Shown here one piece after another: positions 1-64,000 of a stretch of DNA of 64,000 nt. How positions within the stretch are numbered: the stretch's first letter is position 1; each line of letters opens with the position of its first letter. Below the pieces are notes generated by a model. The model was not told the origin of the DNA, made no database searches, and was given only the letters and a program-made list of their open reading frames with translations. This stretch comes from Gemmatimonas phototrophica (GTDB lineage: Bacteria > Gemmatimonadota > Gemmatimonadetes > Gemmatimonadales > Gemmatimonadaceae): NCBI GenBank assembly GCA_945869195.1, contig CAMBNV010000001.1, positions 1-64,000 of the forward strand. Reading direction: 5' to 3'. The position numbers and the translations under genes are program-made.

Positions 1-112
1 CCACCGGCGCGCGTACCCCGAGGCGTTCGCGGACGGCGTCGGCCGCGCGTCGCGCTTCCCCGGCACCATGCGTCGGCAAATCCGCCGCGCCGTCCGTCTG
101 GGCGGTGTTCAT
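1..112 (-). CDS. Probable purine nucleoside phosphorylase, N-terminal fragment
   Basis: Only the first 37 codons are in the window; the gene runs off the left edge. The ATG at 112-110 overlaps the adenosine deaminase stop codon (ATGA), so the two are translationally coupled. The visible protein starts MNTAQTDG and reaches AADAVRERLGVRAPV, which resembles the helix just before the first phosphate-binding loop of trimeric purine nucleoside phosphorylases. That family cleaves inosine and guanosine with phosphate. The call rests mainly on this short similarity plus context: it directly follows adenosine deaminase, whose product inosine would be the substrate. Another nucleoside-metabolism enzyme is possible. 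Confidence 0.5.
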   Translation of the reverse strand, partial: MNTAQTDGAADLPTHGAGEARRAADAVRERLGVRAPV

Positions 113-1152
113 GCGACCCCCGCGCGCAACGCCGCGAACTCAGCATCCATGCGGGTCACGAGCGCGTCGCGCTCGGCCGGCGGGAGGAACGCATTGGTAA
201 ATCCCTGTCGCGCGAGTGTCATGAGTTCGTCGAATGAGAAGTCGAGATGCTTGGCCGCCAGGCCGTATTCCTTCACCAGATCTGTCCCGCTCATGAGACG
301 GTTGTCGGTGTTGATCGAGACTTGCAGTCCGGCATCAAAATAGCGCCGTAACGGATGCGTGTCGTACGCCGCCGTCGCGCGCGTCTGGACGTTGCTCGTG
401 AGACAGCATTCGATCGCCACACCCGCCGCTTTCACCTCGGCCATCAGCGCCGGGTCGTCGATCAGATGCGTGCCGTGGCCAATGCGATGTGCATGGCACG
501 AGTGCAGGGCGGCAGCGATCGACGACGCACCGTCGCCCTCACCTGCGTGGCAGGTGCACGGAAGACCATGGGTGATACAATGGTCGAACGCCCCCGCATG
601 CAGGTCGGCCGGATTGCCCCGTTCGCCGCCCGCGAGATCAAACCCCACGACACCGTCGTTCTTGAAGTCCACCGCGAGCCAGGCGGCCTCGAGCGACACC
701 GAGGGCGGCATGTTGCGGATCGCACAGACGATCACCCGCGACCTGATGCCGAAGTCGCGCTCGGCGCGCGCGAGCCCGCGCAACGGTGCCTCGACGGCCC
801 GCTCGAGCGTCAGCCCCTCGCGGACGTTGAGGATCGGCGCATACCGCGTTTCGAGGTACCGGACGCCCTCCGTTGCGCAGTCCTCGGCGAGTTCGTAGGC
901 GATCCGCTCCATCGCCTCTTCCTGCTGCATCACCGCCAGCGTCACAGAGAAGCGTTCGATATACTCTTCGAGATTTTGCACGTCATCGACCAGCATGTAC
1001 TCGCGCAGCGCATCGGCGTCGTCGCACGGCATCGATTTGTGCTGGTCGCGTGCGAGCTCGAGCAGCGTCGCCGGCCGGACGGAGCCGTCGAGATGGCAGT
1101 GGAGCTCTGCCTTGGGGATGCGGCGGATCAGCTCGCTCGTGACTACGGTCAT
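109..1152 (-). CDS. add: Adenosine deaminase
   Basis: Hydrolytic deamination of adenosine and deoxyadenosine to inosine in the cytoplasm (purine salvage). The 347-residue protein has the complete family signature: zinc ligands in AELHCHLDGS (His18, His20), the catalytic segment CHAGEG (His202, Glu205), RIGHGTHL (about 223-230) and NTDNRLMSGT with the zinc-binding Asp283. The length is normal for bacterial adenosine deaminases. It is third in a minus-strand operon: its ATG overlaps the stop of the small gene upstream (ATGA at 1152-1149), and its own stop overlaps the start of the next gene. A secreted nucleotidase upstream and a probable phosphorylase downstream suggest a route from extracellular nucleotides to free purine base. 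The related enzyme adenine deaminase is a less likely alternative. Confidence 0.95.
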   Translation of the reverse strand: MTVVTSELIRRIPKAELHCHLDGSVRPATLLELARDQHKSMPCDDADALREYMLVDDVQNLEEYIERFSVTLAVMQQEEAMERIAYELAEDCATEGVRYLETRYAPILNVREGLTLERAVEAPLRGLARAERDFGIRSRVIVCAIRNMPPSVSLEAAWLAVDFKNDGVVGFDLAGGERGNPADLHAGAFDHCITHGLPCTCHAGEGDGASSIAAALHSCHAHRIGHGTHLIDDPALMAEVKAAGVAIECCLTSNVQTRATAAYDTHPLRRYFDAGLQVSINTDNRLMSGTDLVKEYGLAAKHLDFSFDELMTLARQGFTNAFLPPAERDALVTRMDAEFAALRAGVA

Positions 1153-1397
1153 TCGGCGTCCAGCGCGCCCGAGGAGTCGCCACGCTGACGCGCCGACACG
1201 ATCCGCATCACGTAACCGCCCGTCAATAGGGTGTCGGCGGCAACGGGGATCCCGCGACTGTCGGCCACGAGCCGCGTGCCGGCGCGTACCGCCGCGGCCG
1301 AGGCCGCGTCAGCCGCACTGACCGCGTCGATCACCGTGCTCCCAACCGGCACAGAGACACCGGTGCCGTTCACGAATACCCGCAGCGGTTCGTTCAT
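1149..1397 (-). CDS. Small beta-grasp-like protein of unknown function
   Basis: An 82-residue protein between the tandem 5'-nucleotidase and adenosine deaminase genes, overlapping both by ATGA, so it is almost certainly translated. The start (MNEPLRVFVNGTGVSVPVGS, then TVIDAV) resembles the first hairpin and helix of ThiS/MoaD-type beta-grasp proteins. An alanine-rich middle follows and a strand-like segment, GGYVMRIVSARQ, lies near the end. Unlike a true sulfur carrier it does not end in Gly-Gly; the C-terminus is SSGALDAE. It has no signal peptide or membrane segment. A role in nucleoside metabolism is suggested only by its position; no function is assigned. Confidence 0.75.
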   Translation of the reverse strand: MNEPLRVFVNGTGVSVPVGSTVIDAVSAADAASAAAVRAGTRLVADSRGIPVAADTLLTGGYVMRIVSARQRGDSSGALDAE

Positions 1398-4300
1398 CGG
1401 ATCGCGGTGATGCGAGCGGCCTTGAGCGCATTGCTAGGAACGAACCGCCCACCGGCCTGGCCCCGCAGGTAATCCACAAGGACATCGAGGTCCACGCGAC
1501 TGAGTTCTTCCTGTACCGCGTCCGCACCGAGCGCCGCACCGTCCCCGCCCGACGCCATGAAGTCCGTCATGACCACGCGATACAGTCGGCGGTCGTCAAT
1601 GACCGACCCATCACCGAGCGTGGCGCGCCGCAAACGTGCGCCGCGAGGGCCGGCGGGGTCGAACTCGATGCGGATCCCGCTCACGTGATATCGGATACCG
1701 TTGCCTTCGACGAGGGCCTCGAGATACCGACGCAACGCCGCACCGCGAATCGAGACGGCGACCAAACGGTTGCCGAACGGTTGGATCTCGTATAGGTCAC
1801 CCCACGTCACGGTACCGGCGCGCATGTCGGTTCGAATGCCGCCATTGTTCATGACGCCAATGTCCCCTCGGCCGACGATGCGCTGCGCGTCGGCAATGAG
1901 GTTACCGAGCGCGTACTGCGAGCCCTCGCGCGGCAGCCGCTCCGACAGCGCGACGACCGGCGTGTTGATGCGGTCGGCGACGGCCGCCTCGGCCCGCCGC
2001 ACGAGCTGGGCCACCACAGGGTCCGGCGTGATACTGTCGCTCGTGACCGTGCGAATCTCGGGACGTGTCGGCTGCGTACCTGGCGCACCCACCGCAATGT
2101 CGATCACGCCGAGGGAACGCGCACTCGACCGCGCCTGCACGATCGGAATGCCATTCACCACAGTGCCGATCGGCGAGTGCGTATGTCCACTGACGATCGC
2201 GTCCACCTCACCCGGCGCAAGCGCGGTCGCAATCGCAATGATGTCGCCATCGCATTTATCGGGATCATCTCGGTCGCAAAAGCCGCCGATGTGTGCCACC
2301 ACGACCACCGCCTCGGCGCCGCGCGCGCGGAGGGCCTTGGCCCGCGCGCGGATCACGGGTACTGGCGCCACAAAGCGGAGGTCGGCGACGTGCTTTGGCA
2401 TCGTCGTGCGGGGCGTCGCCTCATCCGCCAGCCCGATCACCCCCACCTTCATACCCTCCACCACGAGCAGCGTATCGTCAGGAATCCATGGCACGTCACG
2501 CCCATCGGCGTAGGTCACGTTGGCCCCAAGGATCGGCGCACCGAACTCGCGCATCCGGGTCCGCAGCGTGTCCTGACCCCAGTCGAACTCGTGATTACCC
2601 AGGGCGCCGGCCCGAACACCGAACGCATGAAAGATGTCGATCGCGGTCCGCCCGAAGGCGAGGTTCGACGCGGGGGTGCCTTGAAAGAGGTCACCGCCGT
2701 GCAACACCACCGAGACACACGCAGGCTGACACTCGGTGCGGGCTCGCGCGATCATCGCCGCGAGCTCTGCAGCGCCGCCGCGATTTCCCGCGGTGCCGTC
2801 GGGCCGTTTGGAGAAGGCCCCATGGAAGTCATTGAACGCGATCACCCGCAGCGAACGCCGCGGCGGCAAGAGCCGCCAGTTATCCACAAACACAGCTTCC
2901 GGCACGAGCTGTCCGACGCGGCGGACCTCGGCCACGAGGAGTTCACGGATCTCCATCGGCGACTCAAACACCACCGGCGCGCCGACGAGCATCGAATAGC
3001 CGCCCGCACCGCCAGCTCGGTAGTTGTTCACCGCGACGGTGAAGCTGTCGTGGTCGGCAATCGGTCGGCCACGATAACGAAGCCCGACGATCCGCGCGCC
3101 CATTGGTCGCGACAAATCAATCGCATACTCAGCGCCGGCGATGATGTCGTAGTTGTAGCCCGGGATACTCGCATCGGTCCGCGTGCGCTGCCCACCGCGT
3201 CCGTCAGGTTCCACGACGAAGTAGCGCGCGCTGTGCTCGAGAAAGGCGCGCACCTGCGCGCCACTCAGGCGCACGACGCGCAACGTGTTCTCGTACGGGT
3301 AGAGCTGCGCGATCTGCGCGACGGTGATCGGCCCTGGTGCGAGCGCGGCGTCGAGGGTGAACGCCGAGGCGATGCTCAAGTCGGCACCGGTCGCCTTCAA
3401 CTGCACCGCCTGAATGAGATCGATCAGCGCCATATCGCGTGTCCGGGCCGAGTCGCTGCGCCAGGCGACATCGGTACGCCCGATGACCTCGGTCGAGTAG
3501 CGGACGGCGGCGGCGTGAGCCCGCGCGACGACACTGACCACCGCCGGCGACTCGACGCGCCCACGTACCGGCACCACCGTGCCACGTTTCGTGGAGACGG
3601 TCCACTTCCCGCCCAACTTCTTCATGGAAAGCGTCGCGACGGCGACGCTCGTCGCCCAATTCCGCGGCTGCATGACCAGCACCCCATTAATCGACGTGTC
3701 GGCGACTTCACGGTGCGAGTGTCCGAAGACGATCAGGTCGACCCCGGGCACGTCGCGCGCCACGCGTGCGATCACATTCTCGCTCGCGAACCCGCTCGAC
3801 ACCGTGTCATATGAGGACTCGCCGTCGAGACCTGAATGCGCCACGACGACGACCAGATCGGCCCCGTCGCGACGTGCGGCAGCCACCTTAGCGGGCAGCG
3901 CCGCAACGATGTCGGTCAGGCGCAACCGACCGCGCAGATGATCGCGATCCCAGACCATCGCCCCCGGCGTGGTCACCCCGATGATCGCCACCTTCACACC
4001 AGCACGCGTGACCTGCTTCACTGCCTCATACGTTCGTCCGCCGTCGAGCCGCACGGAGTTGGCCGAAAGAAAGGGGAAGCGAGCCTGCTCGGCCGCGCGG
4101 TCCAGCAGGCTTAGCCCGTAGTTGAACTCATGATTGCCGACCGCAGCCGCGTCGTAGCGCATCGTATTCATTGCGGCGATCACCGGATGCGGGGCCAGCG
4201 AGTCGATCCGCCCGGCGACGAACGTCATGGGATTGCCCTGCAGCAGGTCGCCCGCATCCACGAGAATCACGCGGCCGGGGTTGCTGGCTCGCAGCGAGTC

Positions 4301-4498
4301 GAGAATGGTCGCCGCGCGCGCGAGCCCGCGGGCCGGATCGTCTGCATTAGCGTAGTAGTCCCAACCCCGCAGACGGCCATGGACGTCAGTGGTTGCGGCG
4401 ATCTTCAACTCGACCGACTCCTGTGCTTCAAGCCGGAGGGCCAGGAGGGGGAGCAGAGCGAGTGAGACGATCGGGAGGAGCCGGCGGGTCGTTGGCAT
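1394..4498 (-). CDS. Secreted tandem two-domain 5'-nucleotidase / cyclic phosphodiesterase
   Basis: An exported enzyme carrying two complete UshA/CpdB-like units in one 1034-residue chain. The ATG at 4498 is preferred over upstream in-frame starts because it gives a clean signal peptide (MPTTRRLLPIVSLALL, cut near LEAQ). Unit 1 has TTDVHGRL (Asp38, His40), DAGDLLQGNP, GNHEFNYG and FGHSHREV, then a 5'-nucleotidase C-terminal domain. Unit 2 begins near residue 550 with FNDFHGAFS, HGGDLFQGTP, GNHEFDWG, SGHTHSP and a second C-terminal domain including NNGGIRTDMRAG. Each unit should bind two metals and hydrolyse nucleotides or 2',3'-cyclic nucleotides outside the cytoplasm. Family members normally have one unit. 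It heads the purine operon and overlaps the next gene by ATGA. Substrate split between the units is unknown. Confidence 0.92.
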   Translation of the reverse strand: MPTTRRLLPIVSLALLPLLALRLEAQESVELKIAATTDVHGRLRGWDYYANADDPARGLARAATILDSLRASNPGRVILVDAGDLLQGNPMTFVAGRIDSLAPHPVIAAMNTMRYDAAAVGNHEFNYGLSLLDRAAEQARFPFLSANSVRLDGGRTYEAVKQVTRAGVKVAIIGVTTPGAMVWDRDHLRGRLRLTDIVAALPAKVAAARRDGADLVVVVAHSGLDGESSYDTVSSGFASENVIARVARDVPGVDLIVFGHSHREVADTSINGVLVMQPRNWATSVAVATLSMKKLGGKWTVSTKRGTVVPVRGRVESPAVVSVVARAHAAAVRYSTEVIGRTDVAWRSDSARTRDMALIDLIQAVQLKATGADLSIASAFTLDAALAPGPITVAQIAQLYPYENTLRVVRLSGAQVRAFLEHSARYFVVEPDGRGGQRTRTDASIPGYNYDIIAGAEYAIDLSRPMGARIVGLRYRGRPIADHDSFTVAVNNYRAGGAGGYSMLVGAPVVFESPMEIRELLVAEVRRVGQLVPEAVFVDNWRLLPPRRSLRVIAFNDFHGAFSKRPDGTAGNRGGAAELAAMIARARTECQPACVSVVLHGGDLFQGTPASNLAFGRTAIDIFHAFGVRAGALGNHEFDWGQDTLRTRMREFGAPILGANVTYADGRDVPWIPDDTLLVVEGMKVGVIGLADEATPRTTMPKHVADLRFVAPVPVIRARAKALRARGAEAVVVVAHIGGFCDRDDPDKCDGDIIAIATALAPGEVDAIVSGHTHSPIGTVVNGIPIVQARSSARSLGVIDIAVGAPGTQPTRPEIRTVTSDSITPDPVVAQLVRRAEAAVADRINTPVVALSERLPREGSQYALGNLIADAQRIVGRGDIGVMNNGGIRTDMRAGTVTWGDLYEIQPFGNRLVAVSIRGAALRRYLEALVEGNGIRYHVSGIRIEFDPAGPRGARLRRATLGDGSVIDDRRLYRVVMTDFMASGGDGAALGADAVQEELSRVDLDVLVDYLRGQAGGRFVPSNALKAARITAIR

Positions 4499-4674
4499 CA
4501 GGCAAGCTAGCGCCATTCGGCCGGCAATAACGAGGGTGGGCGGTTGACGGCCTCCGTGGCCCCCCCCCAACTTCCAGCCGCGCGCCGATACACGACCGTG
4601 ACGGCTTCGGGACTGCACGGTAGGCTTTTCGCCAGGCATCTTTATTCCGTGCCCCATCCTCGCTCCGCCTCACT
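4499..4674. promoter_or_regulatory. Divergent intergenic region with a 9-C tract
   Basis: A 176-base region between the divergent nucleotidase operon and uridine kinase; promoters for both must lie here or just inside the genes. The only striking feature is an uninterrupted run of nine C at 4560-4568. I could not identify convincing -33/-7 or -35/-10 pairs on either strand. Confidence 0.35.
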
Positions 4675-5301
4675 GTGAAACCGCTGATCATTGGCATCGC
4701 CGGGGGCACCGGCTCTGGCAAGTCGACCGTTGCGCAGCGCGTGGCAGACACTCTGCGACCGGCGCAGGCGGCGTTCATCGACATGGACGCCTATTATCGC
4801 GATCATAGCCACCTCGCGTTCGAAGAACGGCGACAGGTGAACTGGGACCATCCCGACGTCTTCGACACCGGGCTGCTCGCGGAGCACCTCGAGGCGCTCC
4901 GGCGCGGCGAAGCGATCCAGAAGCCTGTGTACGATTTCGTGACCCATGCGCGCGCACGAGAGAGCGTACGGATCGAGCCGGCCGAGGTCATCGTGATTGA
5001 CGGCATCCTGCTGTTGGTCGACGAGCGCGTCCGGCGCTTCTGCGACGTGAAGGTTTTCGTCGACACCGACGCCGACATTCGGCTGATCCGCCGCATCCGG
5101 CGCGACATGGCCGTGCGCGGACGCCCGCTCGAGGAGATCCTCGATCAATATCTCAACACCGTGCAACCGATGCACCTCCAGTTCGTCGAGCCAAGCAAGC
5201 GGTACGCCGACGTCATCATCCCGCGGGGCGGCGAGAACACGGTCGCGATCGACCTCCTCTTGGCGTCAATCCCACGACGACTCGACGGGACTCGGGCATG
5301 A
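4675..5301 (+). CDS. udk: Uridine kinase
   Basis: Phosphorylates uridine and cytidine to UMP and CMP with ATP or GTP (pyrimidine salvage, cytoplasm). The 208-residue protein has a P-loop near its start (GIAGGTGSGKST), the nucleoside-binding segment MDAYYRDHSHL, NWDHPDVFD, a VIDGILLL strand and the lid region RRIRRDMAVRGR, all typical of Udk. Length matches the family. The start is GTG at 4675; no earlier start is compatible with the P-loop position. Its stop overlaps the ATG of the response regulator (ATGA at 5298-5301), so it is co-transcribed with the PhoBR-like pair, although no direct functional link is evident. Confidence 0.93.
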   Translation: MKPLIIGIAGGTGSGKSTVAQRVADTLRPAQAAFIDMDAYYRDHSHLAFEERRQVNWDHPDVFDTGLLAEHLEALRRGEAIQKPVYDFVTHARARESVRIEPAEVIVIDGILLLVDERVRRFCDVKVFVDTDADIRLIRRIRRDMAVRGRPLEEILDQYLNTVQPMHLQFVEPSKRYADVIIPRGGENTVAIDLLLASIPRRLDGTRA

Positions 5302-6014
5302 CGGCACCCGCCGCGGGGGGCGAGCGTATCCTTGTGGTCGACGACGAGCCAGACATCGTGGCGCTCGTGGTCTATCATCTCGCGAAATCGGGCTACAGAG
5401 TCTCGTCGGCCTCGTCAGGGTCCGATGCGCTTGCGACCGCCAGGCGCGAGCGGCCGTCCCTCATCGTGCTCGACCTCATGCTCCCCGGGATGTCCGGCTT
5501 TGAGGTGCTCGAAAAACTGCGCTACGACGAGTCGACGGCAGGGATCGCGGTGCTGATGCTTACGGCCCGCAAGGAAGAGCCCGACCGCATTCGCGGCCTC
5601 GAGCTTGGCGCCGACGATTATCTGACGAAGCCCTTCAGTCCGCAGGAGCTCGTGCTTCGCGTCGCCGCGATCCTCCGTCGCGTCGCGACCGGCGGCGAGG
5701 TGAAAGACATCCTCACCATCGGCCCTATTCGCGTGGACCGCTCGGGCCACCGCGTCACGGTCAACGACCTTGAGGTTGAGCTCACACCCACGGAATACAA
5801 GCTGCTCATGACGTTGGCCGATCGACGCGGACGGGTGCAGGCGCGCGCGCAGCTGCTCGAGACCGTCTGGGACGCCGCGCCCGACGTCCAGACGCGGACC
5901 GTCGACATGCACATCCAACGTCTGCGCACCAAACTGTACCCCGCGGGCGACCTGATCGAGACGGTCCGCGGGTTCGGCTACCGATTGCAAATCCCAAGCA
6001 CTCGAGAGGGCTGA
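5298..6014 (+). CDS. phoB: OmpR/PhoB-family response regulator
   Basis: A 238-residue two-component regulator. The receiver domain (about 10-125) has the acidic pair Asp15/Asp16, phospho-acceptor Asp59 in LIVLDLMLPGMSG, the Thr of LMLTAR and the Lys of YLTKPF. A winged-helix DNA-binding domain (about 140-235) carries ELTPTEYKLL and the recognition region TRTVDMHIQRLRTKL, ending in RGFGYRL. It sits eight bases ahead of a PhoR-like kinase. The PhoB assignment is supported by the TARKEEPDRI-type receiver, the kinase partner, and the ppx, ppk and pit genes nearby; another OmpR-class role cannot be excluded from sequence alone. Confidence 0.85.
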   Translation: MTAPAAGGERILVVDDEPDIVALVVYHLAKSGYRVSSASSGSDALATARRERPSLIVLDLMLPGMSGFEVLEKLRYDESTAGIAVLMLTARKEEPDRIRGLELGADDYLTKPFSPQELVLRVAAILRRVATGGEVKDILTIGPIRVDRSGHRVTVNDLEVELTPTEYKLLMTLADRRGRVQARAQLLETVWDAAPDVQTRTVDMHIQRLRTKLYPAGDLIETVRGFGYRLQIPSTREG

Positions 6015-6021
6015 GGCCACC

Positions 6022-7740
6022 GTGCGCCTCACCCAACGACTCCTCCTCGGCGCCCTTCTCGTGGTTGGGTTTCTCTCGGTCTTCATCGTGACGATGGTGG
6101 ACCGTCAGCTCGACGAGCGACTGCACGAGGACGCCAAGGACTTCTTGGCACGCGAGGCGAGACTCGTCGGTGCGGCCTGGCAACGGGACTCGCGCTTTTC
6201 CGACTCACTCGCTGATCGCAGCGGCGCGGCAATTGGTCGGCGCGTGACACTCGTCCGACCAGACGGCGTCGTGATCGGTGACTCCGAGTTCAACGACGCC
6301 GGCCTCACGGCGCTGCAGAATCATTCAATGCGGCCCGAGGTCGCCACCGCACTGGGCGGCGCCGTCGGTACCTCGCGTCGGCCCTCGCCCTCCACCGGCG
6401 ACGTGGAGTTATACGTCGCCGTTCCTGTCGAGGGACTCGGCGTCGCCCGCGTTTCGCTCCCCACGGCGGGCCTTGACGCGGTCATTGACGCCGCGCGGCG
6501 CGAGGTGGCGACTGCGGCGCTGCTCGCGCTACTCGGCGCCCTGGTGATTGCATTCTTTTTCTCGCGGTCGGTCTCGCGTCCCATCGAGGAGCTGCGCGAC
6601 GTCGCGCGTGCCCTCGCGGACGGCGACCTCGCGCGACGCCCAACTCTGCGGGCACCCGGTGAGGTGGGCGAGGTCGCCGTCGCACTCCGCCAGCTCGCCG
6701 AGCAGCTCACCGCCCGCCTCCGCGCACGCGAGGCCGATGAGACCCTCTTGCTGCAACTCACCGAATCGTTGCACGAAGGGGTGATCGCGGTCGACATCGC
6801 GCAACAGGTCGTTCGCATCAACGAGACCGCGCGCCGACTGCTCGGGATGACCGGGGCGCTCCCCTTCCCGATGGATCAGCTGCCGCGCGACGTCGTGCTC
6901 CGGGATGCGCTGCTGGCGGCATTCACTGGCGAAACTACCGCGGACACCGAGCTCGTCATTTCAGGCCGCACGCTCAATGTCACAGCACGACCGCTGCACG
7001 ACGGTGGCGCCGTCCTCGCGTTGTTTGACCTCACGCGACTCCGGCGGCTCGAGGCCGTACGCCGCGACTTCGTCGCCAATGTTTCGCACGAACTCCGAAC
7101 GCCACTCACGGTCGTCAGCGGGTTTGCAGAGACGCTCGCCAGCGAGGACGTGCCCTACGACGCCCGCCGCAGCTTTGCTGAGCGCATCCTCGGGAACACG
7201 CGTCGCATGCAACGCCTTGTCGATGAGCTGCTCGACCTCTCGCGGATCGAGTCCGGCGGCTGGATCCCCAATCCCCAACCGGTGGCAGTCCCGGACGTCG
7301 CTAACGAGGTCATCTCCGCCGTGCACGATGCGGGGACGCAGAAGGGTCTCGCCCTGATCGCTGAGATCGCGCCGGAGGCCGCCGTGCTGTTCGCCGATCC
7401 GACCGCCCTGCGTCAGGTCCTCGGAAATCTCGTGGACAATGCGATGCGCCACACCTCGGCCGGGGAGGTCGTGCTGTTTGCTCGGCGACAGGAGGGGGGC
7501 GTACTGGTCGGCGTCCGCGATACCGGCATCGGGATCGCCGCCGAGCATCTGCCGCGCATTTTCGAACGATTCTATCGCGTCGACGCAAGTCGCTCGAGGG
7601 ATCAGGGTGGCACCGGTCTTGGCCTCGCGATCGTGAAGCACCTGGTGGAAGCGCACGGGGGCCGTGTGCGCTCGGCGAGCGTGTTGGCGCGCGGCACGGA
7701 GATCACCGCGTATTTCCCCGATCGAGAGGTCCGCCCCTAA
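6022..7740 (+). CDS. phoR: PhoR-like sensor histidine kinase
   Basis: A 572-residue inner-membrane kinase, GTG start at 6022. Order: transmembrane helix (about 7-26), an extracytoplasmic sensor region (27-160), a second helix rich in Ala/Leu/Phe (about 161-181), HAMP (182-235), a short PAS-like region (240-340), dimerisation/phospho-acceptor domain with His356 in VANVSHELRTPL, and an ATPase domain with N box (LGNLVDNAMRHT), G1 (VGVRDTGIGI), F box (FERFYRVD) and G2 (GGTGLGLAIVKHL). Architecture matches PhoR/ResE-type kinases. It is the probable partner of the regulator upstream. A periplasmic sensor is larger than in enteric PhoR, which instead relies on Pst/PhoU; this is of interest because phoU is broken nearby. 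Confidence 0.87.
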   Translation: MRLTQRLLLGALLVVGFLSVFIVTMVDRQLDERLHEDAKDFLAREARLVGAAWQRDSRFSDSLADRSGAAIGRRVTLVRPDGVVIGDSEFNDAGLTALQNHSMRPEVATALGGAVGTSRRPSPSTGDVELYVAVPVEGLGVARVSLPTAGLDAVIDAARREVATAALLALLGALVIAFFFSRSVSRPIEELRDVARALADGDLARRPTLRAPGEVGEVAVALRQLAEQLTARLRAREADETLLLQLTESLHEGVIAVDIAQQVVRINETARRLLGMTGALPFPMDQLPRDVVLRDALLAAFTGETTADTELVISGRTLNVTARPLHDGGAVLALFDLTRLRRLEAVRRDFVANVSHELRTPLTVVSGFAETLASEDVPYDARRSFAERILGNTRRMQRLVDELLDLSRIESGGWIPNPQPVAVPDVANEVISAVHDAGTQKGLALIAEIAPEAAVLFADPTALRQVLGNLVDNAMRHTSAGEVVLFARRQEGGVLVGVRDTGIGIAAEHLPRIFERFYRVDASRSRDQGGTGLGLAIVKHLVEAHGGRVRSASVLARGTEITAYFPDREVRP

Positions 7741-7885
7741 GTCGCGGCTGGCGGGGGCTCCCAACGGACCCGTTACGCGACTGTTGCAAAGCCGTGGGGT
7801 GCCCGGTACCGGCTCAGGGGAAGTTTGATCTGTTCGACGGGCCCGTCCCGCCGAGCCCCAACCCATCAAACACCACGAGACGCCC

Positions 7886-10666
7886 ATGCGCCTTGTATCC
7901 AAGACGCTCCTGATCCTCAGCCTCACGCCGCTGGCACTCGCCGGCGCGCAGGCGCCCACGGCCGGCCGCATTGTCGGCCGCATCGTCGGACGGGTGCTCG
8001 ACGCCACCTCCGGCGCTGGACTCACCGATGCCGGCGTGCAGGTGGTTGGTACGACCATCGGCACGTCCTCCGGCGTGGACGGACACTTCACGATCACTGC
8101 TGCCCCTGCGGGCACCGTGACGATTCTCGTGCGTCGCATTGGCTACGCCCCAAAGACGATCACCGGGCTGGTCATCGACGCCGGCAAGTCGCTGCAGCAG
8201 AATGTGTCGCTCGCCGCGGCGAGCGTGCAGCTCACCGCACAGGTCGTCACGGCTGAATCGGAGAGAGGATCAGTAAGCGAGGCGCTCAACACGCAGAAAA
8301 ACTCACTCAACGTGGTCAGCAGCATTACCGCCGAACAGATCGCCAAGAGCCCTGACGGCGACGCCGCGCAGGCCGTCGGACGGGTGAGTGGCGTAAGTGT
8401 GATGGACGGCAAATATGTCTTTGTCCGTGGACTGGGCGACCGCTACACCCAGACGTCGCTCAACGGCGCGCGCATCCCAAGCCCGGAACCCGAAAAGAAA
8501 GTGGTCCCGCTCGACCTCTTCCCCACCGGACTGCTGCAGACGATCACCTCGATAAAGACCTTCACGCCCGACCAGCCGGGGGACTTCGCCGGCGCGACGG
8601 TCGACATCAAGACCCGCGAATTCCCCGCCGAACGCATCTGGACGATGAGCACCAGCACTGGTTCGTCCGACGCCGTGCTTGGCCGCAGTATCATCCTGCC
8701 GACACGACTGAGCGGCGACCTGTTCGCCAGCGGGGCTGGTGCCCGCCCGCTTCCCCGATTCATCCAACAGTTCGGCAACTTCGCAAACTCCTTCCCGGGG
8801 CAGAACGACTACAACCGGATGGTCTCGGAGTTTCGCAACTCGTGGTCGCCGCGTGGGCAGGAGGGCCGACTCAACGGCGCGACATCACTCTCCGTCGGCG
8901 GTGACGACCCCGTCCTCGGTCAGCGCATTGGCTACCTCGTCTCGGGCACCTACTCGTACACGCAGGAAGCCAAGCTGGACCAGGTACGTGCGCTCGCCCT
9001 CGCGCAGTCGGGAAGCACTCCGTCCGAGGTCGATCGCTTCGAAGGCAACACCGGCCGCTCGAGCGTTCTCTGGGGCGGCCTGGCAAACTTCAGCACCCTC
9101 GTTGGCTCGCGCACCCGCATCGCATTCAATAATACCTACAACCGCAGCATGGACTCCGAGGCACGCAGCGAGCACGGCCTCTCAGAGAACCTCGGCATTC
9201 CGTTTACGATCGCGCGCCAGAAGTACGTCGAGCGCTCGGTCCGCTCCACGCAACTGCTCCTCCAGGCGGACCTGACGGCAAACCAGAAGCTCGAGGTCTC
9301 GCTCAACGTCTCCGGGGTCTCACGCGCCGAGCCCGACCGCTCCGAGTTCGTGCAAGCGATCTTCACCGACCCCGTCACCGGGGCCGCGATGGCACCGCAG
9401 TGGTTCTCGTCCTCCAACGAAGCCGCGGTCCGCAGCTTCAGCAACCTCACCGAAGACGCGTGGGAAGCCCGCGGACACTACCGCCTGCAGTTTGGCGTCG
9501 CCGGGCAGACGTTGGCGATCAAAGTCGGTGGCCTCGGACGTCGCGCCACGCGTGATGCGAATAGCTCGTCTTTCAGCATCAATGCGTCGGGGATCACGCA
9601 GTCCGTCCGCGAGCTCTCGGCCGAGCGCATCTTCGACGGCCGCTTCACGGCGCCGGGCGACAATGTCTGGCGGGTCACGCCAATCGGCGTCGGCGGTGCG
9701 TACACCGCGTCGGACTACCTCGCGGCCGGCTTCGCGATGGTCGAGAAGGAGTTCGGGCCGCGTTGGCAGCTCGTCACCGGCGCGCGCGCCGAATACAGCG
9801 ACGTCCTCGTGACGGCGCAGCCGACCATCGGCGCGACGTCGTCGACCAACCCCACCTTCACCGATCTGTTGCCGGCGTTCGCGCTCACCTTCCGCCCGAG
9901 CGAGTCGGTCAACTTCCGGCTGTCGGCCTCACAGACCGTCTCACGCCCCGAGTACCGCGAGCTCGCGCCGATCCAGTACCGGGAGGTCATGGGTTTTGAC
10001 AACGTGCTCGGCAATGCCGATCTCAGACGCGCCCTCATTCAGAACTACGACCTGCGCTGGGAGTGGTACCTCGGTCAGGGTGAGGTGGTGAGCATTGGCG
10101 CCTTTGCAAAGCGATTCAGCAACCCCGTTGAGCGGGTGTACCGCGGTTCGTCTGGCACCCGCATCATCACCTTCGTGAATGCCGAGGGTGCGGACAACTA
10201 TGGCATCGAGCTTGAGGGGCGCAAATCGCTCGACTTCCTCTCAGACTATCTCGCGATGTTCTCGGTGTCGGCCAATGCCACGATAATGGAGAGCCAGATC
10301 CGCCTCGGTACCCAGTCGATCGCCGTGACGAACCGGCACCGATCGATGGTCGGCCAGTCCCCGTATATGTTCAACGCGGGGCTGACCTGGACGAGTCACT
10401 CCGGCACAACGAGTGCGACCGCGCTCTACAACGTCGTCGGTGCGCGCATCACCGACGCGGGCGAGGTCCCGTTACCCGACGTCGTGGAACGCGAACGCCA
10501 CCTGGTCGACGTCTCCGTGCGCTTCCCGATTGGCGCACGCGTCACCGGTCGCGTGGACGCCAAAAACCTGTTGGACGCGCCGTACCACCTCGTCCAAGGT
10601 CCAATCACACGTGAGCGCTACCGCATGGGCCGCGGCTACTCGTTCGGCCTGAGCTGGCGCCCATAG
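7886..10666 (+). CDS. TonB-dependent outer-membrane receptor with carboxypeptidase-like N-terminal domain
   Basis: A 926-residue outer-membrane protein. Signal peptide MRLVSKTLLILSLTPLALAG, then a carboxypeptidase-regulatory-like beta domain (about 28-115: RVLDATSGAGLTDAGVQV, VDGHFTI), a plug domain (about 140-260, including DGDAAQAVGRVSGVSV, FVRGLGDRYTQTSLNG and DFAGATVDIKTREFP) and a 22-strand-type barrel ending YSFGLSWRP. This subclass is common in Bacteroidetes-related bacteria. Energy comes from TonB/ExbBD, not encoded here. It begins 145 bases after the PhoR-like gene and is followed by a beta-helix lipoprotein, suggesting an uptake pair. The ligand is unknown; phosphate compounds are a guess from position. 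No ribosome-binding site is visible before the ATG. Confidence 0.93.
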   Translation: MRLVSKTLLILSLTPLALAGAQAPTAGRIVGRIVGRVLDATSGAGLTDAGVQVVGTTIGTSSGVDGHFTITAAPAGTVTILVRRIGYAPKTITGLVIDAGKSLQQNVSLAAASVQLTAQVVTAESERGSVSEALNTQKNSLNVVSSITAEQIAKSPDGDAAQAVGRVSGVSVMDGKYVFVRGLGDRYTQTSLNGARIPSPEPEKKVVPLDLFPTGLLQTITSIKTFTPDQPGDFAGATVDIKTREFPAERIWTMSTSTGSSDAVLGRSIILPTRLSGDLFASGAGARPLPRFIQQFGNFANSFPGQNDYNRMVSEFRNSWSPRGQEGRLNGATSLSVGGDDPVLGQRIGYLVSGTYSYTQEAKLDQVRALALAQSGSTPSEVDRFEGNTGRSSVLWGGLANFSTLVGSRTRIAFNNTYNRSMDSEARSEHGLSENLGIPFTIARQKYVERSVRSTQLLLQADLTANQKLEVSLNVSGVSRAEPDRSEFVQAIFTDPVTGAAMAPQWFSSSNEAAVRSFSNLTEDAWEARGHYRLQFGVAGQTLAIKVGGLGRRATRDANSSSFSINASGITQSVRELSAERIFDGRFTAPGDNVWRVTPIGVGGAYTASDYLAAGFAMVEKEFGPRWQLVTGARAEYSDVLVTAQPTIGATSSTNPTFTDLLPAFALTFRPSESVNFRLSASQTVSRPEYRELAPIQYREVMGFDNVLGNADLRRALIQNYDLRWEWYLGQGEVVSIGAFAKRFSNPVERVYRGSSGTRIITFVNAEGADNYGIELEGRKSLDFLSDYLAMFSVSANATIMESQIRLGTQSIAVTNRHRSMVGQSPYMFNAGLTWTSHSGTTSATALYNVVGARITDAGEVPLPDVVERERHLVDVSVRFPIGARVTGRVDAKNLLDAPYHLVQGPITRERYRMGRGYSFGLSWRP

Positions 10667-10708
10667 ATTCGACGATCCGCCGCTGGTAGGGCGTGACCGA
10701 GCTGTGAC

Positions 10709-10744
10709 GAGAACGCCACCGTGTGATTACACGGCGGCGTTCTC
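10709..10744 (+). terminator. Hairpin terminator after TonB receptor
   Basis: Two 15-base arms (10709-10723 and 10730-10744) pair with one mismatch around a 6-base loop (TGATTA) and are followed by a short T-rich tail. It lies 40 bases after the receptor stop codon. Confidence 0.75.
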
Positions 10745-10815
10745 TTTCACCTGTGGCGCACGGGCTCCCGTGACGCTCGCTCCTCCCTCCACGTTCTCCC
10801 CAACCGGAACTCTCC

Positions 10816-12231
10816 TTGCCCCTCCCGAACGGACGCATCCTCGCCGCAGCCACCGCCGCCCTCCTGCTCTCCGCCTGCAACGATACCGGCAGCACCGGCC
10901 CGGAACCCATCGCCCCTGGCGCTGCGGTCATCGCCTCGAACATCACCGCGAGTCGCACCCTATATAAAGACACACTCTACACACTCCAGGGTTTCGTGCA
11001 GGTGACAAACGGCGCGACGCTCACCATCCAGGCCGGCACGGTGATCCAGGGCGACTTCGCGACCGTCGGCTCCTCGCTGTTCATCACACGCGGTGCGAAA
11101 ATCAGTGCGATCGGCACCGCGACCGCGCCAATCGTGTTCACCTCGTCGCGGCCCGTCGGTCAGCGTCAGGCGGGTGACTGGGGCGGTCTCATCATCATCG
11201 GCAATGGCATCGTCAACCGCGCGGCGCCGGTGATCCTCGAAGGTACCGGCACCGGGGCGTCGAACCCAGCGCAGGAATACAGCGGCGGCACGAACAACGC
11301 CGACAACAGCGGGACGCTCCGCTACGTCCGCGTCGAGTTCGCGGGCTACGCCACCGCGACGGACGCCGAGCTCAACAGCTTCACCTTTGCCGCCGTCGGT
11401 AGTGGCACCACCCTCGAGTACCTCGAGGCACTCTACGGTCTCGACGACTCCTTTGAGTTTTTCGGTGGCGCCGTGGACGGCAAGTACTTCGTCTCGTACG
11501 AGGCGGGTGACGACCACTTCGACATGTCCGAGGGCTATCGGGGTCGCCTGCAGTTCCTGATCGGCTATCAGAGTGCGAAGGTCGTGGTCCGGCCCGGCGC
11601 CGGCAACGCGTCGAGCGATCCGCAGGGGATCGAGAACGACGGCTGCAACGGCACGGGCTGCACCACCGGCCAGAACTCCACCCCCTATACCACGCCGGTC
11701 GTTGCCAACTTCACGATCGTCGGCACCGGCACCGGCACTGACATCGACCCGACGTCGGGCGGCTACGGTGCGATTCTCCGCCGCGGTACCGGCGGCTACT
11801 ACGTGAACGGCATCATCGCGCGCTGGCCGAAGGGCGCCATCGGCGTCCGCGATTCGACAAGCACCAAGCTCCGTATCACCGACGGCATCTTTGACCTGCG
11901 CAACGTGCTTGTGGTCGAGAGCCCGTCGATTTTCACCGCGGCATCTGCGGGCTTTGTTCTCACCGACTCAGTCGCGCGCGGCATCGTCCGCGACGCGAGC
12001 GCCACCACGGCAAGCCTCTTCACCGGCTTCGCCATGCCCGCGACCACGCCGGCCTCGTTTGACTGGACACCCCCGACCACGTCGCCTGCGGCCACCGGTG
12101 GCCTGGCCACCTTCACCGGCAACATGGCCACCGCCGCCGGCACCGCCGTGATCGGCACTACGTACCGCGGCGCGGCCGCACCCGGTGGCACCAAGTGGTG
12201 GGCCGGCTGGACCACCTACGCAAAGAACTGA
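10816..12231 (+). CDS. Lipoprotein with beta-helix-like repeats, TonB-receptor partner
   Basis: A 471-residue exported lipoprotein of unknown function. TTG at 10816 is the only start that leaves the complete signal: ILAAATAALLLSAC, with lipobox LSAC and acylated Cys21. The rest is Thr/Gly/Asn-rich with repeated short strand-turn units (GATLTIQAGTVIQGD, GAKISAIGTATAPIVFTS, WGGLIIIGNGIV), suggesting a right-handed beta-helix or solenoid. Asp-rich patches such as AGDDHFDMSEGYRG may bind calcium or ligand. A cysteine pair in DGCNGTGCTTG may form a disulfide. It follows the TonB receptor by 149 bases that include a terminator, so it may have its own promoter. Similar receptor-lipoprotein pairs are frequent in Bacteroidetes-like genomes. 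Substrate not identifiable. Confidence 0.85.
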   Translation: MPLPNGRILAAATAALLLSACNDTGSTGPEPIAPGAAVIASNITASRTLYKDTLYTLQGFVQVTNGATLTIQAGTVIQGDFATVGSSLFITRGAKISAIGTATAPIVFTSSRPVGQRQAGDWGGLIIIGNGIVNRAAPVILEGTGTGASNPAQEYSGGTNNADNSGTLRYVRVEFAGYATATDAELNSFTFAAVGSGTTLEYLEALYGLDDSFEFFGGAVDGKYFVSYEAGDDHFDMSEGYRGRLQFLIGYQSAKVVVRPGAGNASSDPQGIENDGCNGTGCTTGQNSTPYTTPVVANFTIVGTGTGTDIDPTSGGYGAILRRGTGGYYVNGIIARWPKGAIGVRDSTSTKLRITDGIFDLRNVLVVESPSIFTAASAGFVLTDSVARGIVRDASATTASLFTGFAMPATTPASFDWTPPTTSPAATGGLATFTGNMATAAGTAVIGTTYRGAAAPGGTKWWAGWTTYAKN

Positions 12232-12247
12232 TTCCATAGATTACGTA

Positions 12248-12280
12248 CGGGGTCGGCGTCCCACTCGGGCGCCGACCCCG
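12248..12280 (+). terminator. Hairpin terminator after beta-helix lipoprotein
   Basis: A perfect 11-bp stem (CGGGGTCGGCG at 12248-12258 with its complement at 12270-12280) and an 11-base loop, 17 bases after the stop codon. The tail is pyrimidine-rich rather than a pure T run. Confidence 0.75.
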
Positions 12281-12309
12281 TTCGCGTTCCCCCTCTCATC
12301 TTTCCAACA

Positions 12310-12957
12310 ATGCGACGCCGTCAGTCCACCTGCCTTCGAAGGATCGCGATCGGCGCGATGACACTTGTCTTGGGGGCCGCCGGCGCCTGCAGCGGATCCG
12401 AATCTGGCCGGTCGTCCTCGCGCGCCGCCGCGAGCGACCAACGGCAGGCGGGCGTCGTCGACAGCGCACTGCCGATCCCCGAACTCCTGGCGCGCTTCCG
12501 CGCCAACACCGTCGACACGCCCACCACGCTCGGCGGCAGAGCGACCTCCCCGGAACGCCTCGCGCGCGCCCTCCTCACGGGGCTCGCGCAGCGTGATACC
12601 ACCGCGGTCCGCACGCTCGTGATGTCCCGCGGCGAGTTCGCCTGGCTCTACTATCCGCACACCAAGTTCACGGCGCCGCCCTACGCACTCGGCCCGGAGC
12701 TCGTCTGGATTCCTCTCGTCGCCGCGAGCGACAAGGGCGCGGGGCGCCTCCTCGAACGGTTCGGCGGACGCACGTTGCGGTTCAAGGCGCTCGTCTGTCC
12801 CGACGCGGCGACGACGGAGGGACCCAATACCATCATCACCGGCTGTACCGTCCGATTCACCGTCGCCGACTCAGCCTCACGCGAGCTGCGACTCTTCTCG
12901 TCGTTGCTCTCCCGCGACGGCCGATACAAGTTCCTCTCGTACACGAACGATCTCTGA
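12310..12957 (+). CDS. Hypothetical exported (lipo)protein
   Basis: A 215-residue protein that I do not recognise. It starts with basic residues (MRRRQSTCLRR), a hydrophobic stretch (IAIGAMTLVLGAAGAC) and then a Ser/Gly/Arg linker, so it is exported and may be lipid-modified at Cys27, although the residue three before the Cys is Ala rather than Leu. The mature part has a helical segment followed by the motif SRGEFAWLYYPHTKFTAPPY, a Cys pair about 25 residues apart (ALVCPDAA and ITGCTVRF), and ends in a sheet-like region (SRDGRYKFLSYTNDL). The fold may be NTF2-like by feel, but that is weak. It closes the group following PhoBR and TonB receptor. Confidence 0.75.
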   Translation: MRRRQSTCLRRIAIGAMTLVLGAAGACSGSESGRSSSRAAASDQRQAGVVDSALPIPELLARFRANTVDTPTTLGGRATSPERLARALLTGLAQRDTTAVRTLVMSRGEFAWLYYPHTKFTAPPYALGPELVWIPLVAASDKGAGRLLERFGGRTLRFKALVCPDAATTEGPNTIITGCTVRFTVADSASRELRLFSSLLSRDGRYKFLSYTNDL

Positions 12958-13068
12958 TCATCCGCTGCGCGCGCGGATCGCCCCCCGACCGGACGCGATG
13001 TCAGCACCCCACTCTTCGACTTGGATTCGCGCGGTAACTGGGGACTCGTCCGGTTCCCGGGGCCTCTG

Positions 13069-14664
13069 ATGGCATCGCACGCACCGGACGGGCCCTTCCG
13101 CCCCTCGCGCGAGGACCGCGACCGCCGGATCGCCGCCATCGACATCGGCTCCAACTCTATTCGGCAGATCGTTGCCGAAGTCTTTCCAAACGGCGAGATC
13201 CGCGTCATTGACGAGATGAAAGCCGCACCGCGACTCGGTGCCGGCCTGAGTGCGACGGGCCAACTCGACGAGGCGCGCATGGACGATGCGGTCGAGGCCC
13301 TCTCCCGCATGGCCACACTCGCACTGCAGCAGGGGTGTAAACGGATCGAGGTCGTCGCCACGAGTGCGGTCCGTGACGCGTCCAACGGGCAGGTCTTCCT
13401 GACGCGCGTCCGCCGTGAGACGGGTCTCAAGCCACGCGTTCTCCGAGGCGAAGAGGAGGCACGCCTCGCGTTTCGCTCGGCCCTCGCCCACTTCGAACTC
13501 GGGCTTGGCCGTTCGATCGTGATGGACATCGGCGGCGGATCGCTCGAGCTCGCCCTCGCGGCCGACGGGCTCGTGGAGCGTTTGGCGACCTTCCCGTTCG
13601 GCGCGATTCGGCTCACGGAACAGTTCCTTGCCGGACGCACGGGCCCAAAGGGCGTGAAGAAACTCCGCAAGCACGTGCGCGCCGAGGTCAAAAAGGTGCT
13701 CCCCGTACGCGACTGGCGGGGTGCCGCCGTCATCGGCTCGGGCGGCACCTTCACGAACCTCGCGGGGATGTTCCTCGCCGAGCAGGGGATTAAGGTGCGC
13801 AACGTGCACGGTACACGGATCCCGCCGCACGAAGTCGAGCAGCTCCTCGAGATGCTCTCCCACCTCACGATCGACGAGCGGCTCCAAGTCCCGGGCCTCA
13901 ACGCCGGACGAGCCGACATTATCATCGCCGGGCTCGCGGTCGCGGCGGAGGTGCTTGCGCGCGTTGAGCCGCGTGAGTTTACGGCGTCGCGGTTCGGCAT
14001 TCGCGAGGGGCTGCTACTCGAGGCGGCGCGGGTACAGGCCGTGATCGCGGACCCCGGCGAGGCACGCGCACGCTCGGTGGTGGGTTTCGCCGAGCGTTGT
14101 CACTACGAGGTTCCCCACGCCAAACAGGTGCAGGAGCTCGCGCTTCAGCTCTTCGACGCGGTGGGTGAACGCATCGGCTGCCAGCCCGACGAGCGGGAAT
14201 CGCTCTCCGACGCGGCGCTGCTGCACGATGTCGGTTACCACATCAACTACGCAGAACACCACAAACACTCGTTCCACCTGATCATGCACGCCGACCTGCT
14301 GGGCATCCCACCCGACGAACAGGTCGTGATCGCGCACGTGGCGCGGTACCACCGCGGCGGCGAGCCGAAGCGGAAGCACACCGCCTGGGCCGAACTCGAC
14401 CCCGACTCGCGCGAGCGGGTGCGCCGCCTGAGCGCGCTGCTCAGGGTCGCCGACGGATTGGATCGCGGACACGCGGGTGCGGTTGAGCGGGTGAAGGTGC
14501 GCTGGCTCGACCGCGCGCTCCGCCTCACACCGGTGCCGCGCCGCGCCAGCGATCCCCTGCGCCTGGAGCTCTGGGGCGCAAGCCGCAAGGCGGGGCTACT
14601 GGCCGCGGTCGCCGGCGTGCCGGTCGAGATCGTCGCCCCCGACGGAACCGTCATTCAGGACTGA
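13069..14664 (+). CDS. ppx: Exopolyphosphatase / guanosine pentaphosphatase family with HD domain
   Basis: Ppx/GppA-type phosphatase that trims polyphosphate or converts pppGpp to ppGpp. With ATG at 13069 it is 531 residues; an upstream TTG at 13021 is possible but adds no conserved sequence. The ASKHA-fold N-terminal half shows the first phosphate loop (AAIDIGSNSIRQIV), RGEEEARLAF, the second loop (VMDIGGGSLEL) and a third glycine-rich loop (VIGSGGTFTNLAGM). The C-terminal part (about 350-510) is an HD-type domain with LLHDVGYHINY and later His residues (IMHADLLG, ARYHRGG), as in long Ppx enzymes. The gene lies opposite ppk, the polyphosphate synthase, and directly before a phoU fragment. 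Confidence 0.9.
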   Translation: MASHAPDGPFRPSREDRDRRIAAIDIGSNSIRQIVAEVFPNGEIRVIDEMKAAPRLGAGLSATGQLDEARMDDAVEALSRMATLALQQGCKRIEVVATSAVRDASNGQVFLTRVRRETGLKPRVLRGEEEARLAFRSALAHFELGLGRSIVMDIGGGSLELALAADGLVERLATFPFGAIRLTEQFLAGRTGPKGVKKLRKHVRAEVKKVLPVRDWRGAAVIGSGGTFTNLAGMFLAEQGIKVRNVHGTRIPPHEVEQLLEMLSHLTIDERLQVPGLNAGRADIIIAGLAVAAEVLARVEPREFTASRFGIREGLLLEAARVQAVIADPGEARARSVVGFAERCHYEVPHAKQVQELALQLFDAVGERIGCQPDERESLSDAALLHDVGYHINYAEHHKHSFHLIMHADLLGIPPDEQVVIAHVARYHRGGEPKRKHTAWAELDPDSRERVRRLSALLRVADGLDRGHAGAVERVKVRWLDRALRLTPVPRRASDPLRLELWGASRKAGLLAAVAGVPVEIVAPDGTVIQD

Positions 14665-14675
14665 CGACGGGATTC

Positions 14676-14903
14676 GCCCCCCACGCGTGCGACGAGGTCG
14701 ACGCCCTGAACCGGCTGGTCTTCCGCATCCTGCTGACGCACATGATGGAGAATCCGCAGCTGATCAGCAGCGGAATGGAACTCTTCCTCGTCTCACGAAA
14801 CCTCGAGCGCGTGGCGGATCTCGCGACCAACATCGCCGAGGGCGTCGTCTTTTTAGTCGAGGGGAAGTCGATCAAACACCACGCGGAAGACGGCGGAGAA
14901 TGA
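14676..14903 (+). pseudogene. phoU: phoU 3' fragment (truncated pseudogene)
   Basis: Reading the frame that contains codon 14691, the translation runs DEVDALNRLVFRILLTHMME, continues through an ELFLVSRNLERVADLATNIA segment, then GVVFLVEGKS, and stops at 14901-14903. This is the conserved C-terminal end of PhoU, the negative regulator of Pho signalling, including the helix with ERVADLATNIAE. Intact PhoU is about 220 residues; only about 70 remain, and the missing part is replaced by the 3' end of ppx in a different frame. In-frame ATGs at 14742 and 14745 could yield at most 53 residues, without any helical bundle core. It ends four bases before the convergent acr3 stop. I read it as a deletion scar; a working small protein is unlikely. 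Confidence 0.8.
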
Positions 14904-14906
14904 GCG

Positions 14907-15959
14907 TCACGCCCCGCGAGTCGCCTCGCGGAAGTAGCGCCCACGGGCCCAGAGCGACGCGTAGACGAGGAGGACGAGCACCGGCACTTCGATCAGCGGC
15001 CCCACGACCGCCGCGAGCGCTTCGCCCGACGTGATGCCGAAGGTCGCAATCGCCACCGCAATCGCCAGTTCGAAGTTGTTCCCGGCCGCGGTGAAGCTGA
15101 TGGACGCGGTGGTCGGGTAATCAAAGCCCAGCTTCACCCCGACGAGGAACGCTATGCTGAACATGATCGCGAAATAGACGACCATTGGTACCGCGATTCG
15201 GACCACGTCCATCGGTGACGCGACGATGCGATCGCCCTGCATCGCGAACATGAGGACGATCGTGTAGAGCAGTCCGAGCAACGCCGTCGGACCGATGCGC
15301 GGGAGGAAGATGCCCTCATACCACGTCTCGCCCCGCCGAGCGACGAGGATGCGTCGCGTGAGCCACCCCGCGACGAGTGGCACGCCGAGAAATATCCCGA
15401 CGCTCCGAGCGATGGTACCCATCGAGATCTGGAGCGTACTCCCCTCCACACCCATCCACCCCGGCACGACCGCCAGAAAGAAATAGCCGAGCACGGAATA
15501 CATGAGAATTTGGAACACCGAATTGAGCGCGACGAGTACCACGGCCAACTCATTGGAGCCGCACGCGAGCGTGTTCCAGATCAGGACCATCGCAATGCAC
15601 CGCGCGAGACCGATCAGGATAAGCCCGTTCCGGTATTCGGGAAGATCGGGCAGGAACACCCACGCGAGAGCGAACATCAGAATCGGGCCCACGACCCAGT
15701 TCAGCACCAGCGACGTGCCCAACAGCCTATTGTCGCGCAGGTGCTGGCCAATCGACTCGTACCGCACCTTCGCGAGCACTGGATACATCATCCAGAGCAG
15801 GCCGACAGCGATTGGCACCGAGACGCCCGCGAGTTGCACGGTGTCGAGGGCCGCTCCCAGCCCTGGCCAGGCGCGGCCGAGGCTGAGGCCAAGCGCCATG
15901 GCGGCGAGGATCCAGACGGGGAGGAAACGATCGAGTATGGAGAGTCGCATCATGGTCAC
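14907..15959 (-). CDS. acr3: ACR3-family arsenite efflux transporter
   Basis: A 350-residue inner-membrane protein with about ten hydrophobic helices. It begins MTMMRLSILDRFLPVWI and carries ACR3 hallmarks: GLLWMMYPVLAKVRYE, LNWVVGPILMFALAW, a Cys-containing helix (NTLACGSNELAVV, the position of the functional Cys in ACR3), and TAAGNNFELAIAVAIATFG near the end. The family exports arsenite, and in some cases antimonite, using the proton-motive force. It is the last gene of a minus-strand run DUF47-pit-ppk-acr3, 21 bases after ppk. No arsR or arsenate reductase is adjacent. Pairing with Pit makes sense because arsenate enters cells through phosphate transporters. Confidence 0.92.
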   Translation of the reverse strand: MTMMRLSILDRFLPVWILAAMALGLSLGRAWPGLGAALDTVQLAGVSVPIAVGLLWMMYPVLAKVRYESIGQHLRDNRLLGTSLVLNWVVGPILMFALAWVFLPDLPEYRNGLILIGLARCIAMVLIWNTLACGSNELAVVLVALNSVFQILMYSVLGYFFLAVVPGWMGVEGSTLQISMGTIARSVGIFLGVPLVAGWLTRRILVARRGETWYEGIFLPRIGPTALLGLLYTIVLMFAMQGDRIVASPMDVVRIAVPMVVYFAIMFSIAFLVGVKLGFDYPTTASISFTAAGNNFELAIAVAIATFGITSGEALAAVVGPLIEVPVLVLLVYASLWARGRYFREATRGA

Positions 15960-15980
15960 GCTCGAGGAAAAGAGCGACCG

Positions 15981-18173
15981 CTAGTCGTCGACGATCGTCA
16001 CGAAGGCCGCGCTCGACGACGGCGGCTGGCCCCGCGGCATCGGGCGGACATTCGCCAGCGGGCTCACCTGTATCGGGAAGATCCCACTGTCACGGTTCGC
16101 GCCCCACGAGTCGCGCAGCAACATGCGGTGCGTCGCCCGCTCGCCGCGCTCGCCGGGGAGCCGCTGCACGTAGCTCCCGTCAGACTGCATCTCCCACGCC
16201 TGTCGATTGTCGCCGAGGCAGACATCCAGCACCGAATGCAACCGCTGCTGGAACTCCTCGCTTACGACCGGCGTGACCACCTCGACGCGGTGGTCCAAGT
16301 TGCGTGGCATCCAGTCGGCCGACCCGAAGTAGTACTCCGGCGCGTCGTCGTTGCCGAACATCCAGATCCGCGAGTGCTCCAGAAATCGGCCGATGATGCT
16401 CAGGACACGGATCCGCTCGGACAACCCCGCGACGCCAGGAACCAGGCAGCAGATGCCGCGGATGATCAGATCGACCTCCACTCCCGCCGCTGAGGCCCGA
16501 TAGAGCGCCTCGATGCATTCGGGGTCCACGAGGGCGTTCATCTTCGCGATGATCCGCCCGCGGCGCCCCGCCAAGGCGTGCGCCGCCTCGCGGTCGATCA
16601 TCCCGACCACCCGAGTACGCATGCGCGCGGGGGCGACCACGAGTCGGCGGTATTCGGCGCCGCGCGAATATCCCGTGAGCGAGTTGAAGAGGTCGCTGAT
16701 GTCCGCCGCAATCCCCTCGTCGCAGGTGAGCAACCCGATGTCGGTGTAAATGCGCGCCGTACGCGTGTTGTAGTTACCCGTCCCGATATGCACATAGCGG
16801 CGAATGCCGTCGTGCTCCCTACGGACCACCAGCGCCGTCTTCGTGTGCACCTTGAGGCCGGGCAGCCCGTAGGCCACGTGCACGCCGAACGACTCCAGCG
16901 TACGTGCCCACGCGATATTGTTGGTTTCGTCAAATCGCGCCTGTAGCTCGACCACCACCGCGACCTGTTTCCCGCGCTGCGCTGCCTGCGTGAGCGCCTG
17001 CACAATCGCGCCGTCGCCCGAGGTGCGGTACAGCGTCATCTTGATCGCGAGCACCTGATCGTCGCGCGCCGCCGTTTCAATGAACGTCTCGACCGAAGCC
17101 CCGAACGAATCGAAGGGATGATGCACCAGAATCTCGCGTTCGCGGATCACATCGAAGATCGAACGACTCGCGTCACGCAACGCCGCGGGCACCACCGAGA
17201 TCAACGGCGGGTCGCGATGCTCCGGCAGGTCAATCGACGAGAGTTGAAGGAAGTCACCGACATCGAGCAGCGGCCCCGGTTCGAGAATCTCGCGCTCTGA
17301 GAGCGGCGCCATCTCCGGGGCCTCACCCGTACGAAGTTCGTCAAGCAGCAGCTCGCGCAGGTGCAGCGGCATGCCCGTCTGCACTTCGACCCGCACCACT
17401 TCGCCGAACCGCCGCTGAAAGAGCTGCTCCTCGATCATCGCCAGCAGGTCTTCCGAGTCCTCGGTGTGCGAAATCTCCAAGTCAGAGTAACGCGTCAGGC
17501 GGAAGAGGAAGCAGGCGAGCACGGTCATGCCCGGAAACAGCGTGTCGAGCCGGGCAGTGATCACCGACTCGAGCGGCACATACGAGTGTGGCTTCCCGGT
17601 CGGCACCCAGCGCGGCAAGCTCTTGGGGACCTTGACGCGCGCAAACCGGACGGTGCCCGTCACTGGGTCGCGCAGCTCCACCGCGAGCGAGAGCGAGAGA
17701 TTGCTGATGTACGGGAACGGATGGCCGGGGTCGACGGCAAGTGGCGTCAACACCGGGTAGACGTCCGACTCAAAGTAGCGATCGATCCGGGTGCGCTCCT
17801 CACCGTCGAGCTCGTCAACCGAGACGATCCGCACGCCGACGCGCCTCAACAACGGCAAGAGCACCTCATGCAACAGGTGCCGCTGCCGCGCGATGAGCGC
17901 GCGCACCCGCTCGTCGATCAACTCGAGCTGCTCGGACGCCGTGAGGCCGTCGGACGAGGTCAGGAGTACGCCGGCAGACAGCTGCCGGCGCAGACCCGCC
18001 ACACGCACCATGTAGAACTCGTCGAGATTTGACCCGAAGATCGCGAGGAACTTCAATCGCTCGAGCAGCGGGGTGCGCTCATCCTCGGCCTCATGAAGCA
18101 CTCGCGAGTTGAACTCGAGCCAGGAGAGCTCCCGGTTCAGGAACGCGGGGTTGGTCGGCCGGAGGGTAGCCAC
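15981..18173 (-). CDS. ppk1: Polyphosphate kinase 1
   Basis: Polymerises the ATP gamma-phosphate into polyphosphate, reversibly, at the inner face of the membrane. The 730-residue length is right for PPK1. Seen: N-terminal RELSWLEFNSRVLHEAED, head domain FGSNLDEFYMVRVAG, HHPFDSF (about 355), and the autophosphorylated His near residue 461 in YVHIGTGNYNTRTARIYTD, followed by a second catalytic region (MNALVDPECIEALYRAS, IIRGICCLVPG) and ADWMPRNLDHRVE. It lies seven bases after pit, forming an operon, and faces the ppx gene across acr3. Polyphosphate made here would store phosphate brought in by Pit. An unusual basic/proline tail (RPMPRGQPPSSS) follows the last conserved block. Confidence 0.96.
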   Translation of the reverse strand: MATLRPTNPAFLNRELSWLEFNSRVLHEAEDERTPLLERLKFLAIFGSNLDEFYMVRVAGLRRQLSAGVLLTSSDGLTASEQLELIDERVRALIARQRHLLHEVLLPLLRRVGVRIVSVDELDGEERTRIDRYFESDVYPVLTPLAVDPGHPFPYISNLSLSLAVELRDPVTGTVRFARVKVPKSLPRWVPTGKPHSYVPLESVITARLDTLFPGMTVLACFLFRLTRYSDLEISHTEDSEDLLAMIEEQLFQRRFGEVVRVEVQTGMPLHLRELLLDELRTGEAPEMAPLSEREILEPGPLLDVGDFLQLSSIDLPEHRDPPLISVVPAALRDASRSIFDVIREREILVHHPFDSFGASVETFIETAARDDQVLAIKMTLYRTSGDGAIVQALTQAAQRGKQVAVVVELQARFDETNNIAWARTLESFGVHVAYGLPGLKVHTKTALVVRREHDGIRRYVHIGTGNYNTRTARIYTDIGLLTCDEGIAADISDLFNSLTGYSRGAEYRRLVVAPARMRTRVVGMIDREAAHALAGRRGRIIAKMNALVDPECIEALYRASAAGVEVDLIIRGICCLVPGVAGLSERIRVLSIIGRFLEHSRIWMFGNDDAPEYYFGSADWMPRNLDHRVEVVTPVVSEEFQQRLHSVLDVCLGDNRQAWEMQSDGSYVQRLPGERGERATHRMLLRDSWGANRDSGIFPIQVSPLANVRPMPRGQPPSSSAAFVTIVDD

Positions 18174-18180
18174 GAACGCC

Positions 18181-19212
18181 TCAGCCGCGAATCGCGGCGA
18201 TGACCCAATAGCTCCCTGCGGCGACGCCGGCCGCTGCCGGGATAGTGATGACCCAGGCCCAGATCATCTGGCTCGCGACCCCCCAACGCACCGCCGAGAG
18301 CCGGTTCGTCGCGCCCACCCCGACGATCGCACCTGCGATCGTGTGCGTCGTACTCACCGGGATCCCGAGATACGTCGCCAGGAAGATCGCCGACGCGCCT
18401 CCGGTCTCGGCACAGAAGCCGCCGATCGGTCGCAGCTTCGTGACTCGCGACCCGAGCGTGTGGACAATCCGCCAGCCGCCCAAGAGCGTCCCGAGTGCGA
18501 TCGACAGGTGCGCGCCGAGCTTCACCCAGAACGGGATCTCTTCTCCCGTGCTCAGGTAGAAATGGCGCAAGAATCCGGTCTCGTTCACGAAGTAGACCTG
18601 ACCGGTCACGAGCAGCGACACGATGATGCCCATGGTCTTCTGCGCGTCGTTGGCACCGTGCGAGAGCGAGAAGAGCGCCGAGCTCGTAATCTGCATCCCG
18701 CGAAAGAGCGGCTCCACCGTCGCCCGACGCGCGTTCCGGAAGGTCCAGCTGGTGGCGACCATGAGCGCCCAGCCAGCGGTCATGCCGACGAGAGGCGAGA
18801 CCACGATAAAGATCAGCGGTTTGATCCAGCCGGAGAGGATCAGCGCGGCGAAACCCGCCTTGGCCACGGCTGCGCCGCCATACCCGCCCATGAGCGCGTG
18901 CGACGAACTCGACGGAATCCCGTACCACCAGGTAATGAGGTTCCAGGCGATTGCGCCGATCAGGCCCGCGAGAATCACATCCGGGTTCACCAACGCCAGG
19001 TTGATGAGTCCCTTGCCCATCGTTTTCGCCACGTTTGTGTCGAACACGAAGAGCGCGATGAAGTTGAAGCTCGCCGCCCAGATGACGGCGGTGAACGGAC
19101 TGAGCACCCGCGTTCCTACGATCGTGGCGATTGAATTCGCCGAGTCGTGGAAACCGTTGATGAAGTCGAAGATGAACGCGACCAGGACGACCGCGAGAAT
19201 GAACCAGACCAC
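18181..19212 (-). CDS. pit: PiT-family low-affinity phosphate transporter
   Basis: An inner-membrane phosphate:proton (or sodium) symporter. I choose GTG at 19212, three bases after the DUF47 stop, because the conserved start VVWFILAVVLVAFIFDFING then falls at the N-terminus; an upstream GTG at 19266 would overlap DUF47 by 52 bases and add a basic stretch unlike the family. From 19212 it is 343 residues. Both PiT repeats are visible: GFHDSANSIATIVGTRVLSP near the start and GIPVSTTHTIAGAIVGVG near the end, plus GGYGGAAVAKAG and a central loop. Order DUF47-pit is a standard pairing in which the DUF47 protein modulates the transporter. Confidence 0.95.
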   Translation of the reverse strand: MVWFILAVVLVAFIFDFINGFHDSANSIATIVGTRVLSPFTAVIWAASFNFIALFVFDTNVAKTMGKGLINLALVNPDVILAGLIGAIAWNLITWWYGIPSSSSHALMGGYGGAAVAKAGFAALILSGWIKPLIFIVVSPLVGMTAGWALMVATSWTFRNARRATVEPLFRGMQITSSALFSLSHGANDAQKTMGIIVSLLVTGQVYFVNETGFLRHFYLSTGEEIPFWVKLGAHLSIALGTLLGGWRIVHTLGSRVTKLRPIGGFCAETGGASAIFLATYLGIPVSTTHTIAGAIVGVGATNRLSAVRWGVASQMIWAWVITIPAAAGVAAGSYWVIAAIRG

Positions 19213-19214
19213 GG

Positions 19215-19826
19215 TCAGGAGTTCTTGAGAGAGATACTCTCGAGCACGTTCGCCACGTCTTCGCACTCATCGACCGCATGCTCGAGATTGTCGTAGATCT
19301 CCTTCCACTTGATCACTTCGAGCGCGTCCGGCTGGCCCGCGAAGAGCAACTCGATGGCCTCGGAGTAGATCGCGTCGGCCTTCTCCTCGAGCTCCTTCAC
19401 TCGGCGCCCCGCTTTCTGCACTGCCCCGGGAACGCGAATCTCCTTCACCGCCGTCGCGATGGCATCGGCGCACTCTACCAGCACGTCGACGAGCGCGATC
19501 GCGGCGTCGCGCCGCTCGGTGATGTGGAACATCTTCGCTCGGCGTGCCGTCCCGTCCATCAGGTCGATCACGTTGTCGAGCCGATTCGCCAGTAGGTGGA
19601 TATCCTCACGATCGAGCGGCGTCACGAAGCTCCGGTTGATCCGCTGGATGATGTCGTAGGTGATTGCATCGGCGGCATGCTCTTCCGCCTTGATCTTGAC
19701 GGTGAGCTCGTGGAGACGGTCCGGCGCGGAAAAGAGCTGTTTCAGGAGCGCCGACGAGGTTTTGAGACGTTCGGACAGCTGGTCGAATAGACCGAAGAAG
19801 CCTTCATCCTTCGGGAGGAAACGCAC
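19215..19826 (-). CDS. DUF47 (PhoU-like) Pit accessory protein
   Basis: A 203-residue, almost entirely helical cytoplasmic protein of the DUF47/PhoU-like family. Start GTG at 19826 (MRFLPKDEGFFGLFDQLSER) matches the usual N-terminus; the extra 56 codons upstream lack conserved sequence. Typical motifs are KAEEHAADAITYDIIQRIN, TPLDREDIHLLANRLDNVID and WKEIYDNLEHAVDECEDVAN, repeated acidic/His positions that bind metal clusters in PhoU-like folds. It directly precedes pit (two-base gap), where it is known as a regulator of phosphate transport. Because the nearby phoU is truncated, this may be the only PhoU-fold protein of the locus. No clear ribosome-binding site precedes it; the leader is pyrimidine-rich. 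Confidence 0.92.
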   Translation of the reverse strand: MRFLPKDEGFFGLFDQLSERLKTSSALLKQLFSAPDRLHELTVKIKAEEHAADAITYDIIQRINRSFVTPLDREDIHLLANRLDNVIDLMDGTARRAKMFHITERRDAAIALVDVLVECADAIATAVKEIRVPGAVQKAGRRVKELEEKADAIYSEAIELLFAGQPDALEVIKWKEIYDNLEHAVDECEDVANVLESISLKNS

Positions 19827-19932
19827 GGGGGTTGTCTCGGGCGAGGGGAGGACGGCTGCGCGGTTCCCGGAGGAGGATCGAAGAACCGAAGGGAGAAGCG
19901 AAATCAGTAACAACCGCACCTGCGTAGCACCC

Positions 19933-19965
19933 GTAAGATACCGCGCCGTGCGAGCCGCCTGCAAA
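19933..19965 (-). promoter_or_regulatory. Candidate promoter of DUF47-pit-ppk-acr3 operon
   Basis: On the minus strand TTTG (19965-19962) and TATCTTAC (19940-19933) are separated by 21 bases, resembling the Bacteroidetes-type TTTG / TAnnTTTG arrangement with two mismatches in the -7 box. The GTG start lies about 105 bases downstream. Position is plausible; sequence match is moderate. Confidence 0.4.
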
Positions 19966-20003
19966 CAGCGCTGACGGTGCCGCGACGCATCCATACAGAA
20001 CCG

Positions 20004-20786
20004 TTACCGAGCCCCGTCTGTCTCGGTGAGCAGACCGCGCGCTACCAATGCGACTCGCCGCTCATCCACCAGGTCCGGCTGCACGAAGAGCCGGACGAAG
20101 AGGACGCCCGCAAGGAACCCTCCGACATGCGCCCAGACTGCGATCCCGCCCGCGAGCTCTCCGCCGCGGCCCAGCTGCGGAAGACCGATCAGGAGCTGCA
20201 GTGAGAGCCACCAGAGGAGCACCAGCCAGGCGGGGAGCGGGATAATCCGATAGAACAGAACCAGGATGAACAGCATTCGGACCCTCACCCGTGGAAAAAG
20301 CACGAAATACGCCCCCATCACCCCCGATATGGCGCCGGAGGCCCCTACCATGGGGATCGGGGAGGTTGGGCCCGCCGCCACCTGCGCCGCTGCCGCCGCG
20401 AGACCGCAGGTCAGGTAAAAGAGTGCAAAGCGCGGCGCTCCCATCACATCCTCGATGTTGCTCCCGAACACCCAGAGGAACAGCACGTTGCCAAGCAGAT
20501 GCTCGCAGCCCCCGTGCAAGAACATCGAGACGACCGGCGTTGCCCAGTTGAGGAGCTGGTCGTCCACCGCGCACTCGAGGCCCGGGGCGATTGGAAGCGC
20601 CTGACCGAGCGGGGCGAGGCCGGTGAGTTCCCCGGGCACGAGGCCAAGAGTACAGATCGAGCGAATAAGCCGTTCGTTGAATCCTGCCCCTTCGACGATG
20701 AGCCAGACGGCGGCTATTGCACCCAGGATGAGGATGGTGACCACCGGAGTCCGGACCGTCGAATTGTGGCCGCTCAATGGGATCAT
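20004..20786 (-). CDS. Rhomboid family intramembrane serine protease
   Basis: A 260-residue integral membrane protease. Catalytic dyad is seen: Ser150 in [15 protein letters not shown] and His220 in [14 protein letters not shown]. Other hallmarks are [18 protein letters not shown] (H-x-x-x-N oxyanion region) and WWLSLQL in the L1/helix-5 region. There are about seven hydrophobic segments, the first at residues 14-32. Rhomboids cut type I or tail-anchored membrane proteins within the bilayer; this subclass with an extended first loop (about 45-85) occurs in many bacteria. It is a single gene transcribed away from dnaK with 173 bases between; substrate unknown. Confidence 0.93.
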
Positions 20787-20959
20787 CGCGTCATCCTGTC
20801 AGTCTACCTCAGAGGGAAGCGGGGCTAACCCTGCCATTTCGGCGTGAATCTCTGGCCCCACCCTTGCCGTTCATAGTCTGCGCACTCATGCCGCCGCGAT
20901 CCGCGGCGGATCAATCTGGCGCACTCCCTGCGCTAACAAGATACTCCCCCGAGGAACAA

Positions 20960-22891
20960 ATGGCAGACAAGGTGATCGGCATCGACCTGGGCACGACCAA
21001 CTCGGTCGTCGCGGTCATGGAGGGTGGCGACCCTGTCGTCATCCCCAACGCCGAAGGGGGGCGCACGACGCCCTCAGTGGTCGGCTTCAGCAAGGACGGC
21101 GAGCGCCTCGTCGGCCAGATCGCGAAGCGTCAGGCCGTGACCAACCCAGCCAATACGGTCTTCTCGATCAAGCGCTTCGTGGGCGCCAAGATGTCCGAGG
21201 TGCAGACCGAGACGGCGCGGGTGCCCTACAAGATTCTGCGCGGCCAGAACGACCTCGCCACCGTCGAGGTTCAGGGGAAGACGTACACGCCCACCGAAAT
21301 CTCGGCGATGATCCTCCAGAAGATGAAGCAGACTGCAGAGGATTACCTCGGCCACCCCGTGACCAAGGCAGTCATCACGGTGCCCGCCTACTTCAACGAC
21401 TCGCAGCGACAGGCGACGAAGGACGCTGGCAAGATCGCTGGCCTCGAAGTGCTGCGGCTGGTCAATGAGCCCACGGCCGCCGCCCTCGCGTATGGCCTCG
21501 ACAAGAACAAAAAGAAGGACGAGAAGGTCGCGGTGTTCGACCTGGGCGGCGGTACCTACGACATCTCGGTCCTCGAGTTGTACGAAGTCGACGGGACGCG
21601 GCAGTTCGAGGTGAAGTCGACCAACGGCGACACCCACCTGGGCGGCGACGACTTTGACCAGAAGGTGATCGACTGGCTAGTGGCCGAATTCAAGAAGGAC
21701 CAGACGATCGACCTCTCCAAGGACCCGATGGCGCTCCAGCGCCTGAAAGAGGCCGCGGAGAAGGCCAAGATCGAGCTCTCGGGGACTATGAGCACCGACA
21801 TCAATCTGCCGTTCATCACGGCCGACCAGTCGGGGCCGAAGCACCTCAACTACCAGCTGACGCGCGCCAAGTTCGAGCAGCTCGTGGACGATCTCGTGCA
21901 GCGCACGAAGGCGCCGATGGAAAAGGCACTGAAGGATGCCGGGCTTCAACCCTCGGAGATCGACGAGATCATCCTCGTCGGCGGCTCGACGCGGATGCCG
22001 AAGATCCAGGAGATTGTGAAGGCGTTCTTCAATAAAGAGCCCAACAAGGGGGTGAATCCCGACGAGGTCGTCGCCGTCGGCGCGGCGATCCAGGGTGCGG
22101 TCCTTACCGGCGAACAGAAGGACGTGCTACTCCTCGACGTCACTCCGCTCTCGCTCGGCATCGAGACCCTGGGCGGCGTGACCACGGTGCTCATCGCCCG
22201 CAACACGACGATCCCCACCAAGAAGTCGGAGACGTTCTCGACGGCCGACGACAACCAGACCACGGTCGAGATCCACGTGCTCCAGGGTGAGCGCGAGCTC
22301 GCCTTGCACAACAAGACAATCGGCAAGTTCCAACTCACGGGGATCCCGCCGGCCTCGCGCGGCATCCCCCAGGTCGAGGTCACGTTCGACATCGACGCCA
22401 ACGGCATTCTCCACGTGGCGGCGCGCGACAAAGCGTCGGGCAAGGAGCAGAAGATCCGGATCGAGGCCTCGAGCGGACTCTCGGACGCCGAGATCGACCG
22501 CATGGTGAAGGACGCCGAGCAGAACGCCGTCGAGGACAAGCGGAAGCGCGAGGAAATCGACACGCGCAATCGGCTCGATACCCTCGCCTATCAGGTGGAG
22601 AAAGAGTCCAAGGAGTGGTCGGACAAGATCCCCGCCGACGTGAAGGCGCGGCTTGACGCTGCCGTGGAGCGCGCCCGCAAAGCGCACCGCGGTGAGGAGA
22701 TGAACGAGATTACGGCGGCGCTCGAGGAGCTGACGGCGGCCTTCCAGGCGGCTGGTCAGGCCGTCTACGCGGCCCAGGCCGCCCCCACGTCCGAGGAGGG
22801 AAGCGCCGGCACCGAGGCGCCAGCGGCCGACGCGAAGACGGACGATGTCGTCGAAGCAGACTTCGAAATCGTCGACGACAAGAAAGCGTAG
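20960..22891 (+). CDS. dnaK: Hsp70 chaperone DnaK
   Basis: ATP-dependent cytoplasmic chaperone, 643 residues from the ATG at 20960 ([20 protein letters not shown]); ribosome-binding GAGGAAC lies just upstream, and the in-frame sequence before it is not conserved. Nucleotide-binding domain motifs: phosphate-1 IDLGTTNS, phosphate-2 [18 protein letters not shown], adenosine motif [13 protein letters not shown]. The linker [15 protein letters not shown] leads to the substrate-binding domain, a helical lid, and an acidic end [13 protein letters not shown] close to the canonical EEVKDKK tail. No grpE or dnaJ is adjacent. I found no CIRCE operator upstream; regulation may be by another heat-shock route. 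Confidence 0.98.
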
Positions 22892-22905
22892 CGCAGCGCG
22901 GCCAA

Positions 22906-22924
22906 CCGTGCGCCAGGCGCACGG
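22906..22924 (+). terminator. Possible terminator after dnaK
   Basis: Perfect 8-bp GC-rich stem (CCGTGCGC / GCGCACGG) with a 3-base loop, 14 bases after the dnaK stop, then GAAACCTTTT. The T tract is offset, so confidence is moderate. Confidence 0.5.
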
Positions 22925-22999
22925 GAAACCTTTTGGCCGGCGCGTAGTACTGAACGAGAGCTACATTGCCGACTGACCCTTTGGAGACTTCCCTCCCCT

Positions 23000-24583
23000 A
23001 TGACGCTCCATCTGACTCGCACCCGCATCCTCGCCGTTGGCTCCCTCGCATTCGTGGGCGGCATTTTCTTCGCGTCGTCCATGAAGTGGACCGACCGCCT
23101 GTTCGCACAGGCGGGCGCGATGGCGACACGGCCGAGCCAGGCACAGGTGCAATCGCTCGCCGACGCGAGCAACGCCTTTGTTTCGATTTCGGAACACATC
23201 ACGCCGGCGGTGGTGTCTATTCAGGCCGAGCGCGATCCCCGGGCGCGCGCCAATCGCCGCGCCCCGCAGGTGCCTGAGAAGGGACAACTCCCGGGACAGG
23301 GCCAGGCCCCCCCGGGATTAGAGGAGTTTTTTCGCCAGTTTCAGGATCAACAGCCGCAGCAGCCCCAGCGCGCGCAGGAGTCAAGCGGATCGGGTTTCCT
23401 CGTCTCGCGTGACGGCTACATCCTCACGAACAACCACGTCATCGAAGGCGCCGACCGAGTGAAGGTCGCGATGCAGGACCGCCGAGTCTTCGACGCCCGC
23501 GTCGTCGGGCGCGACGCGACGACCGACATCGCGGTGCTCAAGATCGAGGGTCGCAACTTCACGGCGGTCACGCTCGGTGACGACGACCAGGTGCGGATCG
23601 GCGAATGGGTGCTCGCGATCGGCAACCCGCTCGGTCTCGACTTTACCGTCACTGCCGGGATCGTGAGCGCCAAGGGGCGCGGCCTCGTCGGCCTCGCGCG
23701 CACCCAGTACGACATCTCCGATTTTATCCAGACCGACGCCGCGATTAATCCGGGCAACTCGGGCGGTCCGCTGGTCAACGCCCGCGGCGAAGTCGTCGGC
23801 ATCAACTCGGCGATTGCATCGCAGACGGGTTTCTATTCCGGGTACGGGTTTGCCATCCCGATCACACTCGCCAAGCAGGTGATGGACGACCTGATCGCTT
23901 TTGGCGAGATCCGCCGGGCGGTGATCGGCGTCTCGATCGGTGAGGTGTCGCCCGAGGACGCCGCCGTCGCGGGCCTGCGAGAGATTGCCGGCGTGAAGGT
24001 GCAGGCGTACTCGGGGACCGATTCGCCCGCGCTGCGCGCGGGGATCGAACCGGGGGATGTGATCACCCGCGTGGACAACAAGCCGGTCGCGCGCGTGGGG
24101 CAACTGCAGCGGATCGTGCGGGCCAAAAAGCCCGGCGACGTGGTCGCCGTCGAGGCGATGCGCTACGGGACGAAGAAGACGTTCTCGGTGCGTCTCACCG
24201 CAGCGCCTCGGGACAACGGCGTGGTTGCGGTGGCAGACGAGGAGACGGTGCCAGAAAAACAGCCGACGAATTCGCGTCTCGGCATCGCGGTGGAACCGGT
24301 CTCGGCCGAACTCGTGCAGCTTTCCCGCATGCCTGAGGAGTATCGAGGCGTGCGCGTTGCCGCGATCGACCCGGGAAGCCCGTCCGAGAATCGACTCGCC
24401 GTCAACGACGTCATCGTGCAGATTCTCCCGAGCAAGAAGCGGATTGGCAGCACGACCGACCTGCAGGATGTCCTCACCGGTGTCAGCGCTGGCGATATCG
24501 TGAGTTTCTTGGTCTACAGTCCGGTCCGGGGTGGTGGCGGCACCACGCGGGTCGTGAACATCCGCGCGCAGGCCGGGCGATAA
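23000..24583 (+). CDS. degP: DegP/HtrA-type periplasmic serine protease
   Basis: An envelope quality-control protease/chaperone of 527 residues. An N-terminal hydrophobic segment (about 10-26) acts as signal or anchor. The trypsin-like domain has the full triad: His146 (LTNNHVIEG), Asp176 (TTDIAVLKI) and Ser254 (NPGNSGGPLVN). A Pro/Gln-rich loop lies at about 85-125 (EFFRQFQDQQPQQ), comparable to the LA loop of DegP/DegQ. Two PDZ domains follow (about 300-400 and 420-520). It follows dnaK on the same strand with 108 bases between and ends before a strong hairpin. The related names degQ and mucD cannot be distinguished here. Confidence 0.95.
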   Translation: MTLHLTRTRILAVGSLAFVGGIFFASSMKWTDRLFAQAGAMATRPSQAQVQSLADASNAFVSISEHITPAVVSIQAERDPRARANRRAPQVPEKGQLPGQGQAPPGLEEFFRQFQDQQPQQPQRAQESSGSGFLVSRDGYILTNNHVIEGADRVKVAMQDRRVFDARVVGRDATTDIAVLKIEGRNFTAVTLGDDDQVRIGEWVLAIGNPLGLDFTVTAGIVSAKGRGLVGLARTQYDISDFIQTDAAINPGNSGGPLVNARGEVVGINSAIASQTGFYSGYGFAIPITLAKQVMDDLIAFGEIRRAVIGVSIGEVSPEDAAVAGLREIAGVKVQAYSGTDSPALRAGIEPGDVITRVDNKPVARVGQLQRIVRAKKPGDVVAVEAMRYGTKKTFSVRLTAAPRDNGVVAVADEETVPEKQPTNSRLGIAVEPVSAELVQLSRMPEEYRGVRVAAIDPGSPSENRLAVNDVIVQILPSKKRIGSTTDLQDVLTGVSAGDIVSFLVYSPVRGGGGTTRVVNIRAQAGR

Positions 24584-24648
24584 TCCAGCGACTGGCGCCA
24601 GGGCGGCGCCAGCCGCGATACCGGGTGCGATGGACCAACGCGGACGAC

Positions 24649-24676
24649 CGAGGGGCCTCCGAACGGAGGCCCCTCG
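24649..24676 (+). terminator. Strong intrinsic terminator after degP
   Basis: A perfect 12-bp stem (24649-24660 with 24665-24676) closed by a GAAC tetraloop and followed by TCTTATCTTT. It lies between the protease gene and tRNA-Leu; its T-rich tail overlaps the predicted tRNA promoter box. Confidence 0.9.
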
Positions 24677-24679
24677 TCT

Positions 24680-24687
24680 TATCTTTG
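24680..24687 (+). promoter_or_regulatory. TAnnTTTG-type -7 box for tRNA-Leu
   Basis: TATCTTTG is an exact match to the Bacteroidetes-type -7 consensus TAnnTTTG, 13 bases before the mature tRNA 5' end. No TTG-type -33 box is clear because the preceding sequence is the degP terminator hairpin. Confidence 0.6.
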
Positions 24688-24700
24688 GGTCCTCAGGGAC

Positions 24701-24782
24701 GCGAGAGTGGCGGAATTGGTAGACGCGCAGGACTTAGGATCCTGTGCCGCAAGGCGTGTGGGTTCGAGTCCCACCTTTCGCA
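24701..24782 (+). tRNA. tRNA-Leu (anticodon UAG)
   Basis: Class II tRNA of 82 bases. The acceptor stem GCGAGAG pairs with CTTTCGC (24775-24781, one G-T), the discriminator is A, the anticodon stem CAGGA/TCCTG (24728-24732 / 24740-24744) encloses loop CTTAGGA with anticodon TAG at 24735-24737, a variable arm GCCGCAAGGC follows, and the T arm contains GGGTTCGAGTCCC. It decodes CUA and, by wobble, CUG. The CCA end is not encoded. Confidence 0.97.
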
Positions 24783-24878
24783 TGAGGTACCGGCGCCGGC
24801 CGGGAATCACCGGCGGGCAGGGGGTGAGTGGGGTGGTGGCCACGGGGTTGCCGCTGGTCCTCAGAGTCGGCTAGCGCC

Positions 24879-24910
24879 CTTGGCCCCCTCGCGCTCCCCC
24901 CTTAACTTTG
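24879..24910 (+). promoter_or_regulatory. Candidate promoter for tig-clpP(-clpX)
   Basis: CTTG at 24879-24882, a 20-base spacer, then TAACTTTG at 24903-24910, an exact TAnnTTTG box. The trigger factor ATG is 80 bases downstream, in a leader with the complementary pair CCCCGTCG...CGGGGG that may fold. The geometry matches Bacteroidetes -33/-7 promoters. Confidence 0.6.
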
Positions 24911-24990
24911 GCTCTATAGAAACCCCCGTCGCCGCACTCCGGCCACGGGGGTTTGTGCCCCCAATCGACCTTCACGCACCATTGAACTTC

Positions 24991-26235
24991 ATGGAAATCC
25001 AGATCACCACCACCAAGAACGAAGGGGTGGAGCGCCGCCTGCAGGTCTCCGTCCCCCCGACACGTGTTGCCGAGGCTCGGAACAAGGCCGCCGGCCGCGT
25101 CGCCAAGCAGGTCCGCATCCCGGGCTTTCGACCCGGCAAGGCGCCGGCCGCGATGATCCGCAAGCAATACGCGCAGCAGATCGACCAGGAGGCCGTCGAG
25201 GCGCTGCTGCGCGAGGCGTTCGAGGCGGTCCTGTCCAAGGAGAAGCTCGACCTCGTCACCCAGCCGCATGCGCACGACGTGAAGTTCGGCGACGACGATG
25301 GCCTGAGCTTCGAGTTGCATTGCGAGGTCCGCCCGGAGATCAAGCTAGCAATACTGAGCGGTTTCCAGGTACAACGCCCGGCCGACGCGATCACCGACGA
25401 ACAGGTGCAGCAGCAGCTCGACCAGATGCGTGACCAGCGCGCGGCCTGGACACCGGCGGAGGGAAAGCCACTCGAGGGTGACCTCGTGACGGTGCTCCTC
25501 GCGACGGCGGATGAGGACGGCACCATGCCCGAGGGCAAGGACTACCGCCTGGTGATGGGCGCCGGTCAGGCGGTCGCCGCAATCGAGGAGCTCGTGATGA
25601 CCCTCGCGCAGGGCGAGACCACCGAGCAGATGGTCAAGTGGCCCGACGACTTCCCCGACGAGGCGCAGCGCGGCAGGACCAAGCTGGTCCGCGCGACGCT
25701 CACCGAAGTGAAGCGCAAGTTACTGCCTCCGCTCGACGACGCCTTCGCGCGCGAGATGGGCGACTTCGAGTCGCTCGAGGCGTTCACGACCGTGGTGCGG
25801 ACCGACCTGGCCGAGTCGTCGGTGCGCGAAGCGGATTCCATGGTGCGCTCGCGTCTCCTTGACGAAATCGTCACGGCGAATCCGTTCGACCTCCCGCCCA
25901 GCTGGGTGAAGCAGATGATCACGGCGTACGCCGAGGCGTACAAGATTCCGAAAGAGGAGCTAGTTAGGTTCGCCGACGAGGTCAAGGGCATGGCGGAGCG
26001 GCAGGTGCGCCGCGACCTGATCCTCGACACGATTGCGGCGCGAGAGAAGCTCGCCGCGACCGAAGGCGACGTCGACGACAAGGTGGCTGCGCTCGCCGGG
26101 GCGCGTGGTATGGAGACGGGCCAGCTCTACGCGTCCTTGCAAAAGGCCGGGCGTCTCCGCGAGCTTGAACGGAGCATCACCGAGGAGCGCGTCTTCACCT
26201 GGCTCCTTGGGCAGAACAGCGTGGACCAGGCCTAA
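24991..26235 (+). CDS. tig: Trigger factor
   Basis: Ribosome-bound peptidyl-prolyl isomerase and chaperone, 414 residues from ATG 24991 ([19 protein letters not shown]). The ribosome-binding loop is visible as [18 protein letters not shown], close to the canonical G-F-R-x-G-K. A PPIase domain (about 150-235) and helical C-terminal arms (240-414) follow. The open frame extends far upstream through tRNA-Leu, which cannot be coding; the N-terminal alignment with the family and the promoter at 24903 fix the start. It heads the conserved order tig-clpP-clpX. Confidence 0.95.
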
Positions 26236-26263
26236 CCGAACCGACCTCAGGAGAGCACAGACC

Positions 26264-26893
26264 ATGGCGATCATCCCGAATCCCTACGTCATCGAACGGT
26301 CCAGCCGCGGTGAACGCAGCTATGACGTGTACAGCCGGCTGCTGATGGACCGGATCATCTTCCTCGGCACGCCGATCAACGACGACGTGGCGAATATGAT
26401 CATCGCCCAGATGCTCTTCCTCGAGGCTGACAATCCGGGGCGGGACATTCATCTGTATATCAACTCTCCGGGCGGCAGTGTCTCGGCGGGGCTCGCGATT
26501 TACGACACCATGCAGTTCCTGAAATCGCCGGTGAACACGATCTGCATGGGACTCGCCGCCTCGATGGGCGCGTTTCTGCTCGCGGCGGGACGCGCCGGCA
26601 AGCGTTCCGCGCTTCCCCACTCGCGAATCATGATTCATCAGCCGTCGGGCGGGGCGTCGGGCACCGCCTCGGACATCGAGATCCAGGCGCGTGAGATCAT
26701 CTACCTGCGCGGCAAGATGAACGAACTGATGGCAAAGCACACCGGGCGACCGGTCGAGCAGATCGAGCGCGATGTGGACCGCGACCGGTTCATGAGCGCC
26801 GAGGAGGCGAAGGGGTACGGCATGATCGACATGGTCGTGACCAATCGCGATGAGATCGTGGCCGCCACGCCAGTGTTGACGGCGGCGAAATAG
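26264..26893 (+). CDS. clpP: ATP-dependent Clp protease proteolytic subunit
   Basis: Serine peptidase subunit that forms the ClpXP/ClpAP barrel. 209 residues from ATG 26264, with ribosome-binding CAGGAGAG about ten bases before; the start fits the known N-terminus ([21 protein letters not shown]). Triad: Ser100 in [10 protein letters not shown], His125 in [10 protein letters not shown], Asp174 in the [11 protein letters not shown] segment. It is 28 bases after tig and 157 bases before its ATPase partner clpX. Confidence 0.98.
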
Positions 26894-26905
26894 TCGCAGG
26901 AGCCG

Positions 26906-26933
26906 CAGGCTTGTGACGCATTTCACCAGCCTG
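26906..26933 (+). terminator. Stem-loop between clpP and clpX
   Basis: An 11-bp stem with one mismatch (CAGGCTTGTGA / TCACCAGCCTG) and a 6-base loop, 12 bases after the clpP stop. There is no T run, so it may attenuate or stabilise rather than terminate. A second short GC hairpin (26947-26963) follows before the clpX leader. Confidence 0.45.
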
Positions 26934-27050
26934 TGGTCGTCGGATCCGCCCCACGTCGGGGCGACAGTTACACTTCACAAAAGCGGCTCGTCCTTCGGTA
27001 GCAGACCCGAGTTCGGGCCGATCGTTTCCTCCCCCCGCTGACCAATCCCG

Positions 27051-28291
<1,241 letters not shown>

Positions 28292-28295
<4 letters not shown>

Positions 28296-28996
28296 GCGCG
28301 GCACCACTCGATCCCCTCGTCATCCGGTCCCTTGAGTTCCTCGGGCCGATGGCGACCGCGGATGGCTGGCGTCCGACGCACACGTTCCCCGAGATCGCAT
28401 TCGCTGGGCGATCCAACGTCGGCAAGTCGTCTCTCCTCAATGCGCTCGTGCGCCGCAAGGCGTTCGCACGGGTGAGTCGTACCCCGGGGCGCACCCGCGA
28501 GATCAATTTTTTCGCGGTGAACAGTGCCTTTGTCTTCGTCGACCTCCCGGGGTATGGCTACGCGCGCATCTCCAAGACGCGACAGGCCGAGTGGCGTCCG
28601 TTGATTGAGGGGTTTCTCCGCGGGTCGGCCCAACTGAAGGGGATCGTGCAACTCCTCGACGTCCGGCACGACCCCACCGACGACGACCGGCAGATGCTGG
28701 ACCTCCTCGCCGACATCGGGTTGCCTACAGTGGTCGCGGCGACGAAAATCGACAAGATTTCGCGTTCGCAGGTGGAGACGCGCCTCAAGGAGATCGCGCG
28801 AGACCTGGCGCTCGATGACGAGCAGCTGATCCCGTTCAGCGCGGTAACCGGAGCGGGGCGGGACGACCTCGCCAAAGCGGTGGTATCGCTGCTGGCGGAG
28901 AGCGCCGCGGACGACCCGGCGGACGACACGGCGGACGGCACGGCCGACGGCACGGCCGACGGCACGGCGCCCGATTCCCCCCTCGTCGGTGTGTAG
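28292..28996 (+). CDS. engB: Ribosome biogenesis GTPase EngB/YsxC with repeat tail
   Basis: Small GTPase needed for 50S subunit assembly. GTG start at 28292 overlapping the clpX stop. G1 [15 protein letters not shown]2/G3 region [12 protein letters not shown] and [13 protein letters not shown]4 ATKIDKIS, G5 FSAVTG are all present. The core ends near residue 205; the family is usually about 195-210 residues. The extra tail to 234 residues is an acidic low-complexity stretch made by five copies of a 12-bp repeat (28910-28969), giving four-residue units such as DGTA. The tail probably plays no catalytic role. Confidence 0.95.
28910..28969 (+). repeat. Five in-frame 12-bp tandem repeats in engB tail
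   Basis: Units at 28910, 28922, 28934, 28946 and 28958, consensus GACGGCACGGCC; the two central copies are identical and the outer ones diverge by one to three bases. Encodes [20 protein letters not shown]. Array length may vary between strains. Confidence 0.9.
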
Positions 28997-29074
28997 GCCG
29001 ACTCGCTGAACCGGGTGTGCCCCCGCGGCGAGAACGAGTCACCGTGTTCCGCCTCGGTTGGCACGGAGTAGATT

Positions 29075-29926
29075 GTGGGCATGCCTAGGATCCCGCTGCA
29101 GCTCCTTTCCGCGCGGCCAGCGCAGTCACTCGCCGATGCGTGGCTCGCCCGCCTTGATCAGGCCTTGGCGGACCCGACCATCGACCGGTCGGACCTCTGC
29201 CGTGATACGCTGATCGAGCTGACCTACCCGGAGTTCATGGGACGCTACGTCGCCGCGCTCGCCGATGAGACGGTGCCGCTCGGGACGCGCCTCGCACTCA
29301 GTGCGCTCGACCCCCGCAACGTGACGCTCGAGCCCGAATATTACGGCGACTGCGACCAGGGGCGGTTCCAGCTGGTGAAGCCCTTGCTCTGGCTCTGGTA
29401 CTCCTTCGATCGGCTCCCAATCGGGGGCCAGGCGGTCGACCTCGGCATCCGCCTTCGCCGCCTCCTCGCGCCCTACATCTTCAAACGCGTCGGGAAAAAC
29501 TTTAGGTGTTTCCAGCATGTCGAGTTCTCGTTCGGATACAACATGGAGATCGGTGACGACGTCGTCGTGCACCGCCATGTGCTCCTCGACGACCGCGGCG
29601 GCATTCAGCTCGGGAACAAGGTCTCGATCAGCGACTACGCGAACATCTACTCGCACACGCATAGCATCGTCGAGCAGGTGGACGTGACGAACTCGGTGAC
29701 GGTGCTCGGCGACGGGGTGCGGATCACATACCACGCCACGGTGCTCGCCGGCGTGCACGTGGGAGAACAGAGTATGGTGGGCGCGGTCGCGTTAGCGACG
29801 AAAGACGTGCGCCCCTACCACGTCAATGTGGGAATCCCGGCAAAGAGCGTCCGGGTCAAGCCGAATGCGCCGCCAGGTGGGGATCGGTTGAGGGCGAGTA
29901 TCGACCGGGCGCGTGACGGAGAGTGA
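29075..29926 (+). CDS. Hexapeptide-repeat acyltransferase
   Basis: A 283-residue protein with an N-terminal helical region (1-120) and a C-terminal left-handed beta-helix of hexapeptide repeats (about 140-265): NMEIGDDVVVHRHVLLDD, IQLGNKVSISDYANIYSHTH, VTVLGDGVRITYHATVLAGV, HVGEQSMVGAVALATKDV and the closing NVGIPAKSVRVKP. The His pair in IYSHTHS corresponds to the catalytic His of the maltose/galactoside O-acetyltransferase and WcaF class. It likely acetylates a sugar or other small acceptor. Start GTG at 29075 has GGAG six bases before it; ATG at 29081 is an alternative. Acceptor unknown; it stands alone between engB and a convergent ATPase gene. Confidence 0.85.
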   Translation: MGMPRIPLQLLSARPAQSLADAWLARLDQALADPTIDRSDLCRDTLIELTYPEFMGRYVAALADETVPLGTRLALSALDPRNVTLEPEYYGDCDQGRFQLVKPLLWLWYSFDRLPIGGQAVDLGIRLRRLLAPYIFKRVGKNFRCFQHVEFSFGYNMEIGDDVVVHRHVLLDDRGGIQLGNKVSISDYANIYSHTHSIVEQVDVTNSVTVLGDGVRITYHATVLAGVHVGEQSMVGAVALATKDVRPYHVNVGIPAKSVRVKPNAPPGGDRLRASIDRARDGE

Positions 29927-29992
29927 GTCGCACGCACATGATGTAGCAACGGTGCATCGTGACCAGGAGGAGCCGGTCGGGCGTGAGACCAG

Positions 29993-30006
29993 TCTCCCCG
30001 GGGAGA
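29993..30006. repeat. 14-bp perfect palindrome between convergent genes
   Basis: TCTCCCCGGGGAGA lies in the 123-base gap between the acyltransferase and the convergent ATPase gene. It could contribute to a bidirectional terminator, but there is no loop or T run. Nothing else is evident in the gap. Confidence 0.4.
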
Positions 30007-30049
30007 GGACGGAGCACGTCGACCACACCGACCTCGACCTGGGTAGCTG

Positions 30050-32227
30050 TCACTGGGCCACCCTCGCCCTCTGGTCCACCAGTGAGTGGATGCGCGCCGT
30101 GAGCGCGCGGGCGCGGAACGGCTTGATCAGGTAATCGCTCGCGCCGTACTCGAAGGCGCGCACTTCGCTGTCCTCGTCGCTCTTGGCGGTAAGGACGATC
30201 ACCGGAAGCGACTGCGTTGCGGGACGCGCGCGCAGATGGCGCAACACGCCGTAGCCATCGAATCGTGGCAGATGGAGATCGAGCACCACGAGATCGGGCG
30301 CCAGTCGGTCGATCGCCTCGAGGGCGACCACGCCATCGCCGGCTTCGTGCACCACGAACCCCTCGCGCTCAAGCAGATGCTTCATCACGCGACGCAGAGG
30401 CCCCTCGTCTTCGACGAGCAACACCTTTTTCGCGACCGCGCGACTGGGCTGCTCGTCCTCGACGAGTTCGAACGATTTTCCTGTGGAGGACGTCGGTGTC
30501 AGATGGCGCCCGCTGATCGATGCCGGCGCCGAGGCGTCGGCTGGCGCCTCGAGAACGCGCAGTAGCTCCTCAACCGTCGTCTCGCCCTGCTGCACATGTT
30601 GAACGCCCGAGTCCCAGAGCGATCGCATGCCGGTCGCGCGCGCCGCGTCGACAATGCGCTCAACCATCTCGTTTCCGGCAATCCGACGTTCCACCTCGTC
30701 GCTCACCTGCAACACCTCCTCGACCGCGAGGCGCCCGAGATACCCGGTCATCGCGCACTCGGGGCAGCCGACGCTACGATACATCGTCCCGTGGTCGGGG
30801 AACCATCGCCGCATCCGCTCAGGGACCTGACCGCGCGCGGGCTCCCGGCAGTGTGTGCACAGCCGACGCATGAGACGCTGAGCCACGACGCCCTTGAGCG
30901 CGGCCGCGATCTTATAGCTCTCGATGCCGAGGTCTACCAGTCGCGTGACCGAGCTCGCGGCATCGTTGGTGTGGAGGGTGGAGAGCACGAGGTGGCCCGT
31001 GAGCGAGGCCTGGATCGCAACGTTTGCCGTCTCTCTATCGCGGATCTCTCCGACGAGGATCACGTCGGGGTCCTGACGCAAGATCGACCGCAACGCCGCG
31101 GGAAAAGTGAGACCGGCCTTCTCATTCACCTGCACCTGTACGATACCCTGCAACCGATACTCGACCGGATCCTCCACCGTCACGATGTTGACGCCACGGG
31201 CCTGCACCGCGCGCAGCATCGAGTAGAGCGTCGTTGTCTTGCCCGACCCGGTCGGCCCCGTGACGAGTACGATCCCTTCACGGGCTTGCAACAGTGCATG
31301 GATCGACGTGAGCTCTCCCGGAAGGAGGCCGAGGGAGTCGAGCGAGAGCACGGTGGAGCGTTGATCGAGAATGCGAATCACAACCTTCTCGCCCTGCGAC
31401 GCCGGCAGCGTCGAGATGCGCAGATCGACCCGATTCCCGCTCACCGCCACACGCGCGCGCCCGTCCTGCGGCCGCAGGCGGTCCGCGATGTCGAGCTGGG
31501 CCATGATCTTGATGCGCGAGACAAGAGGAATCCCGGCCGCCTTCGGCAGCACCATCACCTGCCGGAGTACTCCATCGATGCGATAGCGCACCGAGACGCC
31601 CGACTCCTCTGGCTCCAGGTGGATGTCCGACGCGCGCGACTGGATACCTTCGGCGATGATCCGATCGACCAACTGGATGACGGGCCGCTCCCCAGCCCGC
31701 GCCAAGCCGAGATCGAGTTCACTGTCATTTCTGCGGTCCACGATGTTTTCGACGTCATAACTCCTCTGCACCTTTTCGAGGATCTTCTCGAAGACGTTTT
31801 CAGGGCGGTAGACCTCGTCGATCCGCTCGGCGATACGCCGGGGGCCGGCAATCGCCATGCGGATAGTGCGGCCGAGTGCAAAGGCGAGCGAACGTTCGCA
31901 GTCGAGATCGAACGGATCGGAGGTCGCGATGTCGAGCACAGCGTCGGAGACGGACAGCGGGAGCACGCGGAACTTTCGTGCCAACGCTTCGGGCACGAGA
32001 TCCTTAGCCCGCTGACTAACGACGTTGACGTCGCCAATCTTCAGGTGAAAGCGCGCAGCGACCGCCTTTACCAGATCATCGTCGGGCGCGAGGTTGCGCT
32101 TGACGACCTCGTCCCAGAGGCGTTCGACTGGCTGTGCCCGCAGTTGCGCGAGCTGCTCGATTGTGAGCATCCCGTCGAGCGTCGCGAGCAACCATTCGTC
32201 GCGGGCGGGCTTCGCCAGACTTGTCAT
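30050..32227 (-). CDS. Type IV pilus/type II secretion ATPase fused to a C-terminal receiver domain
   Basis: A PilB/GspE-type assembly ATPase of 725 residues from ATG 32227, which has a good GGAGG ribosome-binding site; longer in-frame starts are not conserved. Order: MshEN/GspE N-terminal domain (about 1-150), linker, ATPase with Walker A GPTGSGKTTTLYS near residue 325, Asp box and Walker B (DPDVILVGEIRDRETA), His box (GHLVLSTLHTNDA), and a zinc tetracysteine (LCTHC near 455, CPEC near 490). Unusually, residues about 600-725 form a complete CheY-like receiver: VLLVEDEGPLRR, phospho-Asp in LVVLDLHLPRFDG near 650, VLTAKS and YLIKPF. This suggests phosphorylation-controlled pilus or secretion activity. 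No other core secretion genes are adjacent; minor pilins lie at 59.7-62.4 kb. Confidence 0.92.
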   Translation of the reverse strand: MTSLAKPARDEWLLATLDGMLTIEQLAQLRAQPVERLWDEVVKRNLAPDDDLVKAVAARFHLKIGDVNVVSQRAKDLVPEALARKFRVLPLSVSDAVLDIATSDPFDLDCERSLAFALGRTIRMAIAGPRRIAERIDEVYRPENVFEKILEKVQRSYDVENIVDRRNDSELDLGLARAGERPVIQLVDRIIAEGIQSRASDIHLEPEESGVSVRYRIDGVLRQVMVLPKAAGIPLVSRIKIMAQLDIADRLRPQDGRARVAVSGNRVDLRISTLPASQGEKVVIRILDQRSTVLSLDSLGLLPGELTSIHALLQAREGIVLVTGPTGSGKTTTLYSMLRAVQARGVNIVTVEDPVEYRLQGIVQVQVNEKAGLTFPAALRSILRQDPDVILVGEIRDRETANVAIQASLTGHLVLSTLHTNDAASSVTRLVDLGIESYKIAAALKGVVAQRLMRRLCTHCREPARGQVPERMRRWFPDHGTMYRSVGCPECAMTGYLGRLAVEEVLQVSDEVERRIAGNEMVERIVDAARATGMRSLWDSGVQHVQQGETTVEELLRVLEAPADASAPASISGRHLTPTSSTGKSFELVEDEQPSRAVAKKVLLVEDEGPLRRVMKHLLEREGFVVHEAGDGVVALEAIDRLAPDLVVLDLHLPRFDGYGVLRHLRARPATQSLPVIVLTAKSDEDSEVRAFEYGASDYLIKPFRARALTARIHSLVDQRARVAQ

Positions 32228-32313
32228 GCGCGGCACCTCCGACGGGCCGACTTCATGTTCTTGCCTCAACCAAGCCTGCACGGACCCCAGCGGCATCGCC
32301 GCCCTACTCGCAC

Positions 32314-34377
32314 TTACATCACACGCCAGAACTCCCGCGCCACGTCTACGGAAATGAGCCAGCCCTTGCCCCGCAGCGGCTTGGCGACGTCGAGCCGAAG
32401 CAGATCGAACAGTCCAATCACCCCGACTCCAATCGAGGGATATCCGCTCCAGACGCCGCGGCCGTCCCGTACCAACGATTGGTGCACATACGGCGCCAGA
32501 ACAATCGAGGACGGCACGACGCCAAATCTGCCGAGCTGCATTGGAATAAACGGCACTCGATGTTGCCACTCGAACCGCTGTGTTGCGGCGGACGAGCCGC
32601 GTAGCGCATGGAAGCGGTAGCCGGGCGCCGAGAGAGGTCCACCGAGTGCAACGCCCAACTGCGCCGGGACTCCGGCGCCGAGCGAAACCGCCGCCAGATT
32701 GAGTCGGGCCAAGAGGCGCCCGCCAGCAAGCGGCCGTCTCGCCTCCAGTTCCATGGACGCTCGCACGTATCCGGCTCCCGCACCTCCGCTCACCGGCGCG
32801 GCAAATCCTCCGGAGAACTGCAGGGCGACGGAGTACTCGAGCGCACCGGCCTCGGTTGGGGGAGCCACGGTCAGTTCCGCGCCGAGGCGCGAGACCGTCA
32901 CACGGTTGGCGAGCAGGAGTGGCTCGTATCGGCCGGCCGAGGGCGTCGCGTGCAGAGAGAGTGGCGAGTGCCGCTCATGCACGAGTCCGAGCGCCAGGCG
33001 CGTGCGGCCGCGCGGCGCGAGTGCGAGGCGCAGGGCTCCTCCCGCTACGCCGTATGGATCAGTCCAATCGGCGCCGAACTCCTGCGCCGCGATCGAGTTC
33101 CGCAGCCCACTCACCTCCTGCACATCCCCCACCTCGGCGAAATCGTCGTGCCCCTCGAGGGTGACGCGATGCCCGCCCACCGACTCCCACTCGAGGCGCG
33201 CACGCGCCTTCAGGCGGGAGTCGGAGAGACCGTATCGACCACCGACGGTCGTCGTGAAGCCGGCGCCAAGCGATCGGGTGATCCCCCCGCCAAGCGCGAG
33301 ACCTTCAACGCGGTTCACGCGCACGATGTCGGAGACACTGCGCGCCGAGGGGCTCGTGGAGCGCGCGCGCGCGAGCGCGCTGGCGCGCACCAGGGCGCGA
33401 GCCTCCTCCTGCACGCGACGCACCTCGACAGCGTCGAGTGCGCGCACCTCATCGGGGAGCGTGCGCAACAGCTCCCCCGCGAACGGGTACGCACGCTGCT
33501 GCGCCCGAGGCACCTCGACGATCTCAAGCCCAGCAAATGCCTGACGCGGGAGCGACTGATTCGTGGTGATGCAGCAGATCTCCCAGCGTCCACGGATAAT
33601 CCCGCGAGCCGGAAAATCCATCCAGGTGGCCGAGCGGCGGATCTCGATCGCCTGACGGCGAGGCAACCAGAAGCGGCCGTCGACGAGACCGCTCTCGAGG
33701 ATGACCGAGACATCCTCGAGCTGCTTGTCCTTGAGCGCGGCGCGCGTGAACGAGAAGCTCATCCGGACCACGCTCGACGAGAGGCGGTCGATGAAGACCG
33801 CACCGACGGCGCCCGGCTGGGTGTCGTCTTTCGGCCGCACGTTCACCTGAATGACGTCGATCGCGCGGTCGCTGGCCCGGATACTGAGCGAGTCGATAAT
33901 CCGGTAGTCGTACGCCTCGAGACCCGCCGGTGAGAGCGGATGCGGCACGTCCCGCACCTCGTCGCCGTCACCAAGCCGGATAATCGCCGGGAAGTTGTTC
34001 TGAACCACGCCGAGATGGTCGCGGTGGTAGTTAATGTCGGTCGGGAGCAGGAGCGTGTCGCGCCGGCCAATAATGCGTTGCTTGCTTCGATCGGGCGCGC
34101 CCCAATAGACTTCGAGCATCAGCTCGTCCGACTTAATCACCGCGGGGGGCAGCGGGAAGCCGTCGCCGAGCTGCACGAGGAAGGTGATGTATCCGTGCGC
34201 TTGCGCCGTGTAGTCGACCAGGCCGGTGTCGGCGAGCTGCGCAACTCGACGGGCGATGGCGGCGATGACGAGCGCGCGGGTGCGAGCGTCGTTCCAGCCG
34301 TCCTGAGCCGAGACGACCGCAACCAGTGGACTCACGACCAACCAGGCCGCGACGATGAACGCGCGCAGTGAACGCAT
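32314..34377 (-). CDS. Predicted outer-membrane beta-barrel protein with N-terminal lipoprotein-sorting-like domain
   Basis: A 687-residue exported protein; ATG at 34377 gives a typical signal peptide (MRSLRAFIVAAWLVVSPLVA, cut after VSAQ). Residues about 25-290 form a mixed domain with GAVFIDRLSSSVVRMSFSFT, ILESGLVDGRFWLPRRQ and RGIIRGRWEICCITTN, resembling the periplasmic part of DUF5686-like proteins. From about 370 to the end the chain alternates short amphipathic strands (GAGFTTTVGGRYGLSDSRLK, RTRLALGLVHERHSPLS, YSVALQFSGGF, RLLARLNLAAVSLG) typical of a 14-16-strand barrel. It ends SVDVAREFWRVM, not the usual terminal Phe. It is 86 bases upstream of the ATPase on the same strand, but a common function is not proven. 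Confidence 0.75.
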   Translation of the reverse strand: MRSLRAFIVAAWLVVSPLVAVVSAQDGWNDARTRALVIAAIARRVAQLADTGLVDYTAQAHGYITFLVQLGDGFPLPPAVIKSDELMLEVYWGAPDRSKQRIIGRRDTLLLPTDINYHRDHLGVVQNNFPAIIRLGDGDEVRDVPHPLSPAGLEAYDYRIIDSLSIRASDRAIDVIQVNVRPKDDTQPGAVGAVFIDRLSSSVVRMSFSFTRAALKDKQLEDVSVILESGLVDGRFWLPRRQAIEIRRSATWMDFPARGIIRGRWEICCITTNQSLPRQAFAGLEIVEVPRAQQRAYPFAGELLRTLPDEVRALDAVEVRRVQEEARALVRASALARARSTSPSARSVSDIVRVNRVEGLALGGGITRSLGAGFTTTVGGRYGLSDSRLKARARLEWESVGGHRVTLEGHDDFAEVGDVQEVSGLRNSIAAQEFGADWTDPYGVAGGALRLALAPRGRTRLALGLVHERHSPLSLHATPSAGRYEPLLLANRVTVSRLGAELTVAPPTEAGALEYSVALQFSGGFAAPVSGGAGAGYVRASMELEARRPLAGGRLLARLNLAAVSLGAGVPAQLGVALGGPLSAPGYRFHALRGSSAATQRFEWQHRVPFIPMQLGRFGVVPSSIVLAPYVHQSLVRDGRGVWSGYPSIGVGVIGLFDLLRLDVAKPLRGKGWLISVDVAREFWRVM

Positions 34378-34425
34378 GACGGGAAGTTCGGTGGGTGCGC
34401 GCCGCCTCACAACCGCGGCGATCGA

Positions 34426-35919
34426 ATGAGGTTCGAAGAGTTCCGCGCGCGGTGCGAGCCGGGTGCGCTCGTGCCGGTCTGGCGCGACCATCTCCTCGAC
34501 GCCGACACGGCCGTCTCGGCCTTCCACCGAGTGCGGACGCCACCGTTTGCGTTCCTGCTCGAGTCGGCACCTGCGGGCAGCGACACGTGGGCGCGCTACA
34601 CCTTTCTTGGGACGACACCTCGGGCAGCGTGGCGCCTGACCGACGGTGTTGTCGAGGACTGGGACGCCACCCAGGGCTGGCACGGCGCGCGACCGTGCGA
34701 CGACCCATTCGCCGACCTGCGGGGCATCCTGACCCGCCATGCGCCGGTCGAGGCTCCTGAACTCGGAGCATTTTGGGGCGGGGCCGTCGGGTTTTTCTCG
34801 TATGATGTCGTGCGTCACATCGAGCGGATCGGGACGCCGCCGCCGCGTGGCACCTCGGCGCCTGACGCGCTCTTTCTGCTCACGGGCACGGTGGTGATCG
34901 TCGACAACCTGCGCGCACAGGCGCGCGTGGTCGCCGCGGTGGTCGGGCCCGATCCCGCCGACGAGGCGGCGTGCCTGGGGGCGTGGGAAGGCGCTCAGGC
35001 GGAGATCGACGCGACACTCGCGCGGTTGCGGACGGGGCCGTCGCTCCCCCCATTGGAGCTCGACCCCGAAGCCGCGCCCGCGGAGGGAGCGTCGACGTAC
35101 GAACGCGAGCGCTTCATGGCGGACGTCGATCGAATCAAGGAACACATTCTCGCAGGGGATGTATTCCAAGCGTTGCTGGCGCGCCGGATCTCTATGCCGC
35201 GCGACTTCAGCGGCACCGCGCTCTACCGTGCAATCCGCGTGCTCAATCCCTCGCCGTACATGTATCATCTCGTGCTCGATGACCTCGAGATCGTGGGCAG
35301 TTCTCCGGAGGTATTGGTGCGGGTGACCGGCGGCCGCGTGGTCCTGCGGCCGATCGCCGGCACACGGCCGCGCGGCGGCACGCCCGCCGAGGACGATGCA
35401 CTCGCTGCCGAGCTGGTGGCGGATGAGAAGGAGCGCGCAGAGCACCTGATGCTTGTGGATCTCGGACGCAACGACGTGGGGCGAGTCGCCCGGTACGGCT
35501 CAGTGGAAGTGACCGAGCTGATGCACGTCGAGCGCTATTCGCATGTGCACCATCTCGTGAGTCAGGTCGAGGGCACGCTGCGTGACGACGGATCGGCCCT
35601 CGAGACCTTTCGCGCGGTCTTCCCCGCGGGCACCATGACGGGCGCGCCGAAGGTCCGGGCGATGCAACTGATCGATGCGCTGGAGCCCGAACGGCGAGGC
35701 CCGTACGCCGGCGCACTCGGGTACATCGCGTGGGGAGACCGCCGCATGGACCTAGCGATCACCATCCGCACCTGCGTCATGGCAGGGGAGGTGGTCTCGG
35801 TGCAGGCCGGGGCCGGGATCGTCGCCGATTCAGACCCCGCGCGGGAGTGGGCGGAGACCGAAAACAAGGCGCGAGCAATGCTGACGGCCATCGGGCGGGT
35901 GCGGGCCGCAATGCGGTAG
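34426..35919 (+). CDS. trpE: Anthranilate synthase component I
   Basis: Converts chorismate to anthranilate with TrpG (tryptophan pathway). 497 residues, ATG at 34426. Typical segments: N-terminal regulatory FLLESAPAGSDTWARYTFLG, FWGGAVGFFSYDVVRHIER, EHILAGDVFQALLARRIS, PSPYMYHLVLDDLEIVGSSP, PIAGTRPRGGTPAED, LVDLGRNDVGRVA, FPAGTMTGAPKVRAMQLID and YAGALGYIAWGDRRMDLAI. PIAGTR favours TrpE over the closely related PabB, and the length and N-terminal domain agree. No trpG follows; the next gene is a nucleotide cyclase. It is divergent from the outer-membrane protein gene, with 48 bases between. Confidence 0.93.
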   Translation: MRFEEFRARCEPGALVPVWRDHLLDADTAVSAFHRVRTPPFAFLLESAPAGSDTWARYTFLGTTPRAAWRLTDGVVEDWDATQGWHGARPCDDPFADLRGILTRHAPVEAPELGAFWGGAVGFFSYDVVRHIERIGTPPPRGTSAPDALFLLTGTVVIVDNLRAQARVVAAVVGPDPADEAACLGAWEGAQAEIDATLARLRTGPSLPPLELDPEAAPAEGASTYERERFMADVDRIKEHILAGDVFQALLARRISMPRDFSGTALYRAIRVLNPSPYMYHLVLDDLEIVGSSPEVLVRVTGGRVVLRPIAGTRPRGGTPAEDDALAAELVADEKERAEHLMLVDLGRNDVGRVARYGSVEVTELMHVERYSHVHHLVSQVEGTLRDDGSALETFRAVFPAGTMTGAPKVRAMQLIDALEPERRGPYAGALGYIAWGDRRMDLAITIRTCVMAGEVVSVQAGAGIVADSDPAREWAETENKARAMLTAIGRVRAAMR

Positions 35920-35942
35920 TCGCACTCCCCTGCTTCTGCCAG

Positions 35943-35950
35943 CATATTTG
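35943..35950 (+). promoter_or_regulatory. Possible -7 box, near-leaderless, FHA-cyclase gene
   Basis: CATATTTG matches TAnnTTTG except for its first base and ends four bases before the ATG, which would put the transcript start on or next to the start codon. No -33 box seen; trpE read-through is also possible. Confidence 0.35.
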
Positions 35951-35954
35951 GCGC

Positions 35955-37520
35955 ATGCACTTTCGGCTCATCGGCGTCGGGAACACGTACACATTCGAAC
36001 TCTCGGACAGCGCTCTCCTGAGCGTCGGTCGCGCGGTCACGAACGACTGCACGGTCGTGGACCCGACGATTTCGCGCAAACATGCCGATCTGAGGGTGAC
36101 GGCGGGCGGCGTCGAGGTCGTGGATGGGGGTTCGAGCAATGGGACCTTTGTGAATGGGGTGCTGATCGAGAAATCGCTCGTCGTGCCAGGCGACGAAGTG
36201 AAGTTCGGGAAAGTTGTCTTCCGGCTGGAACGGGTGGCGCCGGTGCAGGCGGCGGCCACTGGCGCACCTCGAGGCGGTGCGACAATCGTCCGCCAGATCC
36301 CCAAGGCGGGTGATGCGCTCGCGCTGAGTGGCAAATCGAAGATCGGCGACTCTCTGCCCGGCTCCGACCCCGCTGAAAAGGATCGCCGACGCCTGGCGAT
36401 TCTCCTCGAGGTCTCAAAGGGCCTCACCCGCTCGGCCGACATCGAAGCGCTGCTCCAGAAAATCGCCGAATATGCATTTCAGGTGCTCGAGGCGGACCGC
36501 TGCGCCATTCAGCTCACCGACGAGTTCGGGACGCTGCACCCCAAGATCTCGCGCGACCGACGCGGCGAACGTGCCTCGAGCGACATCCCGCAGTCGATCT
36601 CCCGCATGGCGGTCGACGACAAGGTCGCGGTGCTCTCCGACGACGCCGCCGACGATCAGCGGTTCACCGGACAGTCGGTGATGCTGCAGAAGGTACGCTC
36701 GGCGATGTGCGTGCCGCTCATCGGGAGCGATTCGCATGTACTGGGCGTTCTCTACGTCGACAACTTCTCCCTCAAGCGGTTTAACGAGACCGATCTCGAT
36801 TTTCTGATCGCTTTCTCGGGCATTGCTGCCGTCGCGCTCGAGAACGGCCAGCTGGCCGAACGAATCCGGAAAGAGGCGCTCGCCCGCAGCAACTTCGAAC
36901 GATTTTTTACTCCCCATCTCGCGGCACGCATCGCCTCGAGCCCGGATGCCGTGAAGCTGGGGGGTGACAAGCGGCGTGTGGCGATCCTGTTCTCCGACAT
37001 CCGCGGCTTCACCGCGCTCTCGGAGACGATGAGCCCGGACGCCATGGCGACGCTCCTCACGGAGTATTTCACCGAGATGGTGGAATGCGTGTTCCGCCAC
37101 GGGGGCACACTCGACAAGTTCATCGGCGACTGTGTGATGGCACAGTGGGGCGCACCCATCAGCGAGCACGACGACTGCGACCGCGCAATGCAGTCCGCGC
37201 TTGACATGATGGAGGAACTCGACCGCCTCAACGTACGATGGCGTGCCGAAAACCGTCCCACGCTGCAGATCGGGATCGGGCTCAACGTGGGCGACGTCTT
37301 CGCGGGCAACATCGGGAGCGATCGTCGTCTCGAATACACGGTGATCGGCGACCCCGTCAACGTCTCGAGCCGCTTGTGCGGTGCGGCGGCACCGGGAGAG
37401 ATCCTACTGTCCGATCAGTTCCGCACCTCGCTCGGTTCGCCACCGCCCCTCGAGTCGTTGCCGCCGATGGAGCTCAAGGGGAAGAGTCAGGCCCTGCCCG
37501 TCTTCCGCGTCAGACGGTGA
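35955..37520 (+). CDS. FHA-GAF-class III adenylate/guanylate cyclase
   Basis: A 521-residue soluble signalling protein, ATG at 35955 (MHFRLIGVGNTYTFELSD). FHA domain (about 5-95) with SVGRAVTNDC, ISRKHADL and GSSNGTFVNG, which binds phosphothreonine; a GAF sensor (about 150-310, DRCAIQLTDEFG, SAMCVPLIGSDSHVLGVLYVDNF); and a cyclase homology domain (about 335-520). Metal-binding Asp residues are in AILFSDIRGFTALSE (near 348) and KFIGDCVMAQWGAP (near 392); the transition-state Asn/Arg lie in VIGDPVNVSSRL. The substrate-determining Lys/Asp pair supports cAMP but is not certain by eye. Its stop overlaps the GTG start of the Kdo-kinase-like gene (GTGA). FHA input implies control by a Ser/Thr kinase elsewhere. 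Confidence 0.9.
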   Translation: MHFRLIGVGNTYTFELSDSALLSVGRAVTNDCTVVDPTISRKHADLRVTAGGVEVVDGGSSNGTFVNGVLIEKSLVVPGDEVKFGKVVFRLERVAPVQAAATGAPRGGATIVRQIPKAGDALALSGKSKIGDSLPGSDPAEKDRRRLAILLEVSKGLTRSADIEALLQKIAEYAFQVLEADRCAIQLTDEFGTLHPKISRDRRGERASSDIPQSISRMAVDDKVAVLSDDAADDQRFTGQSVMLQKVRSAMCVPLIGSDSHVLGVLYVDNFSLKRFNETDLDFLIAFSGIAAVALENGQLAERIRKEALARSNFERFFTPHLAARIASSPDAVKLGGDKRRVAILFSDIRGFTALSETMSPDAMATLLTEYFTEMVECVFRHGGTLDKFIGDCVMAQWGAPISEHDDCDRAMQSALDMMEELDRLNVRWRAENRPTLQIGIGLNVGDVFAGNIGSDRRLEYTVIGDPVNVSSRLCGAAAPGEILLSDQFRTSLGSPPPLESLPPMELKGKSQALPVFRVRR

Positions 37521-38284
37521 ACGCCGACTCCGTCATCGCACCCGCGGGATACGAACGGGCGATCATCGGGGATGCGCTCGTCGTGGCGCGCGTGGCCGCC
37601 GCGGCGGGATTCCGCGCCGCGCTCGGTGCCGCCGGGAGCCTACATGCGTGGGCGGCTGCCGTCCCTGGTGCCGTACCATTCCAGGGCCGCCTGACGGCCT
37701 GGGGCGTACGGTTGCCGCACGGCGCGATCGACGTGGTGGTCCGCCACGGGCGACGCGGTGGCCTCTTCGCGATCATACGCGGCGATCGATTCGCGTGGCC
37801 GGGACGTGCCCCGTGGGAGCTCGAGACGTCACTACGCTTGCAGGAGGCCGGCGTGCGCACCCCCGACGTGATCGGGTACGCACTCTATCCAGCCGGACCA
37901 GGCTTCTGCCGCTGCGACGTGGTGACGCGCCGCCTCCCGGCCGGAGCGGAGTTCCCCTCATCCTGGGCAGGGGCTGACGAACGGACGCGCGACGAGATCC
38001 TCGGGGCCGTGGGCACGCTGCTGCGGGATCTCAGGTCCGCCGGCGCCCGCCATGCGGATCTCAATGCGAAAAACCTGTACCTCGCGCGCGACGGCGGCCG
38101 GTGGCACGCCTGGGTGCTCGACGTTGATCGCGTCCGATTCGGTGTCCCTGACGACGCCGAGGTGGGGGCGCAGAACCTTGCACGTCTTGACCGCTCGATC
38201 CGCAAGCTGCGCGTGCGCAGCGCGTTCGACGTCGACAACGCGGCCCTCGCTCGTCTCGCCGAGCTCGCGAGGGAGCACGCATGA
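37517..38284 (+). CDS. Kdo-kinase-like lipopolysaccharide kinase
   Basis: A 255-residue KdkA/InaA-family kinase that would phosphorylate Kdo or another core sugar of lipopolysaccharide. GTG at 37517 overlaps the cyclase stop. Features: substrate/ATP lobe with AIDVVVRHGRRGG and RPWE-type loop (WPGRAPWELETSLRLQEAGVRTP is conserved), and a catalytic region ARHADLNAKNLYL, where D-x-N-x-x-N matches the kinase catalytic loop, followed by VLDVDRVRFG (metal-binding Asp). ATG of the glycosyltransferase overlaps its stop, so these envelope genes are co-translated. Another sugar acceptor is possible. Confidence 0.82.
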   Translation: MNADSVIAPAGYERAIIGDALVVARVAAAAGFRAALGAAGSLHAWAAAVPGAVPFQGRLTAWGVRLPHGAIDVVVRHGRRGGLFAIIRGDRFAWPGRAPWELETSLRLQEAGVRTPDVIGYALYPAGPGFCRCDVVTRRLPAGAEFPSSWAGADERTRDEILGAVGTLLRDLRSAGARHADLNAKNLYLARDGGRWHAWVLDVDRVRFGVPDDAEVGAQNLARLDRSIRKLRVRSAFDVDNAALARLAELAREHA

Positions 38285-39339
38285 GTCGGGTTCCGCTGAA
38301 CCGCGTCTGCATCGTCATGATGTCGGCGGTCGGGGACGCGGTGCACGTGCTCCCGGTCCTGACGGCGCTCAAACGCCATCACCCCACCATGCACCTCACG
38401 TGGGTGTTGCAGCCTGGCCCGGCGGCACTCGTGCGCGGACACCAGGCGGTCGACGCGATCATTCTGTTCGACCGTATGCAAGGACTCGCGGGCTTCCTCG
38501 ACATCCGGCAGCGCTTGCAGGCCCTCGAGTTCGACCTGGTGATCAACCTGCAGGTCTACTTCAAGGCGGGGATGATCACCGGCTTCACCCGCGCACCAGT
38601 GAAGCTCGGGTTCGACCGCGCCCGCGCGCGCGATGCCAACTGGCTCTTCACGACGCACCGCATTCCGCCGCACCCCATGCAGCATGTGCAGGACCAGTAC
38701 TTCGAGTTCTGCGAATGGCTGGGGGTGCCGCACGGACCGGTGACCTGGGACCTCGGACCATGGAACGACGCCGAGCGCGAGTGGCAACGCGCATTCTTCG
38801 AGCGCTTCGACCGGCCCATTGCTCCCATCGTCGTCGCCACGAGCAAGCCACAGAAGGATTGGCTGCCGGACCGCTGGGCCGAGGTGAGTGACGCGTTGTA
38901 TCACGACTTTGGGCTGCAGCCGGTGCTCGTGGGGGCGCGCTCGCCGCGCGAGTTGCACGCCGAGCGGGTGATTATGGAGCGGACCCGCACCAAGCCCTAC
39001 AGCGCGCTCGGCCAGGGTGGGCTGCGCGGACTCGTCGGTATTATCGACGGTGCGGCGCTCGTCCTCACGCCAGACACCGGACCACTGCACATGACGGTGG
39101 CTCTCGATCGTCCCGTGGTGAGCCTGATCGGGTACTCGAATCCCAAGCGCGTCGGACCCTACCGCAAGTTCGGCGACCTCGCGATTGACGCCTACGGTGA
39201 GCCCGACGAAAACTATGCGCTGTCCATGAAGAACCGTCTCGACCGCCTGCCGCGAATCACGGTGCAGATGGTCCTTGATAAGGTCGAGCGTTGGCGCTCG
39301 ACCTACTTCCGGACAAGTCGACCGATTCCCGGACTCTGA
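38281..39339 (+). CDS. Glycosyltransferase family 9 (heptosyltransferase-like)
   Basis: A 352-residue GT-B glycosyltransferase of the ADP-heptose:LPS family (WaaC/WaaF). The N-terminal domain starts VCIVMMSAVGDAVHVLPVL, with the conserved glycine-containing loop; the C-terminal sugar-nucleotide site includes ATSKPQKDWLPDRWAEV and VLTPDTGPLHMTVALDRPVV, the latter the family hallmark D-T-G-x-x-H. It probably adds a heptose or similar sugar to the core of lipopolysaccharide. It is coupled to the Kdo-kinase gene by ATGA and converges with maf. The acceptor cannot be assigned. Confidence 0.9.
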   Translation: MSRVPLNRVCIVMMSAVGDAVHVLPVLTALKRHHPTMHLTWVLQPGPAALVRGHQAVDAIILFDRMQGLAGFLDIRQRLQALEFDLVINLQVYFKAGMITGFTRAPVKLGFDRARARDANWLFTTHRIPPHPMQHVQDQYFEFCEWLGVPHGPVTWDLGPWNDAEREWQRAFFERFDRPIAPIVVATSKPQKDWLPDRWAEVSDALYHDFGLQPVLVGARSPRELHAERVIMERTRTKPYSALGQGGLRGLVGIIDGAALVLTPDTGPLHMTVALDRPVVSLIGYSNPKRVGPYRKFGDLAIDAYGEPDENYALSMKNRLDRLPRITVQMVLDKVERWRSTYFRTSRPIPGL

Positions 39340-39360
39340 GTCGTCGCGTCACATCACGTC

Positions 39361-39378
39361 GGCGCGGTGCGCAGCGCC
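39361..39378. terminator. Weak hairpin between convergent genes
   Basis: GGCGC / GCGCC with an 8-base loop, in the 54-base gap between the glycosyltransferase and maf. Short stem and no T run; may help to terminate both directions. Confidence 0.3.
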
Positions 39379-39393
39379 GCCCGACAACGCGCC

Positions 39394-39999
39394 CTAGCGC
39401 GTCACGCCGTCGCTGAAGTCGTACCGAAGCCCCATGCGCTCGAGCAGCGCCACGAGCCGCCGGAGTCCGAGCCCCATCACGCTGAAGTAGTCGCCATCGA
39501 TCCGTTCGACGATCGTGGCTCCGTAGCCCTGGATCCCGTACGCCCCCGCCTTATCCATCGGTTCACCGGTCGCGACGTAGGCCGTGATCTCCGCAGTCGA
39601 GAGCGACCGAAAGGTGACCGAGACCTCCTCGACCGCACTCTCCGTGCGCCCGCCATGTGCGACCGCCATCGCCGTGAACACCCGATGCGTGCGCCCGCTC
39701 AGGCGTGCAATCATCGCCCGAGCGTCGGCGGCGTCGCGCGGCTTTCCAAGGATATCACCATCGATCACGACGATCGTGTCGGCGGCGATGACCACTGCCT
39801 CGGGGTGCTCCACGGCGAGCACCTGCGCCTTGGCGCGGGCGAGACGCTCGCAGTGGGGCACCGGCGCCTCATTGGGGAGGACCGACTCGTCGATGTGAGC
39901 CGGGCTGACGACATGCGTGATGCCGGCGAGCGTAAGGAGCTCCCGGCGGCGCGGGGACTGCGAGGCCAGAATGACTTCGACCGCTGGGTGCATGATCAT
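39394..39999 (-). CDS. maf: Maf-family nucleotide pyrophosphatase
   Basis: House-cleaning enzyme that hydrolyses dTTP/UTP or modified nucleotides. 201 residues from ATG 39999, which overlaps the dtd stop (ATGA); a GTG at 40011 is less likely. Motifs: LASQSPRRRELL at the N-terminus, VIAADTIVVIDGDILGKP with catalytic Asp, SGRTHRVFTAMAV, and KAGAYGIQGYGA. Length is as expected. The subclass (YhdE dTTPase or YceF) is not resolved. Operon dtd-maf with glmS upstream on the same strand, separated by a terminator. Confidence 0.92.
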   Translation of the reverse strand: MIMHPAVEVILASQSPRRRELLTLAGITHVVSPAHIDESVLPNEAPVPHCERLARAKAQVLAVEHPEAVVIAADTIVVIDGDILGKPRDAADARAMIARLSGRTHRVFTAMAVAHGGRTESAVEEVSVTFRSLSTAEITAYVATGEPMDKAGAYGIQGYGATIVERIDGDYFSVMGLGLRRLVALLERMGLRYDFSDGVTR

Positions 40000-40433
40000 C
40001 GTTCGAGCCACAGGGTCACGGGACCATCGTTGACGAGCTCCACTTCCATCGTCGCGCCAAACTCACCGGTCTCCACGTTGAGACCGCGTGCGCGCAGCAG
40101 CAGCACGAATCGCTCGTAAAGCGGTATCGCCTGCTCGGCGCGCGCGGCGTCGACGAAGCTCGGGCGGCGTCCCTTTTCCGCATCCCCGTAGAGGGTGAAC
40201 TGGCTCACCACGAGCAGCGCGCCGCCGACATCGGCGAGACCGAGGTTCATCTTGCCGTCGGCGTCACCGAACAGACGCAGGCCGGTGACCTTGTCCGCCA
40301 TCCAGACGCACTGCTCGTCGGCGTCTGTTCCTGTGAAGCCGACCAACAGACAGAAGCCGCAACCGATCCGTCCGGTCACGCGACCGTCCACGCGCACTTC
40401 GGCGCGAGAGACCCGCTGTAGCAGGACGCGCAT
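39996..40433 (-). CDS. dtd: D-aminoacyl-tRNA deacylase
   Basis: Removes D-amino acids (and glycine from tRNA-Ala) from mischarged tRNA. 145 residues, full length. Family motifs are clear: MRVLLQRVSRAEVRVDG, the active-site SQFTLYGDAEKGRRPSF and the C-terminal VELVNDGPVTLWL with the cross-subunit Gly-Pro. Coupled to maf by ATGA. Confidence 0.96.
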   Translation of the reverse strand: MRVLLQRVSRAEVRVDGRVTGRIGCGFCLLVGFTGTDADEQCVWMADKVTGLRLFGDADGKMNLGLADVGGALLVVSQFTLYGDAEKGRRPSFVDAARAEQAIPLYERFVLLLRARGLNVETGEFGATMEVELVNDGPVTLWLER

Positions 40434-40496
40434 GGGTTACCGCACCACCCGCGGCGTAAGGAGATGCATCGGAGTCGGCATGGGAGAAAACAACGA

Positions 40497-40525
40497 GGGC
40501 GGCACCGCGCACCGCGGCACCGCCC
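40497..40525 (-). terminator. Terminator downstream of glmS
   Basis: A symmetrical hairpin: GGGCGG (40497-40502) pairs with CCGCCC (40520-40525) and CCGCG (40505-40509) with CGCGG (40513-40517), with a CA/CA internal loop. Read on the minus strand it is followed by a T-rich tail (TCGTTGTTTTC). It separates glmS from dtd-maf. Confidence 0.75.
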
Positions 40526-40557
40526 CCAAGATATCCGGTGGAGGCCGATGCCGCCTA

Positions 40558-42384
<1,827 letters not shown>

Positions 42385-42390
42385 AGAGGC

Positions 42391-42429
42391 AGGGGGGAGA
42401 AGTAAGGGGGGAGCAGTGAGGGGGGGGGG
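42391..42429 (+). repeat. Three 14-bp-spaced G-tracts in glmS leader
   Basis: On the plus strand G runs of 6, 6 and 10 start at 42392, 42406 and 42420, exactly 14 bases apart, in units like AGGGGGGAGAAGTA and AGGGGGGAGCAGTG. In the glmS transcript these are C runs immediately before the ATG, in place of a Shine-Dalgarno sequence. Possible slippage site or quadruplex/i-motif. Confidence 0.85.
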
Positions 42430-42505
42430 TCGGTGCTCGGCGATTGGGGCGACTTCCTAGCATGGCGCCACACCTGACACCTCAGACCGCCACTTCAAAT
42501 TTTCG

Positions 42506-43906
42506 TCATGCCAGCGTTGCCAACAGCGCCCTGCCCTGCTCGACCAATCCCTTCGCCCCTTCAGACGTCGGAGCCTCGGCGATCACGCGCACGATCGGCT
42601 CCGTTCCAGAGGGTCGAATGTGCACCCATCTGTCTGGCCAGCCGAGCCGCAGACCGTCCTGTGTATCCACCTCGGCGTCCGGAAAGGCCGCGGTGAGCGC
42701 CGCGTAGACGGCATCAAGCGGTTTGGACGGGCGATCGATTTTTTCCTTGATGATAGCATACCGCGGAAAACGCGAAACCGTCGTGGAGAGTGTCTCCCCA
42801 TCCTCATGCATCAGTTGGAGAATCAGTGCCACGCCGAGCGGGGCATCACGCCCCAGGTGCAGCTCCGGTAGGATCACGCCGCCATTCCCTTCCCCGCCAA
42901 TCACCGCCCCCTCCGACCGCATTCTGAGGGCCACGTTGACCTCTCCCACCGGAGCGCGGATCACGCGCGAGCCCCCTGCCGCCGCCATGTCATCGACGAT
43001 CCGGGAGGTCGAAAGGTTCGTGACGACTGGACCGGTACGGTGTCGCAACACGACGCGGGTCGCGAGCGCCAGCGTGTAATCCTCGCCGATGGCAACGCCG
43101 GCGTCAGACACCAGGGCTAGGCGGTCCACGTCGGGGTCGGTGGCAAAGCCGACCTGGGCTCCACTCTCGCGTACGAGGCGCTGGAGCGGGCCGAGATTTT
43201 CTGGTATCGGCTCGGGCGGACGCGGAAAGCGGCCGTCGGTGTCGAGTTCGATCGCCTGCATCTCGCAGCCGAGCAACTCCAAGAGGCGCGGAATGATCGC
43301 ACCACCGGCGCCACGGCAGGCGTCGTAGGCCACACGGAAGCGGCGCGACCGGATTCCCGCGATGTCGATAAATGGCAGCGCGAGCACGGCATCCAGATGG
43401 CGCGCGATCGCCGCCGCGTCGATGCGGGTCGTTCCCAAATCGTCGAACGTCGCGTAGGGAATCCCCTGCTCGACGAGCCCACGCATCTCGCTGCCCTGTG
43501 CGGCGCTCAAGAAGAGGCCGTCGGGTCCGATGAACTTGAGGGCGTTCCACTCGATCGGATTATGACTCGCGGTGATGCAGAGCCCGCCGGCGGCGTGATG
43601 ATTTTCGACTGCCAGTTGCAAGGTGGGCGTCGTCGTGAGCCCGATGTCGATGACGTCCGCGCCGACACTTTCGAGCGCGGCGCGAGTCACGCTGTGAAAG
43701 AGCGGGCCGGTGACGCGGCTGTCACGCCCGAGCACGATCGACTGAGAGGGTCCCTTGGCCGTTGCCCAGGCGCCGAAGGCGGCGGCGTAGCGGACGACAA
43801 CTTCCGGCGTGAGACCAAATCCAACGCGTCCCCGGATGCCGGAGACGCCGATCATGAGACGAGGGTCGGTCACAGTCGTAGGGTCGGGGTCGTGGGACTG
43901 CAACAT
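42506..43906 (-). CDS. glmM: Phosphoglucosamine mutase (phosphohexomutase family)
   Basis: Converts glucosamine-6-phosphate to glucosamine-1-phosphate, the step after GlmS. 466 residues. Active-site Ser114 in CITASHNPIEWNALK is phosphorylated in the cycle. Other sites: metal loop ATDPDVDRLAL (D-x-D-x-D), sugar-binding GGEGNGGVILPELHLGRDA, and the C-terminal phosphate loop RPSGTEPIVRVIAEAP. The E-G-N-G-G form and glmS linkage favour GlmM over phosphomannomutase, though it is slightly longer than classical GlmM (about 445). An ATG at 43855, in front of IGVSGIRG, is an alternative start; the promoter at 43925-43955 suits either. Confidence 0.88.
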   Translation of the reverse strand: MLQSHDPDPTTVTDPRLMIGVSGIRGRVGFGLTPEVVVRYAAAFGAWATAKGPSQSIVLGRDSRVTGPLFHSVTRAALESVGADVIDIGLTTTPTLQLAVENHHAAGGLCITASHNPIEWNALKFIGPDGLFLSAAQGSEMRGLVEQGIPYATFDDLGTTRIDAAAIARHLDAVLALPFIDIAGIRSRRFRVAYDACRGAGGAIIPRLLELLGCEMQAIELDTDGRFPRPPEPIPENLGPLQRLVRESGAQVGFATDPDVDRLALVSDAGVAIGEDYTLALATRVVLRHRTGPVVTNLSTSRIVDDMAAAGGSRVIRAPVGEVNVALRMRSEGAVIGGEGNGGVILPELHLGRDAPLGVALILQLMHEDGETLSTTVSRFPRYAIIKEKIDRPSKPLDAVYAALTAAFPDAEVDTQDGLRLGWPDRWVHIRPSGTEPIVRVIAEAPTSEGAKGLVEQGRALLATLA

Positions 43907-43924
43907 GAGCGCTCTCTACCAGAG

Positions 43925-43955
43925 GAAAGTTACAAAGCGCGCCCAAAGGTTCAAG
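43925..43955 (-). promoter_or_regulatory. Promoter of glmM(-glmS), Bacteroidetes-like
   Basis: On the minus strand CTTG (43955-43952), a 19-base spacer and TAACTTTC (43932-43925) match the -33/-7 pattern TTTG-N19-TAnnTTTG with one mismatch in each box. The predicted transcript start is about 13 bases before the ATG at 43906. Confidence 0.6.
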
Positions 43956-44048
43956 AGACGAGCAGGTGCGCTGGCGCGTGGGACTTGGAGCCGCGACGGA
44001 GCGAGGTCACCTTTCCTCTGCCTCCCCCCTCTCTCCCCTCCGCTCTCC

Positions 44049-45038
44049 GTGGATCTCCTGACCCTTCGCGCCGCCGCCGGCGGTGGCTCTGTCGATGGCA
44101 TCGACGCCGGGCGACTCGTCGCCGCTGGCTTCACGCTGCTGCAGCGGAGCCCGACGCTCGTGCGCGCGCTCGCAGGCCGGCGCGCGGCGATCCTCGTACC
44201 GACGTCGCCACAGTTCATCGTCGCACTCGCGGCGAGCGAGGGGCGTGGAGCGGTGCTCCTGGACCCGCTGGCGACGTCGGCCGAGATCGTCGATGCGTTG
44301 ACCGATGCGAACGTGGGCGCCGTGTTCACGCTCCGGGCCCTCGCGACCGGGCTCCCCGTCGCCACCGCGCACGTTCTACTGGACGAGGCGCCCACCTCCG
44401 CCCTGATCGTCGGAGGTGATGGGACGATCACTCGCGTGGACCTCGGCTCGCACTTTGGCTTGGCGCTCTCGGGCGACGGCGACGAGCCCGGCCGCGACGA
44501 AGAATGCGTGATCGTCTCGGCCGCGGCGCGGGCCGAACGGCCGCTCGGCGCGACCCTCACGCACCGCCACCTCCTCGCCAGCGCGCGGCAGCTGGTTCAG
44601 ACAGCACAGATCAGCGCCGGCGACCATCTGCTGGCCCTGCTGCCCTACTCGCAGAGTTTCGGACTCACCGCCGCCGCCATCGCACCCCTGATCGCTGGGG
44701 CGCGCGTCTCGACCATGGCACCCTTCGACCTGATCGCGGTGGTCGATCGGATTGCCCACGACGGGGTCTCGATCGTCGTTGGTGTGCCAACGACCTTTGC
44801 GGCGCTGCTCAGGGTGATCGAGCGTCGCAACCCTGGGTTCGTGGCCCCAGCGCTCCGCCTCTGCCTGTGCGGTGAGGCGCCGCGCTCAGCAACGCTGCAG
44901 GCCCGCTGGGTTGCGGCCACCGGCGTCGAGTTGCGGCAGGGGGACGGACTTACCGACGCGTCATCGGGTGCACACAACAATCTCGTTCCCCACGAGAAGA
45001 CGACCGGACAGCCCACCATCAACGATCCGACCACCTGA
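44049..45038 (+). CDS. Degenerate AMP-binding (acyl-CoA synthetase-like) protein
   Basis: A 329-residue relative of adenylate-forming (ANL) enzymes. GTG at 44049 is chosen because the preceding codons show no family similarity and overlap the glmM promoter. Recognisable pieces: RRAAILVPTSPQFIVALAAS, LLDPLATSAEIVDAL, LTHRHLLASARQL, ALLPYSQSFGLTAAAIAPLI, VGVPTTFAALLRV and a GDGLTDASSG near the end. The ATP-binding loop expected before LTHRHL (usually TSGTTGRPKG) is degraded to SAAARAERPLGA, the YGxTE motif is altered, and the roughly 100-residue C-terminal lid domain is absent. It is therefore probably non-catalytic or decaying. Overlaps the DUF3179 gene (TGATG). Confidence 0.7.
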   Translation: MDLLTLRAAAGGGSVDGIDAGRLVAAGFTLLQRSPTLVRALAGRRAAILVPTSPQFIVALAASEGRGAVLLDPLATSAEIVDALTDANVGAVFTLRALATGLPVATAHVLLDEAPTSALIVGGDGTITRVDLGSHFGLALSGDGDEPGRDEECVIVSAAARAERPLGATLTHRHLLASARQLVQTAQISAGDHLLALLPYSQSFGLTAAAIAPLIAGARVSTMAPFDLIAVVDRIAHDGVSIVVGVPTTFAALLRVIERRNPGFVAPALRLCLCGEAPRSATLQARWVAATGVELRQGDGLTDASSGAHNNLVPHEKTTGQPTINDPTT

Positions 45039-46183
45039 TGCGATTCACCTTCGTTGCCGGCATGCTGCTACTCGTCGTCTTCGAGCTGGCGAATGTCTAC
45101 CTAATTATGCCAATGCCCGGCGCACAGCGGATGCGCAGCCTCGAGCTGGCGTACCTGCTGTACTCCTGGCGCTGGGCCGCGCGAGCCATCGCGGCGATGC
45201 TCGTGCTCAGCGGCCTTCGGTACACCTGGGCCGGTGGCCCACGGCGGCGAGGACTCATGGCGATTTCGGTACTCGCCGCGGGCGCCATCAGCTATCAGGT
45301 GAACTTTGTGATGTCGGCCGAGGCGATGTTTAGGCAGCCCACGGTCGTTACCATGGCGACGCCCCCCACGAACAGCGTCGCACTCGACCGGCTCGTCGTC
45401 GGGGTCGAGGTCAACGGCGAGGCCCGCGCCTATCCGCTCCAGTTCATCGGGTACCACCACCAGGTACGCGATGCAATCGGCGGCCGCGAGGTCCTTGTCA
45501 CCTATTGCACGGTCTGCCGCACCGGCCGCGTTTTCGATCCCACCGTCGACGGGGTGACCGAGAGGTTTCGTCTGGTGGGCATGGATCAGTTCAACGCGAT
45601 GCTCGAGGATCGCACCACCGGCAGCTGGTGGCGTCAGGCGAACGGCGAAGCCGTCGCCGGCCCACGCAGCGGGACCGTGCTCGTCGAGCTTCCGAGTCGA
45701 CAGCTGACCCTGCGGCAGTGGCTCGCGCTCTACCCTGCCAGCCAGATCATGCAGGGCGACCCGCTGTTCACCGCAGAGTACGCCCAGGACTATGCATACG
45801 AGCGTGGAACCAGCCGCAGCCGCCTCACCGGCACCGATCCGCGGTCGTGGGAGGATAAGTCCTGGGTGGTCGGGCTAAAAATGGGTCGCGCGACGCGCGC
45901 CTACGACTGGAATCAGCTGTTGCAAGCGGGGGCGATCAACGACACGCTCGACGGCCGCCCGGTTCTGCTGGTTGTCGCGGCCGACAGCGCAAGCTTCTAC
46001 GCCTTCGTGCGTCATTCCGCAGACGCGCGCTTCGTTGTCGACGGCGACTCGATCCGTACCAACGACCGTGCGTACGCGTTCAACGGGAAGGGTCCAACCG
46101 GTGCGCTCCAGGCGATGGTCGCGAGCCAGGAGTTCTGGCACAGCTGGCGGACGTTCAATCCGGGCACGACACGCCACGAGTGA
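45038..46183 (+). CDS. DUF3179 membrane protein
   Basis: A 381-residue protein with three hydrophobic segments at the N-terminus (about 3-24, 42-61, 73-92) and a C-terminal DUF3179 domain (about 115-360). The domain signature is clear: GEARAYPLQFIGYHHQVRD, followed by VLVTYCTVCRTGRVFDP with a C-x-x-C pair, then NAMLEDRTTGSWWRQANGEAV and VGLKMGRATRAYDW. DUF3179 has no proven function; the Cys pair and extracytoplasmic location suggest redox or metal binding, which is inference. Its ATG overlaps the stop of the AMP-binding-like gene, so the two are one transcript. A 12-bp tandem repeat begins at its stop codon. Confidence 0.88.
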   Translation: MRFTFVAGMLLLVVFELANVYLIMPMPGAQRMRSLELAYLLYSWRWAARAIAAMLVLSGLRYTWAGGPRRRGLMAISVLAAGAISYQVNFVMSAEAMFRQPTVVTMATPPTNSVALDRLVVGVEVNGEARAYPLQFIGYHHQVRDAIGGREVLVTYCTVCRTGRVFDPTVDGVTERFRLVGMDQFNAMLEDRTTGSWWRQANGEAVAGPRSGTVLVELPSRQLTLRQWLALYPASQIMQGDPLFTAEYAQDYAYERGTSRSRLTGTDPRSWEDKSWVVGLKMGRATRAYDWNQLLQAGAINDTLDGRPVLLVVAADSASFYAFVRHSADARFVVDGDSIRTNDRAYAFNGKGPTGALQAMVASQEFWHSWRTFNPGTTRHE

Positions 46184-46251
46184 TGCTACGCGTGAGCCTA
46201 CGCGTGAGCCTACGAGTGAGCCTACGAGTGAGCCCGCGGGTGGGCCCAGGA
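46180..46251 (+). repeat. 12-bp tandem repeat array at the DUF3179 3' end
   Basis: Six units start at 46180, 46192, 46204, 46216, 46228 and 46240; consensus GTGAGCCTACGM. The third and fourth units are identical, the ends diverge. The first unit includes the TGA stop codon. No hairpin is obvious. The remaining bases up to the next gene hold only its -7 box. Confidence 0.9.
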
Positions 46252-46280
46252 GGGACAGGGCGGCGGCAGGGACGTTCTCT

Positions 46281-46288
46281 TAGATTTC
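46281..46288 (+). promoter_or_regulatory. -7 box giving a predicted leaderless mRNA for the cystathionine enzyme
   Basis: TAGATTTC fits TAnnTTTG with one mismatch and ends four bases before the ATG at 46293, so the transcript would start at or beside the start codon. No -33 box and no Shine-Dalgarno sequence are visible. Confidence 0.45.
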
Positions 46289-46292
46289 CCGC

Positions 46293-47462
46293 ATGACCAG
46301 AATCTTCCCTGACGACCATGGCGCCGGCTTCTCCACCCGCGCCGTCCACGCGGGTCAGCGCCCCGACCCGACGACGGGCGCGATCATGCCGCCGATCTAT
46401 CAGACCTCGACCTACGCGCAAGAATCGCTCGGGGTCCACAAAGGCTACGAGTACGCCAGGGGCAAAAATCCCACTCGGGAGTGTCTCGAGCGGAACGTCG
46501 CGTCGCTCGAGGGGGGCCAGCACGGCTTCGCGTTCTCCTCCGGCATGGGGTGCGTCGACTCCATCATGAAGCTCTTCAAGTCCGGCGATCATATCGTCGT
46601 CGGCGCGAACGTCTACGGTGGCACCTTCCGGCTGTTCGACAAGATCCTCCAGAACTTTGGATTCCAGTTCTCGTGGGTCGACATGCGCGACTCGCAGCGC
46701 ATCGCCGACGCGATGCGGCCGAACACCGTCGCGGTGATGCTCGAGACACCGACCAACCCGCTGATGCAGCTCACCGACATCGCGGTAGCCGCCCAGATCG
46801 CCAAGAAAGCCAGTGCGATCACGATCGTCGACAACACCTTTGCCACGCCCTACCTCCAGAACCCGCTGCAGCTCGGCGCCGACATCGTCTGGCACTCGAG
46901 CACCAAGTATCTCAATGGGCACTCCGACGTGATCGGCGGCGTCGCGGTCGTCAACGACGACGATCTGGCGAAGCGATTGCAGTTCGCGCTCAACTCGGGC
47001 GGCGCGGTGGCGGGGCCCATGGACTCCTGGCTCACCCTGCGCGGCACCAAGACGCTCGCACTCCGTGTGCGCCAGCACGACAGTAACGGTCGGGCGGCCG
47101 CGGCCTGGCTCGCGAACCGCGTGGGCGAGCAGCAGGTCTTCTACCCTGGCCTGGCGACGCACCCGCAGCATGAGCTCGCCAAGCGGCAGATGCGCGGGTT
47201 TGGTGGCATGGTCTCGGTGGAGACCGGCTCCAAAGAGAATGCGAACCAGGTGGTGAGTCGCGTGAAGGTCTTCACCCTCGCCGAGTCGCTCGGCGGCGTC
47301 GAGTCCCTCGTCTGCCAGCCCGCCGGCATGACGCATGCCTCGATCGAGCCGGCTCGCCGGCTCGAGATTGGCATCACGGACGGCCTGCTCCGGTTCTCCT
47401 GCGGGGTGGAGGATGTCGAGGACATCATTGCCGACCTGGAGCAGGCGTTTCAGGGACTGTAA
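46293..47462 (+). CDS. Cystathionine gamma-synthase / gamma-lyase
   Basis: A PLP enzyme of transsulfuration, 389 residues. It either joins O-acyl-homoserine and cysteine to cystathionine (MetB) or splits cystathionine to cysteine (CGL). PLP Lys205 lies in HSSTKYLNGHSDVIGG; other features are GFSTRAVHAGQRPDPTTGAI, YEYARGKNPTRECLE, AFSSGMGCVDSIM, ETPTNPLMQLTDI and DNTFATPYLQNPLQLGAD, and LAESLGGVESLVCQPAGMTH near the end. The NTFATPYLQNPL and SLGGVESL motifs occur in both MetB and CGL, so the direction is unresolved. Solitary gene. Confidence 0.92.
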   Translation: MTRIFPDDHGAGFSTRAVHAGQRPDPTTGAIMPPIYQTSTYAQESLGVHKGYEYARGKNPTRECLERNVASLEGGQHGFAFSSGMGCVDSIMKLFKSGDHIVVGANVYGGTFRLFDKILQNFGFQFSWVDMRDSQRIADAMRPNTVAVMLETPTNPLMQLTDIAVAAQIAKKASAITIVDNTFATPYLQNPLQLGADIVWHSSTKYLNGHSDVIGGVAVVNDDDLAKRLQFALNSGGAVAGPMDSWLTLRGTKTLALRVRQHDSNGRAAAAWLANRVGEQQVFYPGLATHPQHELAKRQMRGFGGMVSVETGSKENANQVVSRVKVFTLAESLGGVESLVCQPAGMTHASIEPARRLEIGITDGLLRFSCGVEDVEDIIADLEQAFQGL

Positions 47463-47526
47463 ACGGCACCGACACCAGACCGTACGCCGCACCGTAGGGA
47501 GCAGTACCTCATCACCGGAGCAGTGC

Positions 47527-48504
47527 ATGGCCCGTCTCGTCCTGACCGATATCTCCTCCCTCGCCTGGGAGCACCCCGCCGATCGCGCCGCGCTCAATGC
47601 GTTGCGCGCCATTCCGGGGTTCCAGCCGGTCGTCAACAAGGTCGCAAGCTTCTTCGGTGAGCGCGGCATTCGGCATCTTTTCACCGCCAACGCCGTGCGC
47701 GTCGGTCCCACGCAGCGCCCAGAGCTCGACGCGCTCTGGACCGACGTCCTCCGCACCATGGACTGGCCCACACGGCCGCAGCTGTACGTGACGCAGACGC
47801 CCGAGATGAATGCCGGCGCGGTCGGGTTTGGCGATCCGTTCGTCGTCATCAACTCGGCGGTGCTCGAGCACCTCACGCGTGATGAACTCCGCGTACTCCT
47901 CGCGCACGAGCTGGGCCATATCATGAGTGGCCATGTCACCTACCGGACCATCGCCAAGATCATCCTCCTGGTCGGACTCGGCAGTCTCCCCTTCCTCGCT
48001 GGGATCGCGCTGTTGCCGTTCCAGATTGCGCTGCTCGAGTGGTACCGCAAGAGCGAGCACTCCTGCGACCGCGCGGCGCTGCTCGACGCGCAAAACCCGG
48101 ACGTGGTCCTCACGACCTTTATGAAGCTCGCCGGCGGTCGCGAGTTTGGAGACACCCTCGACTTGGGCGCGTTCAAGGAACAGGCGAAAGAATACGAGTC
48201 CGACGATAGTACCTTGGATACCGTACTCAAGGCGCTCAACACCGCTTTCCGTGAACATCCGTTCGCGACCGTGCGGGCGGGCGAACTGCAGCGCTGGGCG
48301 GCGACCGGCGCGTACACACGGATCCTCGCGGGCGAGTACACCCGCCGCGCCGACGTCACACCGGGTGCCCACCTCGGCGACGACATGAAGGAGGCGTCGG
48401 CGTACTACGCCGATCAGGCTAAAGCCGCGATTGACAAAGTCGGTGATTCGCTCGGACGCGCGCGCAGTGCATTCTCCGACGCCTTCAAGGGCGGCAATCG
48501 ATGA
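47527..48504 (+). CDS. M48 family (HtpX-like) zinc metallopeptidase
   Basis: A 325-residue membrane-associated protease. ATG at 47527 with GGAG six bases upstream. Zinc motif: His127, Glu128 and His131 in LLAHELGHIMSGH; third ligand Glu in EWYRKSEHSCDRAAL. A hydrophobic pair follows the motif (about 140-170, IILLVGLGSLPFLAGIALL). The family degrades misfolded membrane or exported proteins. The C-terminal end (about 270-325) is a helical, charged segment (KAAIDKVGDSLGRARSAF) not typical of HtpX. Its stop overlaps the purD ATG, so it is the first gene of the run M48-purD-mutM-uvrC-like. Confidence 0.9.
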   Translation: MARLVLTDISSLAWEHPADRAALNALRAIPGFQPVVNKVASFFGERGIRHLFTANAVRVGPTQRPELDALWTDVLRTMDWPTRPQLYVTQTPEMNAGAVGFGDPFVVINSAVLEHLTRDELRVLLAHELGHIMSGHVTYRTIAKIILLVGLGSLPFLAGIALLPFQIALLEWYRKSEHSCDRAALLDAQNPDVVLTTFMKLAGGREFGDTLDLGAFKEQAKEYESDDSTLDTVLKALNTAFREHPFATVRAGELQRWAATGAYTRILAGEYTRRADVTPGAHLGDDMKEASAYYADQAKAAIDKVGDSLGRARSAFSDAFKGGNR

Positions 48505-49775
48505 AGATCCTGATCGTCGGTGGCGGCGGTCGCGAGCACGCGCTCGCGTGGAAGTTCCGCCACGACGATCCGACGTGCGAGATCATCGCGGCCCCCGGCA
48601 ACCCGGGGATCGCCCAGATCGGACGGTGCGTGGGAATCGACGTCACCAACTTCCCCGCGCTCATCACCCTGGCGCGCACCGAGCGCGTTGACTTCACGGT
48701 CGTCGGCCCCGAGGGACCGCTCGAGGCGGGGATCGTCGACCGCTTTCGAGAGCAGGGACTCGCGATCTTCGGACCGACCAGGGCGGCGGCGCGCCTCGAA
48801 ACATCGAAGCGCTTTGCCAAAGAGCTCATGCAAGCCGCGGGCGTGCCCACGGCGAGTGCGCGGACCTTCACCAGCGCCGGCGCCGCCAGGGCCGAAGCGC
48901 GTCAGCTCGGCGCGCCGGTGGTGATCAAGGCCTCGGGCATCGCGGCGGGAAAGGGCGTGATTGTGGCGCTGACCCTCGCCGAAGCGGAACAGGCGATCGA
49001 CTCGATGCTCGTCGACAACGCGTTCGGCGACGCTGGCGCCGAGGTCCTCGTCGAGGAGTTCATGCAGGGTGAGGAACTCTCGCTCTTTGCGCTCACGGAC
49101 GGCACGCATGTGCTCCCCTTTATCGCCGCGCAGGATCACAAGCGCATTGGCGAGGGCGACACCGGACCCAACACCGGAGGGATGGGCGCGTATGCGCCGG
49201 TGGCGCTCGCGACGCGCGAGGTCATGCGCGGCTCTGTGCAAGGCGTCTTCGTGCCGATACTCCGCGCGATGCGCGACGCCGGCTGTCCCTTCACGGGGCT
49301 CCTCTACGCCGGCCTGATGCTCACCAAGGATGGGCCAAAAGTCGTCGAGTTCAACTGCCGCTTTGGCGACCCCGAGACGCAGGCGCTGCTGCCGCTCATG
49401 GCCTCGAACCTGATCGAACCCATGCGCGCGATCGCGCAGCGGCAGACGCTCGCGCCGTTCGCGCCGTTCACCTGGTACGAGGGCGCCTCCGTGACAACGG
49501 TCGTGGCCGCCGCAGGCTACCCTGGGGCCGTCGCGGGCGGCGATGCGATCGCGCTGCCAGATGACACAGAGGACGTGACGGTCTTTCATGCCGGCACCAC
49601 GCGCCACGCGGACGGCACACTGGTCACGAGCGGCGGACGCGTCGTCGCCGTCACGGCACTCGCACCGACCATCGCCGAGGCGCAGCAGCGGAGTGCGGCG
49701 GGCGCCACAGCGGTACGGTTTGACGGGAGCCAGTTCCGACACGACATCGGGTGGCGCGAGCTCGCACGTGCCTGA
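48501..49775 (+). CDS. purD: Phosphoribosylamine-glycine ligase
   Basis: Second step of purine synthesis: phosphoribosylamine + glycine + ATP to GAR. 424 residues, full length. ATP-grasp enzyme: KILIVGGGGREHALAWK, VGPEGPLEAGIVDRF, GPTRAAARLETSKRFAKELM, VVIKASGIAAGKGV, FAAQDHKRIGEGDTGPNTGG-type segment, and CRFGDPETQALLP. ATGA overlap with the M48 gene; the last eight bases overlap mutM. Confidence 0.97.
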   Translation: MKILIVGGGGREHALAWKFRHDDPTCEIIAAPGNPGIAQIGRCVGIDVTNFPALITLARTERVDFTVVGPEGPLEAGIVDRFREQGLAIFGPTRAAARLETSKRFAKELMQAAGVPTASARTFTSAGAARAEARQLGAPVVIKASGIAAGKGVIVALTLAEAEQAIDSMLVDNAFGDAGAEVLVEEFMQGEELSLFALTDGTHVLPFIAAQDHKRIGEGDTGPNTGGMGAYAPVALATREVMRGSVQGVFVPILRAMRDAGCPFTGLLYAGLMLTKDGPKVVEFNCRFGDPETQALLPLMASNLIEPMRAIAQRQTLAPFAPFTWYEGASVTTVVAAAGYPGAVAGGDAIALPDDTEDVTVFHAGTTRHADGTLVTSGGRVVAVTALAPTIAEAQQRSAAGATAVRFDGSQFRHDIGWRELARA

Positions 49776-50586
49776 GCTCCCCGAGACCGAGACGATCGCG
49801 CGCGACCTCAACGGCGCCCTCTGCGGCGCCGTCGTGCGTTCGGTACAGGTGCTGCGAGGCGACGTGCTCCGGGGCGACGCCCTCGGTGGCCACGCACTCG
49901 GCGGCCTCGTGGGTGGGACGATCCAGGCAGTCTCCCGCCGCGCGAAAAGTGTCGTCATCGATTTCGCGTTGGCCGGTCGCCTCGTGGTAACGCCACGCTT
50001 CACCGGCGCCCTGCTGCTCGACGGTACGCCCAACGACGCCTACACCTGCCTGCGCTTCGACCTCGTCGACGGACGCGCACTCCGATACCACGACGTCCGC
50101 CGACTGGGGACAGTCGCCCTGCTCGCACCAGACGCCTTCGCCGAATGGAACGCGGCGCTCGGACCAGAGCCGATCGGCCCCACCCTCACCGCCGAGCGCT
50201 TTTCCGAGATCATTCGCGGGTCGACGCGCGCCGTGAAGATGATTCTGATGGACCAGAAACGTCTGGCCGGCGTTGGAAACATCTACGCGAACGAAGCCCT
50301 CTGGCGTGCCGGTATCCGGCCCGCGAGGCGGGGTCATCGTGTGACACATGCGCAGTGTGCGGCACTCTTCACTGGCCTTCAGTCGGTGCTCACGGAGTCG
50401 ATCGCACTCCGCGGCACGACGTTTCGCGATTATCGGGACGCCTATGGCGGCCACGGTGGTTTCGCGGCCAGACTGCAGGCCTATGGCCGCGCCGGTGCGC
50501 CCTGCCAGCGATGCGGCGACGCATTACAATCGACGCACGCGCTCGACGGGCGCCAGACCGTCTGGTGCACGGCCTGCCAGAGATGA
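49768..50586 (+). CDS. mutM: Formamidopyrimidine-DNA glycosylase
   Basis: Base-excision repair glycosylase/AP lyase for 8-oxoguanine and formamidopyrimidines. 272 residues from GTG 49768, eight bases inside purD; the start is fixed by catalytic Pro2 and Glu3 in PELPETETIARDL. Other sites: Lys near 58 (RRAKSVVIDF), LMDQKRLAGVGNIYANEAL (helix-two-turn-helix), and the zinc finger CQRCGDALQSTH...TVWCTACQR. It could be the paralogue Nei, but the PELPETE start and finger are of MutM type. Confidence 0.95.
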   Translation: MPELPETETIARDLNGALCGAVVRSVQVLRGDVLRGDALGGHALGGLVGGTIQAVSRRAKSVVIDFALAGRLVVTPRFTGALLLDGTPNDAYTCLRFDLVDGRALRYHDVRRLGTVALLAPDAFAEWNAALGPEPIGPTLTAERFSEIIRGSTRAVKMILMDQKRLAGVGNIYANEALWRAGIRPARRGHRVTHAQCAALFTGLQSVLTESIALRGTTFRDYRDAYGGHGGFAARLQAYGRAGAPCQRCGDALQSTHALDGRQTVWCTACQR

Positions 50587-50599
50587 TCGCGTGCGGCGC

Positions 50600-51742
50600 A
50601 TGAGCGGGCGCCGTCGTCGCCATCGCGGTCCGGTCACTCCGACCCAGGACGTCGCGGTCCGGATTGCCACCATGCGCGCGCTTGTTCACGACAACGCGCG
50701 CGACGTCCCCGGCGTCTATCGCATGACCTCGGTGGACGGGGAGGTCATCTACGTTGGAAAATCCAAGACGTTGCGCACCCGCCTCCTGAGTTACTTTCGC
50801 GCGAAGTATCCGCGCGACAAGGGCGCTCGCATCCTGCGTGAGGCGGCGACGGTGGAGTGGGAGCCCCTGCCGAGTGAGTTCGCGGCACTGCTCCGCGAGC
50901 TCCGGCTGATTAAGGAGCTCCGTCCGCGGTACAATGTCGCCCTGAAGCGCGACGCGAGGCACCACGCGTTCGTGCGCGTCTCGCAGGGCCCCGCCCCGCG
51001 CTTTGACGTGGTCCGCGGCGCGGGCACCGACGAGACAGGGACCTACTACGGACCTTTCCGGGGCGCGCGCCAGCTGGAGGAGGCGTTGCGCGAACTGAAC
51101 GACCTGCTTGGGCTGCGCGACTGCCGTCCTGAGCAGCCGATGTTCTTCGCCGACCCGCCAGACCTCCCGCCGGTCCCCACCCGTACGCCGGGGTGCATCC
51201 GACACGAGATTGGCCGGTGCCTCGGGCCCTGCATCGGCGCCGTGCGTGAGGACGAATACCTGGCGCGATTCCGCACGGCCACCGAGTTCCTCGAGGGAAA
51301 GCACGATGCGCCTCTCGCGCCACTGCGTATACGGATGGAGGCGTCCAGTGCGGCGCTCGACTTCGAGCAGGCCGCGACCCTCCGCGACAAGATCCGCCGC
51401 CTCGAATCGCTGCCGGAGCAGTTCGGACAGCTTCGGTTCGCGCTCGAGTCACTTTCGTTCGTCTATACAGTGCCCGGCCCCACGCCGGAGACGTCGCAGG
51501 CCTATGTTATTCGACGCGGGCGCATTCGTCACGAAGGGCCCGCGCCGTGCTCAGCGGCCGCCCGCCACGCACGCGACGCGCGCCTGTCCGAGATCCTTGA
51601 TCCCACAGCACGCGCGCCGGCCTCAGTGCCGGGGCACGAGGTCGACGAGGTCCTGCTCATCGCGAGTTGGTTCAGCCGGCACCCAAAGGAGCTCAGACGG
51701 ACGACGCCGATCGGGGCTGACGCGAGCGCACTGACGGGTTGA
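50600..51742 (+). CDS. Short UvrC-like GIY-YIG endonuclease (Cho-like)
   Basis: A 380-residue relative of UvrC limited to the N-terminal half. The GIY-YIG domain (about 35-115) begins GVYRMTSVDGEVIYVGKSKTL, then RLLSYFRAKYPRDKGARIL and ELRLIKELRPRYNV. A Cys-rich block follows (RTPGCIRHEIGRCLGPCIGAV, 195-215), then the UvrB-binding UVR motif (AALDFEQAATLRDKIRRLE, 255-275). The C-terminal RNase-H-like nuclease and HhH domains of UvrC are missing, replaced by about 100 residues without recognisable motifs. It could act as an alternative 3' incision nuclease, as Cho does. ATG 50600 or GTG 50591 are possible starts. Follows mutM by 13 bases. Confidence 0.85.
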   Translation: MSGRRRRHRGPVTPTQDVAVRIATMRALVHDNARDVPGVYRMTSVDGEVIYVGKSKTLRTRLLSYFRAKYPRDKGARILREAATVEWEPLPSEFAALLRELRLIKELRPRYNVALKRDARHHAFVRVSQGPAPRFDVVRGAGTDETGTYYGPFRGARQLEEALRELNDLLGLRDCRPEQPMFFADPPDLPPVPTRTPGCIRHEIGRCLGPCIGAVREDEYLARFRTATEFLEGKHDAPLAPLRIRMEASSAALDFEQAATLRDKIRRLESLPEQFGQLRFALESLSFVYTVPGPTPETSQAYVIRRGRIRHEGPAPCSAAARHARDARLSEILDPTARAPASVPGHEVDEVLLIASWFSRHPKELRRTTPIGADASALTG

Positions 51743-51769
51743 CGTCGGCGCCATACGACCGGGTCCGCT

Positions 51770-52249
51770 TTACTCCCCCAGCGTCAGCAGCTCCACGTCG
51801 GAGTGTCCATTGCTGATCGTGAGCACCGCCACACTGGGGACCAGGTCGAATCGCCGTGGCCCCGCCGCGCCGGGATTGACGACCAGACGGTCCCCGACCC
51901 GCTCGATCAGCGGCCGGTGCGTGTGTCCGTAGACGCAGACATCGGCATCGTAGGTCGCGGCCACCTGCGTTGCACCGGGCCGGCCGAGCTCATGCCCGTG
52001 ACTCACATGGATATGCACGCCACCAATCTCGATGTCCAACTGCTCCACAAGGCGCGCATCGTCGGGCGAATCGCAGTTACCAAAGACCGCCAGCGTCGGC
52101 GCAATCAGATTCAGTTCATCGAGGATCTCGTCGCCGCACACATCGCCGGCGTGCAGGATGATCGACACGCCCGCGAGCGCACGATGTACATCAGCGCGCA
52201 GTTGACCATGCGTGTCGGCGATGAGCCCGATCCTGATCGGCGCAGCCAT
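51770..52249 (-). CDS. YfcE/MJ0936-type metallophosphodiesterase
   Basis: A 159-residue calcineurin-like phosphoesterase. Metal ligands: IGLIADTHGQLRADV (D-x-H), LHAGDVCGD, VFGNCDSPDD (G-N-x-D), VSHGHELG and YGHTHRPL; NPGAAGPRRF closes the site. Related proteins hydrolyse phosphodiesters such as bis-p-nitrophenyl phosphate; the real substrate is unknown. It is the last gene of the menG-ubiD-ubiA-ubiX run (TAATG overlap), although no menaquinone role is known. Confidence 0.92.
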   Translation of the reverse strand: MAAPIRIGLIADTHGQLRADVHRALAGVSIILHAGDVCGDEILDELNLIAPTLAVFGNCDSPDDARLVEQLDIEIGGVHIHVSHGHELGRPGATQVAATYDADVCVYGHTHRPLIERVGDRLVVNPGAAGPRRFDLVPSVAVLTISNGHSDVELLTLGE

Positions 52250-52863
52250 TAGGCGTCCGGCTCACCCCATCGCGGCGCGAGCTGGTTTGGCACGCCGAGA
52301 TGGTCAAGCGCGCGCGCCACGATGAAGTCGACGAGTTCGTCGATCTGCGTGGGCCGATGGTAGAAGCCCGGCGCGGCCGGCATCACCGTCGCACCCGCCA
52401 GCGTCGCGGTGCGCATGTTGTCGAGATGGATCAGCGAGAGCGGGGTCTCGCGCGTGACGAGCAGGAGCGGGCGACGCTCCTTGAGCGCGACGTCGGCGGC
52501 ACGTTCCACGAGCGAGCGCGACGTGCCCGCCGCAATGCTGGCGAGCGTGCCCATAGAACAGGGACAGATCACCATGCCGCCGGCGAGCGACGAACCCGAC
52601 GCCGGTGCAGCGCCGCGGTCGTTGTCGTCGTAGACCGTGACGAGCGCGTCGAATCGAGCGGCGTTCACTGCCAGGCGTAACCCCGCGAGATCCGCGACGT
52701 CGGACTCCGTCTGTAACAACCGAAACCCGTGCGACGACACGATCAACGACACGCGGCGTCCGGCGACCAGCAGTTGTTCTAGCAGCCGAATTCCATATGG
52801 CGCCCCCGAGGCGCCGGTGATCGCGAGCACAAGCGGCGCGTTCGCCTCGAGGGGACGCGTCAT
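52249..52863 (-). CDS. ubiX: Flavin prenyltransferase UbiX-type
   Basis: Makes the prenylated FMN cofactor used by the UbiD decarboxylase encoded two genes away. 204 residues from ATG 52863 (overlap ATGA with ubiA). Motifs: ITGASGAPYGIRLLEQL (dinucleotide loop), VSSHGFRLLQTE, LAGGMVICPCSMGTLASIAAG, and ALKERRPLLLVTRETPLSLIHLDNM, TVMPAAPGFYHRP. In futalosine-pathway bacteria this role is MqnM. Confidence 0.95.
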   Translation of the reverse strand: MTRPLEANAPLVLAITGASGAPYGIRLLEQLLVAGRRVSLIVSSHGFRLLQTESDVADLAGLRLAVNAARFDALVTVYDDNDRGAAPASGSSLAGGMVICPCSMGTLASIAAGTSRSLVERAADVALKERRPLLLVTRETPLSLIHLDNMRTATLAGATVMPAAPGFYHRPTQIDELVDFIVARALDHLGVPNQLAPRWGEPDA

Positions 52864-53780
52864 GCGAGCACCCGATCGGCGAGGATGCAACCGAAGAACA
52901 CCATTGAGACGACACCATTCATGGTGAAAAATGCGGCGTCGAGCTTACTGAGGTCGCTCGAGGAGACGAGCGAATGTTCATAGGCGAGCAGGGCGGCGAC
53001 AAGCGCAACGCCGCTCCATGCGATGGTACCGGCACCGACGGCCCAGACGGTCACCGACAGCGCGACCACGGTCACCACGTGCAGTGCGCGCGCGACGCCA
53101 ATCGCGCGCACGACGCCGAGCGCGGCTGGCATCGAATGCAACCCCGCCGCACGATCGAATGCCACATCGGGGAGCGCATATAGGATGTCGAACCCCCCAG
53201 ACCAGCTCATGACCGCCGCCGTGAGGGCGATCAGCACCCACCAGGGGTTGCTCCAGGCGCCCGTCACCGCGAGGTACCCGCCCACCGGCGCGATGGCGAT
53301 GCCGAGACCGAGAACGAGGTGGGCGTAGCGCGTGAACCGCTTGGTGAATGAGTAGAAGCAGACCCAACCCAACGCGACCGGCGAGAGCATAAAGCAGAGC
53401 GGATTGAGCATCCACGCCGTCCAGATGAACACCGCGGCCGCGATCGCCACCGTGACCCACGCTTCGCCAACCGCGATCGCGCCCCGCGGGATTTCGCGTT
53501 GCGCGGTGCGCGGATTCTTCGCGTCATACTCGCGATCGACAATGCGGTTGACAGCCATCGCCACCCACCGAGCGCTGGTGAATGCCAGCATTACCCAGCC
53601 GACCATCGCCATGGTGATCGGCGCCGTCCGCGTGGCGATGGTCGCGCCGACCAATGCAAACGGGAGTGCGAACACCGTGTGCGGCAACTTCACGAAGCTC
53701 GCCCATCGTGCCATACCCGACGCGCCAGCGAAGGTCTGTCCCTCACGCAGGGTTCCGGGAGCAGGGACCAGCGCGCTCAT
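52860..53780 (-). CDS. ubiA: UbiA-family aromatic prenyltransferase
   Basis: Integral membrane enzyme that attaches the polyprenyl tail to an aromatic acid. 306 residues from ATG 53780, overlapping the ubiD stop. Two Mg-diphosphate sites: NRIVDREYDAKNPRT and DVAFDRAAGLHSMP, with eight or nine hydrophobic segments. With ubiD, ubiX and menG in one operon and no other quinone genes nearby, the acceptor may be 1,4-dihydroxy-6-naphthoate (MqnP, menaquinone) or 4-hydroxybenzoate (ubiquinone); the former is favoured by the inferred phylum. Confidence 0.92.
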   Translation of the reverse strand: MSALVPAPGTLREGQTFAGASGMARWASFVKLPHTVFALPFALVGATIATRTAPITMAMVGWVMLAFTSARWVAMAVNRIVDREYDAKNPRTAQREIPRGAIAVGEAWVTVAIAAAVFIWTAWMLNPLCFMLSPVALGWVCFYSFTKRFTRYAHLVLGLGIAIAPVGGYLAVTGAWSNPWWVLIALTAAVMSWSGGFDILYALPDVAFDRAAGLHSMPAALGVVRAIGVARALHVVTVVALSVTVWAVGAGTIAWSGVALVAALLAYEHSLVSSSDLSKLDAAFFTMNGVVSMVFFGCILADRVLA

Positions 53781-55264
53781 TGCGGCCCCAGCCCGAGGCG
53801 CGGCCAGATCGCGTCCACCTTGGCCTTGGTCGCCTCGTCCATGATGATCACCTTGGGCCAATCCCGCGTGAATCCTTCTTCAGGCATCTTCTTTGTCGCG
53901 TCGATCCCCATCTTGGATCCGTAGGTGAAGGCGCGGCTTGAATGGTCGAGCACGTCCATCGGCCCCAGGGTGAAACGCGTGTCGCGCTCGGGGTCGATGT
54001 TGTTCAGTGCGACCCACCAGGCTTCCTGCGTGTTGCGCACATCCACCCAATCGTCGACCACGACGAGCACTTTGGCGAGAGACATCAACCCGGCTCCCCA
54101 GAGGGCGTTCATCACTTTCCACGCCTGCCCCGGATACGTCTTCTTGATGCTCACGAACACGAGATTATGGAACACGCCCTCGGCGGGCATGTGATAATCC
54201 ACGATCTCATGATTGGTGAGCTTGAGCAATGGCAGGAAAATCCGCTCGGTCGCATGGCCAAGGTAGAAGTCCTCCATGGGCGGGCGTCCCACGATCGTGG
54301 CGCAGTAGACGGCGTTCTTGCGCATCGTCACCGCGGTGACATGCACCTGCGGGTAGAGGTCCGCCTCGGAGTAGTAGCCGGTGTGGTCGCCAAACGGCCC
54401 CTCGACCACCAACGCTTCGGTCGGGTCGATGTACCCCTCGATCACAATCTCGGCGTCAGCAGGCACCTCGAGATCGCAGGTGAGCGCCTTCACGAGCTTC
54501 ACCGGCTGGCGGCGCAGAAAGCCCGCAAAGAGGAACTCGTCGATGTTTGGCGGCAGCGGCGCGCTCGCCGCATACATCGAGGCCGGATCGGAACCGATCA
54601 CGATGCAGACCGGCATCCGCTCGCCCTGCGCCGCCATCGCGGCAAAGTGCGCCGCGCCGGTCTTGTGGCGTTGCCAGTGCATCGCCACGGTATTCTTTCC
54701 CATCTGCTGCACCCGGTACATCCCCACGTTCCTGATGCCCCGGGCGGGGTCCTTGCTCACCACCGCCGTCATGGTAAGGAACGGACCGCCGTCGCCGGGC
54801 CAGGTGGTGAGCACCGGGAGTTTGTCGAGATCGATCTCGCTGCCCTGCCAGACAATCTCCTGGCAGGCCGCCGGTCCCGACTGCGTACGTGGCGGAAACT
54901 TGGCGACCTCCATGAGCCTCGGCAGCAGCTGCAGCTTGCCGAGAAACCCCTCGGGGACCTTGAGGTCGAGTAGTTTGGTGATCCGATCGCCGTGGTCGTC
55001 GAGCTTCGCCACGCCGAGCGACATCGCCATCCGCGACATCGACCCGAAGAGGTTGATCGCCACCGGGTACGGCGAGACCGATCCATCGCGCAGGACCGGC
55101 CGCTCGAAGAGCAGGGCGGACCCGCCACCGGGCATCTTCATCACGCGATCCGCGATCTCGCACATCTCGAGATGCACGCTCACCGGCTCGGTGATCCGCC
55201 GCAACTCGCCGGCCCGGTCGATGGCGGCGATGAACTCCTGCAGTGTATCGAGCGTCTCGGTCAC
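53777..55264 (-). CDS. ubiD: UbiD-family decarboxylase
   Basis: Prenyl-FMN-dependent decarboxylase, 495 residues, standard length. Features: MTETLDTLQEFIAAIDRAGE, LTTWPGDGGPFLTMTAVVS, the prFMN/metal-binding NVGMYRVQQMGKNTVAMHW (Arg and His), GSDPASMYAASAPLP, the catalytic EGPFGDHTGYYSEAD (Glu, Asp, His) and the C-terminal WKVMNALWGAG region. Overlaps menG (ATGA at 55264-55261) and ubiA. Would remove the carboxyl of the prenylated precursor; in the futalosine route the equivalent is MqnL. Confidence 0.95.
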   Translation of the reverse strand: MTETLDTLQEFIAAIDRAGELRRITEPVSVHLEMCEIADRVMKMPGGGSALLFERPVLRDGSVSPYPVAINLFGSMSRMAMSLGVAKLDDHGDRITKLLDLKVPEGFLGKLQLLPRLMEVAKFPPRTQSGPAACQEIVWQGSEIDLDKLPVLTTWPGDGGPFLTMTAVVSKDPARGIRNVGMYRVQQMGKNTVAMHWQRHKTGAAHFAAMAAQGERMPVCIVIGSDPASMYAASAPLPPNIDEFLFAGFLRRQPVKLVKALTCDLEVPADAEIVIEGYIDPTEALVVEGPFGDHTGYYSEADLYPQVHVTAVTMRKNAVYCATIVGRPPMEDFYLGHATERIFLPLLKLTNHEIVDYHMPAEGVFHNLVFVSIKKTYPGQAWKVMNALWGAGLMSLAKVLVVVDDWVDVRNTQEAWWVALNNIDPERDTRFTLGPMDVLDHSSRAFTYGSKMGIDATKKMPEEGFTRDWPKVIIMDEATKAKVDAIWPRLGLGPQ

Positions 55265-56016
55265 TTGGTTCCCACGTGCACCGCCGCGATCCCCAACGTG
55301 AGCGACTCAAAACGGACGTCGCGAAATCCGGCCGCCGTCATCGCCGCGGCGAGTGCTCCGGTCACGGGAAAGTTCGCCACGGAGCGCGGCAAGTAGGTAT
55401 AGGCCGTCTTGTGCCCACTAATAATCCGGCCGATCAGCGGAAGGATGTTGTGAAAGTAAAACAGGTACCCCGCCCGCACGAGCGGTCCGTTCGGCGTGGA
55501 GAACTCGAGGATCACGAAACGCCCGCCGGGCTTGAGGGCCCGATGCACCTCGCGCAAGCCCGCGCCGAGATCGGCCACATTGCGAATGCCGAAAGCCACG
55601 ATGGCCCCGTCGAACGTGCCGTCGACCACCGGGAGCGCGAGCGCGTCGGCGACGACCGGCGCCACCACCGACGCCGGTGCCTTGCCTATGCCCGCGCGCA
55701 GCATCGGCTCGGCGAAGTCAGCGGCAAGAATCCGTCCCGCAAATCCCGGCTGTCGGCTCAACTCCGCACCAAGGTCGAGCGTTCCCGCACAGAGATCGAG
55801 GTACACCCCGTTGGGTTGATGGGGCCAACCAAGCCGTTGCAGGGCCACCGTCCGCCAGCGACGATCTATGCCAAGTGAGAGCAGGCGATTGAGGAGGTCG
55901 TAGCGCGGCGCGATCTCGGAGAAGATCCGCTGGACGTAGCTGCGTTTAGCCGCCGGCGAGGTGCCCCGGGCGGCCACATCGGCCTCGAGACCCTCTGGAG
56001 TGAACGTGTGCGGCAT
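55261..56016 (-). CDS. menG: Demethylmenaquinone/ubiquinone C-methyltransferase
   Basis: SAM-dependent last (or near-last) step of quinone synthesis, 251 residues from ATG 56016 (MPHTFTPEGLEADVAA). UbiE/MenG signatures: VQRIFSEIAPRYDLLNRLLS, DLCAGTLDLGAELS (SAM loop), ADALALPVVDGTFDGAIVAFGIRNV, and RVHRALKPGGRFVILEFSTP-type segment, with YFHNILPLIGRIISG. Co-transcribed with ubiD-ubiA-ubiX. Its promoter is part of the divergent inverted repeat at 56021-56060; the leader is only about six bases after the -7 box. Confidence 0.94.
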   Translation of the reverse strand: MPHTFTPEGLEADVAARGTSPAAKRSYVQRIFSEIAPRYDLLNRLLSLGIDRRWRTVALQRLGWPHQPNGVYLDLCAGTLDLGAELSRQPGFAGRILAADFAEPMLRAGIGKAPASVVAPVVADALALPVVDGTFDGAIVAFGIRNVADLGAGLREVHRALKPGGRFVILEFSTPNGPLVRAGYLFYFHNILPLIGRIISGHKTAYTYLPRSVANFPVTGALAAAMTAAGFRDVRFESLTLGIAAVHVGTK

Positions 56017-56020
56017 AGGA

Positions 56021-56060
56021 GGGAAAGTTGCCCGGCGTCGGACCGTCGGGCAAGTTTCCC
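56021..56060. promoter_or_regulatory. Inverted-repeat divergent promoter between menG and sigma gene
   Basis: Two 14-base arms, GGGAAAGTTGCCCG (56021-56034) and CGGGCAAGTTTCCC (56047-56060), are inverted copies with a single mismatch, around a 12-base spacer. Each arm holds a -7-like box facing its own gene: CAACTTTC on the minus strand (56030-56023, menG ATG six bases on) and CAAGTTTC on the plus strand (56051-56058, sigma ATG nine bases on). Also possible as an operator for a dimeric regulator. Confidence 0.55.
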
Positions 56061-56067
56061 CCTGCGA

Positions 56068-56670
56068 ATGGCGCGCTCCCTCGACCTGCCCAATCTGCCG
56101 GATGCCGACGTCGTCGCGCTTGCCCAAGGGGGGGAGGAGCCCGCGTTCCGCGAGCTCATCCGTCGCTACGAGCGCCCCGTCTTCTCGCTGCTCTACCGGA
56201 TGGTGCGCGACAGTACCGCGGCCGAGGATCTCGCGCAGGACGCGTTCATCAGGGTCCTGAATCACCTCGACAAGTACCGACCCGAGTTCAAGTTCTCGAG
56301 TTGGCTCTTTAAGATCGCGAACAACATCGCGATTGATCACCTGCGTCGACGGCAGCTCGACACGATTTCCATGGACGGCGCGCCGCATGCGATGACCGCC
56401 GCCGATCGCGCGGCGACGTCGTTCGACCTTGTCGACGGGCGAGAGAGCGCCCTCGACGAGCTCGCGGCGAAGGAACTCGGGAGCGTGATCGAGCAGGCGA
56501 TCGGCAAGCTCCGCCCAGAATACCGGAACTGCATCATGCTCCGGCACGTCGAGGACCGCAGCTACGAGGAGATCGCCGCCACCCTCGACCTCCCACTCGG
56601 CACGGTCAAAACCTACATCCACCGCGCGCGACACCAGTTGCGCGAGGCGCTTGAGCACCTGAGGGAGTGA
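56068..56670 (+). CDS. RpoE/SigW-type ECF sigma factor
   Basis: A 200-residue extracytoplasmic-function sigma factor. ATG 56068 (MARSLDLPNLPDAD); in-frame sequence upstream overlaps the menG promoter arm. Region 2: PAFRELIRRYERPVFSLLYRM and DLAQDAFIRVLNHLDKY (-10 recognition), SWLFKIANNIAIDHLRRRQ. Region 4: LRPEYRNCIMLRHVEDRSYEEIAATLDLPLGTVKTYIHRARH. It is followed by a putative anti-sigma gene, typical of membrane-controlled stress response. Group resembles the RpoE-like stress sigmas. Confidence 0.95.
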   Translation: MARSLDLPNLPDADVVALAQGGEEPAFRELIRRYERPVFSLLYRMVRDSTAAEDLAQDAFIRVLNHLDKYRPEFKFSSWLFKIANNIAIDHLRRRQLDTISMDGAPHAMTAADRAATSFDLVDGRESALDELAAKELGSVIEQAIGKLRPEYRNCIMLRHVEDRSYEEIAATLDLPLGTVKTYIHRARHQLREALEHLRE

Positions 56671-56757
56671 TCGTCGGCACGCCGCCGACTCGTCTCCCCC
56701 GCTGTCGCTCTGAAACCTCCGCTCCCTCACCGCCGTACGCCCCTCTGAGCTCTCGCC

Positions 56758-57348
56758 ATGAACCATCGACATCTCCTTCCCCACGAGATCGACCTACTGG
56801 TCGACGGCAATGCCAGCCGCGGCATCGCCGCGTTACGAGCGCGCGTCGAGGCGTGCGATGACTGTCGCGCGCAGTACGACGCGCTCCGCCGCGTGTCTGA
56901 CGCGGTCGACGCGGTACCCCACTTCATGCCGCGACTACGCTTTGCGGACGCCATCATGAGAAAGGTGCAGGTCATGGCCCCCTGGCACGTCGGGCTCGCG
57001 GGCTCGGTCAGACGATTCATTTCGGAGGGCGCCGTCCCACGTCGACTCATCCTGACCGGAGCCGCGCTGATGGGCGTCGCGATCTCCGGCGCCGCGGCCT
57101 GGCTCGCGTTCCGTGGCGACCTCACCGGTGGGACGTTTACCCTGGCCCTAGATCAGACGCGTGAAGGTATGGTGTTTGGGGTCACTCAAGTCGCGGTCCA
57201 TGCGCTCGGCACCGACGCCATCACCACGCTCGCGGGCGGCGGGCGCGCGACCCTGGCGATCACCACCGCCGTCCTCGCCGCCGCCACGATCGGCGCGCTC
57301 ATTGGTTTTCGCCGCCTTGCCGCCATCGCCGCCATGCACCGGAGCTAA
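56758..57348 (+). CDS. Putative membrane anti-sigma factor
   Basis: A 196-residue protein, 87 bases after the sigma gene. N-terminal cytosolic part (1-90) begins NHRHLLPHEIDLLVDGNA and has ACDDCRAQYDAL, like the zinc-binding anti-sigma (ZAS) motif H-x3-C-x2-C, but the His position is Arg (RVEACDDC). There are two hydrophobic segments (about 98-120 and 165-187). It should hold the ECF sigma at the membrane until an envelope signal acts. Because the zinc ligand is altered the fold assignment is tentative. The gene between sigma and bactofilin-like protein supports the role. Confidence 0.72.
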   Translation: MNHRHLLPHEIDLLVDGNASRGIAALRARVEACDDCRAQYDALRRVSDAVDAVPHFMPRLRFADAIMRKVQVMAPWHVGLAGSVRRFISEGAVPRRLILTGAALMGVAISGAAAWLAFRGDLTGGTFTLALDQTREGMVFGVTQVAVHALGTDAITTLAGGGRATLAITTAVLAAATIGALIGFRRLAAIAAMHRS

Positions 57349-57352
57349 CCCA

Positions 57353-58441
57353 TTGCGGCCGCGACTTTTACTTCCCGTCCTGATGCTCCTCGCGCTGTCG
57401 GCCCGACCGCGGTCCGGACTCGGGCAGGTAAGCAGCGCCGCCGTGCCTGCCGATAGCGTCACCGCCGCACTCGGGCTGTTCGGGCTGACCGAGGATGGCC
57501 TCCAGATGAACGGTCGATTCTCCCGTGGCAACACGACCGTGGCCGCCGGTGACACCGTCCGCGGCCCGCTCGTGGTCGTGGGGGGCACGGCAGAGATCTT
57601 GGGCGTCGTCGCCGGCGACGTCCTCTCCCTCTGGGGCGACGTCGTCGTGCGGAGCGGCGGCACCGTCATTGGTGGCGCGAGCGCCTACCGCGGGCGCGTG
57701 ACCCTCGACGGCGGCCGCGTGCGAGGCCCGATGGGATCGTGGCAGCAATCCGCCACCGGCGCGGTCGCCACAACACCGCCTATCACCCGGGCGCGCGCGG
57801 TCACCCTGAGCACCGGCTGGACCGCGATGTTCGTTGGCATGGGCTTCATGGTGCTCGTCCTGCTCGCGTCGAACCTCGAGGCCACCGCACGCGTAATCGA
57901 GCGGGACTTCGGACGCGCCTTCTTCGTCGGGGTGCTCGGCCAGCTCGGGTTCCTCCCGCTCCTGCTCCTGACCTGCGTCGCGCTCGCGGTCACGCTCGTC
58001 GGCATCCTGCTGATCCCGTTCGCACTTGTTGCCGGCCCGGTCGCACTCGCCGGCCTGATCACGCTCGGGTGGCTCGCACTCGCACTCGTGACGGGGCGGG
58101 CGCTCGTGGGGGGGCCTCGCGACGGCGCGTCACGCCGGGAGGCGCTCCGCGCCCTCACGCTCGGTGTGCTCGTGCTGATGGCGCCGTGGCTCGTCGCGGC
58201 GGCCCTGCAGGGGACTGGAATGGCGGCGCTCCTGGGGGGGATCGTGGCGTTAGCGATCGCGTGGGTCGCGATGAGCGTCGGGTTGGGCGCGGCGCTGCTC
58301 TCGCGCGCCGGTACGGAGCGTCGTCAGCACGCCGATCGCCCTCAGTCCCCCCTGCAGGGGTGGCAGACGCCGACTCCGATCGCGGGCGTCGCCGCGGCGC
58401 GGCGTCCGATTCCCGCGCGACCAGGCGGGACGCCACAGTAG
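57353..58441 (+). CDS. Bactofilin-like polymer domain fused to transmembrane helices
   Basis: A 362-residue exported and membrane protein. The most probable start is TTG at 57353, four bases after the anti-sigma gene, because it gives a signal peptide (MRPRLLLPVLMLLALSAR). Residues about 60-130 show repeated short glycine/valine beta units (GPLVVVGGTAEILGVVAGD, LSLWGDVVVRSGGTVIGG) like bactofilins or polymer-forming domains. Residues 150-320 contain about four to five hydrophobic helices (FVGMGFMVLVLLASN, LLLLTCVALAVTLVGILLI). The C-terminal 45 residues are Pro/Arg/Gln-rich. It probably builds or senses envelope structure under the ECF sigma; that is inferred from position. Confidence 0.75.
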   Translation: MRPRLLLPVLMLLALSARPRSGLGQVSSAAVPADSVTAALGLFGLTEDGLQMNGRFSRGNTTVAAGDTVRGPLVVVGGTAEILGVVAGDVLSLWGDVVVRSGGTVIGGASAYRGRVTLDGGRVRGPMGSWQQSATGAVATTPPITRARAVTLSTGWTAMFVGMGFMVLVLLASNLEATARVIERDFGRAFFVGVLGQLGFLPLLLLTCVALAVTLVGILLIPFALVAGPVALAGLITLGWLALALVTGRALVGGPRDGASRREALRALTLGVLVLMAPWLVAAALQGTGMAALLGGIVALAIAWVAMSVGLGAALLSRAGTERRQHADRPQSPLQGWQTPTPIAGVAAARRPIPARPGGTPQ

Positions 58442-58461
58442 CCCACGGGCGACGGTGCGGC

Positions 58462-59568
58462 TTAGACCGGTGTCCGTAGCCCCAGCTGCTTCGCGATCTC
58501 CATCGCCACCGCCGTGAGCTTTCGCGCGGCCGTGCAGTCCGGCTCCCCGACGACGATCGGCAGCCCATTGTCGGCGCCCTGGAGGACCGGGGGATGCAAC
58601 GGCACCTCGCCGAGGAGCGGCACCTGCAGCTCATCAGCAAGTCGTTTGCCCCCGCCCGTGCCGAAGATCGCGAGCGGCTTTCCCGTCTCGGGCGACTCGA
58701 AGTACGACATGTTCTCGACAATTCCGAGGACCGGCACGCCGACGCGGCGGAACATCATCCCGCCACGGAGCGCATCACCTACCGAGACTTCCTGGGGGGT
58801 GGTGACGATTACGGCACCGGCGATCTGCGTCGCCTGCACGAGCGAGAGCTGCGCGTCCCCCGTACCCGGCGGCATGTCGACCAGCAGCGTGTCGAGCTCA
58901 CCCCAGTCGACGTCGCGCAGGAACTGCGTAAGAATTTTCATGACAATCGGGCCGCGCCAGATCGCCGGCTGGTCGCGCTCGATCAGGAAGCCGAGTGAGA
59001 TGACCTTCACTCCATGCGCGTGCAACGGCATGATTTTGTCGTTCTGGACCGGCGGCGCCTCGTTCACCCCCATCATCCGAGGGATGTTCGGCCCGTAGAT
59101 GTCGGCGTCCATGAGTCCCACACGATACCCGGCCTTGGCGAGCGCAATCGCGATGTTCGTGGCCACGGTCGACTTGCCAACGCCCCCCTTTCCGGACGAG
59201 ACCGCGATGATGCGCCCGAGTTTGGGGTAGGCGACCGGCGTCGGTGCCGCCGGAGTCTTTGCGCCCTGAGGCGTCTCCATCATAGGCAGCGCGCGGCGCG
59301 TTTTCTCCGGCGCGGCAGGGACCTCAGCGGCGGCCTTCACGTCGACGCGCACATCGATCACCCCTTCTACCAGTTCAAGCGCCTGGCGCACCTGGCGGGC
59401 GAGCGTAGGGTCGTCCTGCGCGGCGAGCAGAAGCGTCACGCGCACCTTGCCGTCGGTCGTGACGGCAATGTCGCGGACCTGTTGCGTCTGGTAGAGCGAC
59501 GCGCCCGTGCGGGGATTGGCAATCGGCGCGAGCGCCTCGGCGAGGCGGGCCTGAAGGGGTTCGGTCAT
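58462..59568 (-). CDS. mrp: Mrp/ApbC-family iron-sulfur cluster carrier ATPase
   Basis: Assembles and transfers Fe-S clusters (Mrp/NBP35). 368 residues. N-terminal MIP18/DUF59 domain (about 1-95), then a deviant Walker A SSGKGGVGKSTVATNIAIAL, Asp motif DADIYGPNIPRMMG, and VDMPPGTGDAQLSL. The usual C-terminal C-x-x-C for cluster binding is not present in a clear form: the region shows VENMSYFESPETGKP instead of a Cys pair, so some Fe-S ligands may be missing. Solitary gene convergent with the bactofilin-like gene. Confidence 0.9.
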   Translation of the reverse strand: MTEPLQARLAEALAPIANPRTGASLYQTQQVRDIAVTTDGKVRVTLLLAAQDDPTLARQVRQALELVEGVIDVRVDVKAAAEVPAAPEKTRRALPMMETPQGAKTPAAPTPVAYPKLGRIIAVSSGKGGVGKSTVATNIAIALAKAGYRVGLMDADIYGPNIPRMMGVNEAPPVQNDKIMPLHAHGVKVISLGFLIERDQPAIWRGPIVMKILTQFLRDVDWGELDTLLVDMPPGTGDAQLSLVQATQIAGAVIVTTPQEVSVGDALRGGMMFRRVGVPVLGIVENMSYFESPETGKPLAIFGTGGGKRLADELQVPLLGEVPLHPPVLQGADNGLPIVVGEPDCTAARKLTAVAMEIAKQLGLRTPV

Positions 59569-59584
59569 GGTTTCAAAAAGACGA

Positions 59585-59619
59585 GGGTCTATCGTTCGGT
59601 CATCCTGAACGATAGACCC
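59585..59619 (-). terminator. Intrinsic terminator of the minor-pilin operon
   Basis: Perfect 13-bp stem (59585-59597 with 59607-59619), 9-base loop; on the minus strand it is followed by TCGTCTTTTTG. It lies 40 bases after the last pilin stop. The T tract ends 5 bases before the mrp ATG and doubles as a TCTTTTTG -7-like box. Confidence 0.9.
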
Positions 59620-59658
59620 GCGTCGGTGCTCCTCAAAGGCTTGCGCGCCGGTCCGGCC

Positions 59659-60765
59659 CTAGTACGCCGGGAAACTATTGGCCCAGCTGTTCTGGAAAAC
59701 GCGCAGGGAGCCGAGCGAGGTGAGCGCCGAGGCGACCTTGCAGGAGTTATAGAGAAACTGTTTGGTGCCGTTCAGGTCGTCGACGTCGTTGTTCGTGACC
59801 GCGAATCCCGCCTTCACGTTGAGCCCCGTAACCACGGCGCCCGACACCCTGTTCGTGCCGTTCGAGGTAATCTTCCCACCCACGAGCAGGACGCCGTCCC
59901 AGCCCGCCGTACTGCCATTCAGGCGGAGGTCACCATAGACAATCAACAGGCCCCGGCCGAAGTACGGAAGAGTGTATTCAATGTTCGGAAATGGTCCATT
60001 ATTCACGATAATCGTCGGAAATCTGGTCGTGTCGCTGGTGAAATAGGACTGTGGGGGAAATCCGACACCGTTCGAGGTTACCGTGTAGTTGGCACTGATC
60101 GCCGTTCCAGCCAAGATGTCTTGCCAGTCGAACGGCACCGTCGTGGCGGCGTCGGCGGCGGTCGCGCCAATAATGCTGACTTGGGGAGTGCCGGTGAGCG
60201 GGCCGAGTTGCCCGTTGTAGCCGGGGGTGGTCGGAACGGAGACGGCGGCGACGCTCGGTGCGACGCCGCACTGGTCGACGCCGCTGATCGACCCCGAATT
60301 GCCGGTCTTTTTGATGCCATTGATCCCCGTGATCGACGCCCCAATGGTCATCGTCACGTTGGTAAAGTTCGCGAAGGCCGTCGCCATTGCGATCGCAGGG
60401 CCCGTCCCGCCCCCGGTACGCACGCCCCGCGCGCGGACCAGATAGAGCGAGGGAATCGTCGTGCCGAGGGCCGCGCGCATTCTTGTCGTCACGATGTCCG
60501 CGTAGCCACCAGGGAGTACTACCCGCGTCGATTCCGCCGCCGACGGGATCGCGGGGAGTGAGAGTCCGGCACGGTTGCGCAGTCCCTGTTGCAATCCGGA
60601 CTCCGCGAGGGCTGCCGCACCTTGCGCGCGGATCGTCGCGCCGTCGGCAATGCTCTCACTGCTCAGCATGGAGAAGCCGGCGGCGAGACCGCCGACCAGG
60701 ACAAACATCACGAGGAGGACCATCGGCAGCGCGGCGCCCGATCGGGCCTGCTTGACGTTGCGCAT
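59659..60765 (-). CDS. PilX-like pilus assembly protein with polymer-like C-terminal region
   Basis: A 368-residue prepilin-like protein from ATG 60765. The N-terminal segment RSGAALPMVLLVMFVLVGGL is the PilX/GspK hydrophobic helix, but it lacks a Glu5-type class III signal, as is common in PilX. The long Thr/Gly/Asn-rich middle (about 90-270) and a bactofilin-like stretch (LLIVYGDLRLNGSTAGWDGV, LLVGGKITSNGTNRVSG) follow, then a conserved-looking end with Cys in YNSCKVASAL. Last of four minor-pilin genes. It may cap or nucleate the pilus. Confidence 0.78.
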   Translation of the reverse strand: MRNVKQARSGAALPMVLLVMFVLVGGLAAGFSMLSSESIADGATIRAQGAAALAESGLQQGLRNRAGLSLPAIPSAAESTRVVLPGGYADIVTTRMRAALGTTIPSLYLVRARGVRTGGGTGPAIAMATAFANFTNVTMTIGASITGINGIKKTGNSGSISGVDQCGVAPSVAAVSVPTTPGYNGQLGPLTGTPQVSIIGATAADAATTVPFDWQDILAGTAISANYTVTSNGVGFPPQSYFTSDTTRFPTIIVNNGPFPNIEYTLPYFGRGLLIVYGDLRLNGSTAGWDGVLLVGGKITSNGTNRVSGAVVTGLNVKAGFAVTNNDVDDLNGTKQFLYNSCKVASALTSLGSLRVFQNSWANSFPAY

Positions 60766-60766
60766 C

Positions 60767-61582
60767 TCAGTATACCGCGTTGCGGAAGAAGATCGACACC
60801 CGCGTGGACGCCGATTCCGGAGTGCTCTGTCCAGGAGAGTTACGTTCACTCTGCCCATTCAGCACGATCTCGATACCGGTCATGAGGTTGAGTGTCGGGA
60901 CTGTTGCCTGCGAGGTGAGCGACCCTGCCACGTAGAAGCGGAAAATTGCAGTGTTTTCGAACGGGACCGCGACTTCCTCCGCCACTCCGCCGGAGACCGT
61001 TCGCCATAGGGCGGTACGGCCCGACACAAGAACGCTTGCTGCGAGGGAATATGTGATCGTCTGGTAAAGCAACACCGGTGCCCCTGCGGCGAGTCCCGGG
61101 AAAACGGGAGTCAGGGTCAGCGTCCGCCCGTTCACGATCGGGGTAATAGCTGGTGCCCCCGTGCAGTCAGTCCCGACGTGGGTCGAGGGGTTCGACACCT
61201 TGCTGACGTACGTGTAGAACGCGCCAGGCAGTGTGTCGCGATAGGCATACCCGCCGTAAATCGCCTGAGCGTACGTGAGCGAATCCACGGGCACAAAGGT
61301 GGCCGTACTGTTGCTGCAGTACACGCCCATCGCATAGGGGATTCTCACGACCAACGCAGTGGTCGTCGCTGAGGCGATGCCCCGCGGCTCGATCATGCGC
61401 ATCTCTTCGCGCACAATCCCGAGCGCGTTCCGCGCCACCGCGCGGGCATCGCGGCTGCCGGCCGACCGCGAGAAGAAACTCATCTGCGAGGACAGGAGGC
61501 TCGAGGCGCCAAGCGCGACGATGCCGAGGACGACCATGACGATCAACAGCTCGACGAGGGTGAAGCCGCGGCGGGGGGTCAT
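60767..61582 (-). CDS. PilW-like minor pilin
   Basis: A 271-residue type IV prepilin. ATG 61582 yields MTPRRGFTLVELLIVMVVLG: basic leader, Gly cleavage site, Phe1 and Glu5, then the hydrophobic helix. The C-terminal part (IPYAMGVYCSNSTATFVPV, GTDCTGAP) has a possible disulfide. The next gene starts two bases after its stop; its ATG overlaps the upstream pilin. Confidence 0.85.
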   Translation of the reverse strand: MTPRRGFTLVELLIVMVVLGIVALGASSLLSSQMSFFSRSAGSRDARAVARNALGIVREEMRMIEPRGIASATTTALVVRIPYAMGVYCSNSTATFVPVDSLTYAQAIYGGYAYRDTLPGAFYTYVSKVSNPSTHVGTDCTGAPAITPIVNGRTLTLTPVFPGLAAGAPVLLYQTITYSLAASVLVSGRTALWRTVSGGVAEEVAVPFENTAIFRFYVAGSLTSQATVPTLNLMTGIEIVLNGQSERNSPGQSTPESASTRVSIFFRNAVY

Positions 61583-61968
61583 GAAAAGATCGATCCGGCA
61601 GTTGTGGGAAGACTCCGGTCGACCCGAATGGTATCGCGCCGAAACGCCGCGTTCGCGGGGGTGATGATGATCCTCACCCGCGTAATCGCCGACGTCGGAT
61701 TTGTGACCGTAACGCATCGGCTATGGACGTACAGCGCCACCGTGCTGATCGTGGTGCACCCGGTGTTGGTCGCCAGACTTGCGTACGGCATGGTCGTGTA
61801 CAGGTCGACCGCCGTCGAGAGCGCGGTCGAGCGGTTTATCCCGCTTGCCGCGACTAGATTTTTTTTTGCTAACTGAATACTCACGCCAGCGTGGACGGTG
61901 GCGAGCAGCGCCAGCACCGTGACCGCGACGACGATCTCCACGAGTGTCACCCCTCGGCGATTCTTCAT
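61579..61968 (-). CDS. PilV/GspI-like minor pilin
   Basis: A 129-residue prepilin, ATG 61968 (MKNRRGVTLVEIVVAVTVLA) with Val in place of Phe after the Gly cleavage site and Glu5. The globular part includes TNTGCTTIST and SRCVTVTNP, a probable disulfide. ATGA overlaps with both neighbours show tight coupling. Confidence 0.83.
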   Translation of the reverse strand: MKNRRGVTLVEIVVAVTVLALLATVHAGVSIQLAKKNLVAASGINRSTALSTAVDLYTTMPYASLATNTGCTTISTVALYVHSRCVTVTNPTSAITRVRIIITPANAAFRRDTIRVDRSLPTTAGSIFS

Positions 61969-62426
61969 AGCAGTCTCACGATACCGGTGGCGGTGCGAGT
62001 GACGGTCTTGGAGATGCCGGCGCCCGAGACGGTCACGGTCAGCGCGGCGCTCGCTCGACCATTGGGGAACACAGTCACGCCGCCACTCGGAGAGAACACC
62101 AGCGTCGCGTCGAGATCGGTCCCCGCACCGAAGGCCCGCCGGCGCAACACCGTCCCCCCACCGCGCCGATGAATCTCCATGACGCTCCCATTGAGGGTGA
62201 TAACCACGGGCAGGCGCTGCTCCAGGGCGATGGTGGACGCCTCTTGCAAGACACCTTGGACGGCACGAGACGACCGCAAGACGCGGTCCCGCTGCATCAG
62301 TGTGACGAACTGCACACCGGAAATCGAAAGCAGGATTCCTGCAATCACGAGGACGACCAACAGCTCGATCAGGCTGAAGCCGCGCCGGCCTGGGCCCGCT
62401 GGATTCGACGTGCGGAGTGTCGCCAT
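61965..62426 (-). CDS. GspH/FimT-type minor pilin
   Basis: A 153-residue prepilin, ATG 62426. Leader ends in GRRGFSLIELLVVLVIAGIL: Gly cleavage, Phe1, Glu5. The body has a FimT/GspH-like pattern (ALEQRLPVVITLNGSVMEI, FSPSGGVTVFPNGRAS). First of the four-gene minor-pilin operon, likely with the PilB-type ATPase at 30-32 kb, although the major pilin and PilC/PilQ are not in the window. Confidence 0.85.
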   Translation of the reverse strand: MATLRTSNPAGPGRRGFSLIELLVVLVIAGILLSISGVQFVTLMQRDRVLRSSRAVQGVLQEASTIALEQRLPVVITLNGSVMEIHRRGGGTVLRRRAFGAGTDLDATLVFSPSGGVTVFPNGRASAALTVTVSGAGISKTVTRTATGIVRLL

Positions 62427-62508
62427 GGCTCTGCTCCTGAGTGACCCGAACGCGCAACATGTCGACTGGCGACCCCCGCCAGCCCGCCTCCTTATCAACC
62501 GGTCATGC

Positions 62509-63537
62509 TCAATCCGCCAACGCACCAGACTGGAGAAGGCAACGCGCCTCGCCAAGAACGCGGGCTTCGACCTCCACCAGGCTTCCCACGATCAGGGCAC
62601 CCGACGCGCGCGCATGCCCGCCCCCGCCGAATGCCCGGGCGAGCGTGTTCACGTTCACCCCCGCTACGCTACGAAACGACATCTTCACCCGTCCGTGACC
62701 GAGATCACGAAAGAGGAGGGCAAGTCGGACACCGGCGACGGAACGGGGATATTCCACGACCCCATCGAGATCCTCGCTGGAGACCCCATGCCGCTCCAGC
62801 GCTCCCGCCACGATCGTCACCCAGGCCATGCCGTTCGTCAGGTCGATCTCGAGGGTGCCGAGGGCATCGCGAAGCAGGCGGAGGCGACCGAGCGGAATGC
62901 TCCCGTAGATGCGGGCGTACATCTGCTCCGGATCGACACCCGCCGTGAGCAGCTCGGCCGCGACCGCGAGACAGCGCGGTGAGGTGTTCCCGAACCGGAA
63001 CCCTCCCGTGTCGGTGACCAACCCCGTGTAGAGCGCCGTGGCGATTGGCGTGGTAATCGTGAGTCCGCGCTCACGAGCGAAGTCAAAGACCAGTTCGGCG
63101 GTCGCACTGGCGGCGGTGCAACTCAGCATCGTCTTGCCCGGCGGTGTGTCACTCGCCAGGTGGTGGTCGATCACGAGCGCGTCGAGGGGCAACGCCCGCA
63201 CCGCCTCGGCGAGCTGCCCCAGACGGCTGAGACAGCTGATGTCGAGCACAATAACGCGGTCCACCTGCTGGAGCGCCTTGGCCCCGTCGGGGGAGCGGTC
63301 CACCACATCGTCGCCCAGGAGCCAACGAAACTGTTCCGGCCAGGGCGTCGGATTCACAATCACCGCCCGCACGCCCATCTGACCGAGCAGCCGAGCGAGC
63401 GCACACTGCGAGCCGCAGCCGTCGCCGTCCGCATTGATGTGCGTGGACAACGCGACGGTCATTCCCGGACGAAGCTCTGCGGCGAGACGCTGAATGGCCT
63501 CGCGGCGATCGGCCGGTAGAAGAAGTAGATCAGACAC
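62509..63537 (-). CDS. nrnA: NrnA-like oligoribonuclease / pAp-phosphatase
   Basis: A DHH/DHHA1 phosphoesterase of 342 residues. Degrades short RNA (nanoRNA) and 3'-phosphoadenosine-5'-phosphate. Signatures: STHINADGDGCGSQCALARL (variant of the D-P-D-G-D-A motif), VIDHHLAS (DHH), TDTGGFRFGNTS, and the DHHA1 closing FGGGGHARASGA. Between guaB and the minor pilins; only seven bases follow the guaB stop before its ATG. Confidence 0.92.
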   Translation of the reverse strand: MSDLLLLPADRREAIQRLAAELRPGMTVALSTHINADGDGCGSQCALARLLGQMGVRAVIVNPTPWPEQFRWLLGDDVVDRSPDGAKALQQVDRVIVLDISCLSRLGQLAEAVRALPLDALVIDHHLASDTPPGKTMLSCTAASATAELVFDFARERGLTITTPIATALYTGLVTDTGGFRFGNTSPRCLAVAAELLTAGVDPEQMYARIYGSIPLGRLRLLRDALGTLEIDLTNGMAWVTIVAGALERHGVSSEDLDGVVEYPRSVAGVRLALLFRDLGHGRVKMSFRSVAGVNVNTLARAFGGGGHARASGALIVGSLVEVEARVLGEARCLLQSGALAD

Positions 63538-63544
63538 GCATACT

Positions 63545-64000
<456 letters not shown>

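Follow-up and report, generated by a model that had tools for sequence, protein, structure and literature searches.

What do three genes for exported proteins do directly behind the phosphate regulators PhoB and PhoR of Gemmatimonas phototrophica? The initial annotation of the window, the whole 64,000-nucleotide stretch of DNA analysed here, regarded the TonB-dependent receptor and the two lipoproteins encoded by these genes as a candidate for an undescribed outer-membrane uptake system, possibly for phosphate-containing ligands. Computational analysis gives good support to the guess about phosphate, through phosphate-metabolism neighbours, co-occurrence and adjacency of the genes, and Pho-box-like sites at the receptor gene, the beta-helix lipoprotein gene and udk-phoBR. 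The claim that the system is undescribed fared differently, as set out below.

A co-inherited cassette in a phosphate-metabolism locus

Three intact open reading frames follow PhoR on one strand, as first annotated (Table 1). The gene order in the window runs from a double 5′-nucleotidase on the minus strand through a uridine kinase-like gene, PhoB, PhoR and the TonB receptor to a 471-aa lipoprotein, a 215-aa lipoprotein, an exopolyphosphatase, an SBF-family transporter, a polyphosphate kinase, a Pit-type permease and a DUF47/PhoU-like protein. The labels PhoB and PhoR denote best matches below the NCBI equivalog cut-offs, and the true start of the 5′-nucleotidase is probably near 4498.

Table 1 Features of the cassette and its surroundings, in window coordinates.
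Feature	Position	Strand	Basis or remark
Double 5′-nucleotidase/metallophosphoesterase, exported	1394..4657	−	PF02872 (two), PF00149 (two); synteny in relatives
Pho-box-like 11-bp direct repeat CCGATAC-N4-CCGTGAC	4585..4602	+	~90 bp before udk-phoB-phoR; one mismatch to motif
udk, uridine kinase-like, upstream of phoB	4675..5301	+	PF00485
PhoB-type response regulator	5298..6014	+	Best NCBIfam match TIGR02154, 252 bits against cut-off of 296
PhoR/PnpS-type histidine kinase	6022..7740	+	Best matches NF046044 and TIGR02966, both below cut-offs
Pho-box-like repeats CCGTTAC, CTGTTGC, CCGTGGG, 11-bp spacing	7770..7798	+	Before receptor; conserved in congeners; enriched in other genera
TonB-dependent receptor, Cc0171-related	7886..10666	+	PF13715 (N-terminal carboxypeptidase-regulatory), PF07715 (Plug), PF00593 (TonB barrel)
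Pho-box-like repeat GCGTGAC-N4-CTGTGAC	10691..10708	+	Before beta-helix gene; conserved in congeners; enriched in other genera
Terminator-like hairpin 3′ of receptor	10709..10744	+	−31.1 kcal/mol, z −6.8
ElpS-like beta-helix lipoprotein with acidic ladder	10816..12231	+	Homology to Caulobacter elpS type; predicted fold
Strong hairpin 3′ of beta-helix gene	12243..12287	+	−36.6 kcal/mol, z −6.2
Small lipoprotein, family without Pfam, NCBIfam or PDB match	12310..12957	+	Adjacency to beta-helix gene; family alignment
Exopolyphosphatase (Ppx/GppA), conserved neighbour	13021..14664	+	PF02541; synteny
Polyphosphate kinase, conserved neighbour	15981..18173	−	PF13090, PF17941, PF02503, PF13089
Pit-type phosphate permease (PHO4) and DUF47/PhoU-like partner	18181..19994	−	PF01384, PF01865

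Of 151 genomes sampled across the order, 55 have the receptor, 54 the 471-aa protein and 53 the 215-aa protein, and all three were present together in 51, a co-occurrence with a Fisher P < 1e-33 that counts related genomes as independent and is therefore too small. The receptor and 471-aa genes lay side by side in each of the 53 genomes that have both, and the 215-aa gene lay beside the 471-aa gene in 50 of 51, the one exception being situated at a contig edge. The co-occurrence on which the first proposal had been made to depend was borne out. Within genera, presence was scattered, as expected of a unit acquired or lost as a whole. Among 20 regions of ~19 kb each from other genomes, about 14 carried the cassette behind phoB-phoR, with genes for 5′-nucleotidase, udk, ppx, ppk and pit around these phoBR-linked cassettes, while six cassettes lay away from a strong phoBR match, two of which adjoin pit-DUF47 or ppx-ppk and one of which is followed by pstS. 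The phosphate-binding protein family PF12849, by which pstS was recognised, occurred in 135 of the 151 genomes. In at least 13, the start of pstS lies no more than 400 bp beyond the small-lipoprotein gene and in the same orientation.

The receptor and the larger lipoprotein resemble described pairs

The domains CarboxypepD_reg, Plug and TonB-barrel were all matched in the receptor, in keeping with its first description as a carboxypeptidase-domain TonB receptor, and it aligned with a Parabacteroides receptor at 27% identity (E 3e-90). The SusC/RagA-type model TIGR04056 scored 31.8 bits on it against a cut-off of 368, which leaves the receptor outside that type.

In Caulobacter crescentus, the surface lipoprotein ElpS (Cc0170), reported to be induced by phosphate starvation, is encoded beside the TonB receptor Cc0171 and gspC-N, and the co-occurrence of ElpS and the receptor was already remarked by the Caulobacter authors (PMC2996285). 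In the genus Caulobacter, 26 of 75 genomes contained a match; four Caulobacter genomes reached through an S-layer protein gave none. In one 4.14-Mb Caulobacter genome, the gene of a 518-aa lipoprotein lies at 190 kb, with a TonB receptor gene and then gspC-N behind it, and the lipobox of this lipoprotein at residues 17–20 agrees with that of ElpS (PMC2996285). The 471-aa protein aligned with the 518-aa protein at 36% identity over 288 columns (E 3e-39), and the two receptors aligned at 25% identity over 845 columns (E 3e-46), a comparison with the elpS locus type in the genus Caulobacter rather than with proven CB15. The same gene order was found on a Sphingomonas parapaucimobilis plasmid.

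The window and the ElpS/Cc0171 pair have in common a homologous beta-helix lipoprotein, an adjacent homologous TonB receptor and a link to phosphate starvation, which in the window is a putative one indicated by the promoter repeats. By contrast, ElpS comes first in the Caulobacter pair and gspC-N follows, whereas the window has the receptor first, phoBR alongside and a third lipoprotein. The annotated neighbourhood contained no type II secretion genes, and a GspD search of the own genome returned one secretin below the cut-off; because two Bacteroidota members that we viewed also lack such adjacency, it does not define the wider family.

The arrangement of a phoBR-adjacent receptor with an ElpS-related lipoprotein, seen in the window and in about 14 of the 20 regions, is, when compared by description, also that of PUSIV in Flavobacterium johnsoniae, although PUSIV belongs to another organism group. 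In the F. johnsoniae PhoBR cluster, Fjoh_0545 and Fjoh_0546 respond to phosphate depletion with log2 fold changes of 8.0 and 9.9, respectively, and Fjoh_0546 (lipoprotein FII) has a pectin-lyase fold and was related by the authors to the Caulobacter lipoprotein (PMC8115612). The domains of Fjoh_0545 (PF07715, PF13715 and PF14905) are of the same types as those of the window receptor. A working plan of TonB receptor plus surface lipoprotein is shared as well with SusCD/PusCD, of which PusCD is induced in Flavobacterium when phosphate is low (PMC8115612), but the lipoprotein here has no SusD Pfam match and was modelled as a beta-helix, and we therefore rejected SusD membership and regard the pair as working like SusCD without being a member.

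Homology to ElpS/Cc0171 together with the PUSIV-like layout places the window pair within a described kind, and the designation as an undescribed system does not hold for it. New here are the membership of this lineage, the family of small lipoproteins, the probable PhoB box and the maintenance of the cassette alongside a likely loss of PstSCAB. A literature search on TonB receptors, phosphate and Gemmatimonadota found nothing relevant, and we know of no description of an ElpS-type pair from this lineage.

A proposed route for phosphorus across the outer membrane

Taking together homology, predicted fold, linkage, co-inheritance and common promoter repeats, as found by computation, we propose, with a probability of roughly 70%, that these genes form an outer-membrane cassette of the ElpS/Cc0171 kind that scavenges phosphorus under PhoB control. 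Surface exposure, direct contact among the three proteins, and the nature and transport of the ligand are what we infer for such a cassette. The published induction of ElpS (PMC2996285) and of Fjoh_0545/0546 (PMC8115612) speaks for this proposal. At low phosphate, PhoB would bind the direct repeats upstream of udk-phoBR and of the receptor and beta-helix genes, raising expression; the beta-helix lipoprotein would sit on the outer membrane, bind a phosphorus-containing ligand through its acidic ladder, which would probably hold metal, and hand the ligand to the TonB receptor for passage into the periplasm. There, periplasmic nucleotidase/phosphatase would release phosphate for import by the Pit permease, and Ppk and Ppx would store and mobilise it, with the small lipoprotein serving as an accessory to the receptor/beta-helix pair. 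Two reports from Caulobacter, that cc0171 is constitutive and that intracellular phosphate showed no change (both data not shown in PMC2996285), count against the phosphorus-cassette reading, as do the six of 20 regions in which the cassette has no strong phoBR match beside it.

The ElpS/receptor pair is widespread, yet the 471-aa lipoprotein here has no Pfam, NCBIfam or PDB sequence-family match. The present lineage links the pair to phoBR, pstS, ppk/ppx and Pit and adds a co-inherited third lipoprotein and a testable PhoB box, thereby turning the passage of phosphorus across the outer membrane via TonB receptors into a directly testable question.

A predicted beta-helix with an acidic ladder

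The 471-aa gene has a TTG start codon where five aligned congeners have ATG, and its product carries the lipobox LSAC. An AF2 model computed with 24 relatives in the alignment (pTM 0.83, mean pLDDT 76, above 90 over much of residues 41–250) adopted a right-handed parallel beta-helix at approximately residues 35–375. Comparison of 13 proteins spanning several phyla shows that D210, D211, E214, D232, D233, D236, E273 and D275 are invariant or nearly so, and R322 is likewise invariant. The step from DDxxE to DDxxD spans 22 residues, about one helix turn, which makes a stacked acidic site likely. The Cys pair is confined to the own lineage in the alignment across phyla, and the earlier picture of a solenoid-like lipoprotein with acidic patches and a Cys pair agrees with all these features.

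The VIA-align comparison of the model gave Z scores of up to 23 against tailspikes, NosD, epimerases and pectate lyases, a fold that by itself assigns the protein no function. The beta-helix lipoprotein might instead be an enzyme, such as a phosphoesterase, lyase or glycan hydrolase, that cleaves an extracellular polymer when phosphate is scarce, with the receptor importing the product, a reading that we hold possible if rather unlikely. It draws on the closest folds, which are mostly polysaccharide lyases, polygalacturonases, epimerases and tailspike depolymerases, on the invariant DDxxE, DDxxD and ExD motifs, on the raised extracellular phosphatase activity associated with ElpS overproduction (PMC2996285), and on the polygalacturonase-like role suggested by the Flavobacterium authors (PMC8115612). 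However, the beta-helix scaffold is common and includes non-enzymes, with NosD and pertactin among the fold matches, and sequence identity to these matches is ~10%, with no catalytic set matched residue by residue.

It is more doubtful that the receptor/lipoprotein pair imports a metal or metal chelate for metallophosphatases during phosphate starvation, rather than a phosphorus ligand. The acidic ladder of the lipoprotein suits metals, and metal complexes are the classical cargo of TonB receptors, but the linkage to phosphorus genes and pstS argues against such an import, as does the annotated neighbourhood, among which no metal transport gene was recognised.

The small lipoprotein

The third cassette protein, initially called a small unrecognised (lipo)protein, indeed carries a lipobox (AGAC), by which its N-terminus is predicted to be lipid-anchored, together with a Cys pair, C163/C179, that is invariant in the family alignment, and it has no significant Pfam, NCBIfam or PDB match. 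Weak Pfam matches within the family came from single members and were rejected as noise. Structure prediction, which the initial annotation had suggested for the lipoproteins, was informative for the 471-aa protein and uninformative for the 215-aa protein, whose AF2 model from one sequence had a pLDDT of 37. The family, tied to the receptor/beta-helix pair, appears undescribed. A possible counterpart, likened by description, is Fjoh_0549, the further lipoprotein encoded in the F. johnsoniae PhoBR cluster; it is assigned PF07705, for which the small lipoprotein here has no match.

Direct repeats probably mark PhoB sites

In most upstream regions, matches to the E. coli Pho-box consensus did not clearly exceed background; a lineage motif came instead from footprinting the gaps before the receptor and 471-aa genes in the window and five congeners. 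The aligned gaps contain blocks of 7-bp repeats with the 11-bp spacing known for PhoB sites, yielding the motif CYGTKRC-N4-CYGTKRC, which was then tested on sequence outside the derivation set. When 14 regions from other genera were scanned, 7 of 10 exact matches lay inside the two cassette gaps, which make up 2.2% of the area (P 3e-10), as did 24 of 48 near-exact matches (P 3e-27), and at 30 pstS loci 15 of 28 near-exact matches lay just upstream of pstS in 4.8% of the area (P 3e-13), a large effect, with P values that are too small in that they treat related genomes as independent. A copy with at most two mismatches stands about 90 bp ahead of udk-phoB-phoR in the 14 regions examined. The own genome contains ten near-full-motif matches, a number not above the backward control, so that placement alone is informative there; among them are sites in both cassette gaps and in the 92 bp leading up to another receptor with a carboxypeptidase domain. 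Upstream of the Pit operon, of ppk and, in the window, of the small-lipoprotein gene, no copy was found.

The motif is probably a PhoB box, with PhoB as the putative binder on sequence grounds. It is very improbable that the genes are co-located without PhoB control and that a different OmpR-type regulator uses the repeats. In favour of this reading, the repeat assignment is computational and phoBR is not beside six of the 20 cassettes, but the same repeat stands before udk-phoBR and, in independent genomes, before pstS.

The clean terminators said to separate the three genes were recovered at both internal boundaries of the cassette (Table 1) and not at its outer ends, as folding revealed no stable hairpin downstream of the small lipoprotein (z −0.1) and the scan listed none in the gap between PhoR and the receptor. 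Scans for sigma-70 promoters and T-run terminators were uninformative at the G+C content of this genome. Because the repeat stands just ahead of the first hairpin, the receptor and 471-aa genes look separately started, and the small lipoprotein may be expressed via read-through or an unrecognised promoter.

Cassette retention alongside a likely loss of Pst

The own genome (98.2% complete) has no PF12849 match and a weak PstC match below the cut-off, indicating that PstSCAB was likely, but not certainly, lost. Retention of the cassette despite this probable loss is a new observation. One could speculate, though we consider it unlikely, that a three-part outer-membrane phosphorus importer has assumed high-affinity phosphorus acquisition in a small genome that lost PstSCAB, with PhoR sensing phosphate without Pst. 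PF12849 is likewise missing from two congeners with small genomes, one of which retains the whole cassette.

Phosphate sensing and a further receptor in the Gemmatimonas genome

The whole genome (2.33 Mb, 98% complete) contained no match to the phosphate-binding protein family PF12849 and nothing above the cut-off for PstC, yet it retained PhoB/PhoR and the phosphate permease Pit; PhoR would need to sense phosphate independently of Pst. A copy of the Pho-box-like repeat was located 92 bp ahead of another carboxypeptidase-domain receptor in this genome. The SBF-family transporter occupied the same position in one relative (L076), and a link to arsenic or an anion is possible.

Features within and beyond the window
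Feature	Location	Strand	Remarks
5'-nucleotidase	window 1394-4657	-	two units in tandem within a single protein
SBF-family (bile acid/arsenite-type) transporter	window 14907-15959	-	between ppx and ppk
Carboxypeptidase-domain outer-membrane receptor	G000 (this genome) contig C1:170810 (L108)		PF13620, PF25183
TonB receptor homolog	L146 (IMG/VR contig) 6403-9186		in the same 11 kb as a beta-helix relative

Relatives of the beta-helix lipoprotein

IMG/VR contigs classed as viral (L146-L225) carried 126 relatives of the beta-helix lipoprotein, with a TonB receptor homolog within the same 11 kb in 24 of the 41 checked and few phage matches among the scanned neighbours. These contigs may represent phages bearing the receptor/lipoprotein pair or misclassified Bacteroidota DNA. 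Two further relatives, from Indioceanicola and Pseudoalteromonas (L002 and L003), contained two beta-helix domains within a single protein.
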